DNA from: Astropecten irregularis
Lineage: Eukaryota; Echinodermata; Asteroidea; Paxillosida; Astropectinidae
NCBI GenBank assembly: GCA_963971285.1
Contig: OZ020265.1
Coordinates: 4,194,270-4,258,269 of the forward strand
Direction: 5' to 3'
DNA length: 64,000 bases
Part shown: in pieces, positions 1 through 64,000 of the stretch
Position numbering within the stretch: position 1 is the stretch's first letter
Layout: the number at the start of each line of letters is the position of its first letter
Notes under the pieces: generated by a model
Told to the model about the DNA's origin: nothing
Databases searched by the model: none
Seen by the model: the letters and a program-made list of their open reading frames with translations, nothing else
Program-made: the position numbers and the translations under genes

Positions 1-94
1 AACGTACAAAATTGTGGACAAAACATGGATGCACCCACCAGGCATCACTTTCTGCACGGAGCTAGCGCTCTAGTAATTTTAATATAGCTCTATG
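1..94 (+). mobile_element. Terminal end of a TIR transposon (same family as 39366-40390)
   Basis: The first 94 bases match, in reverse complement, the left end of the 1-kb element at 39366-40390, including the terminal inverted repeat that ends in AATATAGCTCTATG. The element is cut by the window edge, so its length and target duplication cannot be read. It abuts the 16-bp satellite directly. It is a non-coding end fragment. Confidence 0.75.
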
Positions 95-352
95 GTATGA
101 ATAGATCTGCATGTGAATAGATCTGCATATGAATTGATCTGCATGTGAATTGATCTGCATGTGAATAGATCTGCATATGAATTGATATGCATATGAATAG
201 ATCTGCATGTGAATAGATCTGCATGTGAATAGATCTGCATGTATGAATAGATCTGGATGTGAATAGATCTGCATGTGAATAGATCTGCATGTGAATATAT
301 CTGCATGTGAATAGATCTGCATGTGAATAGATGTGCGTGTGAATAGACCTTT
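95..352. repeat. 16-bp satellite array, copy 1
   Basis: About 16 tandem units of GAATAGATCTGCATGT with point variants (GATCTGCATATGAATT and others). Because 16 is not a multiple of 3, all frames stay open and give spurious proteins with a 16-residue period; these are not genes. The unit holds the palindromes AGATCT and TGCA. The same satellite recurs at about 6520-6970. Confidence 0.95.
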
Positions 353-706
353 GCCACGCACTAGATGCAGAAAAAATGCATGGAACAACATTGCGACCTC
401 TATTATTATTATTATTATTATTTATTTGACCAACAAACAAGCATACAATACAAGAGAAACAGTACTAACAAAAACACAGAATAATAAATGACAACCAAAA
501 TAAACGTTAGCGGGGACCGAGAACAGAAATCCGAATACATAACAGGACCAGTGACAGTATTATGTGCGTCAGGAACCGCAAAAGTAAAATAAATTACTAT
601 TACCCGCAGGTATGCAGTCCCGCACATAATGTAAACAAAGACAGGTTACAATACAGAAAACAGTAAACGAAAAGCGGCCCCTGAGTAGAGGTGATCAAAA
701 TGGCAG

Positions 707-2345
707 TCAACAAAGAGTAAAGTTATGTGTTAGTAGCTCTATATGGTCTGATAACAACGCCTGCTTGAGGGCCTTAAGAAATTGAGGAAGGGAGTCCAGA
801 ACCGCAGAGTCTTTAATCCGTTGTGGAACGGAATTCCATATTCTTGGGAAACTGCGGGTAGGTGAATGAAACAATGCTTGTGTGCCGGATGGAAGATGGT
901 GGAATGTCAGCGAATCAAGGTGGCGTGGATTGACAAAAACATTATTACTGATTACCTCACAATTACATACACCAGATAAACATTTAAACACAAATGAGCA
1001 AAGTAAGTATTGTCTTCGGGAAGACAAAGAGGACCAGTTAAGCCGGTCAAGCCTGTCCTCATATGCCATCTCTCCTCGCCGTTGTTTGAGGGCAATACGG
1101 GTTGCTGAACGTTGCACACGCTCAATCAGCTGTTCTTGTGAAAGGGTGTGCAGGCCCCAGCAAGGGATGCCATATTCCAGGACAGGCAAGACAAGCGACT
1201 TGTACAAAGTGAAAAATGCACGTGAGGATGAACCTCCAGCAACTAAACGAATAAAACCTAGAAGACGATTGGCACGAGAAACAATGGCGTTAACATGAGA
1301 ATTCCAAGTGAGATCTGAGCTAATGGTGATTCCTAAGTACTGAACAGACGAGGAGGCTGCTAATGGAGAATTCCCAAGACTGTAAGTAGGAGGATGGATA
1401 TTTCTGCTACGAGTTATGTGCATAACCTTAGTTTTTGAAGGATTGAAAATCATATGATTACGCAGTGACCAATCTAAAACCTTATTAAGATCAGTCTGGA
1501 GATGATGCTCGTCTATCTGTGAATATATTACACGAAAGAGCAGCGCATCATCGGCAAACATAACACAACTAGAAGAAACATTGGAAGAGATATCATTAAC
1601 AAATAAGTTGAACAAAGTAGGACCTAAGACACTCCCTTGTGGGACACCAGAGGAAACATCTGCCCAAGACGAGGCACTACCCTGGAATATCACACGCTGC
1701 TTACGGTTTGTTAAGAAAGATCTGAACCAATGCCACACGGTACCTCGGATGTTAAAACTTGAAGCCAGTTTCTCAAGCAGGGCACCGTGCGGCATCCTGT
1801 CAAACGCCTTGGACATGTCCAAGAAAACAGCGTCGATACGGGGAGGGCGCGGTCGGTCAAGGACAGATGCCCACTGGTGTAAAACGTTAACAAGTTGAGT
1901 TACACAGCTACGATGTTTTGTAAAGCCATGTTGATTGCTGTTTAATAGGCCAAACATACTTGTGTGATCGGTTATGGCCGATGCGACAACTTGCTCTAGA
2001 ACTTTACACAAGACTGACGTAAGACCAACCGGCCTGTAGTTAGCCAGAACGGACTTGTCTCCTTTTTTGAAAACAGGAGTGATATTAGCACAACGCCAGG
2101 CATCAGGAATTATACCATTGCGGAGGGATAGATTAAACAGCAGACACAGTGGCTGAGAAATATGCACAGCAATCTTATTCAAGATCCTAGGTATGACACC
2201 GTCAGGGCCAGGAGATTTATTAACAGGTAGGTTTTTGAGAGCAGATATTATTTGCCCAGTCGACACAAGAATCTCTGTTAACTCAGGAATGGGTAACAGG
2301 GCAGGACGATGGGTTGACTGAAACAACACCCGATGGGTTAAAGAC
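707..2345 (-). pseudogene. LINE ORF, reverse transcriptase part (frameshifted relative to the endonuclease)
   Basis: The open frame extends to 2575, but only about 707-2345 is the true RT continuation; the rest is overlap with the endonuclease frame. Visible RT blocks in order: KSPGPDGVIPRIL, YRPVGLTSVLCKVLE, NQHGFTKHRS, FLDMSKAFD (motif A), GVPQGSVLGPTLFNLF (motif B) and FADDALLF (motif C, with F in place of the usual Y). It ends in a conserved LINE C-terminal region (LDRLNW, FPRIWNSVP). The catalytic aspartates are intact, so this copy looks young apart from the single frameshift. Sequencing error or a recent indel are both possible. Confidence 0.85.
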
Positions 2346-3938
2346 GGAGGAGAAATAATCATTAAATGCGGCAGAAATAGCCGTGGGCTGAGTGAGAAGG
2401 ACATTATTATGATTAAATGCTGGAGGGGAAGGTGACCTTTTCCGATCTCGGACAAAAGACCAAAATCTACGCCTATTGTCCCGGGAGGAAAACATATCAT
2501 CAACAAAATGCCAGTAAGCTTTCTGTGTTTGATTTTTAGCGTCATTACGAACCCTTTTATATAGTGTCCAGTCACTCAGAGATCCCGATCGGCGAGCAAT
2601 TCTGAATAATCTGTGTTTTTTGTGGATAAGTCTTTTCAGATCAGGCGTCATCCACGGGGAGAAGCTGGATCTATGTCTGACCGATTTTGGAATGGAGTCC
2701 CGTACGGCGGCGTCCAGAAGGTCGGTGAAGATGTCTGCAGATGCGTTGATGTTGGCCTGATCCAGGAAAGCAGACCACGGTAGGAGATGGATCAGCATCC
2801 CCAAGTGCTCAAAGTCACCACGCTGGAATTGAAGAAACGAGCGGAGGACGGCAGGGCACGGTGGTGGCTTGTGCAGACGGAATGCTATATGCATGGCAAG
2901 GTGATCAGACTCGACAGGGCTTGGGGAGGTGTCTACTGTAGCGATCCTGTCGGGGCGATTGCTGAAGACCAGATCAATTGTAGAGCCGACTGATAGGTTT
3001 TCCATACTAGAGGGATGGGTCACTGAAGTTACAAGCTGCTCAAGAAAGAATTCTGAGGTTATGTCCAACAACCGTGTACGATGTGGGGTGGACTGATGGA
3101 GAGGGTTGACGTCGACGTTGAAGTCGCCCAGAATTAGGCAACCGTCAAAGACTTCCATGTCGGCAGATGTGAGTGAGTCTCGAAGTTTCGGCCAATAAAG
3201 GGCAGTCGAAGATGGTGGACGGTAGAGGATGCCAATCAGCCAAGATTCATTCGAAAGACTGACAGAAATCCACATCAATTCGATGTCTTCACGATCAAGA
3301 TGGTCAAGTCTGCGTGGTGCAAGGGAAGCGTTGACAGCTGCCATGACACCACCACCACGGCGTCCTTGGCGACGGTCTTTCCGAAGGATTACATAATCTT
3401 CCGGTAGCCCAAGAATACTCTCATTGTCATGGCTTGACAACCATGTCTCCGTGAAGAATAGAATGTCCGGGAGAGTATTAGCATGTAAATGGGATAGAAG
3501 CTGTTGGCCTTTGTTCCGAATGCTACGGGCGTTGCACAAAATGGCAGTTATGTTTTTACCGTTTTTTGGCCGAAAATCAGAACGCCGACCTTGAAGTTGA
3601 GGCCCTGGGTTCAATTCAATGTCCCCTGAGGCAATCAGGCCATGTAGTAGTAGGTTGATGAGAACATGGGGTCGGTTGGAGTGCTTTGGATTATCGTTAT
3701 TATTGAACCGGTAGAAGTCTATACCTTGTAACGGCAAACCATATCCATGAACGTCATGAAGGACCAAGTCTGCCAGTTTTAGGTGAAGACCATCGATGAT
3801 TGTCACAGAGGAGGGTCCCCTTGGATACAGAAGATTATTATGGTCATAATTGACTGTAGCAAAACCATTAGCACCGTAGAGGGTTGAAAACCAAAACAAA
3901 ACTCGGAGAGCAAGAATGATAAACGTGTTGACTGCCAT
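2283..3938 (-). CDS. LINE ORF, N-terminal part: signal-like peptide, 2A motif and APE endonuclease
   Basis: 551 codons from an ATG in the context CAAGATGG. Residues 1-25 are a hydrophobic, signal-peptide-like segment. Residues 105-113 read GDIELNPGP, a 2A ribosome-skipping motif. After it comes an apurinic-endonuclease-like domain with the expected catalytic blocks: LCNARSIRNK, FFTETWLS, LILGDFNVD and SDHLAMH. The C-terminal part enters the linker before the RT (FNDYFSSVF) and then runs out of frame to a stop at 2283. The RT continues in another frame (707-2575), so one indel near 2283-2345 breaks the polyprotein. The function is DNA nicking at the target for target-primed reverse transcription. 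Sea urchin LINEs with similar 2A N-termini are known from the literature. Confidence 0.85.
   Translation of the reverse strand: MAVNTFIILALRVLFWFSTLYGANGFATVNYDHNNLLYPRGPSSVTIIDGLHLKLADLVLHDVHGYGLPLQGIDFYRFNNNDNPKHSNRPHVLINLLLHGLIASGDIELNPGPQLQGRRSDFRPKNGKNITAILCNARSIRNKGQQLLSHLHANTLPDILFFTETWLSSHDNESILGLPEDYVILRKDRRQGRRGGGVMAAVNASLAPRRLDHLDREDIELMWISVSLSNESWLIGILYRPPSSTALYWPKLRDSLTSADMEVFDGCLILGDFNVDVNPLHQSTPHRTRLLDITSEFFLEQLVTSVTHPSSMENLSVGSTIDLVFSNRPDRIATVDTSPSPVESDHLAMHIAFRLHKPPPCPAVLRSFLQFQRGDFEHLGMLIHLLPWSAFLDQANINASADIFTDLLDAAVRDSIPKSVRHRSSFSPWMTPDLKRLIHKKHRLFRIARRSGSLSDWTLYKRVRNDAKNQTQKAYWHFVDDMFSSRDNRRRFWSFVRDRKRSPSPPAFNHNNVLLTQPTAISAAFNDYFSSVFNPSGVVSVNPSSCPVTHS
3600..3626 (-). other. 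2A-like ribosome-skipping motif (GDIELNPGP) in the LINE
   Basis: The codons for Gly-Asp-Ile-Glu-Leu-Asn-Pro-Gly-Pro fit the D(V/I)ExNPG/P 2A consensus exactly. It is preceded by a hydrophobic stretch (LINLLLHGLIAS), as in functional 2As. It would release residues 1-112 from the endonuclease/RT during translation. The motif is seen directly; activity is inferred from the consensus. Confidence 0.85.
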
Positions 3939-4149
3939 CTTGACTGCTACTCATATGACCTACATCTAGGACCTACTAAATCTAGCTACACTGTAATAAT
4001 ACGTGTACATGACACCAATTCCAGGTAACAAGAGGGTGCGCATGCGCGGCACTGTTTTATTCAACACAATACACATGACATCTCCCTTTTTCTTTTTTTT
4101 TTAAGAAACAAAGTAAGTAACTTGACACTTTAAAGTTACATGTCAACCA

Positions 4150-5370
4150 AACCGAAGTAAATGTTTTACAAACTGTTGACAACCTTTGTTGACCTGACCA
4201 AGGCCTTTGATACAGTGAGTCGGAAGGAACTCTGGAAGATCATGGAAAAATTACTCTTCGAAGCATGTTCATCCCAATTGTTCACCAGTTCCATGATGGC
4301 ATGATGGCAAGAGCCCTGGACAACGGTGAACCCTCTGAAGCCTTCCCAGTGACTAACAGAGTCAAACAGGGTTGTGTCCTGGCCCTGATATTGTTCAGCA
4401 TGATGCTCTTAGCAATGCTGCCTGATGCTTTTACAGACTGTGAGCCTGGCAACGACATCAGGTACAGGTTGTATGAAAAGTGTACAACCACAGGAGGCTG
4501 CAGGCTATCTATCACAAAGATGAAGGAGACTGTTCTCAGAGACTTTTTCTTCGCTGACGACTGTGCCCTAAACGTCAATGAAGATGAAGAAATGCAAGCA
4601 AACCGAAGTGATGTACCAGCCGGCTGGGGGCAAGCTGTACCTCGAGCCCCAGATAACAGTGAACAGACATTACAGTATGCAGAGACTTTTACCCACCTAG
4701 GTTACTACCTAGGTAGTAATCGCCAACATCTACACTGAGACCAACAACAGAATCTGAAAGGCAAGCAGTGTTTTCGGGAGACTGCGGGAGAAAATCTGGG
4801 ATAGGAGAGGAATCAACCTTAAAACCAAACTAAAAGTATACCAGATGCAGGCTGTGGTTCTCACCACCCTACTCTATGGCTGCACAATTTGGACCAGGTA
4901 TAGAGGGCATGAAAGGAAAATCAACCATTTCCATCTCAGATGTCTTTGAAACCTCCTTCACATCCACTGGCAGGACAAAATACCCGACACAGTATAGTCC
5001 TGAAGCAGGCAGACATCCCCAGCGCTATCACCATTAGGTGCAAGGCTCAGATGAGATGGGCAGGCCGCGTCTCCTGTATGCCAGGTCATTCCTAAGCAGC
5101 TCGTCTGTGGGGAACTCTGCTGTGGCATGCACACAGTCGGAGGGCAGAGAAAACGTTTCAAGGACAGTCTGACTGAGTTCTGGGAGCCCCTCGCCTCTGA
5201 TAGATCCTCCTGGCATCACCTCATCAACAAAGCAGTGCATACAGCAGAGGAACACAGGTCCCGTCAGGTGGAACAGTCTTATTTTGGAGTGTTGCCTTTT
5301 GGGGTTCCTGAGGTCGTTTGTTTGCAACCATTCAACAAAAGTATGAATGCTTAACCATACACTGGCAGTC
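4150..5370 (+). pseudogene. Decayed reverse transcriptase of a second non-LTR retrotransposon
   Basis: A 5'-truncated RT remnant in several frames. It shows LTKAFDTVSRKELWKIM, then FHDGMMARALDNGE, VKQGCVLALILFSMML, FFADDCALN and later THLGYYLGSN, all on the plus strand. Further 3' (about 4820-5230) are degenerate matches to the C-terminus of such elements (HTVGGQRKRFKDSL). The frames change several times. The wording of the motifs is unlike the LINE at 700-3950 and resembles RTE-type or related elements, though the clade is uncertain. It ends near 5370 without a recognised tail. Confidence 0.75.
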
Positions 5371-5379
5371 TGCTGCACA

Positions 5380-5860
5380 CGGCATCAATAAGAAACTGTA
5401 TGTATATAGGCCAGTTCTCTTCTGTGCGATCAATCCAAATGTGTAAATGTACATGATCCTACAATGCTTCAAGTTCAAAGTTCACTTCCAACCGCAATAC
5501 AAATAATTCTTGTTGAAACACAACTTATCTTTTTTATTGACATCAGGGATACATTCTGTTATAATCACTGAAGAATAATCCAAATAATTTTCAATACATA
5601 TTGATTAAAACATATCTGATAATGCAGACTTAAATAGAACTTACACTAACATAAATCCCTTGTAAATGGAAAATAAGGCAATTTAACCATATAATAAGTG
5701 AGTATCTAATTATAACAGTTTTATACTTATTATTTTTCACTCGTTATAATTCTTTTATCAGCTGAAGTGGACATGTTCAGGAGAAGAAGCGTGAAGATTG
5801 TCAACCATCAATGCTGTCAACTAGGATGTATCATAGTGAGTGACCTTCTAATGTTTGATG
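5380..5860. other. AT-rich spacer, nothing recognised
   Basis: No open frame of note, no repeat structure and no RNA gene seen between the RT relic and the next foldback element. Confidence 0.6.
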
Positions 5861-5865
5861 TCTAC

Positions 5866-6034
5866 TATATATAGAGGTTATTCATGTAACGTCATTGGCC
5901 GTCCTGCACAATGATACCACATACGCTTCAGTGCACACACAACGTACAGTGTCGTACGTGTAACCATACACAACATAGAAAAGCTTGACGGCCAATCACA
6001 TGATTTTATGATATCGATTAATAACCTCTATATA
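5866..6034. mobile_element. Short TIR element (MITE), TIR TATATAGAGGTTATT
   Basis: The ends TATATAGAGGTTATT and AATAACCTCTATATA are inverted. Inside, TTGGCCGTC and GACGGCCAA also pair, so the ~170-bp unit folds back. It has no coding capacity and the superfamily is not assigned. Confidence 0.7.
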
Positions 6035-6104
6035 CACACAAACATTTAATGCGTAGTAGTGAAGGATCATACGAATGTTAACCCCTTCTGCCCAGGAAGC
6101 ATCT

Positions 6105-6358
6105 ATACACCAATCCGACGGCGCGACCATGGAGGTAGGAAACACCCGCCATTACTGGTGTGTCCTTGCCCGTATTTCGTCCGGCAACAAAAGAATTGAC
6201 GTCCGCCGCACTCTATACTGCAGGGTGTACATCCCCTTATCATGAGACGTACACCCTGCAATTATAGAGTGCGGCAGAGTGTCAATCCTTTTGTTGCCAG
6301 ACAAAAGGCAGGCGGGGACACTCCAGTAATGGCGGACAGTATATCGTGCCGTCAGATC
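6105..6358. mobile_element. Foldback element with ~115-bp arms
   Basis: The left half (GACGGCGCGAC, CGCCATTACTGG, GGCAACAAAAG, CGCCGCACTCTATA, GCAGGGTGTAC) is mirrored in the right half in reverse order (GTACACCCTGC, TATAGAGTGCGGC, CTTTTGTTGCC, CCAGTAATGGCG, CGTGCCGTC). A degenerate relative lies near 20060-20160. Non-coding. Confidence 0.8.
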
Positions 6359-6517
6359 TGTCTATAGCAGTTCACCTCATGGTGGGAGAATATTTATGAT
6401 TGCTTTGCTATTTCCATTGAAATGCATTGGATGGGGGCATTGTCTGGGATAAAGGTTCAATGAACCTTTTGTCCCCCAAAATGGGCTCATTGTGTACATT
6501 ACCCCCTTGATTGGCAT

Positions 6518-6972
6518 TTGAATAGATCTGCATTTGAATAGATCTGTATTTGAATATATTGATCTGCATTGGAATAGATCTTCATTGGAATATATTTGCA
6601 TTTGAATAGATCTGTGCGTGAATAGATCTGCATGTGAATAAATCTGCATATGAATAGATCTGGATGTGAATAGTTCTGCACGTGAATAGATCTGGATGTG
6701 AATAGTTCTGCATGTGAATAAATCTGCATATGAATAGATATGGATGTGAATAGATCTGCATGTGAATAGATCTGCATGTGAATAGATGTGCATGTGAATA
6801 GATCTGCATATTAATAGATCTGCACGTGAAAAGATCTGCATGTGAATAGTTCTGCATATGAATAGATCTGCATGTGAATAGATCTGCATATGAATAGATC
6901 TGCATGTGAATAGATCTGCATGTGAATAGATATGCATATGAATAGATCTGCATGTGAATAGATCTACATGTG
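6518..6972. repeat. 16-bp satellite array, copy 2
   Basis: About 28 units of the same GAATAGATCTGCATGT satellite as at 95-352. The left-hand units are diverged (GAATAGATCTGCATTT) and the right-hand units are more uniform, as expected of an array edge. Confidence 0.95.
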
Positions 6973-6974
6973 TT

Positions 6975-8525
6975 TTTCAAGTTATCATCATTGTGTGATC
7001 CTTGAGACTGTTATCATTTGAGTACTGATATAAAGAGATTAACAAGTGGATGTACGGTTTACAAAAATATCAATTAAAACATTATTAATTTCCATATTAT
7101 ACAAAATATATCATGATTTATTAACTTTTATTTCAACAGGATAAATGCATAGATTATTAGTATTACAGTGCAACAACATAGACATTATATGTGAAATTAA
7201 TCTGTGAATCACATTAACTTTGTACAATATACTTTGAAAGATACCAGAGATTTATCAAAAGCTGTGTATATTTGTTTCTGGCACCATGTTTCAAAAATCC
7301 CTGTGTATTCTAAAACTGAAATGTTTGCTATTCAAATAAATGCACAATCCATGTCCAGAATATTAATGTTGCTTTAAATGTTGCCTTCTTTTTCCCGCGT
7401 TTTTTATCAGGAATAGTGCAGTGTTATTTTCCTTTTGTACCATTAATGTCATGTTATGTTTTAGGTTCACACATCTGCGTGTCTATGAAGCTAAAATGTA
7501 CACACACTGAGAAGGGCAAACTACAACAGTGTGAAATCATGTCATATTGTTAGGACCTTGTCACATGACACCATCTGATTGGCTACAAACTGCCCCATGT
7601 GACATGGCCCTAGCAACACACCACTGTCAATAAGTATGTAACTTCTGAATCTTACATCATATAATAACCCTCCAGCTGCTTGCTATTCAACACACAGCAC
7701 TTAAACATTACATTGAAATACAGACAATATGGACCTCACCTGTTGCAAACTATGTCCAAAAACAAACTATTCACACAAGTACTCAGTGATAAACACCATG
7801 CATTATGTATACGCAATGAATCAAAAAAATTGCGCCAAAATATGGCACAACATATATGAACTATAGATGATACATATGGGAAGAGTTACGCACAGATTAT
7901 CAAACTCTCCCTACTTGAAACTCAACATAAAGTAGTCACAATTACAGTTTGTAAAGTTATTATACTATCAGACTAATAAACATGAAAATCATATAATGTC
8001 TTCTATTTTAACTGCATAATAATGACTTGCAATCTAATCTACAAATACTGTATGAATATAGCATATGAAGTATGAATATATATGTGGTCAGCTGATTATG
8101 TACACTGTCTTTATATCTATACAACCATCCATTGCCTCTGTATAAACACATTTCACCCAATACCATCTAAATATCTGTATACACAAATTAAAAGAATAAT
8201 CATTTATAAATATCATAACAAATTTTTAGAAAAAAACTTCAAAAAATAAACGAAATTTTATTACAAAACTAATTAATAGTAATTACACCTTTATAATGGA
8301 ATTGTTGTATTCAAGTTAATGCACCAACTTTGTGATAAAGACAACTACAATTAAAACTTTACTTCATATTTTAAATAGTACGTTATATACAATGGAATAA
8401 GGAAGTAAGTGTAGAGGGTTTTTGGTCCTGTGGAGAAAATGAAAATTTCATGGAGACAATGCTGTTTTGGAACAAAGTCCTTGTTACCTGAAACTCCACA
8501 CTCATACTGGTTATAAATCATTACC
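6975..8525. other. AT-rich intergenic sequence, no gene seen
   Basis: No supported coding frame. Candidate minus-strand polyadenylation hexamers (TTTATT on the plus strand) occur at about 7118, 7127 and 8257. They could serve EPS8 only if its 3' UTR were more than 4 kb, which I cannot show. Confidence 0.5.
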
Positions 8526-8529
8526 AAAG

Positions 8530-10110
8530 TGCTACAGAATGCTACCTGTGAATATTACAGCATGTAATATTTGAAGGCTGAAGTGCACAATTGCTACTTA
8601 TGAATTCAGGGTAGGCTCAAGGGTGCTACAGAATGCTACCTGTGAATACCACATGTAATATTTGAAGGCTGAAGTGCACTATTGCTACTTATGAATACAG
8701 CGTAGGCTCAAGAGTGCTACAGAATGCTACCTGTGAATACCACCTGTAATATTTGAAGGCTGAAGTGCACTATTGCTACTTATGAATACAGCGTAGGCTC
8801 AAGAGTGCTACAGAATGCTACCTGTGAATACCGCATGTAATATTTGAAGGCTGAAGTGCACTATTGCTACTTATGAATACAGCGTAGGCTCAAGAGTGCT
8901 ACAGAATGCTACCTGTGAATACCGCATGTAATATTTGAAGGCTGAAGTGCACTAACCAATGCTACTGATGAATACAGCGTAGGCTCAAGAGTGCTACAGA
9001 ATGCTACCTGTGAATACCGCATGTAATATTTGAAGGCTGAAGTGCACTAACCAATGCTACTGATGAATACAGCGTAGGCTCAAGAGTGCTACAGAATGCT
9101 ACCTGTGAATACCGCATGTAATATTTGAAGGCTGAAGTGCACTAGCCAATGCTACTGATGAATACAGCGTAGGCTCAAGAGTGCTACAGAATGCTACCTG
9201 TGAATACCGCATGTAATATTTGAAGGCTGAAGTGCACTAACCAATGCTACTGATGAATACAGCGTAGGCTCAAGAGTGCTACAGAATGCTACCTGTGAAT
9301 ACCGCATGTAATATTTGAAGGCTGAAGTGCACTAACCAATGCTACTGATGAATACAGCGTAGGCTCAAGAGTGCTACAGAATGCTACCTGTGAATACCGC
9401 ATGTAATATTTGAAGGCTGAAGTGCACTAACCAATGCTACTGATGAATACAGCGTAGGCTCAAGAGTGCTACAGAATGCTACCTGTGAATACCGCATGTA
9501 ATATTTGAAGGCTGAAGTGCACTAGCCAATGCTACTGATGAATACAGCGTAGGCTCAAGAGTGCTACAGAATGCTACCTGTGAATACCGCATGTAATATT
9601 TGAAGGCTGAAGTGCACTAGCCAATGCTACTGATGAATACAGCGTAGGCTCAAGAGTGCTACAGAATGCTACCTGTGAATACCGCATGTAATATTTGAAG
9701 GCTGAAGTGCACTAGCCAATGCTACTGATGAATACAGCGTAGGCTCAAGAGTGCTACAGAATGCTACCTGTGAATACCGCATGTAATATTTGAAGGCTGA
9801 AGTGCACTAACCGATGCTTCTTATGAATACAGCGTAGGCTCAAGAGTGCTACAGAATGCTACCTGTGAATACCGCATGTAATATTTGAAGGCTGAAGTGC
9901 ACTAACCAATGCTTCTTATGAATACAGCGTAGGCTCAAGAGTGCTACAGAATGCTACCTGTGAATACCGCATGTAATATTTGAAGGCTGAAGTGCACTAA
10001 CCAATGCTTCTTATGAATACAGCGTAGGCTCAAGAGTGCTACAGAATGATACCTGTGAATACCACATGCAATATTTGAAGGCTGAAGTGCACTATTGCTA
10101 CAGAATGCTG
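8530..10110. repeat. ~95-bp satellite, about 16-17 near-identical units
   Basis: The unit starts GTGCTACAGAATGCTACCTG and includes GCATGTAATATTTGAAGGCT. Spacing is 91 bp in the first units (8625, 8716, 8807, 8898) and 95 bp after about 8898 (8993, 9088 and on), through a 4-bp insertion (ACTAACCAATGC versus ACTATTGC). Later units carry shared variants (ACTAGCC; GCTTCTTATG), which suggests block amplification. It is non-coding and lies downstream of EPS8. Confidence 0.95.
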
Positions 10111-10238
10111 CATTCTCTCCTTCACCGATACAAGGAATACCTGCTAGATTACTATAATTGCATATAATTTGACAAATGAAATACTAAATATTGTTTCTAT
10201 GGTATAAAATTGACTATGTACATGTACATGCTAACTAT

Positions 10239-10421
10239 GGCCTTTTACGAAACCTGGCTTGAGGCTAGACTTATTTAGACTTATTTTGCTACCACCATTT
10301 GAGACCCACAAAACGAAATGAAGGGATTGGGCCACATGATGAAGACATTTCATTTAGGACACAAAATGGCGGTAGCAAAATAAATGACAAGCCTAGTCTC
10401 GAGCCTCATTTCGTAAAGGCC
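10239..10421. mobile_element. Foldback MITE with ~60-bp arms, TSD CTAT
   Basis: The ends GGCCTTTTACGAAAC and the reverse complement of CGTAAAGGCC start long inverted arms (TATTTTGCTACC against GGTAGCAAAATA). CTAT on each side (10235-10238, 10422-10425) is a possible 4-bp target duplication. Confidence 0.75.
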
Positions 10422-10429
10422 CTATGAGT

Positions 10430-12905
10430 CAGTTGAATCTATACATGCTGCAAAGTACGTGCTTGATATCAACATTTCTCTCTCAAAAAAAGTTTTAATA
10501 AAAAAATCAACCAGACATCCTGTTGATCGGGAAGTAATTCATTTTGATTTTAGCCTGCAAACATGATGGAAATATGTGGGAATTAATAATAGATATCAGT
10601 TGAATGTCGCCCTCTGTAGGATCCATCAGGATGAGTGGAGTAGCTACCAAAATGTTGCTGTGTCTGTGTATAGGGATAGCAAATGCATACATCATGTCAA
10701 TATCACATTGATCAATATAATACTAAACAAGGCATATGATATCTAGACATGCAAAGTGAGGCACAAAAGCAACACACAGATGCTACTTATCAATACAGCA
10801 TGCAATATTTGACAACCATGTTCCTGTAGTCTCATCTTTACAAAGGTTGATCACATACAAACGATAAAGAGCAAAGCAGGACCATGTAAAGCAGTATAAC
10901 TGAACGGTATTTGCCCAATATACACTGTGAGTAGCGCCAACTGCCAGACACCATGCTGAGCTATTCTTGGTTCGTGACGTTGGTGTGGATACTCAAACTG
11001 ATTACCCACACTGACCCCCACACATACATCTGCACGTACAGGTGATCTGCATGCACGTATGCACAGACCTGTCACTAACATCTTGGGAATCCTGTAAAAT
11101 CTCCCCCCGAAAATGGGGGAATCACACTGCGCATGCGTTACTTTAGAAGTCAGGGGGCACAGCAAATTAACATACACGTACATGTCCGTGCATGCAGGCC
11201 AGTGGTAGTATAATCATACATATTCAACAGTGTGTCATATAGTAGTCACGTAGTGCACTACATTATAATACTCGCGGCCTTTACATGATTCCTAAGACGT
11301 TACAGAGAGGTCTTTACGTACATGAACTTGCCTGCGGAAAATCGGTTGGTACGTTTGAGTAACAACAATGTCGTGAACCAAGACTAATGCTCAGCATGTT
11401 TGTGCCAGTTGGCTTTGTACAGTAAATATGTTTACATGTCTGCTGCTAGATTCAGTTTGATAACCAACAAGCATCTTTGGACATGATCTGGTACTGACTA
11501 TCTGCATGCACCAAACAGGCTTACAACCATAAATCAGCTTTGGGAATTTAATGTGTGAAGATTTTATATGTTAAGATGAGAATCATTGCAAATGGACAAG
11601 GCACCAATGCCTATCAGACACTGTCAACAATTACATGTATCATGTACTATATTCCTGAATTCTTAAATATCTTATTTGCCAGAACATTTGTAAGAAACCA
11701 TGACTGCTGCTTATAGCTAGGATTGTTTGAAAAACAAAAGCTACATGTATTTATATCAAAGGTACAGTACTATATTCGTGACACGTTCATAGATTTACGT
11801 AGAACTTTCTGGGCATTAAGATAGTGCTGGTAGAAACATACCGTAAATATTTCTGCATGAAATTATAAGTGAATTTATCCAGAAATTAGTAATGGTAAAG
11901 CAAAGACAAAAAACTGATTTGATTTCTGGGTAAGATCAAAACCATTCTTTGTGTTTTATAAGAAAAGATTGAGTCAGGTTTTTGCTATTTTTCTTGTGAG
12001 TCGCGACTCAGATGTCCGATTGAGCTCAAATTTTCACAGATTTGTCATTTTATGTACATCATGCTGGATCAGACAAAGTGTGCATGCTGTGACCTTTACC
12101 AATCATGTATTATACCTTTGAGCAAACATAAAGGAACTATATTTAATTTTGTATTATGAATACTGTACAAAACTTTGTTAGTACTGGGTAAATGTTTATA
12201 CAAACAAGAAATGTTATCTGTTAATAGAGCGTGTATTCTTCTTGTTAACTCAAGTGCTATTAGGGCACATTAAGATTAATGACAAACACAAGAACAAACC
12301 AAAGTGGCACTCACATCCATAACGCTTGAAAAATACGTACGATTGTAGTTAATTACAAGTAATATGTATTAATGGAATTATTATATGGTTAACATGAGAA
12401 CACAGGATAAAATATTATACTCATTTTAAATAACTCACTGTCATTTAAGATTCAGATATTTATACAGCACATATAACCAACATGACATGAATGAATGACA
12501 GTCAGTTTGTGCTAATACTAGTTGCTCAGTGTCCATATCTCATCTACACAGATTCTATCTTCTTGTAATCATTTCTTCATGTGTGAAATGCTGCATGACA
12601 GTGCTTTTTGTAATGCCAATTATACAACAGAGTTATAAGGGAAAACAAGCCGCAAACAGGGTTTCTAAATTTCCCAACATCCCACACTTATATTTGACTA
12701 AACCGTAGCAGACAGCTTGATGTCTTATATAATTTGAGCTAGTTATAACAATGATCGTTGGCAACGATATGAACCCTGTTTAAGGCCATAATGGAAACAA
12801 TCTCATCACCAGAATGTGTATTCTAGGAAACATCACATTACATAAGGACTGATGATAATACTAGTCAGTATAACATACTAATCACTGGTAAGCACCCTAA
12901 ATGAG
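10430..12905 (-). other. Downstream flank / probable 3' UTR side of EPS8
   Basis: This follows the EPS8 stop codon on the minus strand. No open frame here has recognisable homology. A minus-strand ATTAAA hexamer (TTTAAT on plus at about 12142) is one candidate polyadenylation signal, about 760 nt after the stop, and another lies near 10494. Neither can be confirmed without transcripts. A sentence-length search on both strands showed no tRNA or other RNA gene. Confidence 0.4.
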
Positions 12906-13070
12906 TTAAAATGGGCTACCTCCATTAAGACCAGGAGGGGCAGCAGGAGTGAAATCAGGCGGGGGTGAGTTGAACGGTGAGCTTTCTTGTTCACTTGAAT
13001 TATCTGAATCTGATCGCACTTTCCGTCTATCCATGATAGCCTTCAGTTCAGAGGACGTGGTAGTAGAATC
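12906..13070 (-). CDS. EPS8: EPS8 exon 19, C-terminal end and stop
   Basis: 55 codons including [22 protein letters not shown] corresponds to the EPS8 ELEELM..F/R tail helix; the rest is Ser/Pro-rich and ends GLNGGSPF. Acceptor GTTGTCTTAG. Confidence 0.9.
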   Translation of the reverse strand, partial: DSTTTSSELKAIMDRRKVRSDSDNSSEQESSPFNSPPPDFTPAAPPGLNGGSPF

Positions 13071-16000
13071 CTAAGACAACAAAGAACAGTACCCCTCAGA
13101 ATGCAAATACCATCAACTGCACTTGCTGTATAATCATAGAGCTAGGTCTAGGGTATATTTTGATGTCTATGTACTAAGGCTGAGTTGGAACGGTCGGCAT
13201 GCCGAATTCCGATCGATGCAATCGGATTCCATTTTCGATTGTTCGTTCCGGTGTTCCGATGAAACAATAAAACACATAAGAAATACTTTTTCTTAACTTT
13301 TTGGTACTTCGGAATTTCGGAAGGAATATTTTACAGGGATCTCTCAACTAAATTACAAGCGGTACATTGGTGTAACATACTCGGTACTCCAACTGTGTTT
13401 TTGCACATGTTAAATGTCGGAATTTATTGTGTTTTTCGTTATTTTTGGGGTCACCAAAGTAGGTCATTGTTCGTGAATTAATTTATCGGAACACCGGAAC
13501 AAAAAAAAATCCAAGATGACTCAGCCTTACTATGTACTATTATTATAAGGCTTTACTTGGTTTAATTAAATGTCATTAATGCATTGGTCTTGCTGTTATG
13601 ATATTCAAATCAAATAATCATTGAAAAGTGAGCAAAGAGAAATTGACTTGAGTGGGATTTGAACCATCCACCACCGGATTCATTAAGAGCAGGAGAGCCT
13701 ATCTATCCAGCCCTATGTTGGTGGTGTCCCTAAGAGTCATTTATCTCCAAAGTCAATTATTGAACAAAGATAATTGACCATTAGCGACATCAACAACATT
13801 CATGTAGGACTGGATAGGTCAGTTGGTGGAGTGCCTGTACGGTATTCTTGTTTAAATCCCGCTCCAGTCAATTTTTCTTGGTTCAATTTTAAATGATTTA
13901 AAATTAATCCAGTCAGTTTCCCTTGTGGTTATTTGAGGATTATACATCAAATAATGATACAACGTTACTAAATTCAAAAATTTGCCAATGTTTTTTTTTA
14001 ATGATTGACCCCTAAAATGTCAAACCAGACACCGTGTCAATGGTTGAATGTATTCATGGAATAGTTAGCAAACCCTTGTAAACTTTCACAAAAAACTGTT
14101 AGAAAGGTGCAATGTTAGAGGGAAAGACGGTGCAAATTAAATAAATCCACCAACATACATGTAGGGCTTGATAGCTCAGTTGGTAAGAGTGCTGGTACGG
14201 TATTACAGAGGTTGCTGGTTCGGATCCTGCTCCAGTCAATTTTTCACTTTTCAATGTCATAATTTCAGAGTAATATTCATATTTTGCTTCACAAGTTGTT
14301 ACTTATTCTCACCTCCAGAGCTGCTTTCTGTACCATGAGCTGGCTGTATACACGGTTTGCATCATCAAAACAAACTTGACGCAATTCTTCTTTAGTAAGA
14401 CTGAAGAGCTGTGCTCCAGTCAGAACACCCAGACTGTCCACAGTGCTGTACAATCATGCAATGGAAAGATTGAGGTTAACATTTTATGTGACGAAAACTA
14501 ACAACAACAAAACATCACTCATACAAGCTCACAGTCGTGCTTCATATACTGTCTGTCTGAGGATGATTGTGAATAAAATGGTTCCATTGCAATTGCTTTA
14601 TATCCTTCTGTCCTCTGCAGTGCATTTACAGTGGAAGACCACTAGCGAATACCACTTGGCTACACCAAACTTGACGCTTGGCTCCCAAATTTTGGTGTAC
14701 AATGTATATGCCTGCTGAACAGTGTTCACTATATTGAAAGACCTCTATAACAAATAATCACTGAGCATCCAGCCGTGTTCGTTATAGCAACGTTCCACTG
14801 TACGAAGTTTACACCTTGGGATTATTGGAAGACATCTTCACTCCATTGGTTGATACCAACATAATGAACATACAATGTACACAGCGTTTTGATGAAGGGT
14901 TGATAAGCTGATGCATAAAGCGTAGCAACGCTTTAACCCCCCAAAATCCAAATATCTCCAAATTGTATACTATTGTTTTTACTATAAACAACATATCAGA
15001 TCCCATGTAAAACCTTAAACCCAAGGAATAATATTGATTGAACTATATAAAATGTATGCATTTAACTTTTTTTAAAGAGAAATAATTATATACAAAGTAA
15101 AGTACATGCATGTACACTGATGAAGAGATATTGGATACATCAACATCTTACTACCACAGGATTCAGATGCAATGATCATTACAAAGATCATTAGACTTTC
15201 CCTGTCCATGTCACTTGTACATGTATAACCAAATACAATTTGAAACAAATATGAAGTTCCTACATTTTAGATAGCACATTGATATCAAAAGCCTTTTCAC
15301 ACGATGCTTAAAAAACTTGCAAGGCTTGCAAATTTTTTTCATGCCTGAGAAATCTTACAAAAGTGTCACCATCTGAAAGGACACCAATGCTTGAGAGTGA
15401 CCGACGTCCCTGGTGAATCCTTGAGGAATTTCTCAAGCATGAGAAAAACATGCAAGCCTTTAGAGTTTTTTTTTGCATCATGTCAAAAGGGCTTTAGAAA
15501 TGATAGAGTGACATAATTTAAGTAGATGAACTGTGCTTACAGCTTGCTAAATCCCTTGTTGTGAAGCCACTTAGTAACATCCTCAGCTGATGATAAGTAG
15601 TTGATATTGAAGTTGGTATTGACAGAGCGACGGATATTATAGTTCCTTGGTGGTCCTTGGTTGACTCTCTTCATCAGCTCTTCATGTAGGTCTGTATGGG
15701 TCCTCTCTGCACGTTGTGGGATTAAATCTTCAACTATGTATAGGCCAGTAGTGCCATAGGATAATAGAGTGGTTTGATGACAGGTTGATGTCAGGGAAGG
15801 GGAATATTGATGCATATGAAAGGATTGCAGAGAGTAAAGTAGGAAAGGAGGGAAAAGCATAGCATTGTTAGTGCCTTGTTACCAGTTTAAAGCATTACAT
15901 CAATATCTTTAATGCACATGCACAAACTACTACTACATACTAGAACCCAACATGTATAAAAGGTAGTTCATGACACTGCCCAGTTACCAACTATCATTAC

Positions 16001-19000
16001 ACATAGAACGCATGGTATAGTAAGTAAAGCAGCATAAAAAATAGAGAAGATGGCAACATGTACAAGAACAGTAGCACATATTTCACTACCCAGCAATGCA
16101 AATGCCTATCAAGGTACTGCACTTATCTGTACATATGTAAAGTGGACCAATTTATATAAAACATTGAATTTGTTCCACCATCAAGATTAGTTCATCTTTA
16201 GTACTTAATGGCCTGCAGGTTAAGAAAGATTTGAGGCTTTGCATGGTGACAATTGGTATGTGGATCAGTTTGCAGAAACACCACGTCAGAATCGTTTGTA
16301 CTTTCGGCACTTCTTATTTCGTTGCAATTCTGGCTAGGTCTAAATATTTTGACTAGACTGCTCTAGTTATCATCAGGAGGCTGGCAGGTTACTGAGTCTA
16401 ACAACACTGCATTACGCCTATACCGCATAAAAGATCTATCCACAGTAAATTGAAGGTGTGGAAATATTTCTACCTTAAGATAATCTAAGATCATTTCTCA
16501 TAGAATCAACTGGATCAAACCAGGAACAAGAATAAAGCTACACATTTTGACCAAATTAATGTCAATGATGAAATGTTTGTTGGCTTGTTAGCTTGGATGC
16601 TAATGCAATTGCAGTTTAGTAGTATATTGAGTAAGCTTCATGCTGCAGGAAGCAACGAGTACATCAACCAGTCTGTCAAACCATTTAATGTCTTAAGGAG
16701 TGTAAGGCATGATGCCCACTCCATGATGAAATAAATAGTACGAAACAATAGTAAAATTGACTGACAAACATGAGCTATTCTACAAAGTAAATGTGACAAA
16801 TATTGACTCTTGATTTGTCACTTTGCATTTCAAGAGTAAATTTCCCAGAGTTAATATAAGTCAGCATGGCCCTGTATGATCATACTGGTTCAATGATACA
16901 TAGGCACTAAGAAGCCATAGGGTCTGTTTGTTTCAGGCATGCAATCAGTGATTATGTTGCTCCGGATCCCATTTTAGCATATCCTGCATGGTACATGGAT
17001 TTGCAAAATCACTGATCGTGTGCCTGAAACAAACAGGCCCCTCAACTACCCACACGACTGAATCCCAATCAGAGACATAACCTATAGACGGACAATAGCG
17101 GGTGCCAGAGAGTAATTTCAGGAACGTCGTCACATTAAAAAACCGTGGGAAAAATTGTGTGTCACGCAGTGGCATACATTAACAATGATTTTATGTTCAA
17201 AATCTCGCGAAAGATTCTAAAAGAGGCCAGTTGCGCACGAAATCTCGCGCTAGTTTCCTCTCATAAGTCAAGATTAAATTTCAAACATGAAAGTTTTCAT
17301 TCAATCTTTTCATTATTTGAGAAACATATATTACTGTGCAATGGTAAGTGACATACACTCCGGTGGGTTTAAAATGCATCAATGCCTATTCATCCACAAA
17401 TTCCTGTTTGAATAAATCCTCCCTATTCAATCGTGCATAAAAGTAACAATTTTTGCCCATGGTTTGGGAGTAGTCGGGTGCCGTCATGATTACAGTAGCC
17501 AGATGTCAATTTCCATACACGTTGTGGGTCTATAGGTTATATATGTCTATGATCCCAATCAATCTAGAAGTCTTTCTCATGTCTCATATGATTGAATCTA
17601 CCCATGTAGGCATGCAACTATTCCTCGGATCAGCTGATTTAATTTTTTTTTTTTTCACTTCACTCTTACACCATTGAAAAGTGAAAAATCCTGTACAAAG
17701 TATGACAAAGATTGGAGTTTACTCTCTTTTTGTGAAGTCCAAGTTGCATGTCTGCCTATGGTATGTCTATTGATCCATGTGATTTAGCTTACCATTGACT
17801 CCCTTCCTCTGCAGTTCCTTCTTGCGCAGGGTGTTCTTCAGTTGAGTGGCAAAATCTAGGCTGTTGTGTTCTGCAAGTTTTCATTTCATGATTCATCAAG
17901 AATTAAGACTTGTGAAATCTGACAAAAATTAATGCTATACAAATAGATAACATTTCATCATAAAATAATAATAAAGTGTTAAGATTTTAAAAGGCTATTA
18001 TCCTTTCCTGTGGTGTCCTGCTTTGATTTGAGATCAGTCTTATGCTGATGTGTGATATCAAGTGACACTTATATCTCTTACACTGTACACGCAAGTGTAC
18101 AATCAATCAATTGGGATAAATGCATTGTGCATAGAGGTTGAAGCCATGTAGGAAAAAACAACACCCGGCTACTGCAGAAAACCTTCAACATTCTGCAAGG
18201 ATCACCCCGCAGTGGAGCCAAGGATGAGGCAAGAATCAGGGAGGAGGTGACACCAGCTATCATCCAGCACCTGGGTCAAACATCTCAACCCAGCAAGGCC
18301 TCTAAGCAAGGAAAGTTCATCAACTCTGAACCAAGCATTTGCGTAGAGCAACTTGACGAAGAGAGATGAAGGTTTGTCAAGAGAACTTTAAGTAGTTATG
18401 CAAAAGTGTTGCGGGAATAATTCAATCTGTACTATTGGAATCTCTGCATTCCAGTCATTGATGAAGGATGCAGATGATTGGGTAGAGCAAGACATAAACT
18501 CAACATAGATGCCTCAACATCTTTATTGAATTCTCTAGCTTGACAAAAAGCAAATATAAGACTTCCTTCACAAAACTGATGAAAAGATGAAGTTTTATTG
18601 GCATCTTTCAATAATTTCCAATATCTTTAACATTAAAGCAATCTCCAACTGCTTTATGTGCTTTGATAGTGTTTCTTTTCCAAATGCATCATGATTAATG
18701 AATGCTGGCTACAAGTCAGCAAACACACCAATGCCCCATACAATAAGACCTCAGTGTCCTATTCTTGCCACAACAAGACCGGAAACAAGCAAGAAATCCT
18801 TTGTAGTGTCATCATGGCAGACAAGCTTCTGGAGACTGTGACCAAACACCACCTAAGCAGGCTCTTGTATACAGTTTACTAGTCATCAGCAAGATGGGCA
18901 ACACACATGAAATCCATATCATCTGACAGGGATCAGTTAGATGACAGCAGTATGCATGATTATAAAGGCTTAACTCAAGGGGCCTGCACAGAATATGAAC

Positions 19001-22000
19001 AACCTTAATAGAGAGTGTTGCTGTCAATAAGCACTCCGCACTAATGACGTCACAAAATCCCCGGATGTCAGACAAACATTGACTCAAACACGTAGTGTAC
19101 ATGGACGCGCGCACCTACCACACACGTTTGCATGGTTGCAATGTTTGTCTGAGATCGGGTGCTATTTTTAGCGCAAGTGCGGAGTGCTATTAGATAATCT
19201 TACCTCTTCTTGGGGCCATAGCAGGAACTGGGCCCGGTGGTGGAGGGGGTGGAGGAGGAGCCTGCAAATATAAAGAGAGGGTGTTTTCATATCAGGAAAT
19301 GTCACTCTTTATAGTGTGTTATCTTGCTAATTGAAATGGAAATACAATTTAAACAGAAACAAATACTGGGGAAAATCATAAATACTCTGAAAATTTCATT
19401 TTCACAAGGGCAGGGTAGCAGGGTATTAGTGACTGAATAAAACACAAAATTCATCCATATAAAAGAAAAATACACCCCCCCCCCCAAATAAAGGGACATA
19501 TTTTGACTTCCAAATCAATCATATAGTTTCAACAAGGCAAGAAAATGTCTTAACATTCCAAACAACCGACTGATATCTTAAACTTGGCATTGCCCCATAA
19601 AAATGATGTCAAATTACATATAATCAAAATGTTACAAGATTTGAATTAAGGCTTCATGTACAAACTATAGGTAGGAGCAGGGTGCACTTTCAAATCCAAC
19701 CTAAGCAAACTGCCACTCTGCAGTGTTTGGGCCAATTTCACAGCCTTACTTAGCACAACATTTGCTAACCATGAAATGTTTGTCTTAATAAAAAAAAGAG
19801 GTTTAGCAACTAAACATGCTAAATGTCCATGATGTGTTGTGCATTGCTTCTGATTGTTTTTTGGCTGTTGTTCGCTGACCATGAATATGAAATGGAATTT
19901 TTAATGGTGGTTTGTTTTATTGAAGAAGACATTTTGTGGTAAGCATGTCATGTACGTCAAACCTTATTTCAATGATTATGTACTTTTACATGAATACTGT
20001 TTACAGGGTTAATTATTGTATTGATTACATTACAAGTTACGTCCATCACTCTTCAGGGTTTATTACTGCGGTGTCCACGCCCGCCTTTTCATTGAAAACA
20101 AAAGAATTAACGCCCCGACACACTTTTACTGTGCTGTGGGAGATACACCGCAGGGCCAATTATATGAATCGCTTGTCAGATTCAGATTTAGGGGGCATAA
20201 ATGGCAAGTGCTTTAGGCACTCGCCTCTCACCAATGTGGCCCGAGTTCGATCCCGGCTTGGGTCATATGTGAGTAGAGTTGTGTGTTGGTTCTCTCCTAT
20301 GCTACGAGGGTTTTTCTCCGGGTTCTCCGGTTTTCCTCCCTCCATAAAACCAAGCACTTTCGATCTCAGGCTCCGTAATCATAATGGATTACCGGTATTG
20401 CTGGCAGCCGATCGGCGCCGATGAATACCGGCAATCCGATTACGTTGTAGCCCGCGCTTTGTAACTTTAAGAAAAAAGCGCGCAATAGATGCGTTTATTA
20501 TTATTATGTACAATACAGTTACTGTGGGAATTTGTGGTGGTGAACCTGCGTGTTGAAAGGCATTGTGGCATTTTGTTTGGTTTGGGACAGTAAGTCTACA
20601 GTAACACATCCATACCAATTCAATCAAACTCCAACAGCTGGAGCCTGTTGGAGTTTGTCAAGTTCAGTACCAAACCCGACCAAACCTGTGATCAACTGTT
20701 GAAGTATGTTTGATTCAGTATGCTTCCTAGTACAAGGGCCTGAGGGGTTAGGGTTAAAGGTGTTGCTGCAACGGGCAACAACACAGGTTAGTGGCATTCT
20801 GAAAAACTACGCTATTTTTGAGGAGTTCATTAAACACAACAGCCACAGAGGCAATTCAGCTGCCATGTAAAGATAGAATGTGTGTCAATCTCAAAATTAC
20901 ACATTCTTGTATCAATGAGGAGCATGCTGGGCACCCCTCAATTATGGAGTATATATGTTATACATATTCACCTGCTAGAAATGGGCAAATATTTATGCAC
21001 ACATTATGACTTGAACTGGTAACAAAACTACATTGGCCCTTTAAAGATCATTCAGGATATGAATGCATTACTGCATGTACTCTTAGGGTGGGATACAACC
21101 AGACACTGACAAGGATGAATTGCCATTACAATGTTAATAGTATACAAATATCACATGGTATGAGGGTGGACAGTCCATTTAGCTCCCCGAGGTGCTCCTC
21201 AGCTTTGCCTCGGGAACTACATGTAGTTTGACAACTTCCAACACTGACTGTTCTCCCAAAATAAACCATGTGATATTTGTTTTACAATACCTCATAAATA
21301 TTCTTTATTGTCCACAAATTCATAGAGATTAATATATTTTTATTAGCTTCATGTAGGTAGAAGTTCACCTATGCGCACTTCAAACTTTGCCTAATATGCA
21401 CAATTGCACAGTGAGATGTTCCATGCGCAGGAACAGTTCCGCAGATTCCCCGGCCTTCTCGTTGGTGATCTGCAAATATATCCACTGGCACGTGATGGTG
21501 AATTGACCAATTGGGATTTGGTTCTCGGTCATGAATATTTATGAGGTATAGTGATACAACTCACTCTGAAACACGACACAATACTTCATAAATAGTTGTA
21601 AAAACAAGAATGTCCATTACTGGTGGGATACAATTGGGCTTCCCGTTGGTTGAAGCAACTGCAGAATGTTCATGCATCTGTGCAGTCTTTGTGGTTCTTG
21701 CTTCTTTCAGTTCAGATAAAGGCTTTTTTGTACCTTGAGTGATATTCAAATTCCCTTTTAATTTCTTCTGTTTTCGTTGTTTTTCTCTTTTGTCATATTT
21801 AGCTATGATATACCACCTAGTCCGCTGTTTACATATGAGTGATAAACAGGGAGACAATTCAAGAGGCAAGCAGAAACAAGAAGATGACAAACTGGTTACT
21901 ACGCCATCAACATTCCTTCAATTATCACAGTTAAAGAATTCAGACCTAATCAAACAATTGATCATTCAGAAACATGTGTGACATAATTTAATGTTTCATA

Positions 22001-25000
22001 CTAAACCAAGGACTGTTTATAGCGTAATATTCATAGTCAACACACACTGCATTAATAAATACACTGAGCTTGTATCATTCACATCTTCAAGCAGATTCAG
22101 TGAGACAGTTGGTGATAGAGAAAATGAAGCAGTGTGATAATAATAAAGAGAAGAAAGGTTTGCATCAACACCATGTATAAACTCTTTCATGGATGTATGG
22201 AGTGCTCCTGAGGATGGCCAGAGTACACTTACCAGAGCGTCGAGATCAAACTTCTAAACTTCTCATCGGTTCTTTTCAGAACCACACATCCATAAAAGAG
22301 TTTATACATGGTGTCTCCTCAAACCTTTCTTTTCTTTAGTATGTTACTTCTACCATGGAAAGCTTCAAACCCTACTTTAGTGTAAGATCATTAGAATGAG
22401 ACCTCTTAACGTTCTACCCACCTGCTGCACAGAGCTGTTGCTATTGAAGAACTGATCAAATGAAGTGGAAGCTCCAAGCAATGGAGGTGAGGGTGGTGAC
22501 TGAGGGGAAGGGGCATGATGATTTGAGTTGAAGTTAGGGTTGCGTTGGGGCTGCTGCTGCTGCTGTGGCTGGCTTGGAGTGATAACAGACAGGATGGTGG
22601 AAGGAACATAGCCGTACTGTCCTGAAGAGTTTCGCACTTTCCACCATTTACGATTATCCTCAAGAAGCTGAAAAAACAAACAGTAGTGAATTGCCCCATT
22701 ACCATGCAGTTATGCAATTAACATGTTCATAATACTTCAGGACTGTTATTGTACTTGCATAAAAACCTTAAAATATAGTCCACAAAACTGTGCTTTATAC
22801 TTGCTGTATGTCATGTACATGTACATAAGATAAATCTTTCTTCTTGAGAGGGTATGTATTCAAAGCCAAAAATCTGAGGTTGAAACAATGAGTCGTCTAA
22901 ATGGTGGGCCTTTGAATCATGTTATCTGTGTATATGGAAAGTATACGTGATAAAGGAAGGTAGTGACCTCTGTACAGCTACTTTTGCTGGGGGCTTCTTT
23001 TTCAGCTCAACTTCCAGAAAGTGATATGATCTATACAAATTTCTAAAACAGCGGAATGCCACAATAATGAACATCGCAGGATACTACTGTGGTTGTTCGT
23101 TATAGTGATTTAAAGCACCACATTAGGTATGTATTGTACGCACAAATTGGGCGCCAAGGATGATGTTCAGTATAGCGGTGTTATACTGAAGTAACTAATT
23201 GAGTGAAATTCTGTAGTCTGACCAAGGTTTGCAAGAGAAACCTGCACAGCATGCTGTATAGTGCATTTATCATTGGTTGGCAAAATACCTCAAGTTTTTC
23301 TCCAGACATAATGGTCAACTCTTTAACATTGCGTGCTACAAAGTCAAAGAGAGGCTTGACGAAACCCTTGACCCCTGGTGGTAGTGGAGTAATGACTGAT
23401 GGTTTGGGAGAAACCACAGGTGGATTGTCTTGAGATCTACACACAGAAAGGGACAAACAAACATCACACTGTCAAGTAAAACAGAATCAATGATCTTGCT
23501 CATGAGGAATTCTAACATTTAGCTTTTGAGTACTAATTTTTGAAGCCCCATTTTTTGAGTTAATTTGAAACACATTAATGAGTTATTAAAGGTAATTTCA
23601 TACTGTGGTTTTTGTAAAAGAAATGCAGATTTATGGGTAGAAATATTAAGAAAGATACAGTAACAGTCATATGTGAAATTCTGTCCCATGCAGTGCCCTC
23701 TTTTAAAAAAAAAAAAAGTAAAAAGACACCCACTGTATTTTAAAAATCTTTTCACTGTTATTTTTTATCTTCTGAAGATACAAGTTTGATGCCCTGGATT
23801 CAAAAACATGTGTTACCAAGCTTAATTTCAAGTCATTAACCTTGAAAATCAGCAGATGAAATCATGAAGAAATCAACCATTCCCCAAAATAGTATGGTAG
23901 TGCGATTTTTGTAGGTAGACTTCCTACAAATTACTTCAGGGTTTCAGACTTGATTCAGATTAGTTAGGTACTTGTGATAATTCAATGATGAGATACTGAT
24001 ACCAGATGTTTATCAATTCAGCACCTGCAAAATTAGGTTAAATCAACTTATTTCCAAATTCTACTAAAAAATGCCTCTTCTGCCTTAAAACAAACCCTTA
24101 TTTTGAAATCTCAACTAGCGTATCTAGATAAATACAACATTTCAGGCAGAAAAAATGTTTAACGGTATGTTTCTACCATCACCATCTTTATGCCCTGTAA
24201 GTTATAAGTAAATCTGTGAAGATTTCTGTTTCGCATGCTACCAATGTATGATACTACCTTTAAAGAACAACAATCATAAACTTGCACAATATTAAGGCTC
24301 CAACAACACGTACTTTTGTTTTGATCACAAGGAAAGGAAAAGGCATTTAAGTAGCAACTCATCCAATACACAGGGAAAAATGAAGCACTTGTGCGGCTCA
24401 TTGTGGTGGGAGGCAAGTGTAACTGTCTATGTAGTTTGAGTAAAATATTCATAATCAATTGTGGTACCTGCTGCGACATTGGATTCAATGGGAGACTTTG
24501 GAGAACCAGCGCATGTCAACAGCGCATGTGCACGCAAAACAACGCGCGCATTGCTCACAATTGCGCACGCATTATTTGAGCGTGCGCTGTTGACTCAAGA
24601 CCTGTTCTCCAAAGTCTTCCATTCACCCCGCTGACCCCAGCTAGCTTGGTGGCCTAGTGGTATGGCATCTGCACTAGTAAGCAGGAGGTCATGGGTTACC
24701 TGAGCCAGCACATTAATTTGTTCAAGCACCGAGTATACAGTGCTCATTTACATTGGTGAAGGGCAAGCCTCGTTTGCATATTTCTATCTCCCCTATGAAT
24801 ATTCATACCTTGAGGTACTTGGACGTAGCTGATCAGACACAATGCTGCTGTTGCTGTTGCGCTTATGACCATTGTAAACATTATCTGAATAATCAGATCC
24901 CTGCAGTTATCAAACATATGAGTCAAAAAGAACATTAATCAACGCACAACATTAATAGCGTTCCGCACTTGCACTAAAAATAGCACGGACCTCAGACAAA

Positions 25001-28000
25001 CATTGCAACCATGCACGCGTGCGTGGGGGTGAGCGTGGGTGTACGTACATGTACACTACGTGTGTGAGTCAATGTTTGTCTGACAGCCGGGGATTTTGTG
25101 ACGTCATTAGTGCGGAGCGCTATTAGAATCATCCAGCTACTGAGAGTAGACAAGAAATGAAATATTAATGAAGTCATAATATAACATTATAAATCTTTGA
25201 GAGGATCCTCAAGCCCTGACCAGGTCAGAGTCCAGGCCAGCCAGAAAATCATGTGTGGACGCACCACGCAGGATCAGTTAAATCTTCCATCATCGGGTCA
25301 AATGACCACAGCATACGTCAGTGACTTTTCACTGGCCTAGACATGCTTGTGAAACTGGCATCTATTGTGTGTTGTCAGCTGTACAATGTACATGTACATG
25401 TAATATCAATGCACACAACCAACAGACACTAAAAAATGATAACAATCCATTCTTCTTTGTCACGTCCTGATGTGAAGTATGGCTGATATATTTTTCCAAT
25501 ATTTCGAAATGTTGTTGACCTTAGCAAACAAACTTCAACAAGTAACCAACAAAAGTGAAGAAATAGAGTGCATAAACTTCGAGGCAACTTCTACCAGCTT
25601 GACTAGTTTACCCATTCTAACCACGTCAATAAATCAAAGTGCGGACAGTGGGAAGATTTATCCGCTGGAATATAACCCATCGTCAAAGTAAAGTTACCCT
25701 TAATGTTTATCCAGTGCAAACAGGGCTTTATACACAGCAATAGGTGCAAAGTGCACTCTTATCAGCAGCATGGTGTTTCAAGATTTCAGGAGTTTCTAGT
25801 TGTTTCTAGCTGTGTGATTGTCAGACTCAACGTGTTATTTCATTATACAAAATTTGGATGGAAACTAAAGATGTGAAAGAAATGAGAGACACATGTTCAG
25901 CTCCAGCTTGGAAATAATTGAAGGCTCAGCTAAGTAAGACATCAAGCTACTGACACCATTTGGACTTGGAACAAGCAAATTCAAGAAAGAATTTAGGCTT
26001 TGCATGGTGAAAATTGGTATGTGAGTTGGTTTGCGGAAACACCATGTAAGAATTGTTCGTACTTTCGCACTTCTCATTTCGTTTGCATTTCTCGTAAGGT
26101 ATCAACATTTCGACTAGCTTGCTGTAGTCATCATCAGGAGACTTAAAGCCAATAAGCAAATTGTTTACTCAGACCTGAATAGCTTAAAACCCCCGATACC
26201 ACATTTAGGAAGCTACGTACACTTGGAACACGGTCTCTCACTTCACCACGAGCAACAGCAGCAGCATTAGCAGCAACTGCTGCATTAACATCAAGGTTTG
26301 TATGGTGCTCAGGTAGTACTGGAGGAGTCCATCCATCATGGAAGTATGGTGTGTAACGACTTACTGGTCTCTCTTTAGGCCATTCAGTCCTGTATTATGC
26401 AAAGGAATCAAGGTAAAAGCTACTTGTATTTGTAATTAATATTAGGTGAATGGGAAGCAATCAAACAGTGTGACACTATATCCCTCTTTATATGTATAAC
26501 ACAATCTGCAATCAAGGACAATCACAACAGATAGAGCAATGATCATTTATCTTCTTGTGTGTTTAAAAAATGTATTTAGTTTAAAACATTGAAAAAGAAC
26601 AAAGAAACATTTACTGGAGCAGGGTTCGAACTGGCGACCTCCTGAATAACGTACCTGGCGCTCTTACCAACTGAGCTATCCGGCCCTATGTTGGTGGTGA
26701 ACCCAATAGTTAATTATCTTTGTTCGTTTGACATTCAGAAGCCATGAAACCATGCACCGCCATATCCCAAGATCACTTCATCTATACGCACAGCAATGCT
26801 ACAACCTGGGAACGGTACGTGGGGGATCACTCAAAGAGGATACAGCTTTTTAATTAATATAATCATCTACTATTATCCTCAAAAAGCTTCTGGTTATCAG
26901 CATGATATACCATGATATTTCATAATAAAAAAGGATGTAATTTATGGGGGTATTTAAAGGTAGTATCATACTTTGAGTTTTATCAAAGAAATACAGATTC
27001 ATTGGGAAAAATATCAAGACAGATACAGTAACAGTCATCTGTGAAAATTAAAGTCCCATACTGTGCCGACTTTTTGATGAAACAATGAACAACAGCCACA
27101 ATTTTTCTTAAGTCTTTTCTCTTTTATTTTTTATCTTTTAAAAGATCAAAAAGATTTTCGGTCGTTGTTTTACTAATTTCTGGATAAATACACCAATACA
27201 GGGAGAAACATTTTAACGGTATGTTTCTACCAGCATCTTCATACCCTGTAGGTTATACGTAAATCTGTGAACATTTCTGTTTTGGTCTCTTACCAAAGTA
27301 TGGTACTACCTTTAACATCCACTAAAATCACATGACCCAAAATGACAGACTTACGAAGGCACTGTCCATGGACGTCCCAGAGACTTCCAGAGATCTGCTT
27401 CACGGGAAGTCAGACAGTTAGTCAACAGGTCCACAGCCTGAGGCGTCAGGAGTGGAGAGACAATGTTGGATGCAAGATCAGTCCCCTGACAACTCTTGAT
27501 GATTAACTCTAGTGGCACCATGAGAAAGTGAATCAACTCAGGAGCATTGGGATCATGGATGTGGTTCTTCAGTCTAGCCTGTAATGGATAACATTCACAG
27601 TATTCAATGACAATATCCTCCAGTGCGGGGAATTAATACGGACATTTCACAATAGTACGCAACCATAAGTTTGAAATGTGTTGGCCAATCACAACGCACA
27701 GAATTAATTTTGTCGATAAACTGAGCATGTGGAAAGATTCGCAGTTTGCCGACAAATTGGCCAACGCGTTGCAAACTCATTGTGGGGCACCATTGTGAAT
27801 TGTCCGTATTGAAGGGAATTATTAAAGGCTCATGCTAGGTTTCCACTGTTGTGCGGTCCATTACAAATGCCATGATTGGTCATTCATAGCTGATCGTGGA
27901 ATTTCTCTGCAATTTCAGGTTTGGTTACGAGGTACCCCACAGAGAGTCACAGCAAATCTAGACAGAGATCGCAGCAAATCTAGACAGAGATCGCAGCAAA

Positions 28001-31000
28001 TCTAGACAGAGATCGCAGCAAATCTTAACAGAGATCGCAGCAAATCTTAACAGAGATCGCAGCAAATCTTGACAGAGATCGCAGCAAATCTTGACAGAGA
28101 TCGCAGCAAATCTTGACAGAGATCGAAGCAAATCTAGACAGAGATTGCAGCAAATCTAGACAGAGATCGCAGCAAATCTTAACAGAGATCGCAGCAAATC
28201 TTGACAGAGATCGCAGCAAATCTTAACAGAGATCGCAGCAAATCTTAACAGAGATCGCAGCAAATCTTAACAGAGATCGCAGCAAATCTTAACAGAGATC
28301 GCAGCAAATCTTGACAAAGATCGCAGCAAATCTTAACAGAGATCGCAGCAAATCTTAACAGAGATCGCAGCAAATCTTGACAGAGATCGCAGCAAATCTT
28401 GACAGAGATCACAGCAAATCTTAACAGAGATCGCAGCAAATCTAGACAGAGATCGCAGCAAATCTTAACAGAGATCGCAGCAAATCTTAACAGAGATCGC
28501 AGCAAATCTTAACAGAGATCGCAGCAAATCTTGACAGAGATCGCAGCAAATCTTAACAGAGATCGCAGCAAATCTTGACAGAGATCGCAGCAAATCTTAA
28601 CAGAGATCGCAGCAAATCTTAACAGAGATCGCAGCAAATCTTGACAGAGATCGCAGCAAATCTTGACAGAGATCACAGCAAATCTTAACAGAGATCGCAG
28701 CAAATCTAGACAGAGATCGCAGCAAATCTTAACAGAGATCGCAGCAAATCTTAACAGAGATCGCAGCAAATCTTAACAGAGATCGCAGCAAATCTTGACA
28801 GAGATCGCAGCAAATCTTGACAGAGATCGCAGCAAATCTAGACAGAGATCGTAGCAAATCTTGACAGAGATCGTAGCAAATCTTGACAGAGATCGCAGCA
28901 AATCTTGACAGAGATCGTAGCAAATCTTGACAGAGATTGTAGCAAATCTTAACAGAGATTGTAGCAAATCTTGACAGAGATCGCAGCAAATCTTGACAGA
29001 GAATAGTGATTGTATCACCCGATCACCACCTATTGGAAAGATGATTAGTTGCGATATGGTGTGTTTTGTTACGATCCAATATTATCTGGTGCGATGATCA
29101 CGATTAATGATTAATCGTAATGATCGTACAAAATGTTTGACTGACCTCAAGATCTGATAGGATCACCACAATTACTCCACGATTAAGACCACAATTTCAA
29201 TTAAACCACCAATCATAAAAGTGGGAACACTTGCATAAGGTATTGTTGGATATTAGCATGTTATGACAGAAATGACAAGATTGTTAACGTGATTCAGGAA
29301 CTTTAATAAATCACTGATTTCTGTGCATCAAACTCCAAATTTGATCAACGGATACAAAGAATTCTAAAGAACAGGAATACTGTACCAGCAAATTGAAGCA
29401 GAATTTGAATTTCTTGAAGCACTCGATGTACTCTGATTCAGGCGGAGGATGTGAGCGAGCTAAGAGAAGGCCATCACCAGGTTCACGTTTCTTGCTCTTG
29501 CGTGCTTTACGACGTCGGAGAAGCTCAGTGTAGGCCTCTGCAGCCTTCTGCAACAGGCCAATGAAGGCCTCTATCTCATCAAAACAGTGGTTCAGAATTT
29601 CCTGTAAGGAAACAAATATAGGTTAGGCCATAAACAAAAAATTGTTGTATTGGCGTAACCCGCCCGACCCAAAAATATGCCCCGACCGTAAGCATTTTAA
29701 ACCAAAAGAAATCAAAATAAAATAAATAAATAAATAAAAATCGGGGGAAAAAAATTAAAAAAAGAAAATCGCAAATTTCTATGCAGATTAAAAGCTTAAA
29801 AGGAGCAAAAGATGGAAACCAGACTGGTTAAAGTTGTTATGTCATTCCTTGTCTTTATTTGACACGTCAAATACTGTGATATACAGGGGAAAAGCATTTA
29901 ATACCCCAGGACAAATTTTAAAAAAATAAATAAAATCCGCCCGCCCTACCCTATTTTCCAAACCTCCGTTACGCCAATACAACAATTTTTTTTTTATGGC
30001 CTTACTTGAATCTGGCTAACATCTGAAGTTAATATTTCATAGTGAGCTATTTGGAATTTTCAGCTGAGAACAAGTAAGGACAAGATATGATTCTTGTCTT
30101 TTGGCACCTTGTATGTTAACCTATACATAGACCACTGACTTGTCTTATATCTGTTCTGGCAAAAATGGATGGAATTAGGCTAAGTTAAGTTCAGTTGAAA
30201 AAGTGACTTCAGTAAAATTGATCAGGCATTAATCAATACACTAGGTGCTAATGACCACTTACTAAAAGAGAATGAATACCAATGACCACTAACTGCACAG
30301 CAAGTATGTATGCAGAGGTTAGGATCAACAACCCGTCTTAGTTATTTCCCAGTAGGGTTAACACTTTGACTAGGCACCGAAGAATGGCAAGAGAGCAGTC
30401 ACACTATGTAAGTGTACAAAATGTTTCCTCATATCATTCAATCGTTGCTGCCATTGACGTATTGTATACAAGGAGAGTGACAATGGAAACAATCGTATAT
30501 AGGTCTAAAACCAGAGTGAATCAGTATCAATGTCAGCAATTAGAGTTATCACATTCCGGCTGTCACAACCTGTCTAGGGACAAGCATTGCCTTTCCTTTC
30601 GCCCCTGTACTTCAATTAGCACACATTTGTACATCCAAGGACTGAGAACAACTTTGAACAAACAAGGCCGTTCAAGAATGATTTCATCGTTATTCCTTTA
30701 TCCTCTTGCACCCTGTGTCTTAATACAGTATGAACATGGACTTCTGCAGGAGGGATAGCAGAAGACAGGTTACATCTCTTACAGGTCAGTTGCATTCACA
30801 CACCATTCCACAGCAACATGGCGCTGGTTAAGTATAAGGTTTCACTACTCAGTCGAAAGGAAGCCAAGTTAACATCACAGATTTGTGCAGCTAACTTTTG
30901 AACTTAACAGTGAAGTTAGCAGCAAAGTCAGCTACTCAGTTGAACCCTAGTCCTGTCATGTTCAGTTTATTTCTATCCACCTCAATGAAGACTTGAAATG

Positions 31001-34000
31001 AAATCAATTTAGGGGGTGCTTATATCAATAACTTACCACATCTCTCTCTGTCTTGATTGCCAGCATCTCTAATGGTTCATCACTGTCTGAACTACGCATT
31101 GGTGTTGACTTAGGGTACTGGAAACCACGATTCATGGCACTTCCGCTCGCTGTAAGAAATCAAAACAAGTATCATGTTACTTCTTTTTCAGTTGTTTGAA
31201 GTGAACTGAACTGAACAGTGGGATACTGTGGCCTTGTGGTTTGACGTGTCGTACTCAAGGTCTTGGGGTCAATGTACAAATTGTGGGTTCAAATCGAAGT
31301 TGCATCCTTGAGCAAGACGCATTGTCATATATTGTTCCTCTTCACCCAGGTGTAAATGGGTACCTGTGAGGGTAGAGATGGCTTTGTGGTTTGATTAGCC
31401 TCTGTGCACCTTATGGTAGCACTGGGCTGTATACTACCCAGAGAGCTGAGATGGTTTCAGGAATGTAAATTTTGGCCCGATGACCAGGGATAATAATGAA
31501 TTTGTAATGCGCAGTAGAGCATATTCATATAGTACCTGAGCAATATAAACACCTTATATTATTATTATTATTATTAACAAATACTTGCCACAAAGGTGGG
31601 GTTAGATTCTATACAGAAACGTGATAAGTAACTACTGTGATCTGCATATCTCTTAAAAGATAGGTTTCATCCACTGAGAATCCAGCTATAACATCCTATA
31701 TTATAGGATTTTCAGCAATAAGGCCCAAAAAAAAAAATTGTTTGTTTGCCCTCCGCGACCGACCGAAAAATCACGAAAATCTTGGGTCGCGTTTTTTTAT
31801 ATTTTTTTTATTCCCTTGTGCAAACTCACAAAATGTCATAATTTGGCAAAAAAAGATTGTTAAAAATATAATTTATACTTTCTCAGATATTTTTTCAGCG
31901 TTTTGAAACCTAAAAGCACCCATATTAAAGCTGAAAAATATTTCAAAAATTCACAAAAATCGCCGTACGTACGAGTTGGATATTGCTTATTACATGCATC
32001 GTGGATCGATCGTACAAACGCTAAACATGATTCCGTTTGGCTAATAGCGCTCCGCACTGCATTTAGTCAGACGAGTGATTTGGCTAGCGCGCGTGTACAA
32101 AATCCCCAGATGTCAGAAAAACATGCATGTTTGTCTGTACGTCTTGTCCAAGACGTTTTTTATGCGCGAATCCCTCCAACAATGTTAAAAAAAACAAAAC
32201 CAAAACAAGAAAAGACAAGAAACAAGAAAAATAAAACATTAAATACTTTGAGATTCTGTTCCCATGATTGTTGATATCCTTTTTTTGTGTGTGTTCTGTT
32301 ATAGAAACAATGTGGGAATAACATCCACGGTTTAATAAATCATTGTATAAAAAAAAAAAATTAAATTTTTTTTTAAAAAATCAACCTACCGGCCCTGCTG
32401 ATTTTTTTTCCGAAGGGCAAACAAACAAACATTTTTGTTTGGCCTAATTATAAAATAGGAGAGGAAGCTGACATACATGTAGTGGCTGGACAGCAAGGTA
32501 CAGAGGGTGGGATATTGTATAAATTTGTAGCAAATGAATAGTGCAATCTGGGGGAAATATGCAATAGACTTAAAAGGTATCACAGCAAAGACTGTGGACA
32601 GACATAAATAAACTTAGTTGCCATACAAGGTACATGTAGAGACTGCAATGTTATTCATGCACACTCAGTAACTGTTTCTTGTCATACCTTGTGCAATAGC
32701 TGCAGCTGCTGCAAATGCAGCCACCTTATCACGGACATTACCCTCAGATGGAGGCTGGGGAGCAGGCTCATCTGGTGGTGGTGGAATGTACATCTGACGA
32801 TCAGCATAATGGGATGCATTCCGATATTCAGGCCTGAAAAACGAAATGAATTCTACATTATATTTGATAGAAGTCAAACTGTGAAATAGATGGAGAAATC
32901 AAACAAATGAGAAATTCAATTTTGATTATAAGATCCCATAATTGACATTTCACAAAATGTATGAATGTTTAACAAGCAATCAATGGTTTACAACTTGAAA
33001 TGCAACGCTCAGAGAGGAAGGGAATATTTTTTTATCCTTAACAGCATTTCAAATATGTCCTTAAACAAGCTTTAAAAAACTGCAGCAAACCAAACAACCA
33101 AAATAATGCCCTGGAATATATCAAATGTAAAGTTAGGAGGGCCTGGCGTTTCGATACTAGCAGGATCTTTCTCAAAGGCTCAAAAATTAACAATCTGAAA
33201 TAGAGGAATGGAACATGTAAGTCTATGAAAACACTTAGCTAGCTTGCCAGGCCTACATTCAATCTGAGGGTAGTTACTGTATCTAAGAGTATCGAGTAAG
33301 TGCACCATTAATTGAAACTCTTCACCTTTCAGAACATTGTAAGAGCTACCTTGGATCTTAGCATCTGACAAGAATAAAAAACTTCATTGTGCATTGTTTG
33401 TTTAGCTTCAGGCCTTACTTATACTAGAAATGTAGTTGCATTCCAAAGTAACTGACACCAAATGTGATACATGATCCGACTACACAGGAACACAAACTAA
33501 ATATTTGTGAAAACCTAACTCTCTTCTTAAATAACCTTTTGTTGTGGTTTGTCCATTATTGAAATAGCACTAGCAAAATGCTGAAGTGCACAAGATATTT
33601 CTTTTCCAAAGGAAATGGAACATATTGCATCTGACTTACATGTATGCGACATTGATCAATTTTTGATGAATTCTCTGTATTTGCAAGGACCATATGGGCA
33701 GTATTGTTGATTGCTTATTGCAACAGATCCATGCTGGGTCACTTGCTTTAAGCAGCAGTTTTTTTCCTTTTCCCTTTTTCCCTGATCTGTTTAACCCTTT
33801 CCTTTCTATTGAAACAGCAGTTTTGCTGGATAAGATGTCAACCTTTCTGTTACAGCTATTAACAATAAGATCTTCTGGATTTCAAAATGAACAAAAAGCA
33901 GTCAGAGAATGTGACTCACTTGCTGGATAATTGTAGCAATGATAAGCCATATCACGCGAGATATAACAATGAATTCATTTACTGCATACTCAGAAGGTCA

Positions 34001-37000
34001 TTTGGTTATATCCGTAATAAGTTACTCAATTTAAGTTTTGGATGGTTGCTTTACTTGGTGTATGAAAATCTATTTCACTTTTATCAAACAATGTAGAATT
34101 TCATTTAAAATTTCAGTTGAAAATGTTTGCATATGAACAATAAATGCATACAACAATAAACCTTCAAGTTAAACTACAAGACATGCTAGATAGAAGAAAG
34201 AATGAAACAACCAAACAAAAATATGAATGGACCAAAAAAAAGATTAAAAAAATTATTTAACGATGGACAAAATGAAATTTGATGCAAAACCCTGAGGAGA
34301 ATCATCATACCTTGTAGTTCTCTTCCGTCTGCCATGGACATAGTCTATATTCTTCTGAAGCTCCTTAGCAATAACCTCCGCCTACATTGATAATGAATGA
34401 ATGAAAAGAGAAGCATTTTAATACAACCATCAGAATGAGAGACTTTGGAGAATTGGTTTTGAGTCAACAGCGCACACGCAAACCATGCTTGCGCAATTAT
34501 GAGCATGCACGCGTTGTTTTGCGTGTGCATGCGCTGCTGACTTGAAGACCGGTTCTCAAAAGTCTCCCATTAGTAATTCATGTATGCCAACAATGAAAGT
34601 ACACAATTTAGAAATATATCAGTCTGATGACAATATATTTAAAGAGAGTGACTAGCAAATAGCCATATCTTGTTCATGGGTCTAAGGAACCGAATGCTAC
34701 ATGTCCATGTACATCAATCAGCTATCAGGAAATGTCCCTTAATCAAATATTGGCTTAAATGAGGAGCTAAATGCATAAAAACATGCACAATATTAATCAG
34801 AAATGTAAAGCGATATAAAGTAAATTAACAAGATTTAAAAAATGCAATCCGACTGCAGTGTGCATGTGGATGTTCTGATTTTTAGCGTAGAATGCTTAGC
34901 TTTCTTACCGGAACCTGATCACACTGGAAAACATACGTCTGTGGATTCTTCTCCCCACTGAACTTGAACTGAATGACAAGGATGCTGTTGTAGTTACACT
35001 GGTTCAGCTCAGCAGACACCAGGCTTATATCATTCATGGGGAATATCTCTATCTCTCCCTACAAAGAACCATTCAACATATCATTAACAAAGTGTAAGAT
35101 GCAGTCCCTCAGCAGATGAAGCAATTTACAGGCAAGCAGTTATCCAAACTCCAAGATGAAATAAGTTGGGAGGCTAATCATCCTTACTCGCAGCTTGGGT
35201 GCTGAATTGCGAAGGATGCGACTTCAACGTGATCGAGTAGCAGGCTTTTATGGGGGCCCTTGGCTGCCAGCCACATCAACCCATATGACCACGGAGTACA
35301 GCCTGAGATCGAAAGTGTTTGATTTTTGTGGAGGGAGGAAAACCGGAGAACCCAGAGAAAAACCCTTGTAGCATAGGAGAGAACCAACTCTACTCACCAT
35401 GCTCACATATGACCCAGGCCGGATTCGAACCCGGGCCACATTGGTGAAAGGTGTGTGCCTAATGCACTTGCCACCTATGAAATCACTCTCACCTTTCAAT
35501 GTTCACATCATTTCCTTGGGGATAGTGAGTCAGTCTTAGTAAAATGTCATCTTGTGCAACCAAAGTATATTTTTGCATGCAGTAAAATTAGTTGCCTCCA
35601 AGCTGCCTATAAAAATTGCCGTGACATGGCCCTTACAACAGCCATAGTGTAATGCTGGAGGTCACTTCACTCTGAGCTATTATAAAAACCTACATGTATA
35701 AGTACAGGTTTGATCATACATGATAGGCATTATAAACGCACACAGCAAGCCTTAACCAGTTTCTGCTACAATGAACAAATTGATAAAAGTCAGTGGAGCC
35801 ATGAAATAATCATTTACACAATGTACTACACAATGACCTCTGAATGCACTCACAATATGACAGTAAAAAAGCAAGTTGCATTGAGTTCAATGTGAGATAC
35901 ATGCGCATGTATGCCACACCCTAACCATTTCATCATATCATCTCAGTGTAGGTATTAAGCAATTATTTGTTTTTAATATATAATTCAACATCATTAACAA
36001 TCTGCTCAGCAAATACATGTACATATACATACATGTCAAATTTGTAGCATATGAACCAGTTAAATAATTTCAGGTGAAAACTTTGCATACTGCAATAGAT
36101 CACAACCCTGGCTGAACTATAGACCTTTTATGCAACGTCACAGACCGAGTTTTTGCCAACCAACATGGCGGAAACTATGGAGAGCCATCAAAGCCAGGCA
36201 TACAAAATTACCACATATTTTACCAAATTTGTACACAACGTTTCATAAACATTATTGCTGAATGTAATGAAAACAACATAAGCAATGATGGTATGTATTT
36301 TGTACAGCTATGGAAAGTTTTCAAAAATGTTGAATGTGATACACCGTCTTTCGAGAAGATAAAATGATTTGCAACATTTGGCTGCCCATGCCAACCAGCA
36401 GCAAATGTTTGTAAACAAAAGAAAGGTCTATTGAAAAAACACTTCATAACAAAGTTGACAGTTGAATTATGTTATTCAATGCATTAGGGCTGTGCATTCA
36501 CGGGTAATTTTGGACCCGAGTACCCTTTGCCCAAACGGGCGGGTACCCGGGTACCCGCGATATAATATAAAACATAAGAAATTAAGAACCAGGAAGTATG
36601 ATGCGTAATGGCCATTGGTGAGTACCGTATCGGGGATCCGAGCCAGGCGTGCTAAAAAAATACCAGACCCTCCCCAAAACACCCCGACCTTTAGCGGATT
36701 TCGGCTATTTTTAGGGGTGCAGAATTTTAGTTTACGCTTTTTCTACCGACATGACAGGCCAAGCAAAACTTAGTGCGATCTTTTTATCGATATTGAACAC
36801 CGACATCAAACACGATGTATTGTCAGAGTTGTTATTTCGTTGCGTGATCCCCGTAAAATATTCTGACCACTCCGTAAATCGCATTTTCCTGATCAGCTAA
36901 ATCTTACTTGATTTTCAGTCGGTAATTTTGTCCAGTTGGCCAATTAGAAGAAACACACTTTTCACGTACATGTGCTAGATCTTAAGAAATAACGTGAGAA

Positions 37001-40000
37001 AAATTCCTATGGCGATGAACGCATTATTAAGACGTAAACACGATGCATTGTCCACATGGTCAGCATGGTAATCTCGAATGTTCCATGACTGGTATCCGCC
37101 CCACACACGGCCACGCGTAATAACCACGATGTCAAAACAACGTGCACCAGTCTCGACCACGTGTGGGCAGGAAGACTACATGTTGTATACACCGTACGTA
37201 CTGTGTGTGTGCATGGTGTAGGCTCGGTCTGTTCCGATGATCTGCCGTGCGCAGTAGGATTTTTGGTCGGTACATGTTGGCCTACATCGCGGCCGGGGTG
37301 CGTCGCGTTGCCCGGTACAGTAGATCGCGGCCGCACTGCGTCGATATGTAGCTCGCTGCCGGCTTCGGTACAGATTTGCGGTAAATAATCTGCTTTTGAC
37401 ATTGCAAAAACTATCAATTTTGCAGGTCAGTGATGTATTATATGAAAAAGGGCATGGTTGTTATTTTTTTACGGGTAATAGAATCGAAAAAATGGAGCCG
37501 GGTACTCGATGGTTTCGGTCGGGTTTCGAGTACCCGGGTAGAATGCACAGCCCTACAATGCATGGTTTACTCAGTAACACTACAAGATATAATAAAGATA
37601 TTACCCTTGATGCAGCGTCAATGATTTTGATGTCTCTGTCAGCAATTTGGAGTAAGACAAATTGAGACCAGATCTGCCCCTTAGCATCCAGCCTCTGTAC
37701 TTTACGAATCACATCTTCAATTGTCACCAGACCCTCTTTACGATCCATAGTGAATGTGCAAAGATGCTACAATATCAAACAACAACAAATTATCAATCTT
37801 TCAGCTATTAACTTCACAGGTATTCACATCTTTATTTACATTGGCAATAGAAATAGCTAATGAACATTTGGAACAAAAAAATTGGACCTTTACTTTCTAA
37901 AATGAAATAGAAAACGAGGTGATCAGTGAAGTTGATGTACAAACAATGACAATGCTTAATTTTTATTAGCACATGTATCTAGATAATTGTGAACTTGAAA
38001 GATAAGTGTGGTATAATTGGATTGTTACCTCAATTGGGAAGCGTCCCTGCTGCACATATACATCCATCTGTGGGTTCCTCTCAGGCTCCATTTGGGGCTG
38101 TGGCTGTGGCTGTGGCTGTGAGCTATGCCCTTCTCTATTCCCTTCCACTGGGTAATCTCGGAGTCCATCTCTATTGGGCTCTGCCTTCGCTATCATAGGG
38201 TTTCTATACATAGGTCTGCTGGGATCTCTGTTTGATGGTCTTTGTGGCTCCATCCTTAGGGGCGGCTCCCCTCTCAGGGGTGGCTCCCCTCTTAGGGGCC
38301 TGAGAGGGGCTAGCCTGGGATCATCACGAGGGTCACCATAGCCAGGACTGCTGTACTGCCCTGTAAAGTGCAATACAAGTTATATAATGCAAGATGATCA
38401 ATCAGTACCAAAGTGTGGCTGATACGTGGAAACATTGAGTTTGTTTCTTTGGGTTGTGAAATAGTAAGTTGTACACGACAAGCTTCACCATTACACAAAC
38501 TAGGACTGGCCATGGTCAAACCTTCCCTTAAACACCTTTAGGCCTAAATCATTTCATATAGCCACAAACCACAACAGAACTGTAGAATGCTTTGTGGTGT
38601 ATCTTAAGTTACAATATATAATGTCACAATTAAATTGTGGATATTTGTTTGCTGCACTCAGTGACAGGATTAAATTATCAATTTGGTCTGCACCTTAATT
38701 TGGGTAGTAAATATAACAAATCACAAACAGAAGTAGAAGTACATTGAAGCACAGTCTAACAATGTCTATAATGTTGTAACAAAATATGTAAATAATAACA
38801 GTAAAAGTTACTGGACTTTCCAAAGTTCATTTTCTGTATTTCCTCTTTTACCTCCTCTGTCTAAATCAATTTGTATTTTGCTAAAAATAAAAATAGGAAC
38901 ATGTCAATGTTGCCCCATCACTGAGTAAGAATAATGCTTTATGTTCAAAGACAGTATTTGGTATGGCTTGATGTCAAGATGCACAAATGACATAATCATA
39001 TGTGATGGTGTTTCCAAATGATGTACTTGTTCATCAATTAAAATGCAGAATTAAAATTCTACATTTCAAGTAAATGTTAACAGAATGTATCAGTCAGTCA
39101 GTTCCTTGGTGTATGGTTTGAGTATGACATGCTTACCATTAGATGGACGACCAGGGCCATTGGAGTTTCTGTACATGGACTGATTTGCACCATATCCGTT
39201 GCTCATGTATTGTCTGTCCATACCATTCATGCCACTATAAATAAATAAATAAAAGCAAGTGGTTGACAATGGATAATGTGAGACTTATATCATCATGAAC
39301 ATACAAACAGCCTTACAAGTTGCATTTAAATTTACTTTTAACATGTCTAGCTGATATAGAGGTACCATAGAGCTATATTAAAATTACTAGAGTGCTAGCT
39401 CCGTATGCAAAGTGATGCCTGCTGGGCGCATCCATGTTTGTGCACAAACCTATGGAAAACACAAAATTGTGTACGTTTCTTGTACGTTCATTTGCATCTG
39501 CGTTGTGTTCTATACAGGTGCGTTATCGAAGCCAAATCCGATGCACCTCGGGTAAATTCGCGTTTCATTTGAATAGGGCCATGCACGCCAGTGTTGTATG
39601 ACTCGAGGTCGGTCTCGAGGCCGGAAATTTGCTACCTCGGCCTCGGCCTCGTGGGTCCATGACTCGGCCTTGGCCTCGGCCTCAAAGAATTTTTAATGAT
39701 GACTCGGCCCGAGGCCGGAAATTTTTTTTATTTAAAACTGAAACGTGTTTCCCAACATTTTAGGGGGACAATTTTAATTTTTTCCATTAAATACACTTAC
39801 AGAAAGAAAGTTGAAACATCTCGCAAATAGCGCTCACCTACATCGCGACATTTTATGTAGCGAATGTAATAAATTGAGAGCATAGTGCCCTGTGCTAGTG
39901 TGGTTATAAACCGCATTGGGAAGTTCGGGTACCGTATCTAGACTAGCAAACAATTCTCGTGGATATGATATGCTTGTGTGTGACTCGGCCTTGGCCTCGG

Positions 40001-43000
40001 CCTTGGACACCCATGACTCGGACTCGGCCTTGGCCTCGGCTGCTTGTAAGAAACTCAGCCTCGGCCTTGGCCTCGGACACCCATGACTCGGACTCGGACT
40101 CGGCCTCGGCCTTGGAGGTTGTGGACTCTGATACAACACTGGTGCGCGCACACGCTCTGTACTTCAGTCACGCAATGATTGCATGCATCATCAAGACGCG
40201 CTACCGGTACCGTTCGCGCATACTTGCGCGTTGCATATAGAGTACACTCCTCGAAAGGCATTCCAGTCATGTGTTCTTGTTCCACAGACACGCACACAAA
40301 TTCAAAATGACTGCGCCCAGGACGGCTTCAAAGCATCTACGCACAGAGAACGTGGAGCTAGCGCTCTAGTAATTTTAATATAGCTCTATGAGAGGTACAC
40401 AGTCTTTGTAACATTGCCTGAAGTGTTTGATAACCATGTACTGTACATGTATTCGTATGGCCAAAAAGCAACAGTTAATCACCGCAGCACTGGAACATAC
40501 AGTTACTCTTGAACATGCAACAGTCTTATGTTCCTCCTACACTTGTGCAATCACTGGATGGATAGCATTTCAATCATGCAAGCTTGAGAGCTACATGTAC
40601 ATGTACATGTATGTGTAGTGTGTGTACTGGTATATTAATTTCAATACCGCTAACAATATCAAGATTGGTTTATTGATCATTTCTTGTTAATCCTCTGAAT
40701 CAGAGCAAGGATTTTCATTGGTCCATTCAACCCAAGTCCTTACTCATGAGTCAGTTATGCACCTTCAAATGTACATGTACTGTGTAGTTAATACCCTTCC
40801 AGTTTTGTACATAATGTACCAAAAGTTAAGTTACAGTATAGAAACTGAACATACATATACTGTACATGTATAAATGTATTCCTCCTAAATTTACTCTATT
40901 CAAAACTTTCATCTTGTTTACGTGCACATGTTATATTCCATGATGCATAGATTTGTATCCACTATCCACTACTGAACAAAATAAAGGCAAGTCATCCTGA
41001 GTGCCAGTGTGTCTGATCCCATTGCTCTATGGTCTGATCATGCAAATTAAACTCTATTTATCCCAGCATCCAAGCATCTTCAAGCCAGTGATGTAAGATC
41101 ATTCTTCCAACAATATGTTGTGCAATCCTGTACAGGTACATTGTACATGTGCTGTACATGTCCTGTACATTGAATAGACATAGTTTCTCATTTGAAATTC
41201 AAATTGTGTTCTTATGCAACTCGTCTGGCAAACATGTCCACCTAACAAAAGAGAGACCTCGATCTATGGATGGTCAAGCCTTCACAAATACCCAAGAATT
41301 TGTCCAGATCCTCAATCCATGGGTCTTACTCAATAATCTTACAGTAAGCTATAATCCTACTTTTTGTTACAACTGTTAAAAATAAAATACAGATTTGTAC
41401 ATTTACATGTCTTGGCATTTTCATAAATGCTCTGTCTTGATGTGGTTAGTTAGTGTTCATTGTTGTGAGCCCAACCTACTGTATCCACAATGACTTTCTT
41501 GTATGTGGCATGAAATGCAACTGTCAGTGTCAGACTGTGCTAATGTACAGTTTGTAAAATTGTTGCCATTTGTGGAAAACTGAATTTGTTGATTGAGTTC
41601 TTCCTAAAAAAAATGCAAAATTGAATTGTTCTGATTTCCATCTTTTTTTTCGGAAGGGGGAGGGGGTGCTGAACATGGTGGACTTTGGAAGTGGAATTCC
41701 AACACATCTGAAAATGAATGAAAAGGACATTTAATACATATATTCCCTCAATTAATCAGATCTTGTGCACAATGTACATACATTGTAGTTTTTGTACAAT
41801 ATTAGCTGTTCCAACATTTTTGATGTCGGAACAGCTAATATTGTACAAAGCTTTGTAACATCATAAGTAGTTGTGCATGCTGCCACGAAATTTACTGTGA
41901 CGTCATCGTGACGTCATCAAAAGGCTTTTTTTTTGTTACCAGCATATCTCAAAAAAGTCAACAATTTTCATCTTTAATCAAAATAGTCAACGATGTCTGA
42001 CCTTCAAGAAACTTTTTAGGTGTGATGTCTGTGCTACTCCAACAAAGTTTCTGTGATGATGTCATAGGGCCTGGAACCCTCAAAATGAATAGAAAATCAG
42101 CTGTTTCACGTTGCGCTTACGTCTTTACCATAGTTACGGATCCAAGCATGCGGTTCCATTATGAAAACCATAGAACCCATCGTCTGGAGGGTGTTGAAAT
42201 CAGAGCTGAATTTATGACTCCAGTTACTGCTTTTTTTGTTGCATTAATTTTTCAGTTAATTTGATTAAATGTCTTGGAAGAATGCTTACGGAGTTATAAA
42301 AGCTTATTAAATAAGTCAGAAAAGCTCTGTGTTCGTTTCTCGAACACTGAAATGTCTAGTTGTAGTTCACATTGTTGCAAGTGTGAATTGTGAACATGTA
42401 CACTTAGGTTCTTGTGGGTCTTTCCTTGTCATGCTTGTTGGCAGCTCAAAAGGAATTCCAAGTGAAGTTGAACTGAAGTTTCATGTTTCCCAAGTTCAAA
42501 AATTGTGTATAAAACTCCATACACCGCCTTCATTGATAATGTGACCATTTTGAACTGTCATCTTCTGGGGTGGATTGCAATAAGTGATCTTAAAGCTTTC
42601 TACATGTATATGCCTTAGCCAGTCTTAAAAGACGCGTCAGGCCCTCCTAACTTTAAGCATTTGATATATTTCAGGTCATTTTGGCTGATGAGCAGTTTGC
42701 AGCAGTTTATTACAATTGTATCAGTCTTAAAAGAGTTAGCCTGCTTGGAGCAGGCTTAAAACTGTCCTTCTTTGAAATTCCCTTACTTGATTGTATGTTG
42801 TAATAACATTTGCCCTGGTAACTACATGTATTGGCCAAATGGCATTGCAATGATTAATTGTGAAGATTGTCCACCAGGTTTCAGCTCTAAAAATACTCTA
42901 AGTCTTCGGAAGAAATGAATGGTTGAATGTCCGGGATTTGCTGTCATGGTTACGGTGCGGGCGTGCAGTTTGAGGCATTTTCAAAGAAGGATTTGGACAA

Positions 43001-44349
43001 CATTCGCGAAGATTTTTGGGAAACCTAAATAAACAAGGTGGTACATCCCGTGGTATAACAAAACAGTTGTTGGATGTTGTGCGGGTGGTACAGTGTACAT
43101 GTATGTGGGTTTTGTACAAAACGTATAAAATTCCATATACCTTGTACCGCATACAACAACAACTGTTAAAGTCACTGAGTGTGTACAGGGCCCGATTTCA
43201 TGGAATCCGTTACGGCCTATTTTTGTGCTAACGGACTCTGCTACGTGTGGAATCTATTTCATGGAATTAGTAAGCAAGACTCTCGGTAAGTGAAGAATTT
43301 CTAGGGTAACCGCGATCATTTTCTGCTAACGGGCTGTCGTATGCATCCTGCACAAATTCCTTGCTCACCGTTACCAAAAAGGAAACTCTTCCGTGAAATA
43401 CGCTAACCGTAACCAAACAAATTCTGCTACCTAAGCGAAGAATTTTTGCTTACAGTAACGGATTCCATTAAATTGGGCCCTGAACCCATGTACCACCATG
43501 CTATTTAACAGTAGCAACTGTTTTGTTAGACCATGGTATTGGACACATCACCTTGTTTGTTTAATTTTCTAAAGAACTCTTCAAAAAAACTGACAAATTT
43601 TGTGGTTGACAAGGCCTTGAACTGGGGCTTTCAGTTGCATCATGAAAACCCCACAGACTAGAGAATATTCATGGTATGTACAGTATGTGAAGTTAGTTTT
43701 TTTGGGGTTTTTTTTTTTTGGGGGGGGGTCGTTTTTTGTTTTGTAGTATTGAGAGGCAATACAAAGGGTAGGCAGGCTTTAGGGCCACAGTGTTTGAGTC
43801 ATATAGTTGAATAAAAAACTAGAGCGCGCGCTCCGTGTTCAACATGCGTGTTGTCTGCACTCCGGCGTGGACGTGCAGCCGACATCTTTCCTGGTGTAAC
43901 TGCGCAGGCGCAGTAGAGTAAAATTACCAGAATGATATTCCGGTTAACTGCATGTACTGTGCATGACACGTTGATCGACGCAACATCCCGTACAAGAACC
44001 AAATGAACCGGGGTACGAATAGGTACATGTATACACAATTTGAAACGGGACGCGGACATTTGCACTTCTTTGGTTTTAAACAATGGCGCCGGCCATGGTT
44101 AGAGAATCACCCGCACAGTGCACACTCTAGGTTTTTTTTAAATTTAATTCTATGGTTTGAGTACACTTTTGCATACCTTGGGCATGAAATATCAAATGTC
44201 CCTGTTTTCCTCCTTCCCTTCAAATCATTTCATAGGCATGTGCGACATATTGTACAAAGTTGGATATGTGACACTTACTTGTATGCTGCACCACTAGGAT
44301 CATATGCTTGGTCTCTGTAAGGATCTTGTACCCCAACTGGGATTGGCAT
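12906..44349 (-). CDS. EPS8: EPS8 orthologue, epidermal growth factor receptor kinase substrate 8 (19 coding exons)
   Basis: The joined exons give 954 residues with every phase matching. EPS8 is a cytoplasmic adaptor that caps and bundles actin filaments and, with Abi1 and Sos1, activates Rac; it acts in microvilli, filopodia and stereocilia. Seen here: a low-complexity N-terminus (1-165, rich in G, P, R, Q, with [13 protein letters not shown] and QPQPQPQPQ); a PTB domain (about 168-295, [13 protein letters not shown] to YVHGRRKRT); the EPS8 middle region (382-555, [27 protein letters not shown]); SH3 (about 641-694, [26 protein letters not shown]); a proline stretch (747-758); and the C-terminal SAM-like, actin-binding domain (about 838-900). 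The start is chosen because it is the first ATG after an in-frame TAG, with A at -3. The human protein is about 822 residues; the excess is mainly the N-terminal extension. Further 5' UTR exons are likely upstream. Vertebrates have paralogues (EPS8L1-3); as an invertebrate copy it could be co-orthologous to all. Confidence 0.93.
13176..13529. mobile_element. Non-autonomous TIR transposon with 9-bp flanking duplication
   Basis: The ends AAGGCTGAGT and ACTCAGCCTTA are inverted, with a second inner inverted pair (TTCCGGTGTTCCGAT and ATCGGAACACCGGAA). CTATGTACT flanks both sides (13167-13175, 13530-13538). An 8-9 bp duplication points to the hAT/Merlin size class. No transposase. Intron 18 of EPS8. 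Confidence 0.88.
13645..13745 (-). mobile_element. tRNA-derived SINE, minus copy
   Basis: Read on the minus strand it holds a B-box-like GGTTCAAATCCCACTCAAGT and an A-box region with GGGCTGGATAG. It sits head-to-head with the plus-strand copy at 13803. Confidence 0.7.
13803..13885 (+). mobile_element. tRNA-derived SINE, plus copy
   Basis: GGACTGGATAGGTCAGTTGG (A box) and TTTAAATCCCGCTCCAGTCA (degraded B box). Same family as 14160 and 26612. Not a functional tRNA, as no cloverleaf closes. Confidence 0.7.
14160..14250 (+). mobile_element. tRNA-derived SINE, best-preserved copy
   Basis: GATAGCTCAGTTGGTAAGAG is a near-perfect tRNA A box. GGTTCGGATCC is the B box, followed by the family tail GCTCCAGTCAATTTTTC. 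It lies 60 bp from EPS8 exon 18. Confidence 0.8.
14313..14445 (-). CDS. EPS8: EPS8 exon 18, SAM-like domain
   Basis: 133 bp. [20 protein letters not shown] and [13 protein letters not shown] match the EPS8 C-terminal actin-bundling domain nearly word for word. Donor GTGAGA, phase 0. Confidence 0.95.
14450..15285. other. EPS8 intron 17, no feature seen
   Basis: Apart from the MITE that follows, nothing beyond AT-rich sequence was recognised here. Confidence 0.5.
15286..15494. mobile_element. MITE of the AAGSCCTTTTCACAC family
   Basis: The ends AAAGCCTTTTCACACGATGC and the reverse complement of GCATCATGTCAAAAGGGCTT are inverted repeats. Related ends are seen at 45563-45826, 49258-49658 and 57973. 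Confidence 0.75.
15541..15733 (-). CDS. EPS8: EPS8 exon 17, start of actin-binding C-terminus
   Basis: 193 bp. [15 protein letters not shown] is the amphipathic actin-capping helix region of EPS8. [19 protein letters not shown] starts the SAM-like helical bundle. Acceptor CTATACATAG is weak in pyrimidines but is the in-phase site. Confidence 0.92.
16225..16385 (-). mobile_element. Dispersed repeat with hammerhead-like motif, copy A
   Basis: On the minus strand CTCCTGATGA is followed by a hairpin (ACTAGA/TCTAGT) and AAAA. The 3' part reads TGGTGTTTCTGCAAAC and CACCATGCAAAGCC, as in copy B. EPS8 intron 16, same sense as the gene. Confidence 0.65.
16918..17042. mobile_element. Short palindromic MITE, TIR GGGYCTGTTTGTTTCA, copy 1
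   Basis: GGGTCTGTTTGTTTCAGGCA and GTGCCTGAAACAAACAGGCC are inverted ends of a ~120-bp unit. The interior GGATCCCATTTTAGC is shared with the copy at 54916. Confidence 0.85.
17078..17540. mobile_element. MITE with TIR ATAACCTATAGAC, copy 1
   Basis: Left end ATAACCTATAGACGGACAAT, right end GGTCTATAGGTTAT. The interior matches the element at 58771-59283 over most of its length. Non-coding; EPS8 intron 16. Confidence 0.85.
17793..17870 (-). CDS. EPS8: EPS8 exon 16
   Basis: 78 bp. [20 protein letters not shown] followed by QRKGVN. A basic amphipathic helix of the WH2-like, actin-associated type is a reasonable reading (L..QL+..L+KK), but this is inference. Phase 1 in and out. Confidence 0.85.
18120..18420 (+). 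pseudogene. Coding-like relic, family unknown
   Basis: A 66-codon open stretch ([16 protein letters not shown], then [16 protein letters not shown] and [11 protein letters not shown]) has an amino-acid mix like a protein but no start, splice sites or recognised family. It is antisense within EPS8 intron 15. Probably a decayed transposon fragment. Confidence 0.3.
19033..19192. mobile_element. MITE, TIR AATAGCRCTCCGCACT, copy 1
   Basis: Inverted ends AGCACTCCGCACTAATGACG and AGTGCGGAGTGCTATTA. The inner arms TGTCAGACAAACATTG and CAATGTTTGTCTGAG also pair. TA flanks fit a TA target duplication. It ends about 10 nt from the donor of EPS8 exon 15. Confidence 0.85.
19204..19261 (-). CDS. EPS8: EPS8 exon 15, polyproline
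   Basis: 58 bp. [19 protein letters not shown], a probable SH3 or profilin ligand. A MITE begins about 10 nt after the donor GTAAGA. Confidence 0.85.
20176..20510 (+). mobile_element. tRNA-derived SINE, second family, plus copy
   Basis: CTTTAGGCACTCGCCTCTCA and the B-box-like GAGTTCGATCCCGG head the element. The body has TTTTTCTCCGGGTTCTCCGG, a motif shared by several animal SINE families, and the 3' end is (TTA)n after GCGTTTATTATTATTA. Open frames here are spurious. Confidence 0.8.
21146..21290. mobile_element. Short inverted-repeat element
   Basis: CAAATATCACATGGT and ACCATGTGATATTTG pair at the ends of a ~140-bp unit. An inner palindrome CCCCGAGG...CCTCGGG is also present. Confidence 0.6.
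22154..22335 (+). mobile_element. Foldback repeat with hammerhead-like motif, copy D
   Basis: The ends form a long inverted repeat (ACACCATGTATAAACTCTTT and AAAGAGTTTATACATGGTGT). The centre has CTCCTGAGGA, a TGG...CCA hairpin and GAGCGTCGAG, then CGGTTCTTTTCAGAACC. Related to 45925-46045 (copy C). Confidence 0.7.
22422..22667 (-). CDS. EPS8: EPS8 exon 14, SH3 domain part 2 and Q/P/S-rich linker
   Basis: 82 codons. [20 protein letters not shown] and VPSTILSVI complete the SH3 domain; the EPS8 SH3 is known for binding PxxDY peptides such as in Abi1. Then QPQQQQQPQ and a Ser/Pro linker. Donor GTGGGT. Confidence 0.94.
23289..23436 (-). CDS. EPS8: EPS8 exon 13, SH3 domain part 1
   Basis: 148 bp. 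Proline-rich lead-in [17 protein letters not shown], then [20 protein letters not shown], the first half of the SH3 with the ALYDF-type motif as LFDF. Donor GTATTT, phase 0. Confidence 0.94.
23590..24259. mobile_element. MITE with TTAA flanks, TIR AGGTAGTATCATAC, copy 1
   Basis: Left TTAA then AGGTAATTTCATACTGTGG; right GTATGATACTACCT then TTAA. TTAA target duplications are typical of piggyBac- or Kolobok-type elements. This copy is about twice as long as the others and may carry a further insertion. Confidence 0.8.
24487..24623. mobile_element. Palindromic MITE, TIR AATGGGAGACTTTGGAGAA, copy 1
   Basis: AATGGGAGACTTTGGAGAAC and GTTCTCCAAAGTCTTCCATT bound a ~137-bp unit with inner GTCAACAGCGCATG / GCGCTGTTGAC arms. 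A second copy lies at 34434-34571. Confidence 0.85.
24640..24712 (+). mobile_element. tRNA-like SINE fragment
   Basis: GGTGGCCTAGTGGTATGGCA (A box) and GGTCATGGGTTACC (degraded B box) are spaced as in a tRNA-derived promoter. There is no intact tRNA fold. Confidence 0.5.
24809..24900 (-). CDS. EPS8: EPS8 exon 12
   Basis: 92 bp between acceptor AACTGCAG and donor [25 protein letters not shown] is a Ser/Asn-rich linker. It is not conserved in an obvious way, but it is required to bring exons 11 and 13 into phase. Confidence 0.82.
24955..25127. mobile_element. MITE, TIR AATAGCRCTCCGCACT, copy 2
   Basis: Same family as 19033-19192, in the opposite orientation. Ends TAATAGCGTTCCGCACT and AGTGCGGAGCGCTATTA. 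It lies 54 nt upstream of EPS8 exon 12. Confidence 0.85.
25995..26150 (-). mobile_element. Dispersed repeat with hammerhead-like motif, copy B
   Basis: On the minus strand: CTGATGA, one U, stem GACTA/TAGTC with an 8-nt loop, then GAAATGTTGATACC. Its 3' part (TTACATGGTGTTTCCGCAAA) is shared with the other copies. It lies 80 nt into EPS8 intron 11, in the gene's sense. Confidence 0.7.
26221..26389 (-). CDS. EPS8: EPS8 exon 11
   Basis: 169 bp. [19 protein letters not shown] corresponds to the EPS8 WPKEQ...PPYVPRFRNGW block. It continues into an alanine-rich [18 protein letters not shown]. The donor is read as GTACGT because that is the only choice in phase with exon 12. Confidence 0.9.
26612..26712 (-). 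mobile_element. tRNA-derived SINE, minus copy in EPS8 intron 10
   Basis: Minus strand: GGGCCGGATAGCTCAGTTGG (A box), then GCCAGTTCGAACCCTGCTCC (B box). Same family as 14160. The 5' GGTTCACCACCAACATA is shared with the 13645 copy. Confidence 0.8.
26958..27311. mobile_element. MITE with TTAA flanks, copy 2
   Basis: TTAA, AGGTAGTATCATACTTTG ... CAAAGTATGGTACTACCT, TTAA. 354 bp, in EPS8 intron 10, ending 40 nt from exon 10. Confidence 0.88.
27355..27578 (-). CDS. EPS8: EPS8 exon 10, conserved middle region
   Basis: 224 bp. [36 protein letters not shown] and [13 protein letters not shown] match the EPS8 family. The intron before it holds the 22-bp higher-order satellite. Confidence 0.95.
27635..27810. 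mobile_element. Short MITE, TIR AATACGGACAWTTCACAAT
   Basis: AATACGGACATTTCACAATA and ATTGTGAATTGTCCGTATT are inverted ends of a 176-bp unit; TTGGCCAATCACAACGC and GTTGGCCAACGC-like inner arms add to the fold. Confidence 0.7.
27955..29002. repeat. 22-bp satellite (about 47 units) with 264-bp higher-order repeat
   Basis: Unit GATCGCAGCAAATCTTGACA plus GA (22 bp), with variable TTA/TTG/TAG at one site. The order of variants over 12 units repeats at +264 bp (28221-28484 against 28485-28748), including a rare GATCACAG at 28405 and 28669. Only about two differences separate the two 264-bp blocks. It lies in EPS8 intron 9. The open frames are artefacts of the period. Confidence 0.95.
29386..29601 (-). 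CDS. EPS8: EPS8 exon 9, conserved middle region
   Basis: 72 codons, phase 0. [20 protein letters not shown], a basic [16 protein letters not shown], and [18 protein letters not shown], all close to vertebrate EPS8. The 3' splice site lies only 24 nt from a MITE (29626-30001). Confidence 0.95.
29626..30001. mobile_element. MITE with TTA target duplication, TIR GGCCATAAAMAAAAAATTGT
   Basis: GGCCATAAACAAAAAATTGT and ACAATTTTTTTTTTATGGCC, followed inward by TGTTGTATTGGCGTAAC and its complement. TTA lies on both sides (29623-29625, 30002-30004), as in PIF/Harbinger elements. Confidence 0.88.
30005..31030. other. EPS8 intron 8, nothing recognised
   Basis: A 130-codon plus-strand open frame lies here (30366-30758), but it has no domain, no splice context and is antisense to EPS8. 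I do not regard it as a gene. Confidence 0.5.
31037..31149 (-). CDS. EPS8: EPS8 exon 8
   Basis: 113 bp. [19 protein letters not shown], then AIKTERDV, which joins [11 protein letters not shown] of exon 9 to form the conserved [11 protein letters not shown] block of EPS8. Donor GTAAGT. Confidence 0.93.
31215..31580 (+). mobile_element. tRNA-derived SINE, third family
   Basis: TGTGGCCTTGTGGTTTGACG (A box region), GTGGGTTCAAATCGAAG (B box), then CTTGAGCAAGACGCATTGTC and CACCCAGGTGTAAATGGGTA, and a (TTA)n tail. This arrangement is common in marine invertebrate SINEs. Confidence 0.8.
31722..32444. mobile_element. MITE with TAA target duplication, containing a nested MITE
   Basis: GGCCCAAAAAAAAAAATTGT ... 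ACATTTTTGTTTGGCC, with inner TTTGTTTGCCCT / AGGGCAAACAAA arms. TAA on each side (31719-31721, 32445-32447). At about 32042-32150 lies a partial copy of the AATAGCGCTCCGCAC family. Confidence 0.85.
32042..32150. mobile_element. MITE, TIR AATAGCGCTCCGCACT, copy 3 (partial, nested)
   Basis: TAATAGCGCTCCGCACT, then ACAAAATCCCCAGATGTCAG and ACATGCATGTTTGTCTG match the internal arms of copies 1 and 2. The far terminus is lost. Confidence 0.7.
32688..32833 (-). CDS. EPS8: EPS8 exon 7
   Basis: 146 bp. [15 protein letters not shown], then an alanine-rich helix [16 protein letters not shown]. Acceptor TTTTTCAG, donor GTATGA, phase 1 out. Confidence 0.88.
33060..33180. repeat. Dispersed repeat fragment, paired with 42620-42720
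   Basis: ATATCAAATGTAAAGTTAGG followed by AGGGCCTGGCG is found again in reverse complement at 42640-42680 (GCCCTCCTAACTTTAAGC). Family not identified. Confidence 0.55.
33190..34300. other. EPS8 intron 6, nothing recognised
   Basis: AT-rich sequence without repeat structure or coding evidence. Short open frames near 33694-34096 show no family resemblance. Confidence 0.5.
34311..34381 (-). CDS. EPS8: EPS8 exon 6, PTB C-terminal helix
   Basis: 71 bp; [20 protein letters not shown] closes the PTB domain with the basic tail typical of EPS8. Donor GTATGA, phase 2. Confidence 0.92.
34434..34571. mobile_element. Palindromic MITE, TIR AATGRGAGACTTTGGAGAA, copy 2
   Basis: AATGAGAGACTTTGGAGAAT ... 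GGTTCTCAAAAGTCTCCCATT. Inner GAGTCAACAGCGCA / TGCGCTGCTGACTT arms. About 53 nt from EPS8 exon 6. Confidence 0.85.
34909..35058 (-). CDS. EPS8: EPS8 exon 5, PTB domain part 2
   Basis: 50 codons, phase 0. [31 protein letters not shown] and [10 protein letters not shown] are the central PTB strands of the EPS8 family. Donor GTAAGA. Confidence 0.95.
35190..35495 (-). mobile_element. tRNA-derived SINE, second family, minus copy
   Basis: Minus-strand match to 20176-20450: GTGGCCCGGGTTCGAATCCG (a good B box) and GTTTTTCTCTGGGTTCTCCG. The 3' half differs from the plus copy. Confidence 0.8.
36485..37555. mobile_element. Non-autonomous hAT transposon, 1071 bp, 8-bp TSD CAATGCAT
   Basis: Inverted ends TAGGGCTGTGCATTC and GAATGCACAGCCCTA. 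A perfect 8-bp duplication CAATGCAT flanks it at 36477-36484 and 37556-37563. The sub-terminal regions repeat GGGTACCCGGGTACCCG. No transposase frame. EPS8 intron 4, about 41 nt after the exon 4 donor. Confidence 0.93.
37605..37766 (-). CDS. EPS8: EPS8 exon 4, PTB domain part 1
   Basis: 54 codons, phase 0 at both ends, donor [25 protein letters not shown] and [20 protein letters not shown] match the first strands and helix of the EPS8 PTB domain closely. Confidence 0.95.
38029..38360 (-). CDS. EPS8: EPS8 exon 3, low-complexity N-terminal region
   Basis: 332 bp between acceptor TTTACAG and donor GTAACA. It encodes an Arg/Pro/Glu-rich region with a tandem [15 protein letters not shown] (an internal 15-bp-type repeat) and QPQPQPQPQ. 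It ends VQQGRFPIE, which leads directly into the PTB domain. Probably disordered. Confidence 0.9.
39137..39234 (-). CDS. EPS8: EPS8 exon 2
   Basis: 98 bp between acceptor TTATAG and donor GTAAGC. It encodes a Gly/Asn/Met-rich stretch ([20 protein letters not shown]). The join to exon 1 and exon 3 is in phase. No domain. Confidence 0.85.
39366..40390. mobile_element. Non-autonomous TIR transposon, 1025 bp, 8-bp TSD AGAGGTAC
   Basis: Ends CATAGAGCTATATTAAAATT and its complement (37-bp TIR), perfect 8-bp duplication AGAGGTAC at 39358-39365 and 40391-40398. This fits hAT or P-like elements. A second element (39589-40141) is nested inside. The end at 1-94 is the same family. EPS8 intron 1. Confidence 0.92.
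39589..40141. mobile_element. Nested hAT-type MITE with CTCGGCC-rich interior
   Basis: TIR CAGTGTTGTAT and ATACAACACTG. Flanks ATGCACGC and GTGCGCGC agree at 6 of 8 bases, both differences being transitions, which fits an aged 8-bp duplication. The interior is built of GACTCGG and CCTCGGCCTTGG repeats. Confidence 0.85.
40400..41780. other. EPS8 intron 1 sequence, nothing coding
   Basis: It has many TACATGTACA motifs but no repeat unit I could delimit and no coding evidence. Confidence 0.5.
41790..41852. repeat. Perfect hairpin, 21-bp arms
   Basis: TTGTACAATATTAGCTGTTC with its exact complement, separated by a 17-nt loop. The end TTAGCTGTTCC resembles the hairpin near 62806-62838. It is followed by a TGACGTCA pair at 41899-41918. 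Confidence 0.85.
42620..42720. repeat. Dispersed repeat fragment, paired with 33060-33180
   Basis: GGCCCTCCTAACTTTAAGCA and TTTGATATATTTCAGG are the reverse complement of the other copy, with substitutions. Confidence 0.55.
43022..43565. mobile_element. Foldback element interrupted by a CAGGGCCC MITE
   Basis: The outer arms pair: AAATAAACAAGGTG, TAACAAAACAGTTG and GTGGTACA on the left against TGTACCACC, CAACTGTTTTGTTAG and CACCTTGTTTGTTT on the right. The middle is occupied by the separate element 43186-43482. Confidence 0.78.
43186..43482. mobile_element. MITE with TIR CAGGGCCCRATTT, nested
   Basis: CAGGGCCCGATTTCATGGAA and TTCCATTAAATTGGGCCCTG bound 297 bp, with TCCGTTAC / GTAACGGA inner pairs. 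The CAGGG start fits hAT-type ends; no clear duplication was seen. Confidence 0.82.
43800..44100. other. CpG-rich stretch just downstream of EPS8 exon 1
   Basis: Contains CTAGAGCGCGCGCTCCG, GCGCAGGCGCAG and GGGACGCGGAC, unusual in this AT-rich window. The first motif resembles the TIR CTAGAGCGCTAGCTCC of the 39366 family, so it may be a decayed transposon rather than a CpG island. Confidence 0.4.
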
Positions 44350-44414
44350 GTTGACCACACAAGATGAAACAAGGGGCTCTGTCTAGTCCACTCTGCACTA
44401 TAGTCACTTCTTAC
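44279..44414 (-). CDS. EPS8: EPS8 exon 1 (coding from 44349)
   Basis: Coding part 44279-44349, [23 protein letters not shown], ending in phase 2 at donor GTAAGT. The 5' UTR part is bounded by a good acceptor (TTTGTCTGCAG) at about 44415, so at least one non-coding exon lies upstream. An in-frame TAG precedes the ATG. Confidence 0.8.
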
Positions 44415-44429
44415 CTGCAGACAAATCAA

Positions 44430-45555
44430 GAATAATTACGTTTCATTAAGTGCAAGGTAATAAACGTAGGAACGGTGCATGCCGCTTCATTCATTCACAG
44501 GATAGGTAGTGAGACTGTGTCATCAACCAACCATAATTCTACACATTATATAGCCTAGATGTATTGTACACAAATTGCCGTTCTTGTTCAGATGACACTA
44601 TGAAAGTTATTAGCAATCTGTGATGTGAAAAACCTACTCAAATACAAAATCATGAACATACAAATGTATGCTTCCAGGTACATGTACAGGCATGACAGGA
44701 CCTATGCCAGTTCCAAAAGCAGAAACTTACAGCTTTGACATGAGTCTTTTCTCTGTTTAAGACTGAAAACTTAACATTTATTTTCTTGGCAACAAAAAAT
44801 AAAATAAACATCAAGATGTTGAGCTTGTTATTGTCCATGACTGTGGAGATAAGATGTACAGTGTACAGAAACTATTTATATTTAAGTGTAGTCCACTCTA
44901 TGACCTGATGACAACTACCAAAAGCACCTTGTTTGTGCTGAAGTAAAAGCATGAGTCTATATCTAGAAAACAATCATAAAAATGCAAATGATGCCCTCAG
45001 ACAATGACTTGATATTAACATTTCCCTGCAGACACTCTACCATCCACGTTTCATGATGATTGGTGAATGCCTTACGCTGTCACATTTATGACATAATGAC
45101 TTCACACAGCATTTAGGGTAATACCTTATCAGTTTTGCCACAAGATTCTAGATACGAACAAAATAAAGAAAGACTGTTTCTTTCACATAATATTGTACAA
45201 TGTTCATGGTTAAAAAAAATCAGATATAAAGACTTCATGATAACGTCATTACAATGTTTCTATATTACACTTTACATCTAAATTATTTCTCATGTATGAA
45301 GCTTGGCAGCTTGGTGTAGAATCAGACAATGTACAGTGTGTAGGTTTAGCTCAATGGTGTGTGAAATTCAAGGCAATGACGTCATCACTCTGCTTTGCAA
45401 CAATCATCAACTGAAAATAAATTTTGGACATTTGTAAATTTGCTACTCGACAAATAAAAAGTTCTTCAACTTGGTATTATACATGTACACCTGATGATGC
45501 CATGACGTTGGTTTGTATACAAAGGGATGTACGTAATGACCTCACTGATATCCAA
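44430..45555. other. Upstream flank of the EPS8 ATG exon, no feature
   Basis: No coding frame and no clear repeat. Any promoter or 5' UTR exon here cannot be told from the sequence alone. Confidence 0.45.
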
Positions 45556-45562
45556 CACCTTA

Positions 45563-45826
45563 AGGCCTTTTCACACTGCAAGCTTTCAACCCGGTGCCTC
45601 CTTTCAACCCGATTCAATGCACACTGCCTTTTTCAACCCGGGGCGAAGGTTTCAACCCGGGGTGAAAATCTCAACCCTGGTCCAGAGCAGGGTTGACTTC
45701 AACCCGGGTTGAAATCAATCTCGGAGTTGACACGGGGTTGGCACGGGGTTGAAAAATTTCCAGTGTGAATCGCCACCAATTTCAACCCCGCGACAACCCC
45801 GAGATTTGTCCAGTGTGAAAAGGCCT
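45563..45826. mobile_element. MITE with TTA duplication, interior of TTCAACCCGGG repeats
   Basis: Ends AGGCCTTTTCACACTG and CAGTGTGAAAAGGCCT, with TTA on both sides (45560-45562, 45827-45829). The interior is made of about ten copies of TTCAACCC in both orientations. A truncated relative ends at 57973. Confidence 0.9.
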
Positions 45827-45924
45827 TTAGTGCCATGTACAAACAGGTGCCACAGCATGCACATGTTATCTAGACATTTAAACTTGGCAGCATGGCTCTC
45901 ATAAGTATAATTACATAAAATGAA

Positions 45925-46045
45925 GGTAAGTTTGCGGTGACACCATGTAATCTCTTCTGTGAGAGTGTGTGGTTCTGAGAAGAACCGTAGGTATTAACTC
46001 GACGTTCCGAACAGTGTGCTCTGTTCGTCCTCAGGAGAATGACAA
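45925..46045 (-). mobile_element. Dispersed repeat with hammerhead-like motif, copy C
   Basis: Minus strand: CTCCTGAGGA, stem CGAACAG/CTGTTCG, GAACGTCGAG, then hairpin GGTTCTTCTCAGAACC and TTACATGGTGTCACCGCAAA. It has the best stem II of the four copies. Confidence 0.75.
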
Positions 46046-46370
46046 TGTTCACAATTGATTTTCCAGCTGAATTTAACACACCCAGAGTCACTGCCTTTTA
46101 CTTTTATTTGTTCTTGTTATTTTCATCATTAGTATTATGTGTTGGGCGATTCCATGGTCAGCCACATTACACAGTTTGTATTTGTTCAATTCTATAACTT
46201 GGTGGTATACGTTTTACAAGGATGAGTCTTTCTGTCAAGTTTATACACTGATTTCAACTTGACACTCAAAGCTTTAAGTAGTAATGCTATTGGAAATGTT
46301 GCAGGCTTTGTAGAGTGAACGGTCAGTTGCATTACAGTACGCTTGGAATTGCCTTTTTCCATCTTCTTAA

Positions 46371-46706
46371 AGGTAGTATCATACTTTGGTTTTTGTCAAA
46401 GAAATACAGATTCGTGGGCAAAGGTATCAAGGGAGATACAGTAAAAGTAATCTGTGAAAATTTCAGTCCCACACGTTGCCCACTTTTTTGAGAAAACAGC
46501 GAAAAACGGCCACAGTTTTTCTTAAGTGTTTTCTCTTTTATTTTTGATCTTTTGGTCGTTGTTTTACTAATTTCTGGATAAATACACCATTTCAGGCGGA
46601 AACATTTCAACAGTATGTTTCTACCAGCATCATCTTCATACCCAGTTATACGTAAATCTATGAACATTTCTGTTTTGGTCTCTTACCAAAGTATGATATA
46701 CTACCT
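46371..46706. mobile_element. MITE with TTAA flanks, copy 3
   Basis: TTAA, AGGTAGTATCATACTTTGG ... CCAAAGTATGATATACTACCT, TTAA; 336 bp. Closely matches copy 2 over its whole length. Confidence 0.9.
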
Positions 46707-46714
46707 TTAACTCT

Positions 46715-49250
46715 TGGCATAATAAGTTACAAAAAGAAACACTTAATTGTCATGTGCATGGTGTTGAACATGGTGAAAGAACTAGTAGAAACAAGGCCCA
46801 CAACATGAAGGCTCCTTTCTACACGTTGGACTGCCAGAATTTGGCTTTTATAACACATTCTATACAATATGCATGTATATGATTATGTATACTATATGTG
46901 AGCTGAATGTTGACAGAACAGATAGAAGTAAATTGTAGTTTGGTGACAGTCTCAATCTCATTCATAGTTTTACATTCTGTACATACAGTACAGAATGTCT
47001 GTATGAAGGAACTGGAAGGCCTATACATGAACAATATTTAATGGTTTTGGATGGTCTTTTGACGTCAAATATAGTCAACCAATTGAATACCTAGTTAGAT
47101 GTAATTACATACAGGTACATCAGGTTTGCAGGAGGATTGTACATGTAAAGCATACAAGCATTGTTTGCATGACAGTACCTATATTTACATCAATTTTAAT
47201 TGTTCAGCTATAAATCACCACAACAGGCCTGCGTCATACCAAGGAAGAGATGGTCATACATGTACATACAACATGTATATATGTACATGTACATATACAT
47301 CAACTTTTCAAAAGAAATGTTTAAAAGGTTAACATTTCATTTCTTATTAACATAGCCAGTTCATAGACCTTTTCTGACACACCGGTAAACAAAGTTCCTT
47401 TGTACTTTATAGTGACACAATTTGGTTTTGGCTTAAAGATACCAATAATAAAAATAATAATATAAAATAAAATAAAACAAATAAATAACAAACATACATT
47501 GACATCACATTTGGACCATCCCAATGTGGTTTATCTCCAGTTTATGTCTTATGACATGACAGGATATTGTACATGTACATAAATGCAATCCCTAAGCTGG
47601 AAATTACTTGATGAAGTTACTTGATGCAATCAATTAAACATATTTGAAAATCCCCTGCAGGTTGATCCTACAGTATTACAAGATGTATACTACATTTGGA
47701 ATAATTTACATATAGTAAAAGTAAGTCTAATCTGTTTATAGCTCCATGATCTAATTTACATGTTAACAGTGGAATTTTCAGACATGTACACGATGTACAT
47801 TATAGGCCTACAACCTTGCAATGACCTACATGTACATGTATGAGTATGAAAGATGCCTTTTGACAGCACTTTTTCAGATCTTGTGAAATTCAGTTTGATC
47901 CTGATCTTGTCTATAAAGATACCATATACATATGCATGATTAAGTCTAGTCATTTAGAAAATGCAGCTTGTTCAGTTGTATGCATGTTCCTTGTTAATAT
48001 ACATGTACATGTAGCATTATGATGTGTATCATGCATGTATCAAGGGACTTGCATGACATGACATCAACTATACCCCCTGCATAAAGTGTAGGCCTACATG
48101 TACACACATGTACATGTATGTATGATGTACTGAGCAGTATGCAAAACACATTCTAGCCATGCCTACATGTACATGAAATCACACTCCATGCATTAACTCT
48201 CACATTCAAACCACATAATCCATGTACACTGTGTACTACATGTAAATGTGTAATGTACATGATATACATGTATGAACATGCAGTAAGTTTGAAGAATGCT
48301 TTATAAGAACAAATTGTAAGGTTTCTCCTATTGCAAAGAAGAGATAATAACTCAAGCAGCAAGGCCGATCCACTCCATGAGACATCAACTACATAGGTAT
48401 AAACATATACCACACAGATTCACAATACAACTGCACTGGTATTATTCCCACACCCAACTCTGAACATAGCATATATACTGAATATGCACTATCAGTTTAT
48501 ACTTCTGCAATGCACATGTACATATGTACTTGCAATGTTTCTGAAAGTCTATAGACTAATCTAATTTTTACATCTAAAAGAAAAAGAGAACAAATTTTGA
48601 CTTACCACCAATTTACTGTCCGAGTATTAGACAATGATGATATAATGTACGTACATGTATACATTCATACATGACCCAATGAATTGTTAGATCCAAATTC
48701 CAGGTTTTTCTGTTCCGAAATCCTCCACACCCATTGTACAGCTAGTACACCCACAGGCACAACTGGCATAAATGCATAGAAGTACGTATTCATTGAACCA
48801 TACACGGAACAAAACCTCTGGCCCCAAAGCTTTGCGGTGGTATGGCCCTGTAATGCCATGCCCCTCACACACACAGCAAAGTACAGGTACATGCATTGCC
48901 TGCCTGTGCATAGGTATTATAGGTGACTAGCTACAGGTATTTACTTTATCAATAGCTGTTAACTTCAATCACTGAACACACTATTGACAGAAATATGCAG
49001 TGGCTTTTATGCACCTTATCAACTACACCAGCATATCTGGAATGCTGGGTGTTAACTCTAGCAACTTAATTGTATATCAATAACTGATCGATAACAAGAC
49101 CTGTCAACAAAATATCAATAAAAGAGTTAAAATAAATAAACTCGCACAATCACATGTAATTTTATACCATGCCAACTGTGACATATTGACTTAAAAACCT
49201 GCTGACTGTTGTATAAAACATACAAGCTGGACCTTGTAAGTACAAGCCAC
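46715..49250. other. Non-coding, dense in TACATGTA motifs
   Basis: No coding or RNA gene evidence. TACATGTACATG-type runs are frequent, mostly at 47260-47300, 47820-47840, 48000-48180 and 48240-48270. Confidence 0.55.
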
Positions 49251-49257
49251 TTAATTA

Positions 49258-49658
49258 AGCCCTGTCCGCACTGGACTTTTTTGGGGCAAAGTATTAACCG
49301 AGACGCTAGGTACTTTACCCATTTTAAGTCCAGCCGTGCGGACGTCTCAGGAAGTCTACCAGTCTCAGTTACTTTGCCCGAGCCGCGCGGGTATTTCTAC
49401 CGGCCAACTTCTGCCCGGGTAGAATACCCGAGACATTTTACCCCAGACGAAATGTCCAGTGCGGAGTCGGGTGCCCTCATGGGCCTACACCTGTACATGT
49501 ACTATTGTCAGCTTGTTCATTCTTCCGTGAGTGCTCTGTTAACTTAAGTTACCCGAGTCAAAAGTCCAAGGGCAGACACTGGTAATATTTGCCCATTTTT
49601 CATTTACCCATCGGCTCGGTTAAATCCCTGGAAAAAAAAGTCCAGTGCGGACAGGGCT
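49258..49658. mobile_element. MITE with TTA duplication, TIR AGCCCTGTCCGCACTGGACT
   Basis: 401 bp. AGCCCTGTCCGCACTGGACT and AGTCCAGTGCGGACAGGGCT are perfect inverted ends; TTA at 49255-49257 and 49659-49661. The interior repeats CCCGAG and TTTACCC words. Confidence 0.92.
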
Positions 49659-49664
49659 TTAGAC

Positions 49665-52610
49665 AACATTCTGGTCAAATCAATTGTTGGACACTGAATC
49701 ACTGATAATACAAGCTTTTTTTTTGTTGATCCAGTTGCGTGAAAGTCATTGTTAGCAAGTTCAGCCCATCTAGAGTACAACAAGGGATTTTTAATTGTGC
49801 CCTATTTTGGAATCAATTTGCAGATTTCTTGGAACGGGTTAAGAAGAATCCCACCGCCCTATAGACCGTTGTTTCATGTTAATACCATAGCTTAGCACTG
49901 CAGCACTAATGCACACTAATCCCATGCTGCGGTTTTACCAGAGGACTGCCAATGGTAAATATTAACCAAAAAACAGACAACATTCACTATACGTTTGGCT
50001 TTGTAGTGTAATCCACGTCAAGCTTGTTTTGCTATCATATAGGGGTTTTGTACATCTTCAGCAAAACAACAAAATGGCAGCTATTAATATCAAATGCAAG
50101 GGATTGGACTATGATCCAGGAGACTAGATCATAGATATGATCAAGGCTGTGCAGGCAAATGTTGGGCAGGAATACAGGATTGTCTCCAGCACTTTCTCTA
50201 CAATTCTAAAGAACCGGAAAGACATCGTAATGAAGTTTGAAACCTCCAACTTCAAATCAGACCCTCAAATTAAACTAATCAAATCAACTATTTAAATTAT
50301 ATTATTTCCATCATACGTAAATAACAAGTTTACATATAATATGCCTGTACAAAAAAAGAAAAGAAAAGAAAAACGACTTAAGAAAAATCAACCCATGTAT
50401 ATTACCCCCAAGTAACACACACATTATTTAAAGTTGAAAAAGGTACCCTCTTGTTTTCATCAAAATAAGGCTAGCTCACAGCACTGCACTTTGCTGAATA
50501 ATATGATTGCAGACACAGTTTGGTAATAAAGGACAAGTTGACTTCAGTGGGTACAGGCTACATCCTTCCCTTCATGTCATGGGTGGCTCATGAAATAGTC
50601 AATGGCCATGGGCAGAGGAGATTACATGTGTCAAGTACCTGTTACATTTTATCAGCAAACATGAAAGTGTAACATCAGGTAATGCAAAGTGGAACAGTGT
50701 ACATGTAATACCACAGAGGCAAGCTGAACCATACTACAATGCAGAAAGCGATTGCAACAATAGCAACTTAGAATGTTTTTTTAATACACAAGGTCCATAT
50801 GCTTCAGTTTCAGTTTTGCAAATTATCAATCTGAAAGATGTATTCTTCTTCTGAGTTTCACTTTTGATTTAAAACATAAAACCATTGCCACTTCCCGTTC
50901 TTGATGAGTTTATCTACATGTATGATGTTACACCCTAATTGGTTATAGCAGGGAAAATCAAAGAATGGTTCCGGTAATTAGATCATAAATATCTTTCATG
51001 AAAAGGAAACACAAGCAGGATGTGGATCCTCGCAAGTTATCAATATTTGCCAATTGACGTGTGTATTTAATTCAAGAAAAAGAGTCTTTTCACCTCACAT
51101 TCCATGTTTTAGAGAAAATAATGCACTAAGGGTTACGCCCTACTGTTTTGTATGTGAATAATATGGTATTTAATTCTGATAACCATAATCCATGTCAGTA
51201 GATCCATTTTTTTTAAAGTATTCAGAGGCATTCTACTCTATGATGACATCATTTCAGAGGGAACTATTCCCAGGAAGCATTCACACAGAAACTAAATTTA
51301 CCATTCAATTTACTGCGTATTGTTATTATTCTGTATTGACAATTCCTGTTATACACTGTAGACTACCACTCAGCAATTCATGCTTCACTGCAACTATCAA
51401 TGGGAAAATATTCTCATGTGGAACTGTACTATATTCTGCATAGTGCCCATAGTTCACAGCTAGACCAACATGTCAGGTAGGCAGTACAGAAACATTCATA
51501 CCGAAATTAATGACCTGAAACTACAAAGGTTATCTGTCCTTTTCAAAATATGTAAATGACAAGGTGGAGACTTCCTGGGTCCAACTGCTACTTTAACCAA
51601 ATTCCAACAAACAAAAATAAATCAAAACTGAATACAGTGTATTGCTGACATGAGACAATCAGATGAACTTCTTCCTGAATTATCAATGCACATAAACACT
51701 AACAGTCCACACTGACTTACATTTCACTTCAAGTCAAATAACCTTCATTCTTTACTCTCAATAAACAATATTTTGATATAAATATACACGTATACTGTTT
51801 ACCCCCAGGGGGGGGGGGGGGGCAACAATTAGTCGTAGAAAAATAAATTATGCAATGCCTTTCCTGTAAAAACAATTACAACAAAGGGATGAAATGAAGA
51901 TTTGAGTGATGCTGATGTGAGATCACAGACAGCAATTAGGACTTAAGCTTATCAAATGTGTGCCATATGGTGCTTTCAAAATATCTAATGATCACACTGG
52001 ATGACAAATAGATGCCCAGTGTGTGTAAAGTGTACATTGTTGCAGGTGCATTGAACATATAGGCCTACACCAAGCAGTAGAATTATAGCAAACCAGCTCT
52101 CAGCTGTCACATGATCAATCTCATCCTAATCAAGGTTTGAACAGCTGAAATACTCGCATGGAGTATTATATTGTTAGCAGTTTTAGTTCATATTGTGGAT
52201 TTGCAGCAATGTGTTTCATAATGATGCATGGTCAACAAAGGAGACAGACGGACAGGCTTTGCCCTCCACACAGAATTTACAAGAAGGTCTCCAAATCACG
52301 GCTGTGATTGTACTTGCACTGAAAACCATGAAAACATAGCCCCCAAAACTGAAAATCATACATTTCCTAATACTTTTGTACAGGCAAAGTGAAGCCAAAA
52401 AACCTGAAATCAGGTCTTTTTTCTAAAAAATCACATTCCTGTAAATTGCTTTCCAGTCCCCATGTGTGAATGGTGAATGTCTTGTGTCCTCTTCATGTTT
52501 CCAGCCAATATATGTACACCACATAGGCCCCAATGGAGCTATCACATGAAATCAAGCAGCAGGATGATGGGAACATGACATGTAGGCATGATGGCAAAAT
52601 AAAACCCCAG
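49665..52610. other. Non-coding sequence with one coding-like remnant
   Basis: At about 50074-50295 the plus strand reads MAAINIKCKGLDYD, a TAG, then IIDMIKAVQANVGQEYRIVS and ILKNRKDIVMKFETSN before a stop. This could be a decayed exon or transposon protein; no family recognised. Otherwise only poly-G at 51808-51822. Confidence 0.35.
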
Positions 52611-52615
52611 CCGTT

Positions 52616-52895
52616 CAGGGCTCGAAATATCCACTAGACCGTGGACCGAGTATAGTGATTTCAATGTTGGTCTAGTAAAGTGTGTACTGCAATAGTCCGA
52701 CTGTCTAGTGATTTTGTTTTCCTTGCACAATTAAAATGGTGCCTAAATTGATGCTTTTCAACAATATTGGATACAATTACTGTTTTCCTATGTACATGAA
52801 TGACACAGGTCAAGTGAAAAATGTTCAGGTCTAGTGCTTCACTTACTAGACCTGTACAGTTGTCCAGTGCTTTTTTCCACGAAATTCGAGCCCTG
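52616..52895. mobile_element. hAT-type MITE, TIR CAGGGCTCGAAAT
   Basis: CAGGGCTCGAAATATCCACT and the complement of CGAAATTCGAGCCCTG, 280 bp. Interior repeats of CTAGTG and GTCTAGT. The flanking 8-mers do not match, so the duplication is lost or the border is off. Confidence 0.8.
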
Positions 52896-52899
52896 CTGT

Positions 52900-54910
52900 T
52901 AGACTAGTGAGATATGGATGAAACCTGCCACACAGGCCTATGGATCCCAACGGACACAATGTACATGTTTATTTCAACCTAAAGAATTTTGTCATTTGTA
53001 CGGTGAAAAACAATACACCCATGTGAAAAGAGGAATGCTGTGAGACATGGTAAAATTATTATCAAAAAATGATAACACAATTATATAGGAAATACAAACA
53101 GGAATCTTTCCATTTTGGGGAGGAGGAGGAGCAGGGACCCTGTTTGTCAATTCAACAAAACAGAAGCCACAATGGTGCTTTAATTTCATACAAATGTACA
53201 CTGGAATGTTCCTGGAAGGTTCACAATTATTCATATTTCAATGGCTGGAATAGATGAAAAAGGAGAAGTCCAGGATGCCTTGCTCTAGAGCCAAATTCTA
53301 CTTGATACAAATTCCACACATTCCACTCTCTATTGATGAGCCTGTATAGCTTCAATTATACAATTGCTGTGCAATAAAAACATTGCGATTGTTTGTTTGC
53401 ATTTTTTAAGTTCAATAATTTCGTAAAACATGCACAAATATACAGGACTAAGTACATATGCAGTTATAAACCCCATTATTATGTGTGCTAAGTGTGCTGT
53501 TAAAATACTGATAGAAAAACATAAATTTGTGAAGTAAGCAATGGAAAGCCTTTTCAAATAATTTACGAATTCTCAAAATTCCACCTTTTGTATACCTTTT
53601 GAATCAAAATTCCTAAGTTATAAAATTGATTGAATTCTTGATTGACTTGCAATCTTACAATGCTTGTCAGTTTGATAACATGCAAATGGTAATGAAATAA
53701 AAGGCATGAAAATTTCACTTGCCCTTTGATTCACAAGTTTGCAATGTTACATTTATAAAAAAATTGCATGCACTGTAACATAAGTTTTACTTAATTTCTA
53801 CAATGTTGCACTATACACTGCAGTCTTCAGTTGTTTACTAACCAATCATGAAGGACTATGCATCCAACCATGCCAACATGCATGCACAGGCAATGCCAGA
53901 TAAACTGACAAATGCACTGTCATACATGTACAGTAGATATTTTCCTATATCTGACGTCATGCTATTCATTTATAGGGCTTTTCACACTATCCAAAATCTC
54001 AGGGTTTGAACAGACAGCATGTTGACAGCCATCTTGAGAAATGAATCAACTATAATTTGATACGTATAAGTATTGGCAGTATAAATTTGATTGACAAAAT
54101 AATAGGAGTCAAGAATAGTCTGATGCAGACTGTGTAACCGGAAAGTTTGTACAGTATTGCATAATGTGAATGCAGAGCATGATTAATATATTGCCCTGTG
54201 TTGAAATTTAAAAGATCCAACATTGGGGTGAACTTGTGAACATGAATCAGTGTGAGAAGGTCTCAGGTAGTATTCCTACATGTACATATGTGTATGGATG
54301 GTAGCAACAGACAGAGCAGAGTACACAGATCGACTTTGAACTACGTGGATTGTAGCTTCTTTGTACCTGTAGGTGGGCCTGGTCAAAGTTGAAAAGCCTC
54401 AAAAGGATCAATAGATCTCTGTTCCCATTAGATATACAACTCAACAACCTTTCACCTATGAAGAATATTATGCATGCCTTGAAATTGTTAGTGCTGAAAT
54501 TGCAAACTTGAATAGTTGGCAACCAGTGTCATGTGTGTTTTAAATACACTACAAGTGACTGACACCTGTGACACCTATGACACGTACCTGTGACACCTAT
54601 AATGACACATATATATATGTGACATAGGCTTACATACAACATACATGTACATGTATGTCCTATGTCAATTTGAAGCCATTTGACTGAAGCTGTTTCTCCT
54701 TTTTGCTCTTAAACATTTGCAGTTGGCAAACGGGACACAATTTCATTGGTATCACGCAACGGCACGAAGACACCAGGGACCATTCATTTCATGTGCTTGC
54801 TATATCAATCCCAGCGCAGCAGTGACATATTACACAAATGGCTGATTCTGTTTATGATACACAGCATTTCACAGCATGGTCACGGGCATTCCCATTGAAC
54901 TTCTACCTAG
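52900..54910. other. Non-coding, nothing recognised
   Basis: No coding, RNA or repeat feature seen except short GACACCTATGACAC-type direct repeats at 54560-54605. Confidence 0.5.
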
Positions 54911-54915
54911 CCGAG

Positions 54916-55024
54916 GGCCTGTTTGTTTCATGAACAAGATCATGGATCCTGCTGATCCTGATCCCATTTTAGCGTATACTGCATGAGATATCTGGGATCC
55001 CGTGCCTTAAACAAACAGGCCCTT
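54916..55024. mobile_element. Short palindromic MITE, TIR GGGCCTGTTTGTTTCA, copy 2
   Basis: GGGCCTGTTTGTTTCATGAA ... CTTAAACAAACAGGCCC; 109 bp, sharing GATCCCATTTTAGCGTAT with copy 1. It lies 22 bp from the twin-repeat unit. Confidence 0.85.
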
Positions 55025-55046
55025 GGTTACTGTGGCTGTGAGGTAG

Positions 55047-55526
55047 GGGTGCACCCAAGTAAATAGGGCCAAAATCCGTCCGCCGAGCTCATTAATAAAA
55101 GTTAAGCACTCAATATATTTTAAATAAGAGAGTTGTGAGAGCTATGAAAATGAAGGATTGAAGAAATATGGCACTGGACCTCCTGCCTGGACTCTGGGCT
55201 TCCATTTGTGACCATTTTTGATGCAATTGGGTGAGAAAGTGGGTCTATTTCAGCCGCTTTGCAGAGGGATGTTTTTTTGAAAATGGCTTCTTTGACTGGA
55301 GTGATCCATACCTTGTTTAAGGGGTGTTCAGCTGAGAATGAGTATATCTCAAAAATTCAATGGTCACCCTACCATAAATTGAAAAGAAAATGAAAGGTGA
55401 CATGTTGGTCATCATTTTTCTGTGTAACTTGAACAGCTGTGAGAGTTCTGTATATTTTTTAATGATTTTTGAAGTTTGATGATTTATCACTGTTGTCTAT
55501 GGGAGTTTATTTACTTGGGTGCAACC
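55047..55526. mobile_element. Twin 480-bp repeat, left copy
   Basis: Starts GGGTGCACCCAAGTAAATAG and ends with the near-complement TTTACTTGGGTGCAACC, so it has 10-17 bp inverted ends. It is almost identical to 56345-56824, with only a few differences in 480 bp. Left flank GTAG, right flank TATA. Confidence 0.92.
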
Positions 55527-56344
55527 TATAGTGCAGAATGGTGGCGTCCATTTTGTTTTGGATGGTGATATGTAAACATGTGTTTTTTTGCTGCTGTCTC
55601 TCTATAACAGGCTCCAAAAAGACATAAAACTGGAAATGACATGAAAAACAGGCTTTTGGCATGTTGTATCTCTGGGTTTTCAGTGTTTTATTTAAAAAAA
55701 GCACAGTGGAGTAAACATTTTGTCAGAAGTGTCAACGACTGCACAAAGTAAACACAGGGTACATGTGTAAGGCAATTGGATGGAATCAAAACATGGTATG
55801 TAATGCACAGAAAATGGTGTGTTTTTTCTGTAGTTTTGATATTTTCTGTGGGTGGAAATAATCTTGGACTGTAGTACACCTAGGGTGTGTTACTTCATAA
55901 ATGTATTTCACTACTAGGCTGTCTAAAAGAGATCACCTTGTGCATTAAATGAGTGTGTGTCCTCAAAATCTTTGACAAGCCCCCCCCCCCCTTCCATCCT
56001 TTATCCACCCCCAAAGTGGGACCCCAAAGTGGCTATGTCCACTGCAAAATGATCCCAGATGAACACATGAAGCAAGAAATTTGTGTAACAGAGAGGATTT
56101 ACACCAGATTTGGTGTTGTGGAATGGAGAATTCTCACGTTCAAAATCTTAGCATGTTAATAAGCTATATGTTTTCCCATATACAACTGTACACAAAAGAT
56201 GGCCGCCACCCCAGATGCGAACCCCTGCCATTTCGCAGAGGAGCAATATTTTTCAATTTTCTTTTCAAATAAGTGACCTTTGGAATATTCTGCTTCCCCT
56301 CAGTGTGGTATGGTGTCAAAATATGGACACTATCTGCTCTTATA
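55527..56344. other. 818-bp segment between the twin repeats
   Basis: Bounded by TATA at both ends. It has no long frame, contains poly-C at 55981-55990 and no TIR or SINE. It shows no primer-binding site or polypurine tract, so an LTR element is not supported. Confidence 0.6.
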
Positions 56345-56824
56345 GGGTGCACCCAAGTAAATAGGGCCAAAATCCGTCCGCCGAGCTCATTAATAAAAGT
56401 TAAGCACTCAATATATTTTAAATAAGAGAGTTGTGAGAGCTATGAAAATGAAGGATTGAAGAAATATGGCACTGGTCCTCCTGCCTGGACTCTGGGCTTC
56501 CATTTGTGACCATTTTTGATGCAATTGGGTGAGAAAGTGGGTCTATTTCAGCCGCTTTGCAGAGGGATGTTTTTTTGAAAATGGCTTCTTTGACTGGAGT
56601 GATCCACACCTTGTTTTAGGGGTGTTCAGCTGAGAATGAGTATATCTCAAAAATTCAATGGTCACCCTACCATAAATTGAAAAGAAAATGAAAGGTGACA
56701 TGTTGGTCATCATTTTTCTGTGTAACTTGAACAGCTGTGAGAGTTCTGTATATTTTTTAATGATTTTTGAAGTTTGATGATTTATCACTGTTGTCTATGG
56801 GAGTTTATGTACTTGGGTGCAACC
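56345..56824. mobile_element. Twin 480-bp repeat, right copy
   Basis: Same length and orientation as 55047-55526. Left flank TATA, right flank GTAG: the mirror of the left copy's flanks. Confidence 0.92.
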
Positions 56825-56829
56825 GTAGG

Positions 56830-57570
56830 GTACATTCACAAGAGCTGCTAACTTCACTACGTGGCAGCAGAGTTTAATATGCAGCAAACATTTTGGCCAA
56901 TTGATACTCAAACTTTGCTAACTTCGCTTTCAACTACAAAGTGAACTGACTATTAAAGCAATGAAATGTGAATACTTAAGCAGCCATATCTTGCAAAGGA
57001 CATGGTGGAAGGCACGTCAAAGCAAGTGTGATGCGAGTGTAAACATAACTTAATTCCACTCCCTTCCCACTTAATAATAATTGCTGACTTATAACATTAC
57101 ACGTGTACACCAATGTACATGTACTGTGCACATAGTATCAAGCTGTCATTTCATTCCCGTTTTCTGTATTGGCAAGCAAAAAATCATATTTTTCACAACA
57201 ATTTTTCTGTAAATCCTGTTTGTTTACTTGTTCTAATCATAGCAAAATATAGTTGTTAACAAGAAATTGGGAACACAGCTTGTGCCGTCAAGCAGAGCAA
57301 AGTGCATGCCCTAACTGGAAGAAGCTGGGACAGGTCAGCATTGTAGCCAAATTTGGTTTTCGGGACCTGTGCATACACTGACTGCAGTTAGTTGTTCAGA
57401 TATTAACAAAAATTAGACATGTCAACAAATGACTTAGCTTTTAAAAGTGCACCAAGTGTTCAGACAAAATACTTGGTGAATTTTAGCTAAGCAATTTTGT
57501 CAACCTACATGTAACTCCGACTGTGATTTTTTAGCAGAAGATAAGCAGTGAAGTTAATAGCCTTGGTCAG
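56830..57570. other. Non-coding, nothing recognised
   Basis: AT-rich sequence with no coding or repeat feature that I could delimit. Confidence 0.5.
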
Positions 57571-57975
57571 GGCGTTCGTCAAGCTTTTTCGATATGACGA
57601 TATCTATCGATATCATGATATTTGTTTTCTATCACAAATCGTATCATTCCCAAAAAAATATTAAAATATTGAGAATATCAGGAATATCAGGATATTTTGA
57701 TGCTGGCACAACCTTACAGAGTATTCAAAGTCGCTCATGAGCGGACTTGCAAAGCTTGACACACTTTTTGAAAAGATAAAAACAGATAAATTACTGCAAA
57801 ATTTGTAGCTCGTTGAAATAAAAATTGAACGAAAGCGATGACTGCCAGCAATGGGTTGATAGCGCACGTTTTGTGCGAAAGTGACCCGTGTTGAAATTTT
57901 AAGAATTCAACACGGATCGGACCCATGTAGATTTCAACACGGGTATAGGACGTTCATAGTGTGAAAAGGCCTTAT
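57570..57975. mobile_element. Remnants: CGATATC-rich segment next to a truncated TTCAACACGGG MITE end
   Basis: 57585-57625 is rich in ATCGATATCATGATAT palindromes. 57885-57973 ends AGTGTGAAAAGGCCTTA, the terminus of the 45563 family, with TTCAACACGG words. The left terminus is missing. Confidence 0.55.
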
Positions 57976-58770
57976 GAAACTAGTCGTTGGATTACTGGAG
58001 CTGGATTATTATTCAATTGCCAGTCCACCTGGTCATTTCAGTGATCCCAGTAAAAGTGAAATATATTGCGTGGGTGCAAGCAAATGTTTGCATTGCCCTT
58101 ATCAATATCATATAGCTTTGGTAATATGAAGGTGTTTCTGTTTAAAATGCTTGGACCTTGGAGGTATGCAGACAGGATTAACAGACAGGCAAACTACCAG
58201 GCCTGCATTGTATATGGCCTGATATACAGTACATGCACTACAATGGCAGATTATCCCACTAAAGATGAAAGTCAAACATTGGGTTATCATTTGAGCACAT
58301 GTGATCAGCAGTACCAGTCCCTGTAGATGGAGCACACAATACATGTACTTTATGCATGGAATAAATCCTGCATGCTTTTATGGCAGTACTAACCTTGTCA
58401 CTATTCTCAAGTGAGTGATTTTTTTTGTAGGTGATGTTCTACAAATTAACATGAAATTAATCTGTACCATAATTTATAGCCAATAATGTACAGATGTGTA
58501 TGTACATCAATGTACTGTATACATAACTTAATACAAAATAATGTGACTGTAACATACATGTAGTGTTCCAATTGGACTTTTCTTCCACTGTGGGCCATAT
58601 GGTATTATATGCTATGTAGCATATAGGAAAGCCCAACAAACATCCCCACTTTTGTACACTGATAAAGCAATTTATTCAGCATAATTACCTGACTGGTTGT
58701 TACACATTATGGGCACTGCATGTACAGCAACATACTGTTTGATGAAAATTATGTTTGCTCCGCAGACATA

Positions 58771-59283
58771 AATAACCTATAGATGGACAATATACAGTAG
58801 CAGGCACCAGAGTTTCAGGAATATCGCCATGTTAAAAAAACCATGGGAAAAATTGTGCGTCACGCGCGCGGTGCACATTAACAATAATTTTATGTTCAAA
58901 ATCTCTATAAAGATTCTGAAAGAATGAAATTCTGAAAATTTCAAACACAAAAGTTTTCATTCAATCTTTCAATTATTTGAGAAGCATACATTAATGTGCA
59001 ATAGCATGTGACATACACATGTGTATGTCACATGCTATTTTGGATGAAAACGCATTGATGCATTTTAAACCCACTGGAGTATAAAGTATGTATACTTTAT
59101 ACTCTAGTGGGTTTAAAATGCATCAATGCATTTTCATCCAAAATTTCCCGTTTGAATGAATCCTCCCTATTCAATCGTGCGTAAAAATAATTCCCCCCCC
59201 ATGGTTTGGCAATAGTCGGGTGCCGTCACGATAACAGTATCCAGACGTCAATTTCCATAGGCGCTGTTGGTCTATAGGTAATA
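58771..59283. mobile_element. MITE with TIR ATAACCTATAGA, copy 2, with internal hairpin
   Basis: Left AATAACCTATAGATGGACAA, right TTGGTCTATAGGTAAT; interior as in 17078-17540. It differs by an internal inverted duplication at about 59000-59145. Confidence 0.88.
59000..59145. repeat. Large hairpin: two adjoining palindromes inside the MITE
   Basis: First GCATGTGACATACACATGTG and its complement; then a ~52-bp arm (TGGATGAAAACGCATTGATG to GGAGTATAAAGTATG) with a nearly perfect complement and almost no loop. Copy 1 at 17340-17390 has only one arm. Confidence 0.9.
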
Positions 59284-59289
59284 ATTACA

Positions 59290-59925
59290 TGTACATGATG
59301 TATGTCTATGCTGTGCACATGTACAATTGTACATGTACATTGTAATGTACAGTATGTAATCCCTCTAAGATGAAAGAAATTTAATCCACCAACATGTAAT
59401 CCATTTCAAGGTTACAACATGGCTCTCACTTTCCAATAAATTGATTTTTGTTTTGTGGTATCATTTTGGTGAGTAAGGTGTTTGTGTACATTGACTTGTG
59501 GTTCATTGATTTTGGATAAATGGAATAACGGGACAGTAAATCAATGAATCTGGGTTGAGTTGATGGGTTATACATTGTTTAATGTACAACACAAGACTAA
59601 GAGTAAATCAATCTTGGGCATTTCTTTTTGCAACGTGGAAAGCAACTTTACTCCTCTATAAGGGATATCGGTGAAGGGCAAGCCTTATTTGCACATGTAT
59701 TTCCCAACCAAACTCATTAATAATCATAATATTCATAGATATGAACTACAGAGGAAATGTACGTCAATTTACGTCAAATTCTGACAATAACAATGTAATT
59801 TGTGCAGAGATTGATTTATGAGCCACTTACTTTTATATGGCATTTCCAGTACTTTTTACTGCTACAATACATTGAAAATAATTAGTTTATTTACCATTTA
59901 CAGTACTGCTGCCAAAATGAAAATC
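59290..59925. other. Non-coding, nothing recognised
   Basis: TACATGTACA motifs at 59285-59350. GGTGAAGGGCAAGCC at 59671 also occurs at 24755, a short shared repeat. Confidence 0.5.
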
Positions 59926-59929
59926 TTAA

Positions 59930-60232
59930 AGGTAGTATCAATACTTTGGTAGCATACCGAAACAGAACTTTTCACAGATTTACCTATAAGTAACAGGGTA
60001 TAAAGATGGTGATGGTACAGAAACATATATTGTACCTTTAACATTTTAAACGAATGACCAACATTATTTGCTGAAAAGATTTTTTTTTAAATACTGTGGC
60101 CGTTTTTTACTGTTTTTCTAAAAAAAAAAAAAGAGCACTATATGGGACTGAAAATTTCACAGATGACTGTTAGTGTATCTTCCTTGATATTTTTGTCCAT
60201 AAATCTGTATTTCTTCAACAAAAACCAAAGTA
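59930..60232. mobile_element. MITE with TTAA flank, copy 4 (one end truncated)
   Basis: TTAA then AGGTAGTATCAATACTTTGG; the interior is inverted relative to copies 2-3 and ends in ACCAAAGTAAATAC without the final CTACCTTTAA. Confidence 0.8.
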
Positions 60233-60834
60233 AATACGTAGGATTTGAAGCTTTGCAGGGTGGAAGTCTTGTAATAAGGACAGATTTGTGGAGACACCAA
60301 AGTAAATACTTTTAACAAAGCAAAAACAACAAAGTCTCTCACAGAATGCACCAGGATTCCTTGCTCTCTTTTGGGAACTATGACTTATGATTCAGAGTGA
60401 ATTGCCAAACCACTGCTACATTATATTAAAACTACTATTAGACCTGTGTTTGTAGTTAACAAACACTGAGCTGTTTCGCGTATGTTTTACAAAATACATA
60501 TAATATATATAAAATTTACCCAGGACAGAGAAATAGTTTATCAGCGGTGTCTTAATTGTCCTAAACAACTACCAGGAGCGTCGTCACTCATCCATCAATA
60601 CACATATACAGATAGGCCTAGATGTATACACACGGCCATGAGAAACACAGAAATGGCAAAGTGTACTATAGGCCAGTGCGCATAGTATGTATGGTTGTGC
60701 TTATGGGCGGCGAAAAATACGTTTATGTGTATACAATTGGCCCACTACTATGGATAGCCATATCAGCGGTCCAAAAAGTTCCAAAGCCCGTGTTTTGTGT
60801 TATGTATGTTTGACTCTAAATGGCTAAATTAATT

Positions 60835-61560
60835 ATTAAAAAAATCAGTTTATGACGTCATCGTGACGTCACTTCACATTAGGGATACTTATACCATTTC
60901 CTACCTATCCACCAAGTTTCATTACGATCGGATATTCGCTTATATGTGTTTGTGGGGAAAAATGGCTAAATTAATTATTAAAAAAATCAGCCGATGACGT
61001 CATCGTGACGTCACTTCATATTTCGGATACTAGTACCATTCCCTACCTACCCACCAAGTTTCAACACCATCAGATATTCCCTTATGTGTGAACCTGAAAA
61101 TCGGCTTTTTGATGACGTCATCATGACGTCACACCTTTTTGGTAAATTGTGGCATATGCCTATAACTAACAAACATTAATACCGAAAGAATTTTGAAAAT
61201 ACGATTTGTCGTTCATGAGATATAAAGAAAAGGTCCAAAAATTGAATAATTCGTATAAAATCACATGATGACGTCATCAACACGTGACTGCAATTTTTGT
61301 CTATAGCACGTCCCCATATACTTAAATACCAAGTTTGAGTTGCATCCGACTTGCCGTTCCGGAGATAAAGAGCCTTAAAATTTGCACTTTTATGATGACG
61401 TAATTGTGCACGTGATGACGTCACGATGACGTACTTACGCGGGACACTATTCGGGGTGTTGGTCTAATTATGTGCCAAGTATGAAGTTGATCGGAATTTG
61501 CATAATGGTAGAAGTAACTTGTAGAAAATGCCTGTGTTATGTCTATGGGAAAAAAGTGGA
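60835..61560. repeat. Diverged tandem units with paired TGACGTCA palindromes
   Basis: Units of roughly 130-145 bp (GGCTAAATTAATTATTAAAA, then a TGACGTCATCGTGACGTCAC-type pair, then CCACCAAGTTTCA and GATATTC). CRE-type palindromes fall near 60853, 60997, 61113, 61268 and 61397-61430. Non-coding. Confidence 0.85.
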
Positions 61561-61789
61561 ATAAAAAAAAAAAAAACTAGATATTGTGTCTGTTGAAAAC
61601 AGAACACATGGCTTTTCCACATAATTATGATACATAAAACATTTCTCAAATTAATACAAATCAATTATTTTTCTTGATTAAAACATATGGTTTAAAGGTA
61701 TCCATATTTCAATGTAGGAAACTAAAGTTTGACCCATTTGTTGCAGGGTTATTGGAACACATTGCTTGCCAATTAGAATGGTCACAAAC

Positions 61790-62450
61790 AATAACCTTGC
61801 CTAACATTGACTTTTGGTGAAAGAATTATAATCAAAGCTCTTACCCCTTTAAATGAGGAGCTACTTCCTGTTTGACCGGAAGTATCACACAGAGTTCCAG
61901 CAATGGGTCACAAAGAAAGACCTTGCCTAACATTGACTTTTGGTGAAAGAATCATGAACATAGCTCTCACCACTTTGAAATGATGAGCTACTTCCTGTTT
62001 GACCGGAAGTACAGGTCACGGAGGTCAAGCAATGTAACACAAATGAAAGACCTTGCCTAACATTGACCTTTGGTGAAAGAATGATGATCATAGCTGTTAC
62101 CACTTTTAAATGAGGCGCTACTTCCTGTTTGACCGGAAGTAGAGGTCACAGAGGTCAAGCAATGTATCACAAATGAAGGACCTACCATAACATTGTCTAT
62201 TGGTGAAAGAATTATGATCATAGCTCTTATCACTTTTAAATGAAGAGCTACTTCCTGTTTGACCGGAAGTAGAGGTCACAGATGTCAAGCAATGTAACAC
62301 AAATGAAGGATCTTGCCTAACATTGAATTTTGGTGAAAGAATCATGATCCTAGCTCTAACCACTTTTAAATGAGGAGCTACTTCCTGTTTGACCGGAAGT
62401 AGAGGTCACAAGGGTCAACCAATGTGTCGCAAAGAAAGACCTTACCTTAC
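61790..62450. repeat. ~130-bp tandem repeat, 5 units
   Basis: CTACTTCCTGTTTGACCGGA recurs at 61861, 61988, 62118, 62248 and 62378 (127, then 130 bp). Each unit also has TTGCCTAACATTGACTTTTG and GGTCAAGCAATG. ACTTCC...GGAAGT in each unit forms an inverted pair of ETS-core words. Confidence 0.95.
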
Positions 62451-62549
62451 CTTGACATTTGGCGAAGGAATCAACTTAATATCTCAAACGGTTGATTTTT
62501 TGTTGATTTTTTAAGATTTTGATTATTAAAATTAAATTGCTTGTAATTT

Positions 62550-62845
62550 GACACCTGATGACGTCATGATGACGTCATTGTTCGGCACACATCTACGCTA
62601 TAGGGGCTCTACTTGGACCAAGTTTGGTTAAGATTGATTGCTTAAAAGTGACCAAAGTGGCGTGTAGAAAGTCCTAGTGAATTGTCTATGGGAAATTTGG
62701 CGACAAGAAGAGGAAGAAGAAGAAGAAAAAAAAATAACAGAACAAAAACAATACCTTTTCCGTTGAACACGGAAAAGCCAAAAAGAAAAGAAAAAAAAGA
62801 AAAACAAAAGCTGTTCCGCTGCATGCGAAACAGCTAATGACCTTC
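62550..62845. repeat. End of the CRE repeat region with terminal hairpins
   Basis: A TGACGTCATGATGACGTCAT pair at 62559, then a GAAGAAGAA purine tract and two hairpins: CTTTTCCGTTGAACACGGAA plus AAG, and AGCTGTTCCGC...GCGAAACAGCT. Confidence 0.75.
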
Positions 62846-62849
62846 TGCT

Positions 62850-64000
62850 CCTTCCTCCTTATCAAGCATTACCACTCAGTCATGTCAGTGCATGCACTAT
62901 GTAGTGATCAAATGTCCCAGTTTTGGAATGATCATGAGAGGCATGAGCTTTAGCAGGTTCTTAAGACAAGTCACCAGATTCCAATACATGTGGCCATCAT
63001 ATACATACATACTTGTGACATTAGCATGAATGATGTATCATGCAAATGTATGCAAGTAATGCAACATGAATGTGTTCATTTTAAATATATATGCAATAAG
63101 TGTAGAAGGAAACCATTGTATTGAACTCAGTCCTGTGACTGCTGTCAATATGCCAATGGTACGTATGTACATGCCAATGGGACCTATTTCCAGCCATTTG
63201 AATGTTTCATTGCATGGCCTTTCAAAAAGCAGGAAGCTGCCAGAAAAATAGTTGGATCAGCCTATTCACGCCATTGTAACAAACGTACAATCAAAAATAT
63301 GTGTGGACCTCCTAGCTGGTAGATGTACTCAATAATAGTTACCATCCTCACTCTCAAAAGGAACATCACTAGATTTAAAATTTTATCTCAATGTCCCAAA
63401 ATCAAAATCAAAAAATTGATATTTTTGTTCACACAACGGCACTGGCACGCATTTAAGGTCTTTTGGCCACTTCAAGGAGGTTTTCCTGCCAATCCAAGAC
63501 AACAAACACAATTATGGAGACACACATAGCTGCCAATTTCTGTGCAATATGGGACAAGAAACAATTACCGGTAAGGCAATACATGTAATCATCCTCGTAG
63601 AGCTAGCCAACCCCCGGGCCCCCCCTTAACATTCCCTCAATTCGTGCTCTGCGCTGGAGCTATTTATGCCCTTTATATCAACAGAGCAGTTACCCACTGT
63701 AATGTATTGAGTGGGTTATAGACAGAAATAATCTATCAAGCTCACCTGGTTTAATCTGCCATCTTGGAAGGTGATTATATTATCATAAACACATGAGGGC
63801 GCTCTTTATAAAAGATGTATTAGTTGCATAAAGTATAATGCACATACATTACACTTCCTCCCCACTATATAAAGAGTTCCAATAAATCCAAAAAAATGTC
63901 CATGAATCAAGCGTCCAAGAGTCCATGTTGATTCATCCAGTTTAAACATATGATGAAACAATTGAAGTTTTGTAATGGGTTTGTCTTAAAGGCTTCCTTA
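62850..64000. other. Non-coding right edge
   Basis: No supported gene. On the minus strand a TATAAA (63805-63810) lies about 60 nt before a consensus donor AACCAG/GTGAGC at 63746, with a 3-codon ATG GCA GAT TAA frame between. This could be a 5' non-coding EPS8 exon, but nothing else supports it. Confidence 0.25.

What the first reader, a model, noticed from the sequence alone, without database searches (positions are those of the whole stretch)
45990..46038. Covariation of stem II among four copies of the hammerhead-like repeat
Copies at 16338-16379, 26099-26140, 45990-46038 (all minus) and 22204-22246 (plus) share CTCCTGAKGA and a following stem, yet the stem differs: ACTAGA/TCTAGT, GACTA/TAGTC, CGAACAG/CTGTTCG, TGG/CCA. 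Changes keep pairing. That is what RNA-level selection would leave. The copies also share a 3' part, ACATGGTGTYWCC, so they are one superfamily.
Basis: partly seen in the sequence, partly recalled or inferred. Interest (0 to 1): 0.8.

Follow-up and report, generated by a model that had tools for sequence, protein, structure and literature searches.

The report
Decayed hammerhead repeats, likely Penelope-derived
Four short repeats in what looks like animal DNA each start with a hammerhead-ribozyme-like RNA motif whose stem keeps pairing although its letters change; they look like old short copies of Penelope-type jumping genes, a kind already known to carry such ribozymes, and two of them also hold a hairpin like the one at the end of histone messages.

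Summary
Exactly four copies of the CTCCTGAKGA motif with a following stem exist in the window. In one common register (7 bp, 6-nt loop) 24 of 28 cells pair and four of seven pairs show changes on both sides. When every possible hairpin competes, 83 (pairing) and 100 (double changes) of 5000 column shuffles do as well. Support is therefore suggestive, about 2%, rests heavily on copy c46, and comes from about three lineages, because c16 and c26 are one subfamily.

The four are repeats of about 160 bp that begin at CTCCTGA and share a 3' tail with a fifth, tail-only copy at 60235-60313. One has a head-to-head inverted partial copy. The motif fits the minimal hammerheads (CUGANGA, stem II, GAAA, no real helix III) published for Penelope-like elements. 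No reverse transcriptase or GIY-YIG domain was found beside the three copies scanned. Only c26 keeps the listed core letters; the copies look mostly dead.

Least expected: c22 and c46 carry a histone-type hairpin (RF00032, 31.4 and 34.5 bits) plus a downstream RAAGAG box.

The parts
45871..46037 (-). copy c46 (subfamily A): element from CTCCTGAGGA to about the end of the shared tail
   Evidence: nhmmer with models built from the copies, element hit 46037-45904 and tail hit 45958-45876, envelope to 45871
45992..46037 (-). c46 minimal hammerhead-like motif: CTC CTGAGGA C GAACAG agcaca CTGTTC GGAA CGTC GAG; stem II 46027-46021 with 46014-46008, 7 of 7 paired; position 13 is G in place of A
45971..45986 (-). 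c46 histone-type hairpin GGTTCT TCTC AGAACC followed by ACACA; GAAGAG box at 45957-45952
   Evidence: RF00032 34.5 bits, above gathering 34; spacing
22205..22376 (+). copy c22 (subfamily A), direct copy
   Evidence: nhmmer element hit 22205-22351, tail hit 22294-22376
22205..22250 (+). c22 hammerhead-like motif, stem II 22215-22221 with 22228-22234, 5 of 7 paired; AGAG in place of GAAA
22268..22283 (+). c22 histone-type hairpin GGTTCT TTTC AGAACC followed by ACACA; AAAGAG box at 22295-22300
   Evidence: RF00032 31.4 bits, below gathering 34; spacing
22140..22200 (-). inverted partial copy of the 3' part, head to head with c22; further inverted-repeat arms 22116-22129 with 22325-22338
   Evidence: 61-nt inverted repeat, 85% complementary; nhmmer
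25983..26140 (-). copy c26 (subfamily B), between EPS8-type coding stretches, sense to them; possible target duplication AATTTGCTT, 13 nt before the element start
26095..26140 (-). c26 hammerhead-like motif with the listed core letters intact: CTC CTGATGA T GACTAC agcaag CTAGTC GAAA TGTT GAT; stem II 26130-26124 with 26117-26111, 6 of 7 paired
26000..26049 (-). c26 tail hairpin: arms 26040-26049 and 26000-26009 around a 30-nt loop rich in A and C, read by eye
   Evidence: 10-nt arms, 90% complementary; 7 of 8 positions paired in each of c26, c16 and c22, the three copies tried
16222..16379 (-). copy c16 (subfamily B); possible target duplication TAACCTGC, 4 nt before the element start
16334..16379 (-). 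c16 hammerhead-like motif, stem II 16369-16363 with 16356-16350, 6 of 7 paired; G12 is A
60235..60313 (-). c60, tail-only copy without the hammerhead; possible target duplication GTATTTACT, longer by eye
   Evidence: nhmmer tail model, 3.7e-18, c60 being one of the five that built it; independent BLAST hit from c22, 3.87e-07

Best explanation
These are old, short (about 160 bp) retrotransposed copies of the start of a Penelope-like element (pseudo-LTR, hammerhead and 'tail'), in at least two subfamilies. The copied RNA began at CTCCTGA, folded a minimal hammerhead (stem I of about 3 bp, stem II of 7 bp, essentially no helix III), and ended in a tail hairpin, where reverse transcription is inferred to have started. 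While the element was active its RNA had to fold, so stem II changed by paired substitutions; since insertion the copies have decayed. A hammerhead this small would be expected to cut slowly alone, and better as a dimer or with protein help. Shown here: homology, boundaries, pairing, decay. Inferred: Penelope-type machinery, past self-cleavage, where reverse transcription began.
For: Core letters CUGAKGA in 4 of 4 and GAAA in 1 of 4; 24 of 28 stem II cells paired, four pairs with double changes. c16/c26 and c22/c46 each lose similarity at CTCCTGA (c16/c26 three bases before it); no similarity upstream was found. A common 3' tail in 5 copies, one 5'-shortened. Head-to-head inverted partial copy in c22, the arrangement described for Penelope elements in PMC3846280 (passages seen: direct pLTRs plus an inverted, shorter pLTR, palindromic junctions, target duplications of 8-10 bp in some copies and none in others, an optional 31-bp tail). 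Possible target duplications of 8-9 bp beside c16, c26 and c60 (random pairs as good: 171, 152 and 199 of 4000). PMC11167929 (main text read): the Anolis Penelope-like hammerhead spans the ORF start and reverse transcription starts in an AC-rich stem loop 111-118 bp into the ORF; here the copies end 146 to 160 nt after the start of stem II. PMC7761336 and PMC6155905 (passages seen): many animal genomes hold thousands of dispersed minimal type I hammerheads that usually lack helix III, some in Penelope pLTRs.
Against: No reverse transcriptase or GIY-YIG domain was found near three of the copies (three minus-strand frames, 3 kb each, c16, c26, c46), so the link to Penelope rests on architecture and literature. 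Rfam calls no hammerhead in the window even at E up to 10. The 5' ends lie 37 nt before the expected cleavage point, so ribozyme cutting did not define the 5' end of these copies. c46 and c22 show no target duplication (1668 and 1607 of 4000 random pairs as good). The collections searched gave no animal relative of the repeat.
Confidence: 0.72

Rival explanations
1. A SINE-like or LINE-mobilised short element with a 5' hairpin that resembles a hammerhead only superficially; the stem is an ordinary structural hairpin.
For: No Penelope gene in the regions scanned; discrete ~160-bp elements with common ends; a LINE-like reverse transcriptase domain is in the window; three of four copies lack the GAAA core.
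Against: CUGANGA, stem, GAAA and the UH cleavage letters fall in the right order and spacing; with one extra base after A9 the same arrangement occurs in 12 viral contigs, several of which by eye also show matching stems I and III. The head-to-head inverted copy and tail are Penelope traits (PMC3846280, passages).
Confidence: 0.13
2. A non-LTR retrozyme (classical type I hammerhead in tandem repeats, spread as small circular RNA).
For: Size range (150-450 bp) and low GC fit the animal retrozymes described in PMC7229834 (passages seen).
Against: No tandem copies in the window, no stable helix III, about 3-bp stem I without a loop; copies start before the motif and not at the cleavage site.
Confidence: 0.06
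3. A DNA transposon or MITE: the pairing comes from terminal inverted repeats.
For: c22 has a 61-nt inverted repeat.
Against: The repeat arms are an inverted copy of the shared tail, stem II lies between them, and in the stretches searched c46 has no inverted repeat of 9 nt or more while c16 and c26 have only ones of 10-13 nt.
Confidence: 0.05
4. Stem II pairing in these four is chance; the homology is real, the structure is not selected.
For: About 2% of column shuffles do as well; without c46 the signal is lost (511/3000 and 3000/3000).
Against: Slid registers fall to 5-14 of 28 cells paired against 24; the stem sits at the hammerhead position.
Confidence: 0.04

Closest known systems
Minimal type I hammerhead ribozymes of Penelope-like elements (Cervera and De la Pena 2014; Lunse et al. 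2017: known here only from citations and reviews, neither paper is held)
   Same: CUGANGA core, stem II, GAAA, hardly any helix III, dispersed copies in non-coding animal DNA
   Different: One extra base between A9 and the stem II core (whether published Penelope hammerheads have it was not checked); two copies carry a histone-type hairpin 3' of the motif, which my searches did not find described with it
Poseidon of Anolis carolinensis (PAc, PMC11167929)
   Same: Hammerhead near the ORF start and, downstream, a stem loop near the 3' end of insertions; cleavage not needed for insertion in vitro there, and here the 5' ends are not at the cleavage site
   Different: No ORF seen here; copies end 146 to 160 nt after the start of stem II against 111-118 bp into the ORF in PAc
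Penelope elements of Adineta vaga (PMC3846280)
   Same: Head-to-head inverted, shortened pLTR; short tail; small target duplications
   Different: No ORF-containing copy here; hammerheads are not mentioned in that paper (0 occurrences in the main text)
Histone 3' UTR stem-loop, Rfam RF00032
   Same: 6-bp stem, 4-nt loop, purine-rich stretch downstream; 34.5 and 31.4 bits
   Different: One pair is U-A in place of the consensus C-G; 3' flank ACACA; sits in a repeat, and no histone gene was looked for

Membership tests
Hammerhead ribozyme | CUGANGA (C3-A9) | tested here: met
   4 of 4 copies; the motif was also how the copies were first picked
Hammerhead ribozyme | G12 A13 A14 and the A15.1-U16.1 pair | tested here: inconclusive
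   1 of 4 (c26); c46 GGAA, c22 AGAG, c16 AAAA: decayed
Hammerhead ribozyme | Stem II of complementary sequence that covaries | tested here: met
   24 of 28 cells, four pairs with double change; covariation only at about the 2% level and lost without c46
Hammerhead ribozyme | Stem I | tested here: inconclusive
   first three pairs: c46 3, c22 3, c26 2, c16 2 with a mismatch at the first
Hammerhead ribozyme | Rfam hammerhead model match | tested here: not met
   no hammerhead family at gathering or at E up to 10; 0 of 7 viral contigs with a motif of this kind were called at that site either (gathering), so the extra base may defeat the models
Hammerhead ribozyme | Self-cleavage after position 17 | not testable with these tools
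   needs a bench assay
Penelope-like element | Reverse transcriptase plus GIY-YIG ORF | tested here: not met
   none in 3-kb minus-strand stretches around c16, c26, c46; c22 and c60 not scanned. The copies are filed as derived fragments, not as an element
Penelope-like element | Minimal hammerhead in the pLTR | tested here: inconclusive
   motif present in 4 of 5 copies; that the stretch is a pLTR is inferred
Penelope-like element | Head-to-head inverted pLTR | tested here: met
   1 of 5 copies, c22; not seen beside c16, c26, c46 in the stretches searched; c60 not searched
Penelope-like element | Common 3' end (tail) with shortened 5' ends | tested here: met
   5 copies share the tail, one is tail-only
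Non-LTR retrozyme | Tandem repeats with canonical type I hammerhead | tested here: not met
   no tandem copies in the window
Histone 3' end signal | RF00032 at gathering score | tested here: inconclusive
   c46 34.5 (met, cutoff 34), c22 31.4 (below)

The most novel reading that the evidence does not exclude
One subfamily of a Penelope-like element carries a working histone-type 3'-end signal (SLBP hairpin, ACACA, U7-complementary RAAGAG box) just downstream of its hammerhead, so that two RNA-processing devices, self-cleavage and replication-coupled histone-type 3' end formation, sit side by side in one mobile-element RNA and could tie its expression to S phase.
Probability: 0.2. Interest if true: 0.72.

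Novelty: new member of a known kind. Interest (0 to 1): 0.38.

Why it matters
It shows that compensatory change in a decayed hammerhead stem can be glimpsed in a single 64-kb window, and places the repeats in a kind (Penelope minimal hammerheads) whose role is described as still a mystery (PMC7761336, passages). The histone-type hairpin in the same short RNA is the part worth following: if real it would link a retroelement's RNA processing to the histone mRNA pathway, and it is directly testable.

Tried and rejected
Looking for relatives elsewhere. The exact histone-like hairpin and CTCCTGAKGA-gap-GAAACGTCGAG gave 0 viral contigs. The same gapped pattern in bacterial and archaeal genomes gave 3 places without a convincing stem II when read by eye; treated as chance. 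A looser pattern written with an extra A or T after A9 gave 12 viral contigs, several with plausible full hammerheads by eye; by eye they are not homologues of these repeats. My model R1 does not separate the two groups well: the 3 chance places score 15.3-17.5 bits, and it lists 9 of the 12 viral motifs at 13.9-26.6 bits with E up to 1. A hit of a mechanical motif search at 53830(-) shows none of the rest of the repeat by eye and was dropped.

Target duplications: weak one by one. In the strict test 171, 152 and 199 of 4000 random pairs did as well for c16, c26, c60, and 1668 and 1607 of 4000 for c46 and c22. An earlier, looser test gave 172, 94 and 109 of 2000 for c16, c26, c60, and 1547, 1536 and 1541 of 2000 for c46, c22 alone and c22 with its inverted arm. 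The boundaries of c60 and c46 were reset by eye between the two tests, so I count this as supportive only.

Histone-type 3' cleavage as the maker of the template RNA: rejected for c22 and c46, the two copies with the hairpin, since both run some 90 nt or more past it.

Hammerhead cleavage as the maker of the 5' end: rejected for these copies, since 4 of 4 include the core upstream of the cleavage point.

Papers not held: PMC4209133, PMC5785218, PMC5850863; their content is known here only from reviews.

Full report
What was checked. I take the window as animal DNA: EPS8-type matches lie on the minus strand (EPS8_2nd 89 bits and SAM_3 22.8 bits, both above the curated cut-off; SH3_2 21.7 and SH3_1 21.0 bits, both just below it). 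No genome is held for it. I name them c16 (16222-16379 -), c26 (25983-26140 -), c46 (45871-46037 -) and c22 (22205-22376 +). A covariance model made from their first 46 nt scores them at 57.0-61.0 bits and nothing else above 12.1 bits, so the set is complete for the window.

The stem. In one ungapped register the arms are positions 11-17 and 24-30 with a 6-nt loop: c16 TAACTAG/CTAGTCA, c26 TGACTAC/CTAGTCG, c46 CGAACAG/CTGTTCG, c22 TGGCCAG/CTTACCA; 6, 6, 7 and 5 of 7 pair, 24 of 28 in all. Four of the seven pairs have a change on both sides; 1 of 500 within-pair shuffles reaches the pairing, 1 of 500 the covariation score, 8 of 500 the number of double-changed pairs and 53 of 500 the number of further pair types. 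Sliding the 3' arm by up to 4 columns gives 5-14 of 28. A harder null, shuffling columns and taking the best of all 7-bp hairpins, is reached in 83 of 5000 (pairing) and 100 of 5000 (double changes). Leave-one-out shows how thin this is: 137, 99, 511 and 21 of 3000 for pairing and 76, 40, 3000 and 211 of 3000 for double changes without c16, c26, c46 and c22 in turn; without c16 and c26 together 492 and 192 of 3000, without c16 and c22 together 60 and 1381 of 3000. c16 and c26 are 132 of 157 identical, so they count as one lineage. The claim 'changes keep pairing' is right; 'significant covariation' is suggestive only.

Hammerhead or not. The order CTC-CUGAKGA-(one base)-stem II-GAAA-(C/U)GU(C/U)-GAG is that of a minimal type I hammerhead with about three stem I pairs and no real helix III (core numbering is recalled). 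CUGAKGA is intact in 4 of 4, which is also how they were picked; GAAA in 1 of 4 (c26); c46 has GGAA, c22 AGAG, c16 AAAA. Rfam calls no hammerhead, even at E up to 10. There is one extra base between A9 and the stem core. A pattern search that demanded such an extra A or T returned 12 viral contigs, several of which by eye also have matching stems I and III; 7 of the 12 were scanned with Rfam at gathering and none was called at that site, though one (L006) has a type II hammerhead called elsewhere, at 4638-4729. So the extra base may be compatible with a hammerhead and may explain the Rfam miss.

The element. Similarity between c16 and c26 and between c22 and c46 begins at CTCCTGA (c16/c26 three bases before it), with no similarity found upstream. 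All four share a 3' tail with a fifth copy, c60 (60235-60313 -), which lacks the hammerhead. Stretches of 8-9 bp repeat at the two sides of c16, c26 and c60 (171, 152 and 199 of 4000 random pairs as good), none at c46 and c22 (1668 and 1607 of 4000); 4 and 13 nt stand between that stretch and CTCCTGA in c16 and c26. c22 is preceded head to head by an inverted copy of its own 3' part (22140-22200 with 22282-22342, 61 nt, 85% complementary). The tail can form a hairpin ACATGGTG/CACCATG around a loop that in c26 is rich in A and C by eye (7 of 8 positions pair in each of c26, c16 and c22, the three tried); the c22 loop is not AC-rich by eye.

What it most likely is. PMC11167929 (main text read) describes a Penelope-like element whose hammerhead spans the ORF start, whose reverse transcription begins in an AC-rich stem loop 111-118 bp into the ORF, and whose insertions end there. 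PMC3846280 (passages) describes the typical Penelope insert with an extra inverted, shorter pLTR head to head and an optional short tail. PMC7761336 and PMC6155905 (passages) state that animal genomes hold thousands of dispersed minimal hammerheads that usually lack helix III and that Penelope elements carry them. The repeats here fit that picture: a hammerhead at the start, 3' ends 146 nt (c16, c26) to 160 nt (c22) after the start of stem II, an inverted head-to-head arm. Missing: any RT or GIY-YIG domain (c16, c26 and c46 only, minus strand only). The 5' ends are 37 nt upstream of the cleavage point, so cutting did not shape these copies; in PMC11167929 cleavage is likewise not needed for insertion in vitro.

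Age and selection. The two arms of c22, if made in one event, were identical and now differ at 9 of 61 sites, while c22 and c46 differ at 53 of 158. Part of the divergence therefore likely predates insertion, when the element was active and its RNA fold could be selected. The broken cores say that three of the four copies are not maintained as ribozymes. By position c16 and c26 appear to lie between EPS8-type coding stretches, sense to them; c22 lies near the SH3 stretch in antisense; exons were not mapped, and no effect on the gene is claimed.

The histone-type hairpin. c46 and c22 carry GGTTCT-TYTC-AGAACC-ACACA. Rfam RF00032 scores 34.5 bits in c46 (gathering 34; E 3e-06 over 64 kb and all families) and 31.4 in c22 (below gathering; E 4.6e-05). 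With up to 3 mismatches the hairpin pattern occurs twice in the window against 0.01 expected. Of 50 perfect 6-bp/4-nt hairpin places in the window, read on both strands, only these two are histone-like. RAAGAG, complementary to the U7 core CUCUUU (recalled), lies 11 and 13 nt after the stem; only 0.7-0.9% of 20-nt stretches hold it. c16 and c26 lack the hairpin. Against function: both copies are of one subfamily, so this is one ancestral observation; the hairpin with its flank is 20 of 21 identical (counted by eye) in a pair that is 105 of 158 identical, which is only mildly special; and the copies run on past the hairpin, so their template was not cut there. Full-text searches for hammerhead with histone stem-loop and retrotransposon and histone stem-loop with transposable element gave none; at least three of Penelope-like, hammerhead, short insertions, pseudo-LTR and histone gave 7 papers, stem-loop binding protein with retrotransposon and histone mRNA 11, of which 10 were listed, and RF00032 with transposable 1; of these I saw titles and abstract starts in the listings, none on this subject, and passages of PMC11167929 and PMC7761336. 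Only openly licensed papers were searched, and Repbase was not available.

Verdict. A real repeat family with a plausible RNA fold, most likely Penelope-derived minimal hammerheads, already known in kind; covariation plausible but not proven by four copies; the histone-like signal is the one feature that might be new.

Noticed in passing
22268-22300 (+) and 45986-45952 (-): Histone-type 3' end signal (RF00032 hairpin, ACACA, RAAGAG box) inside two copies of the repeat.
   Followed up: partly
L004 76-109, L005 12754-12781, L006 5793-5824, L007 52-78, L008 2954-2987, L009 1273-1306, L010 174-207, L011 891-921, L012 511-544, L013 6730-6762, L014 1011-1042, L015 3208-3241: Twelve viral contigs with hammerhead-like motifs that have an extra U after A9, several with matching stems I and III by eye; Rfam called none at that site in the 7 contigs scanned.
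   Followed up: partly
707-3950 (-): LINE-like element with a reverse transcriptase domain (PF00078, 6.1e-36) and a 2A-like motif GDIELNPGP near the start of its upstream reading frame (the 2A name is recalled).
   Followed up: no
15000-27700 (-): EPS8-like gene: EPS8_2nd, SH3 and SAM_3 matches on the minus strand.
   Followed up: no
46367-46498 (-), 26954-27084 (-), 23583-23713 (-), 60125-60232 (+): Another dispersed repeat of about 130 bp near several of the copies; c60 ends beside one of them.
   Followed up: no
98-347 and 6514-6972: The same 16-bp unit (TGAATAGATCTGCATG, GCATGTGAATAGATCT) in two separate tandem arrays.
   Followed up: no
8528-10094 and 27939-29002: Tandem arrays of a 95-bp unit (16.6 copies, 97% matches) and a 22-bp unit (48.3 copies, 95% matches).
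   Followed up: no
14165-14238 (+): tRNA-like match (Rfam 38.2 bits) that ARAGORN does not call; perhaps a SINE head.
   Followed up: no
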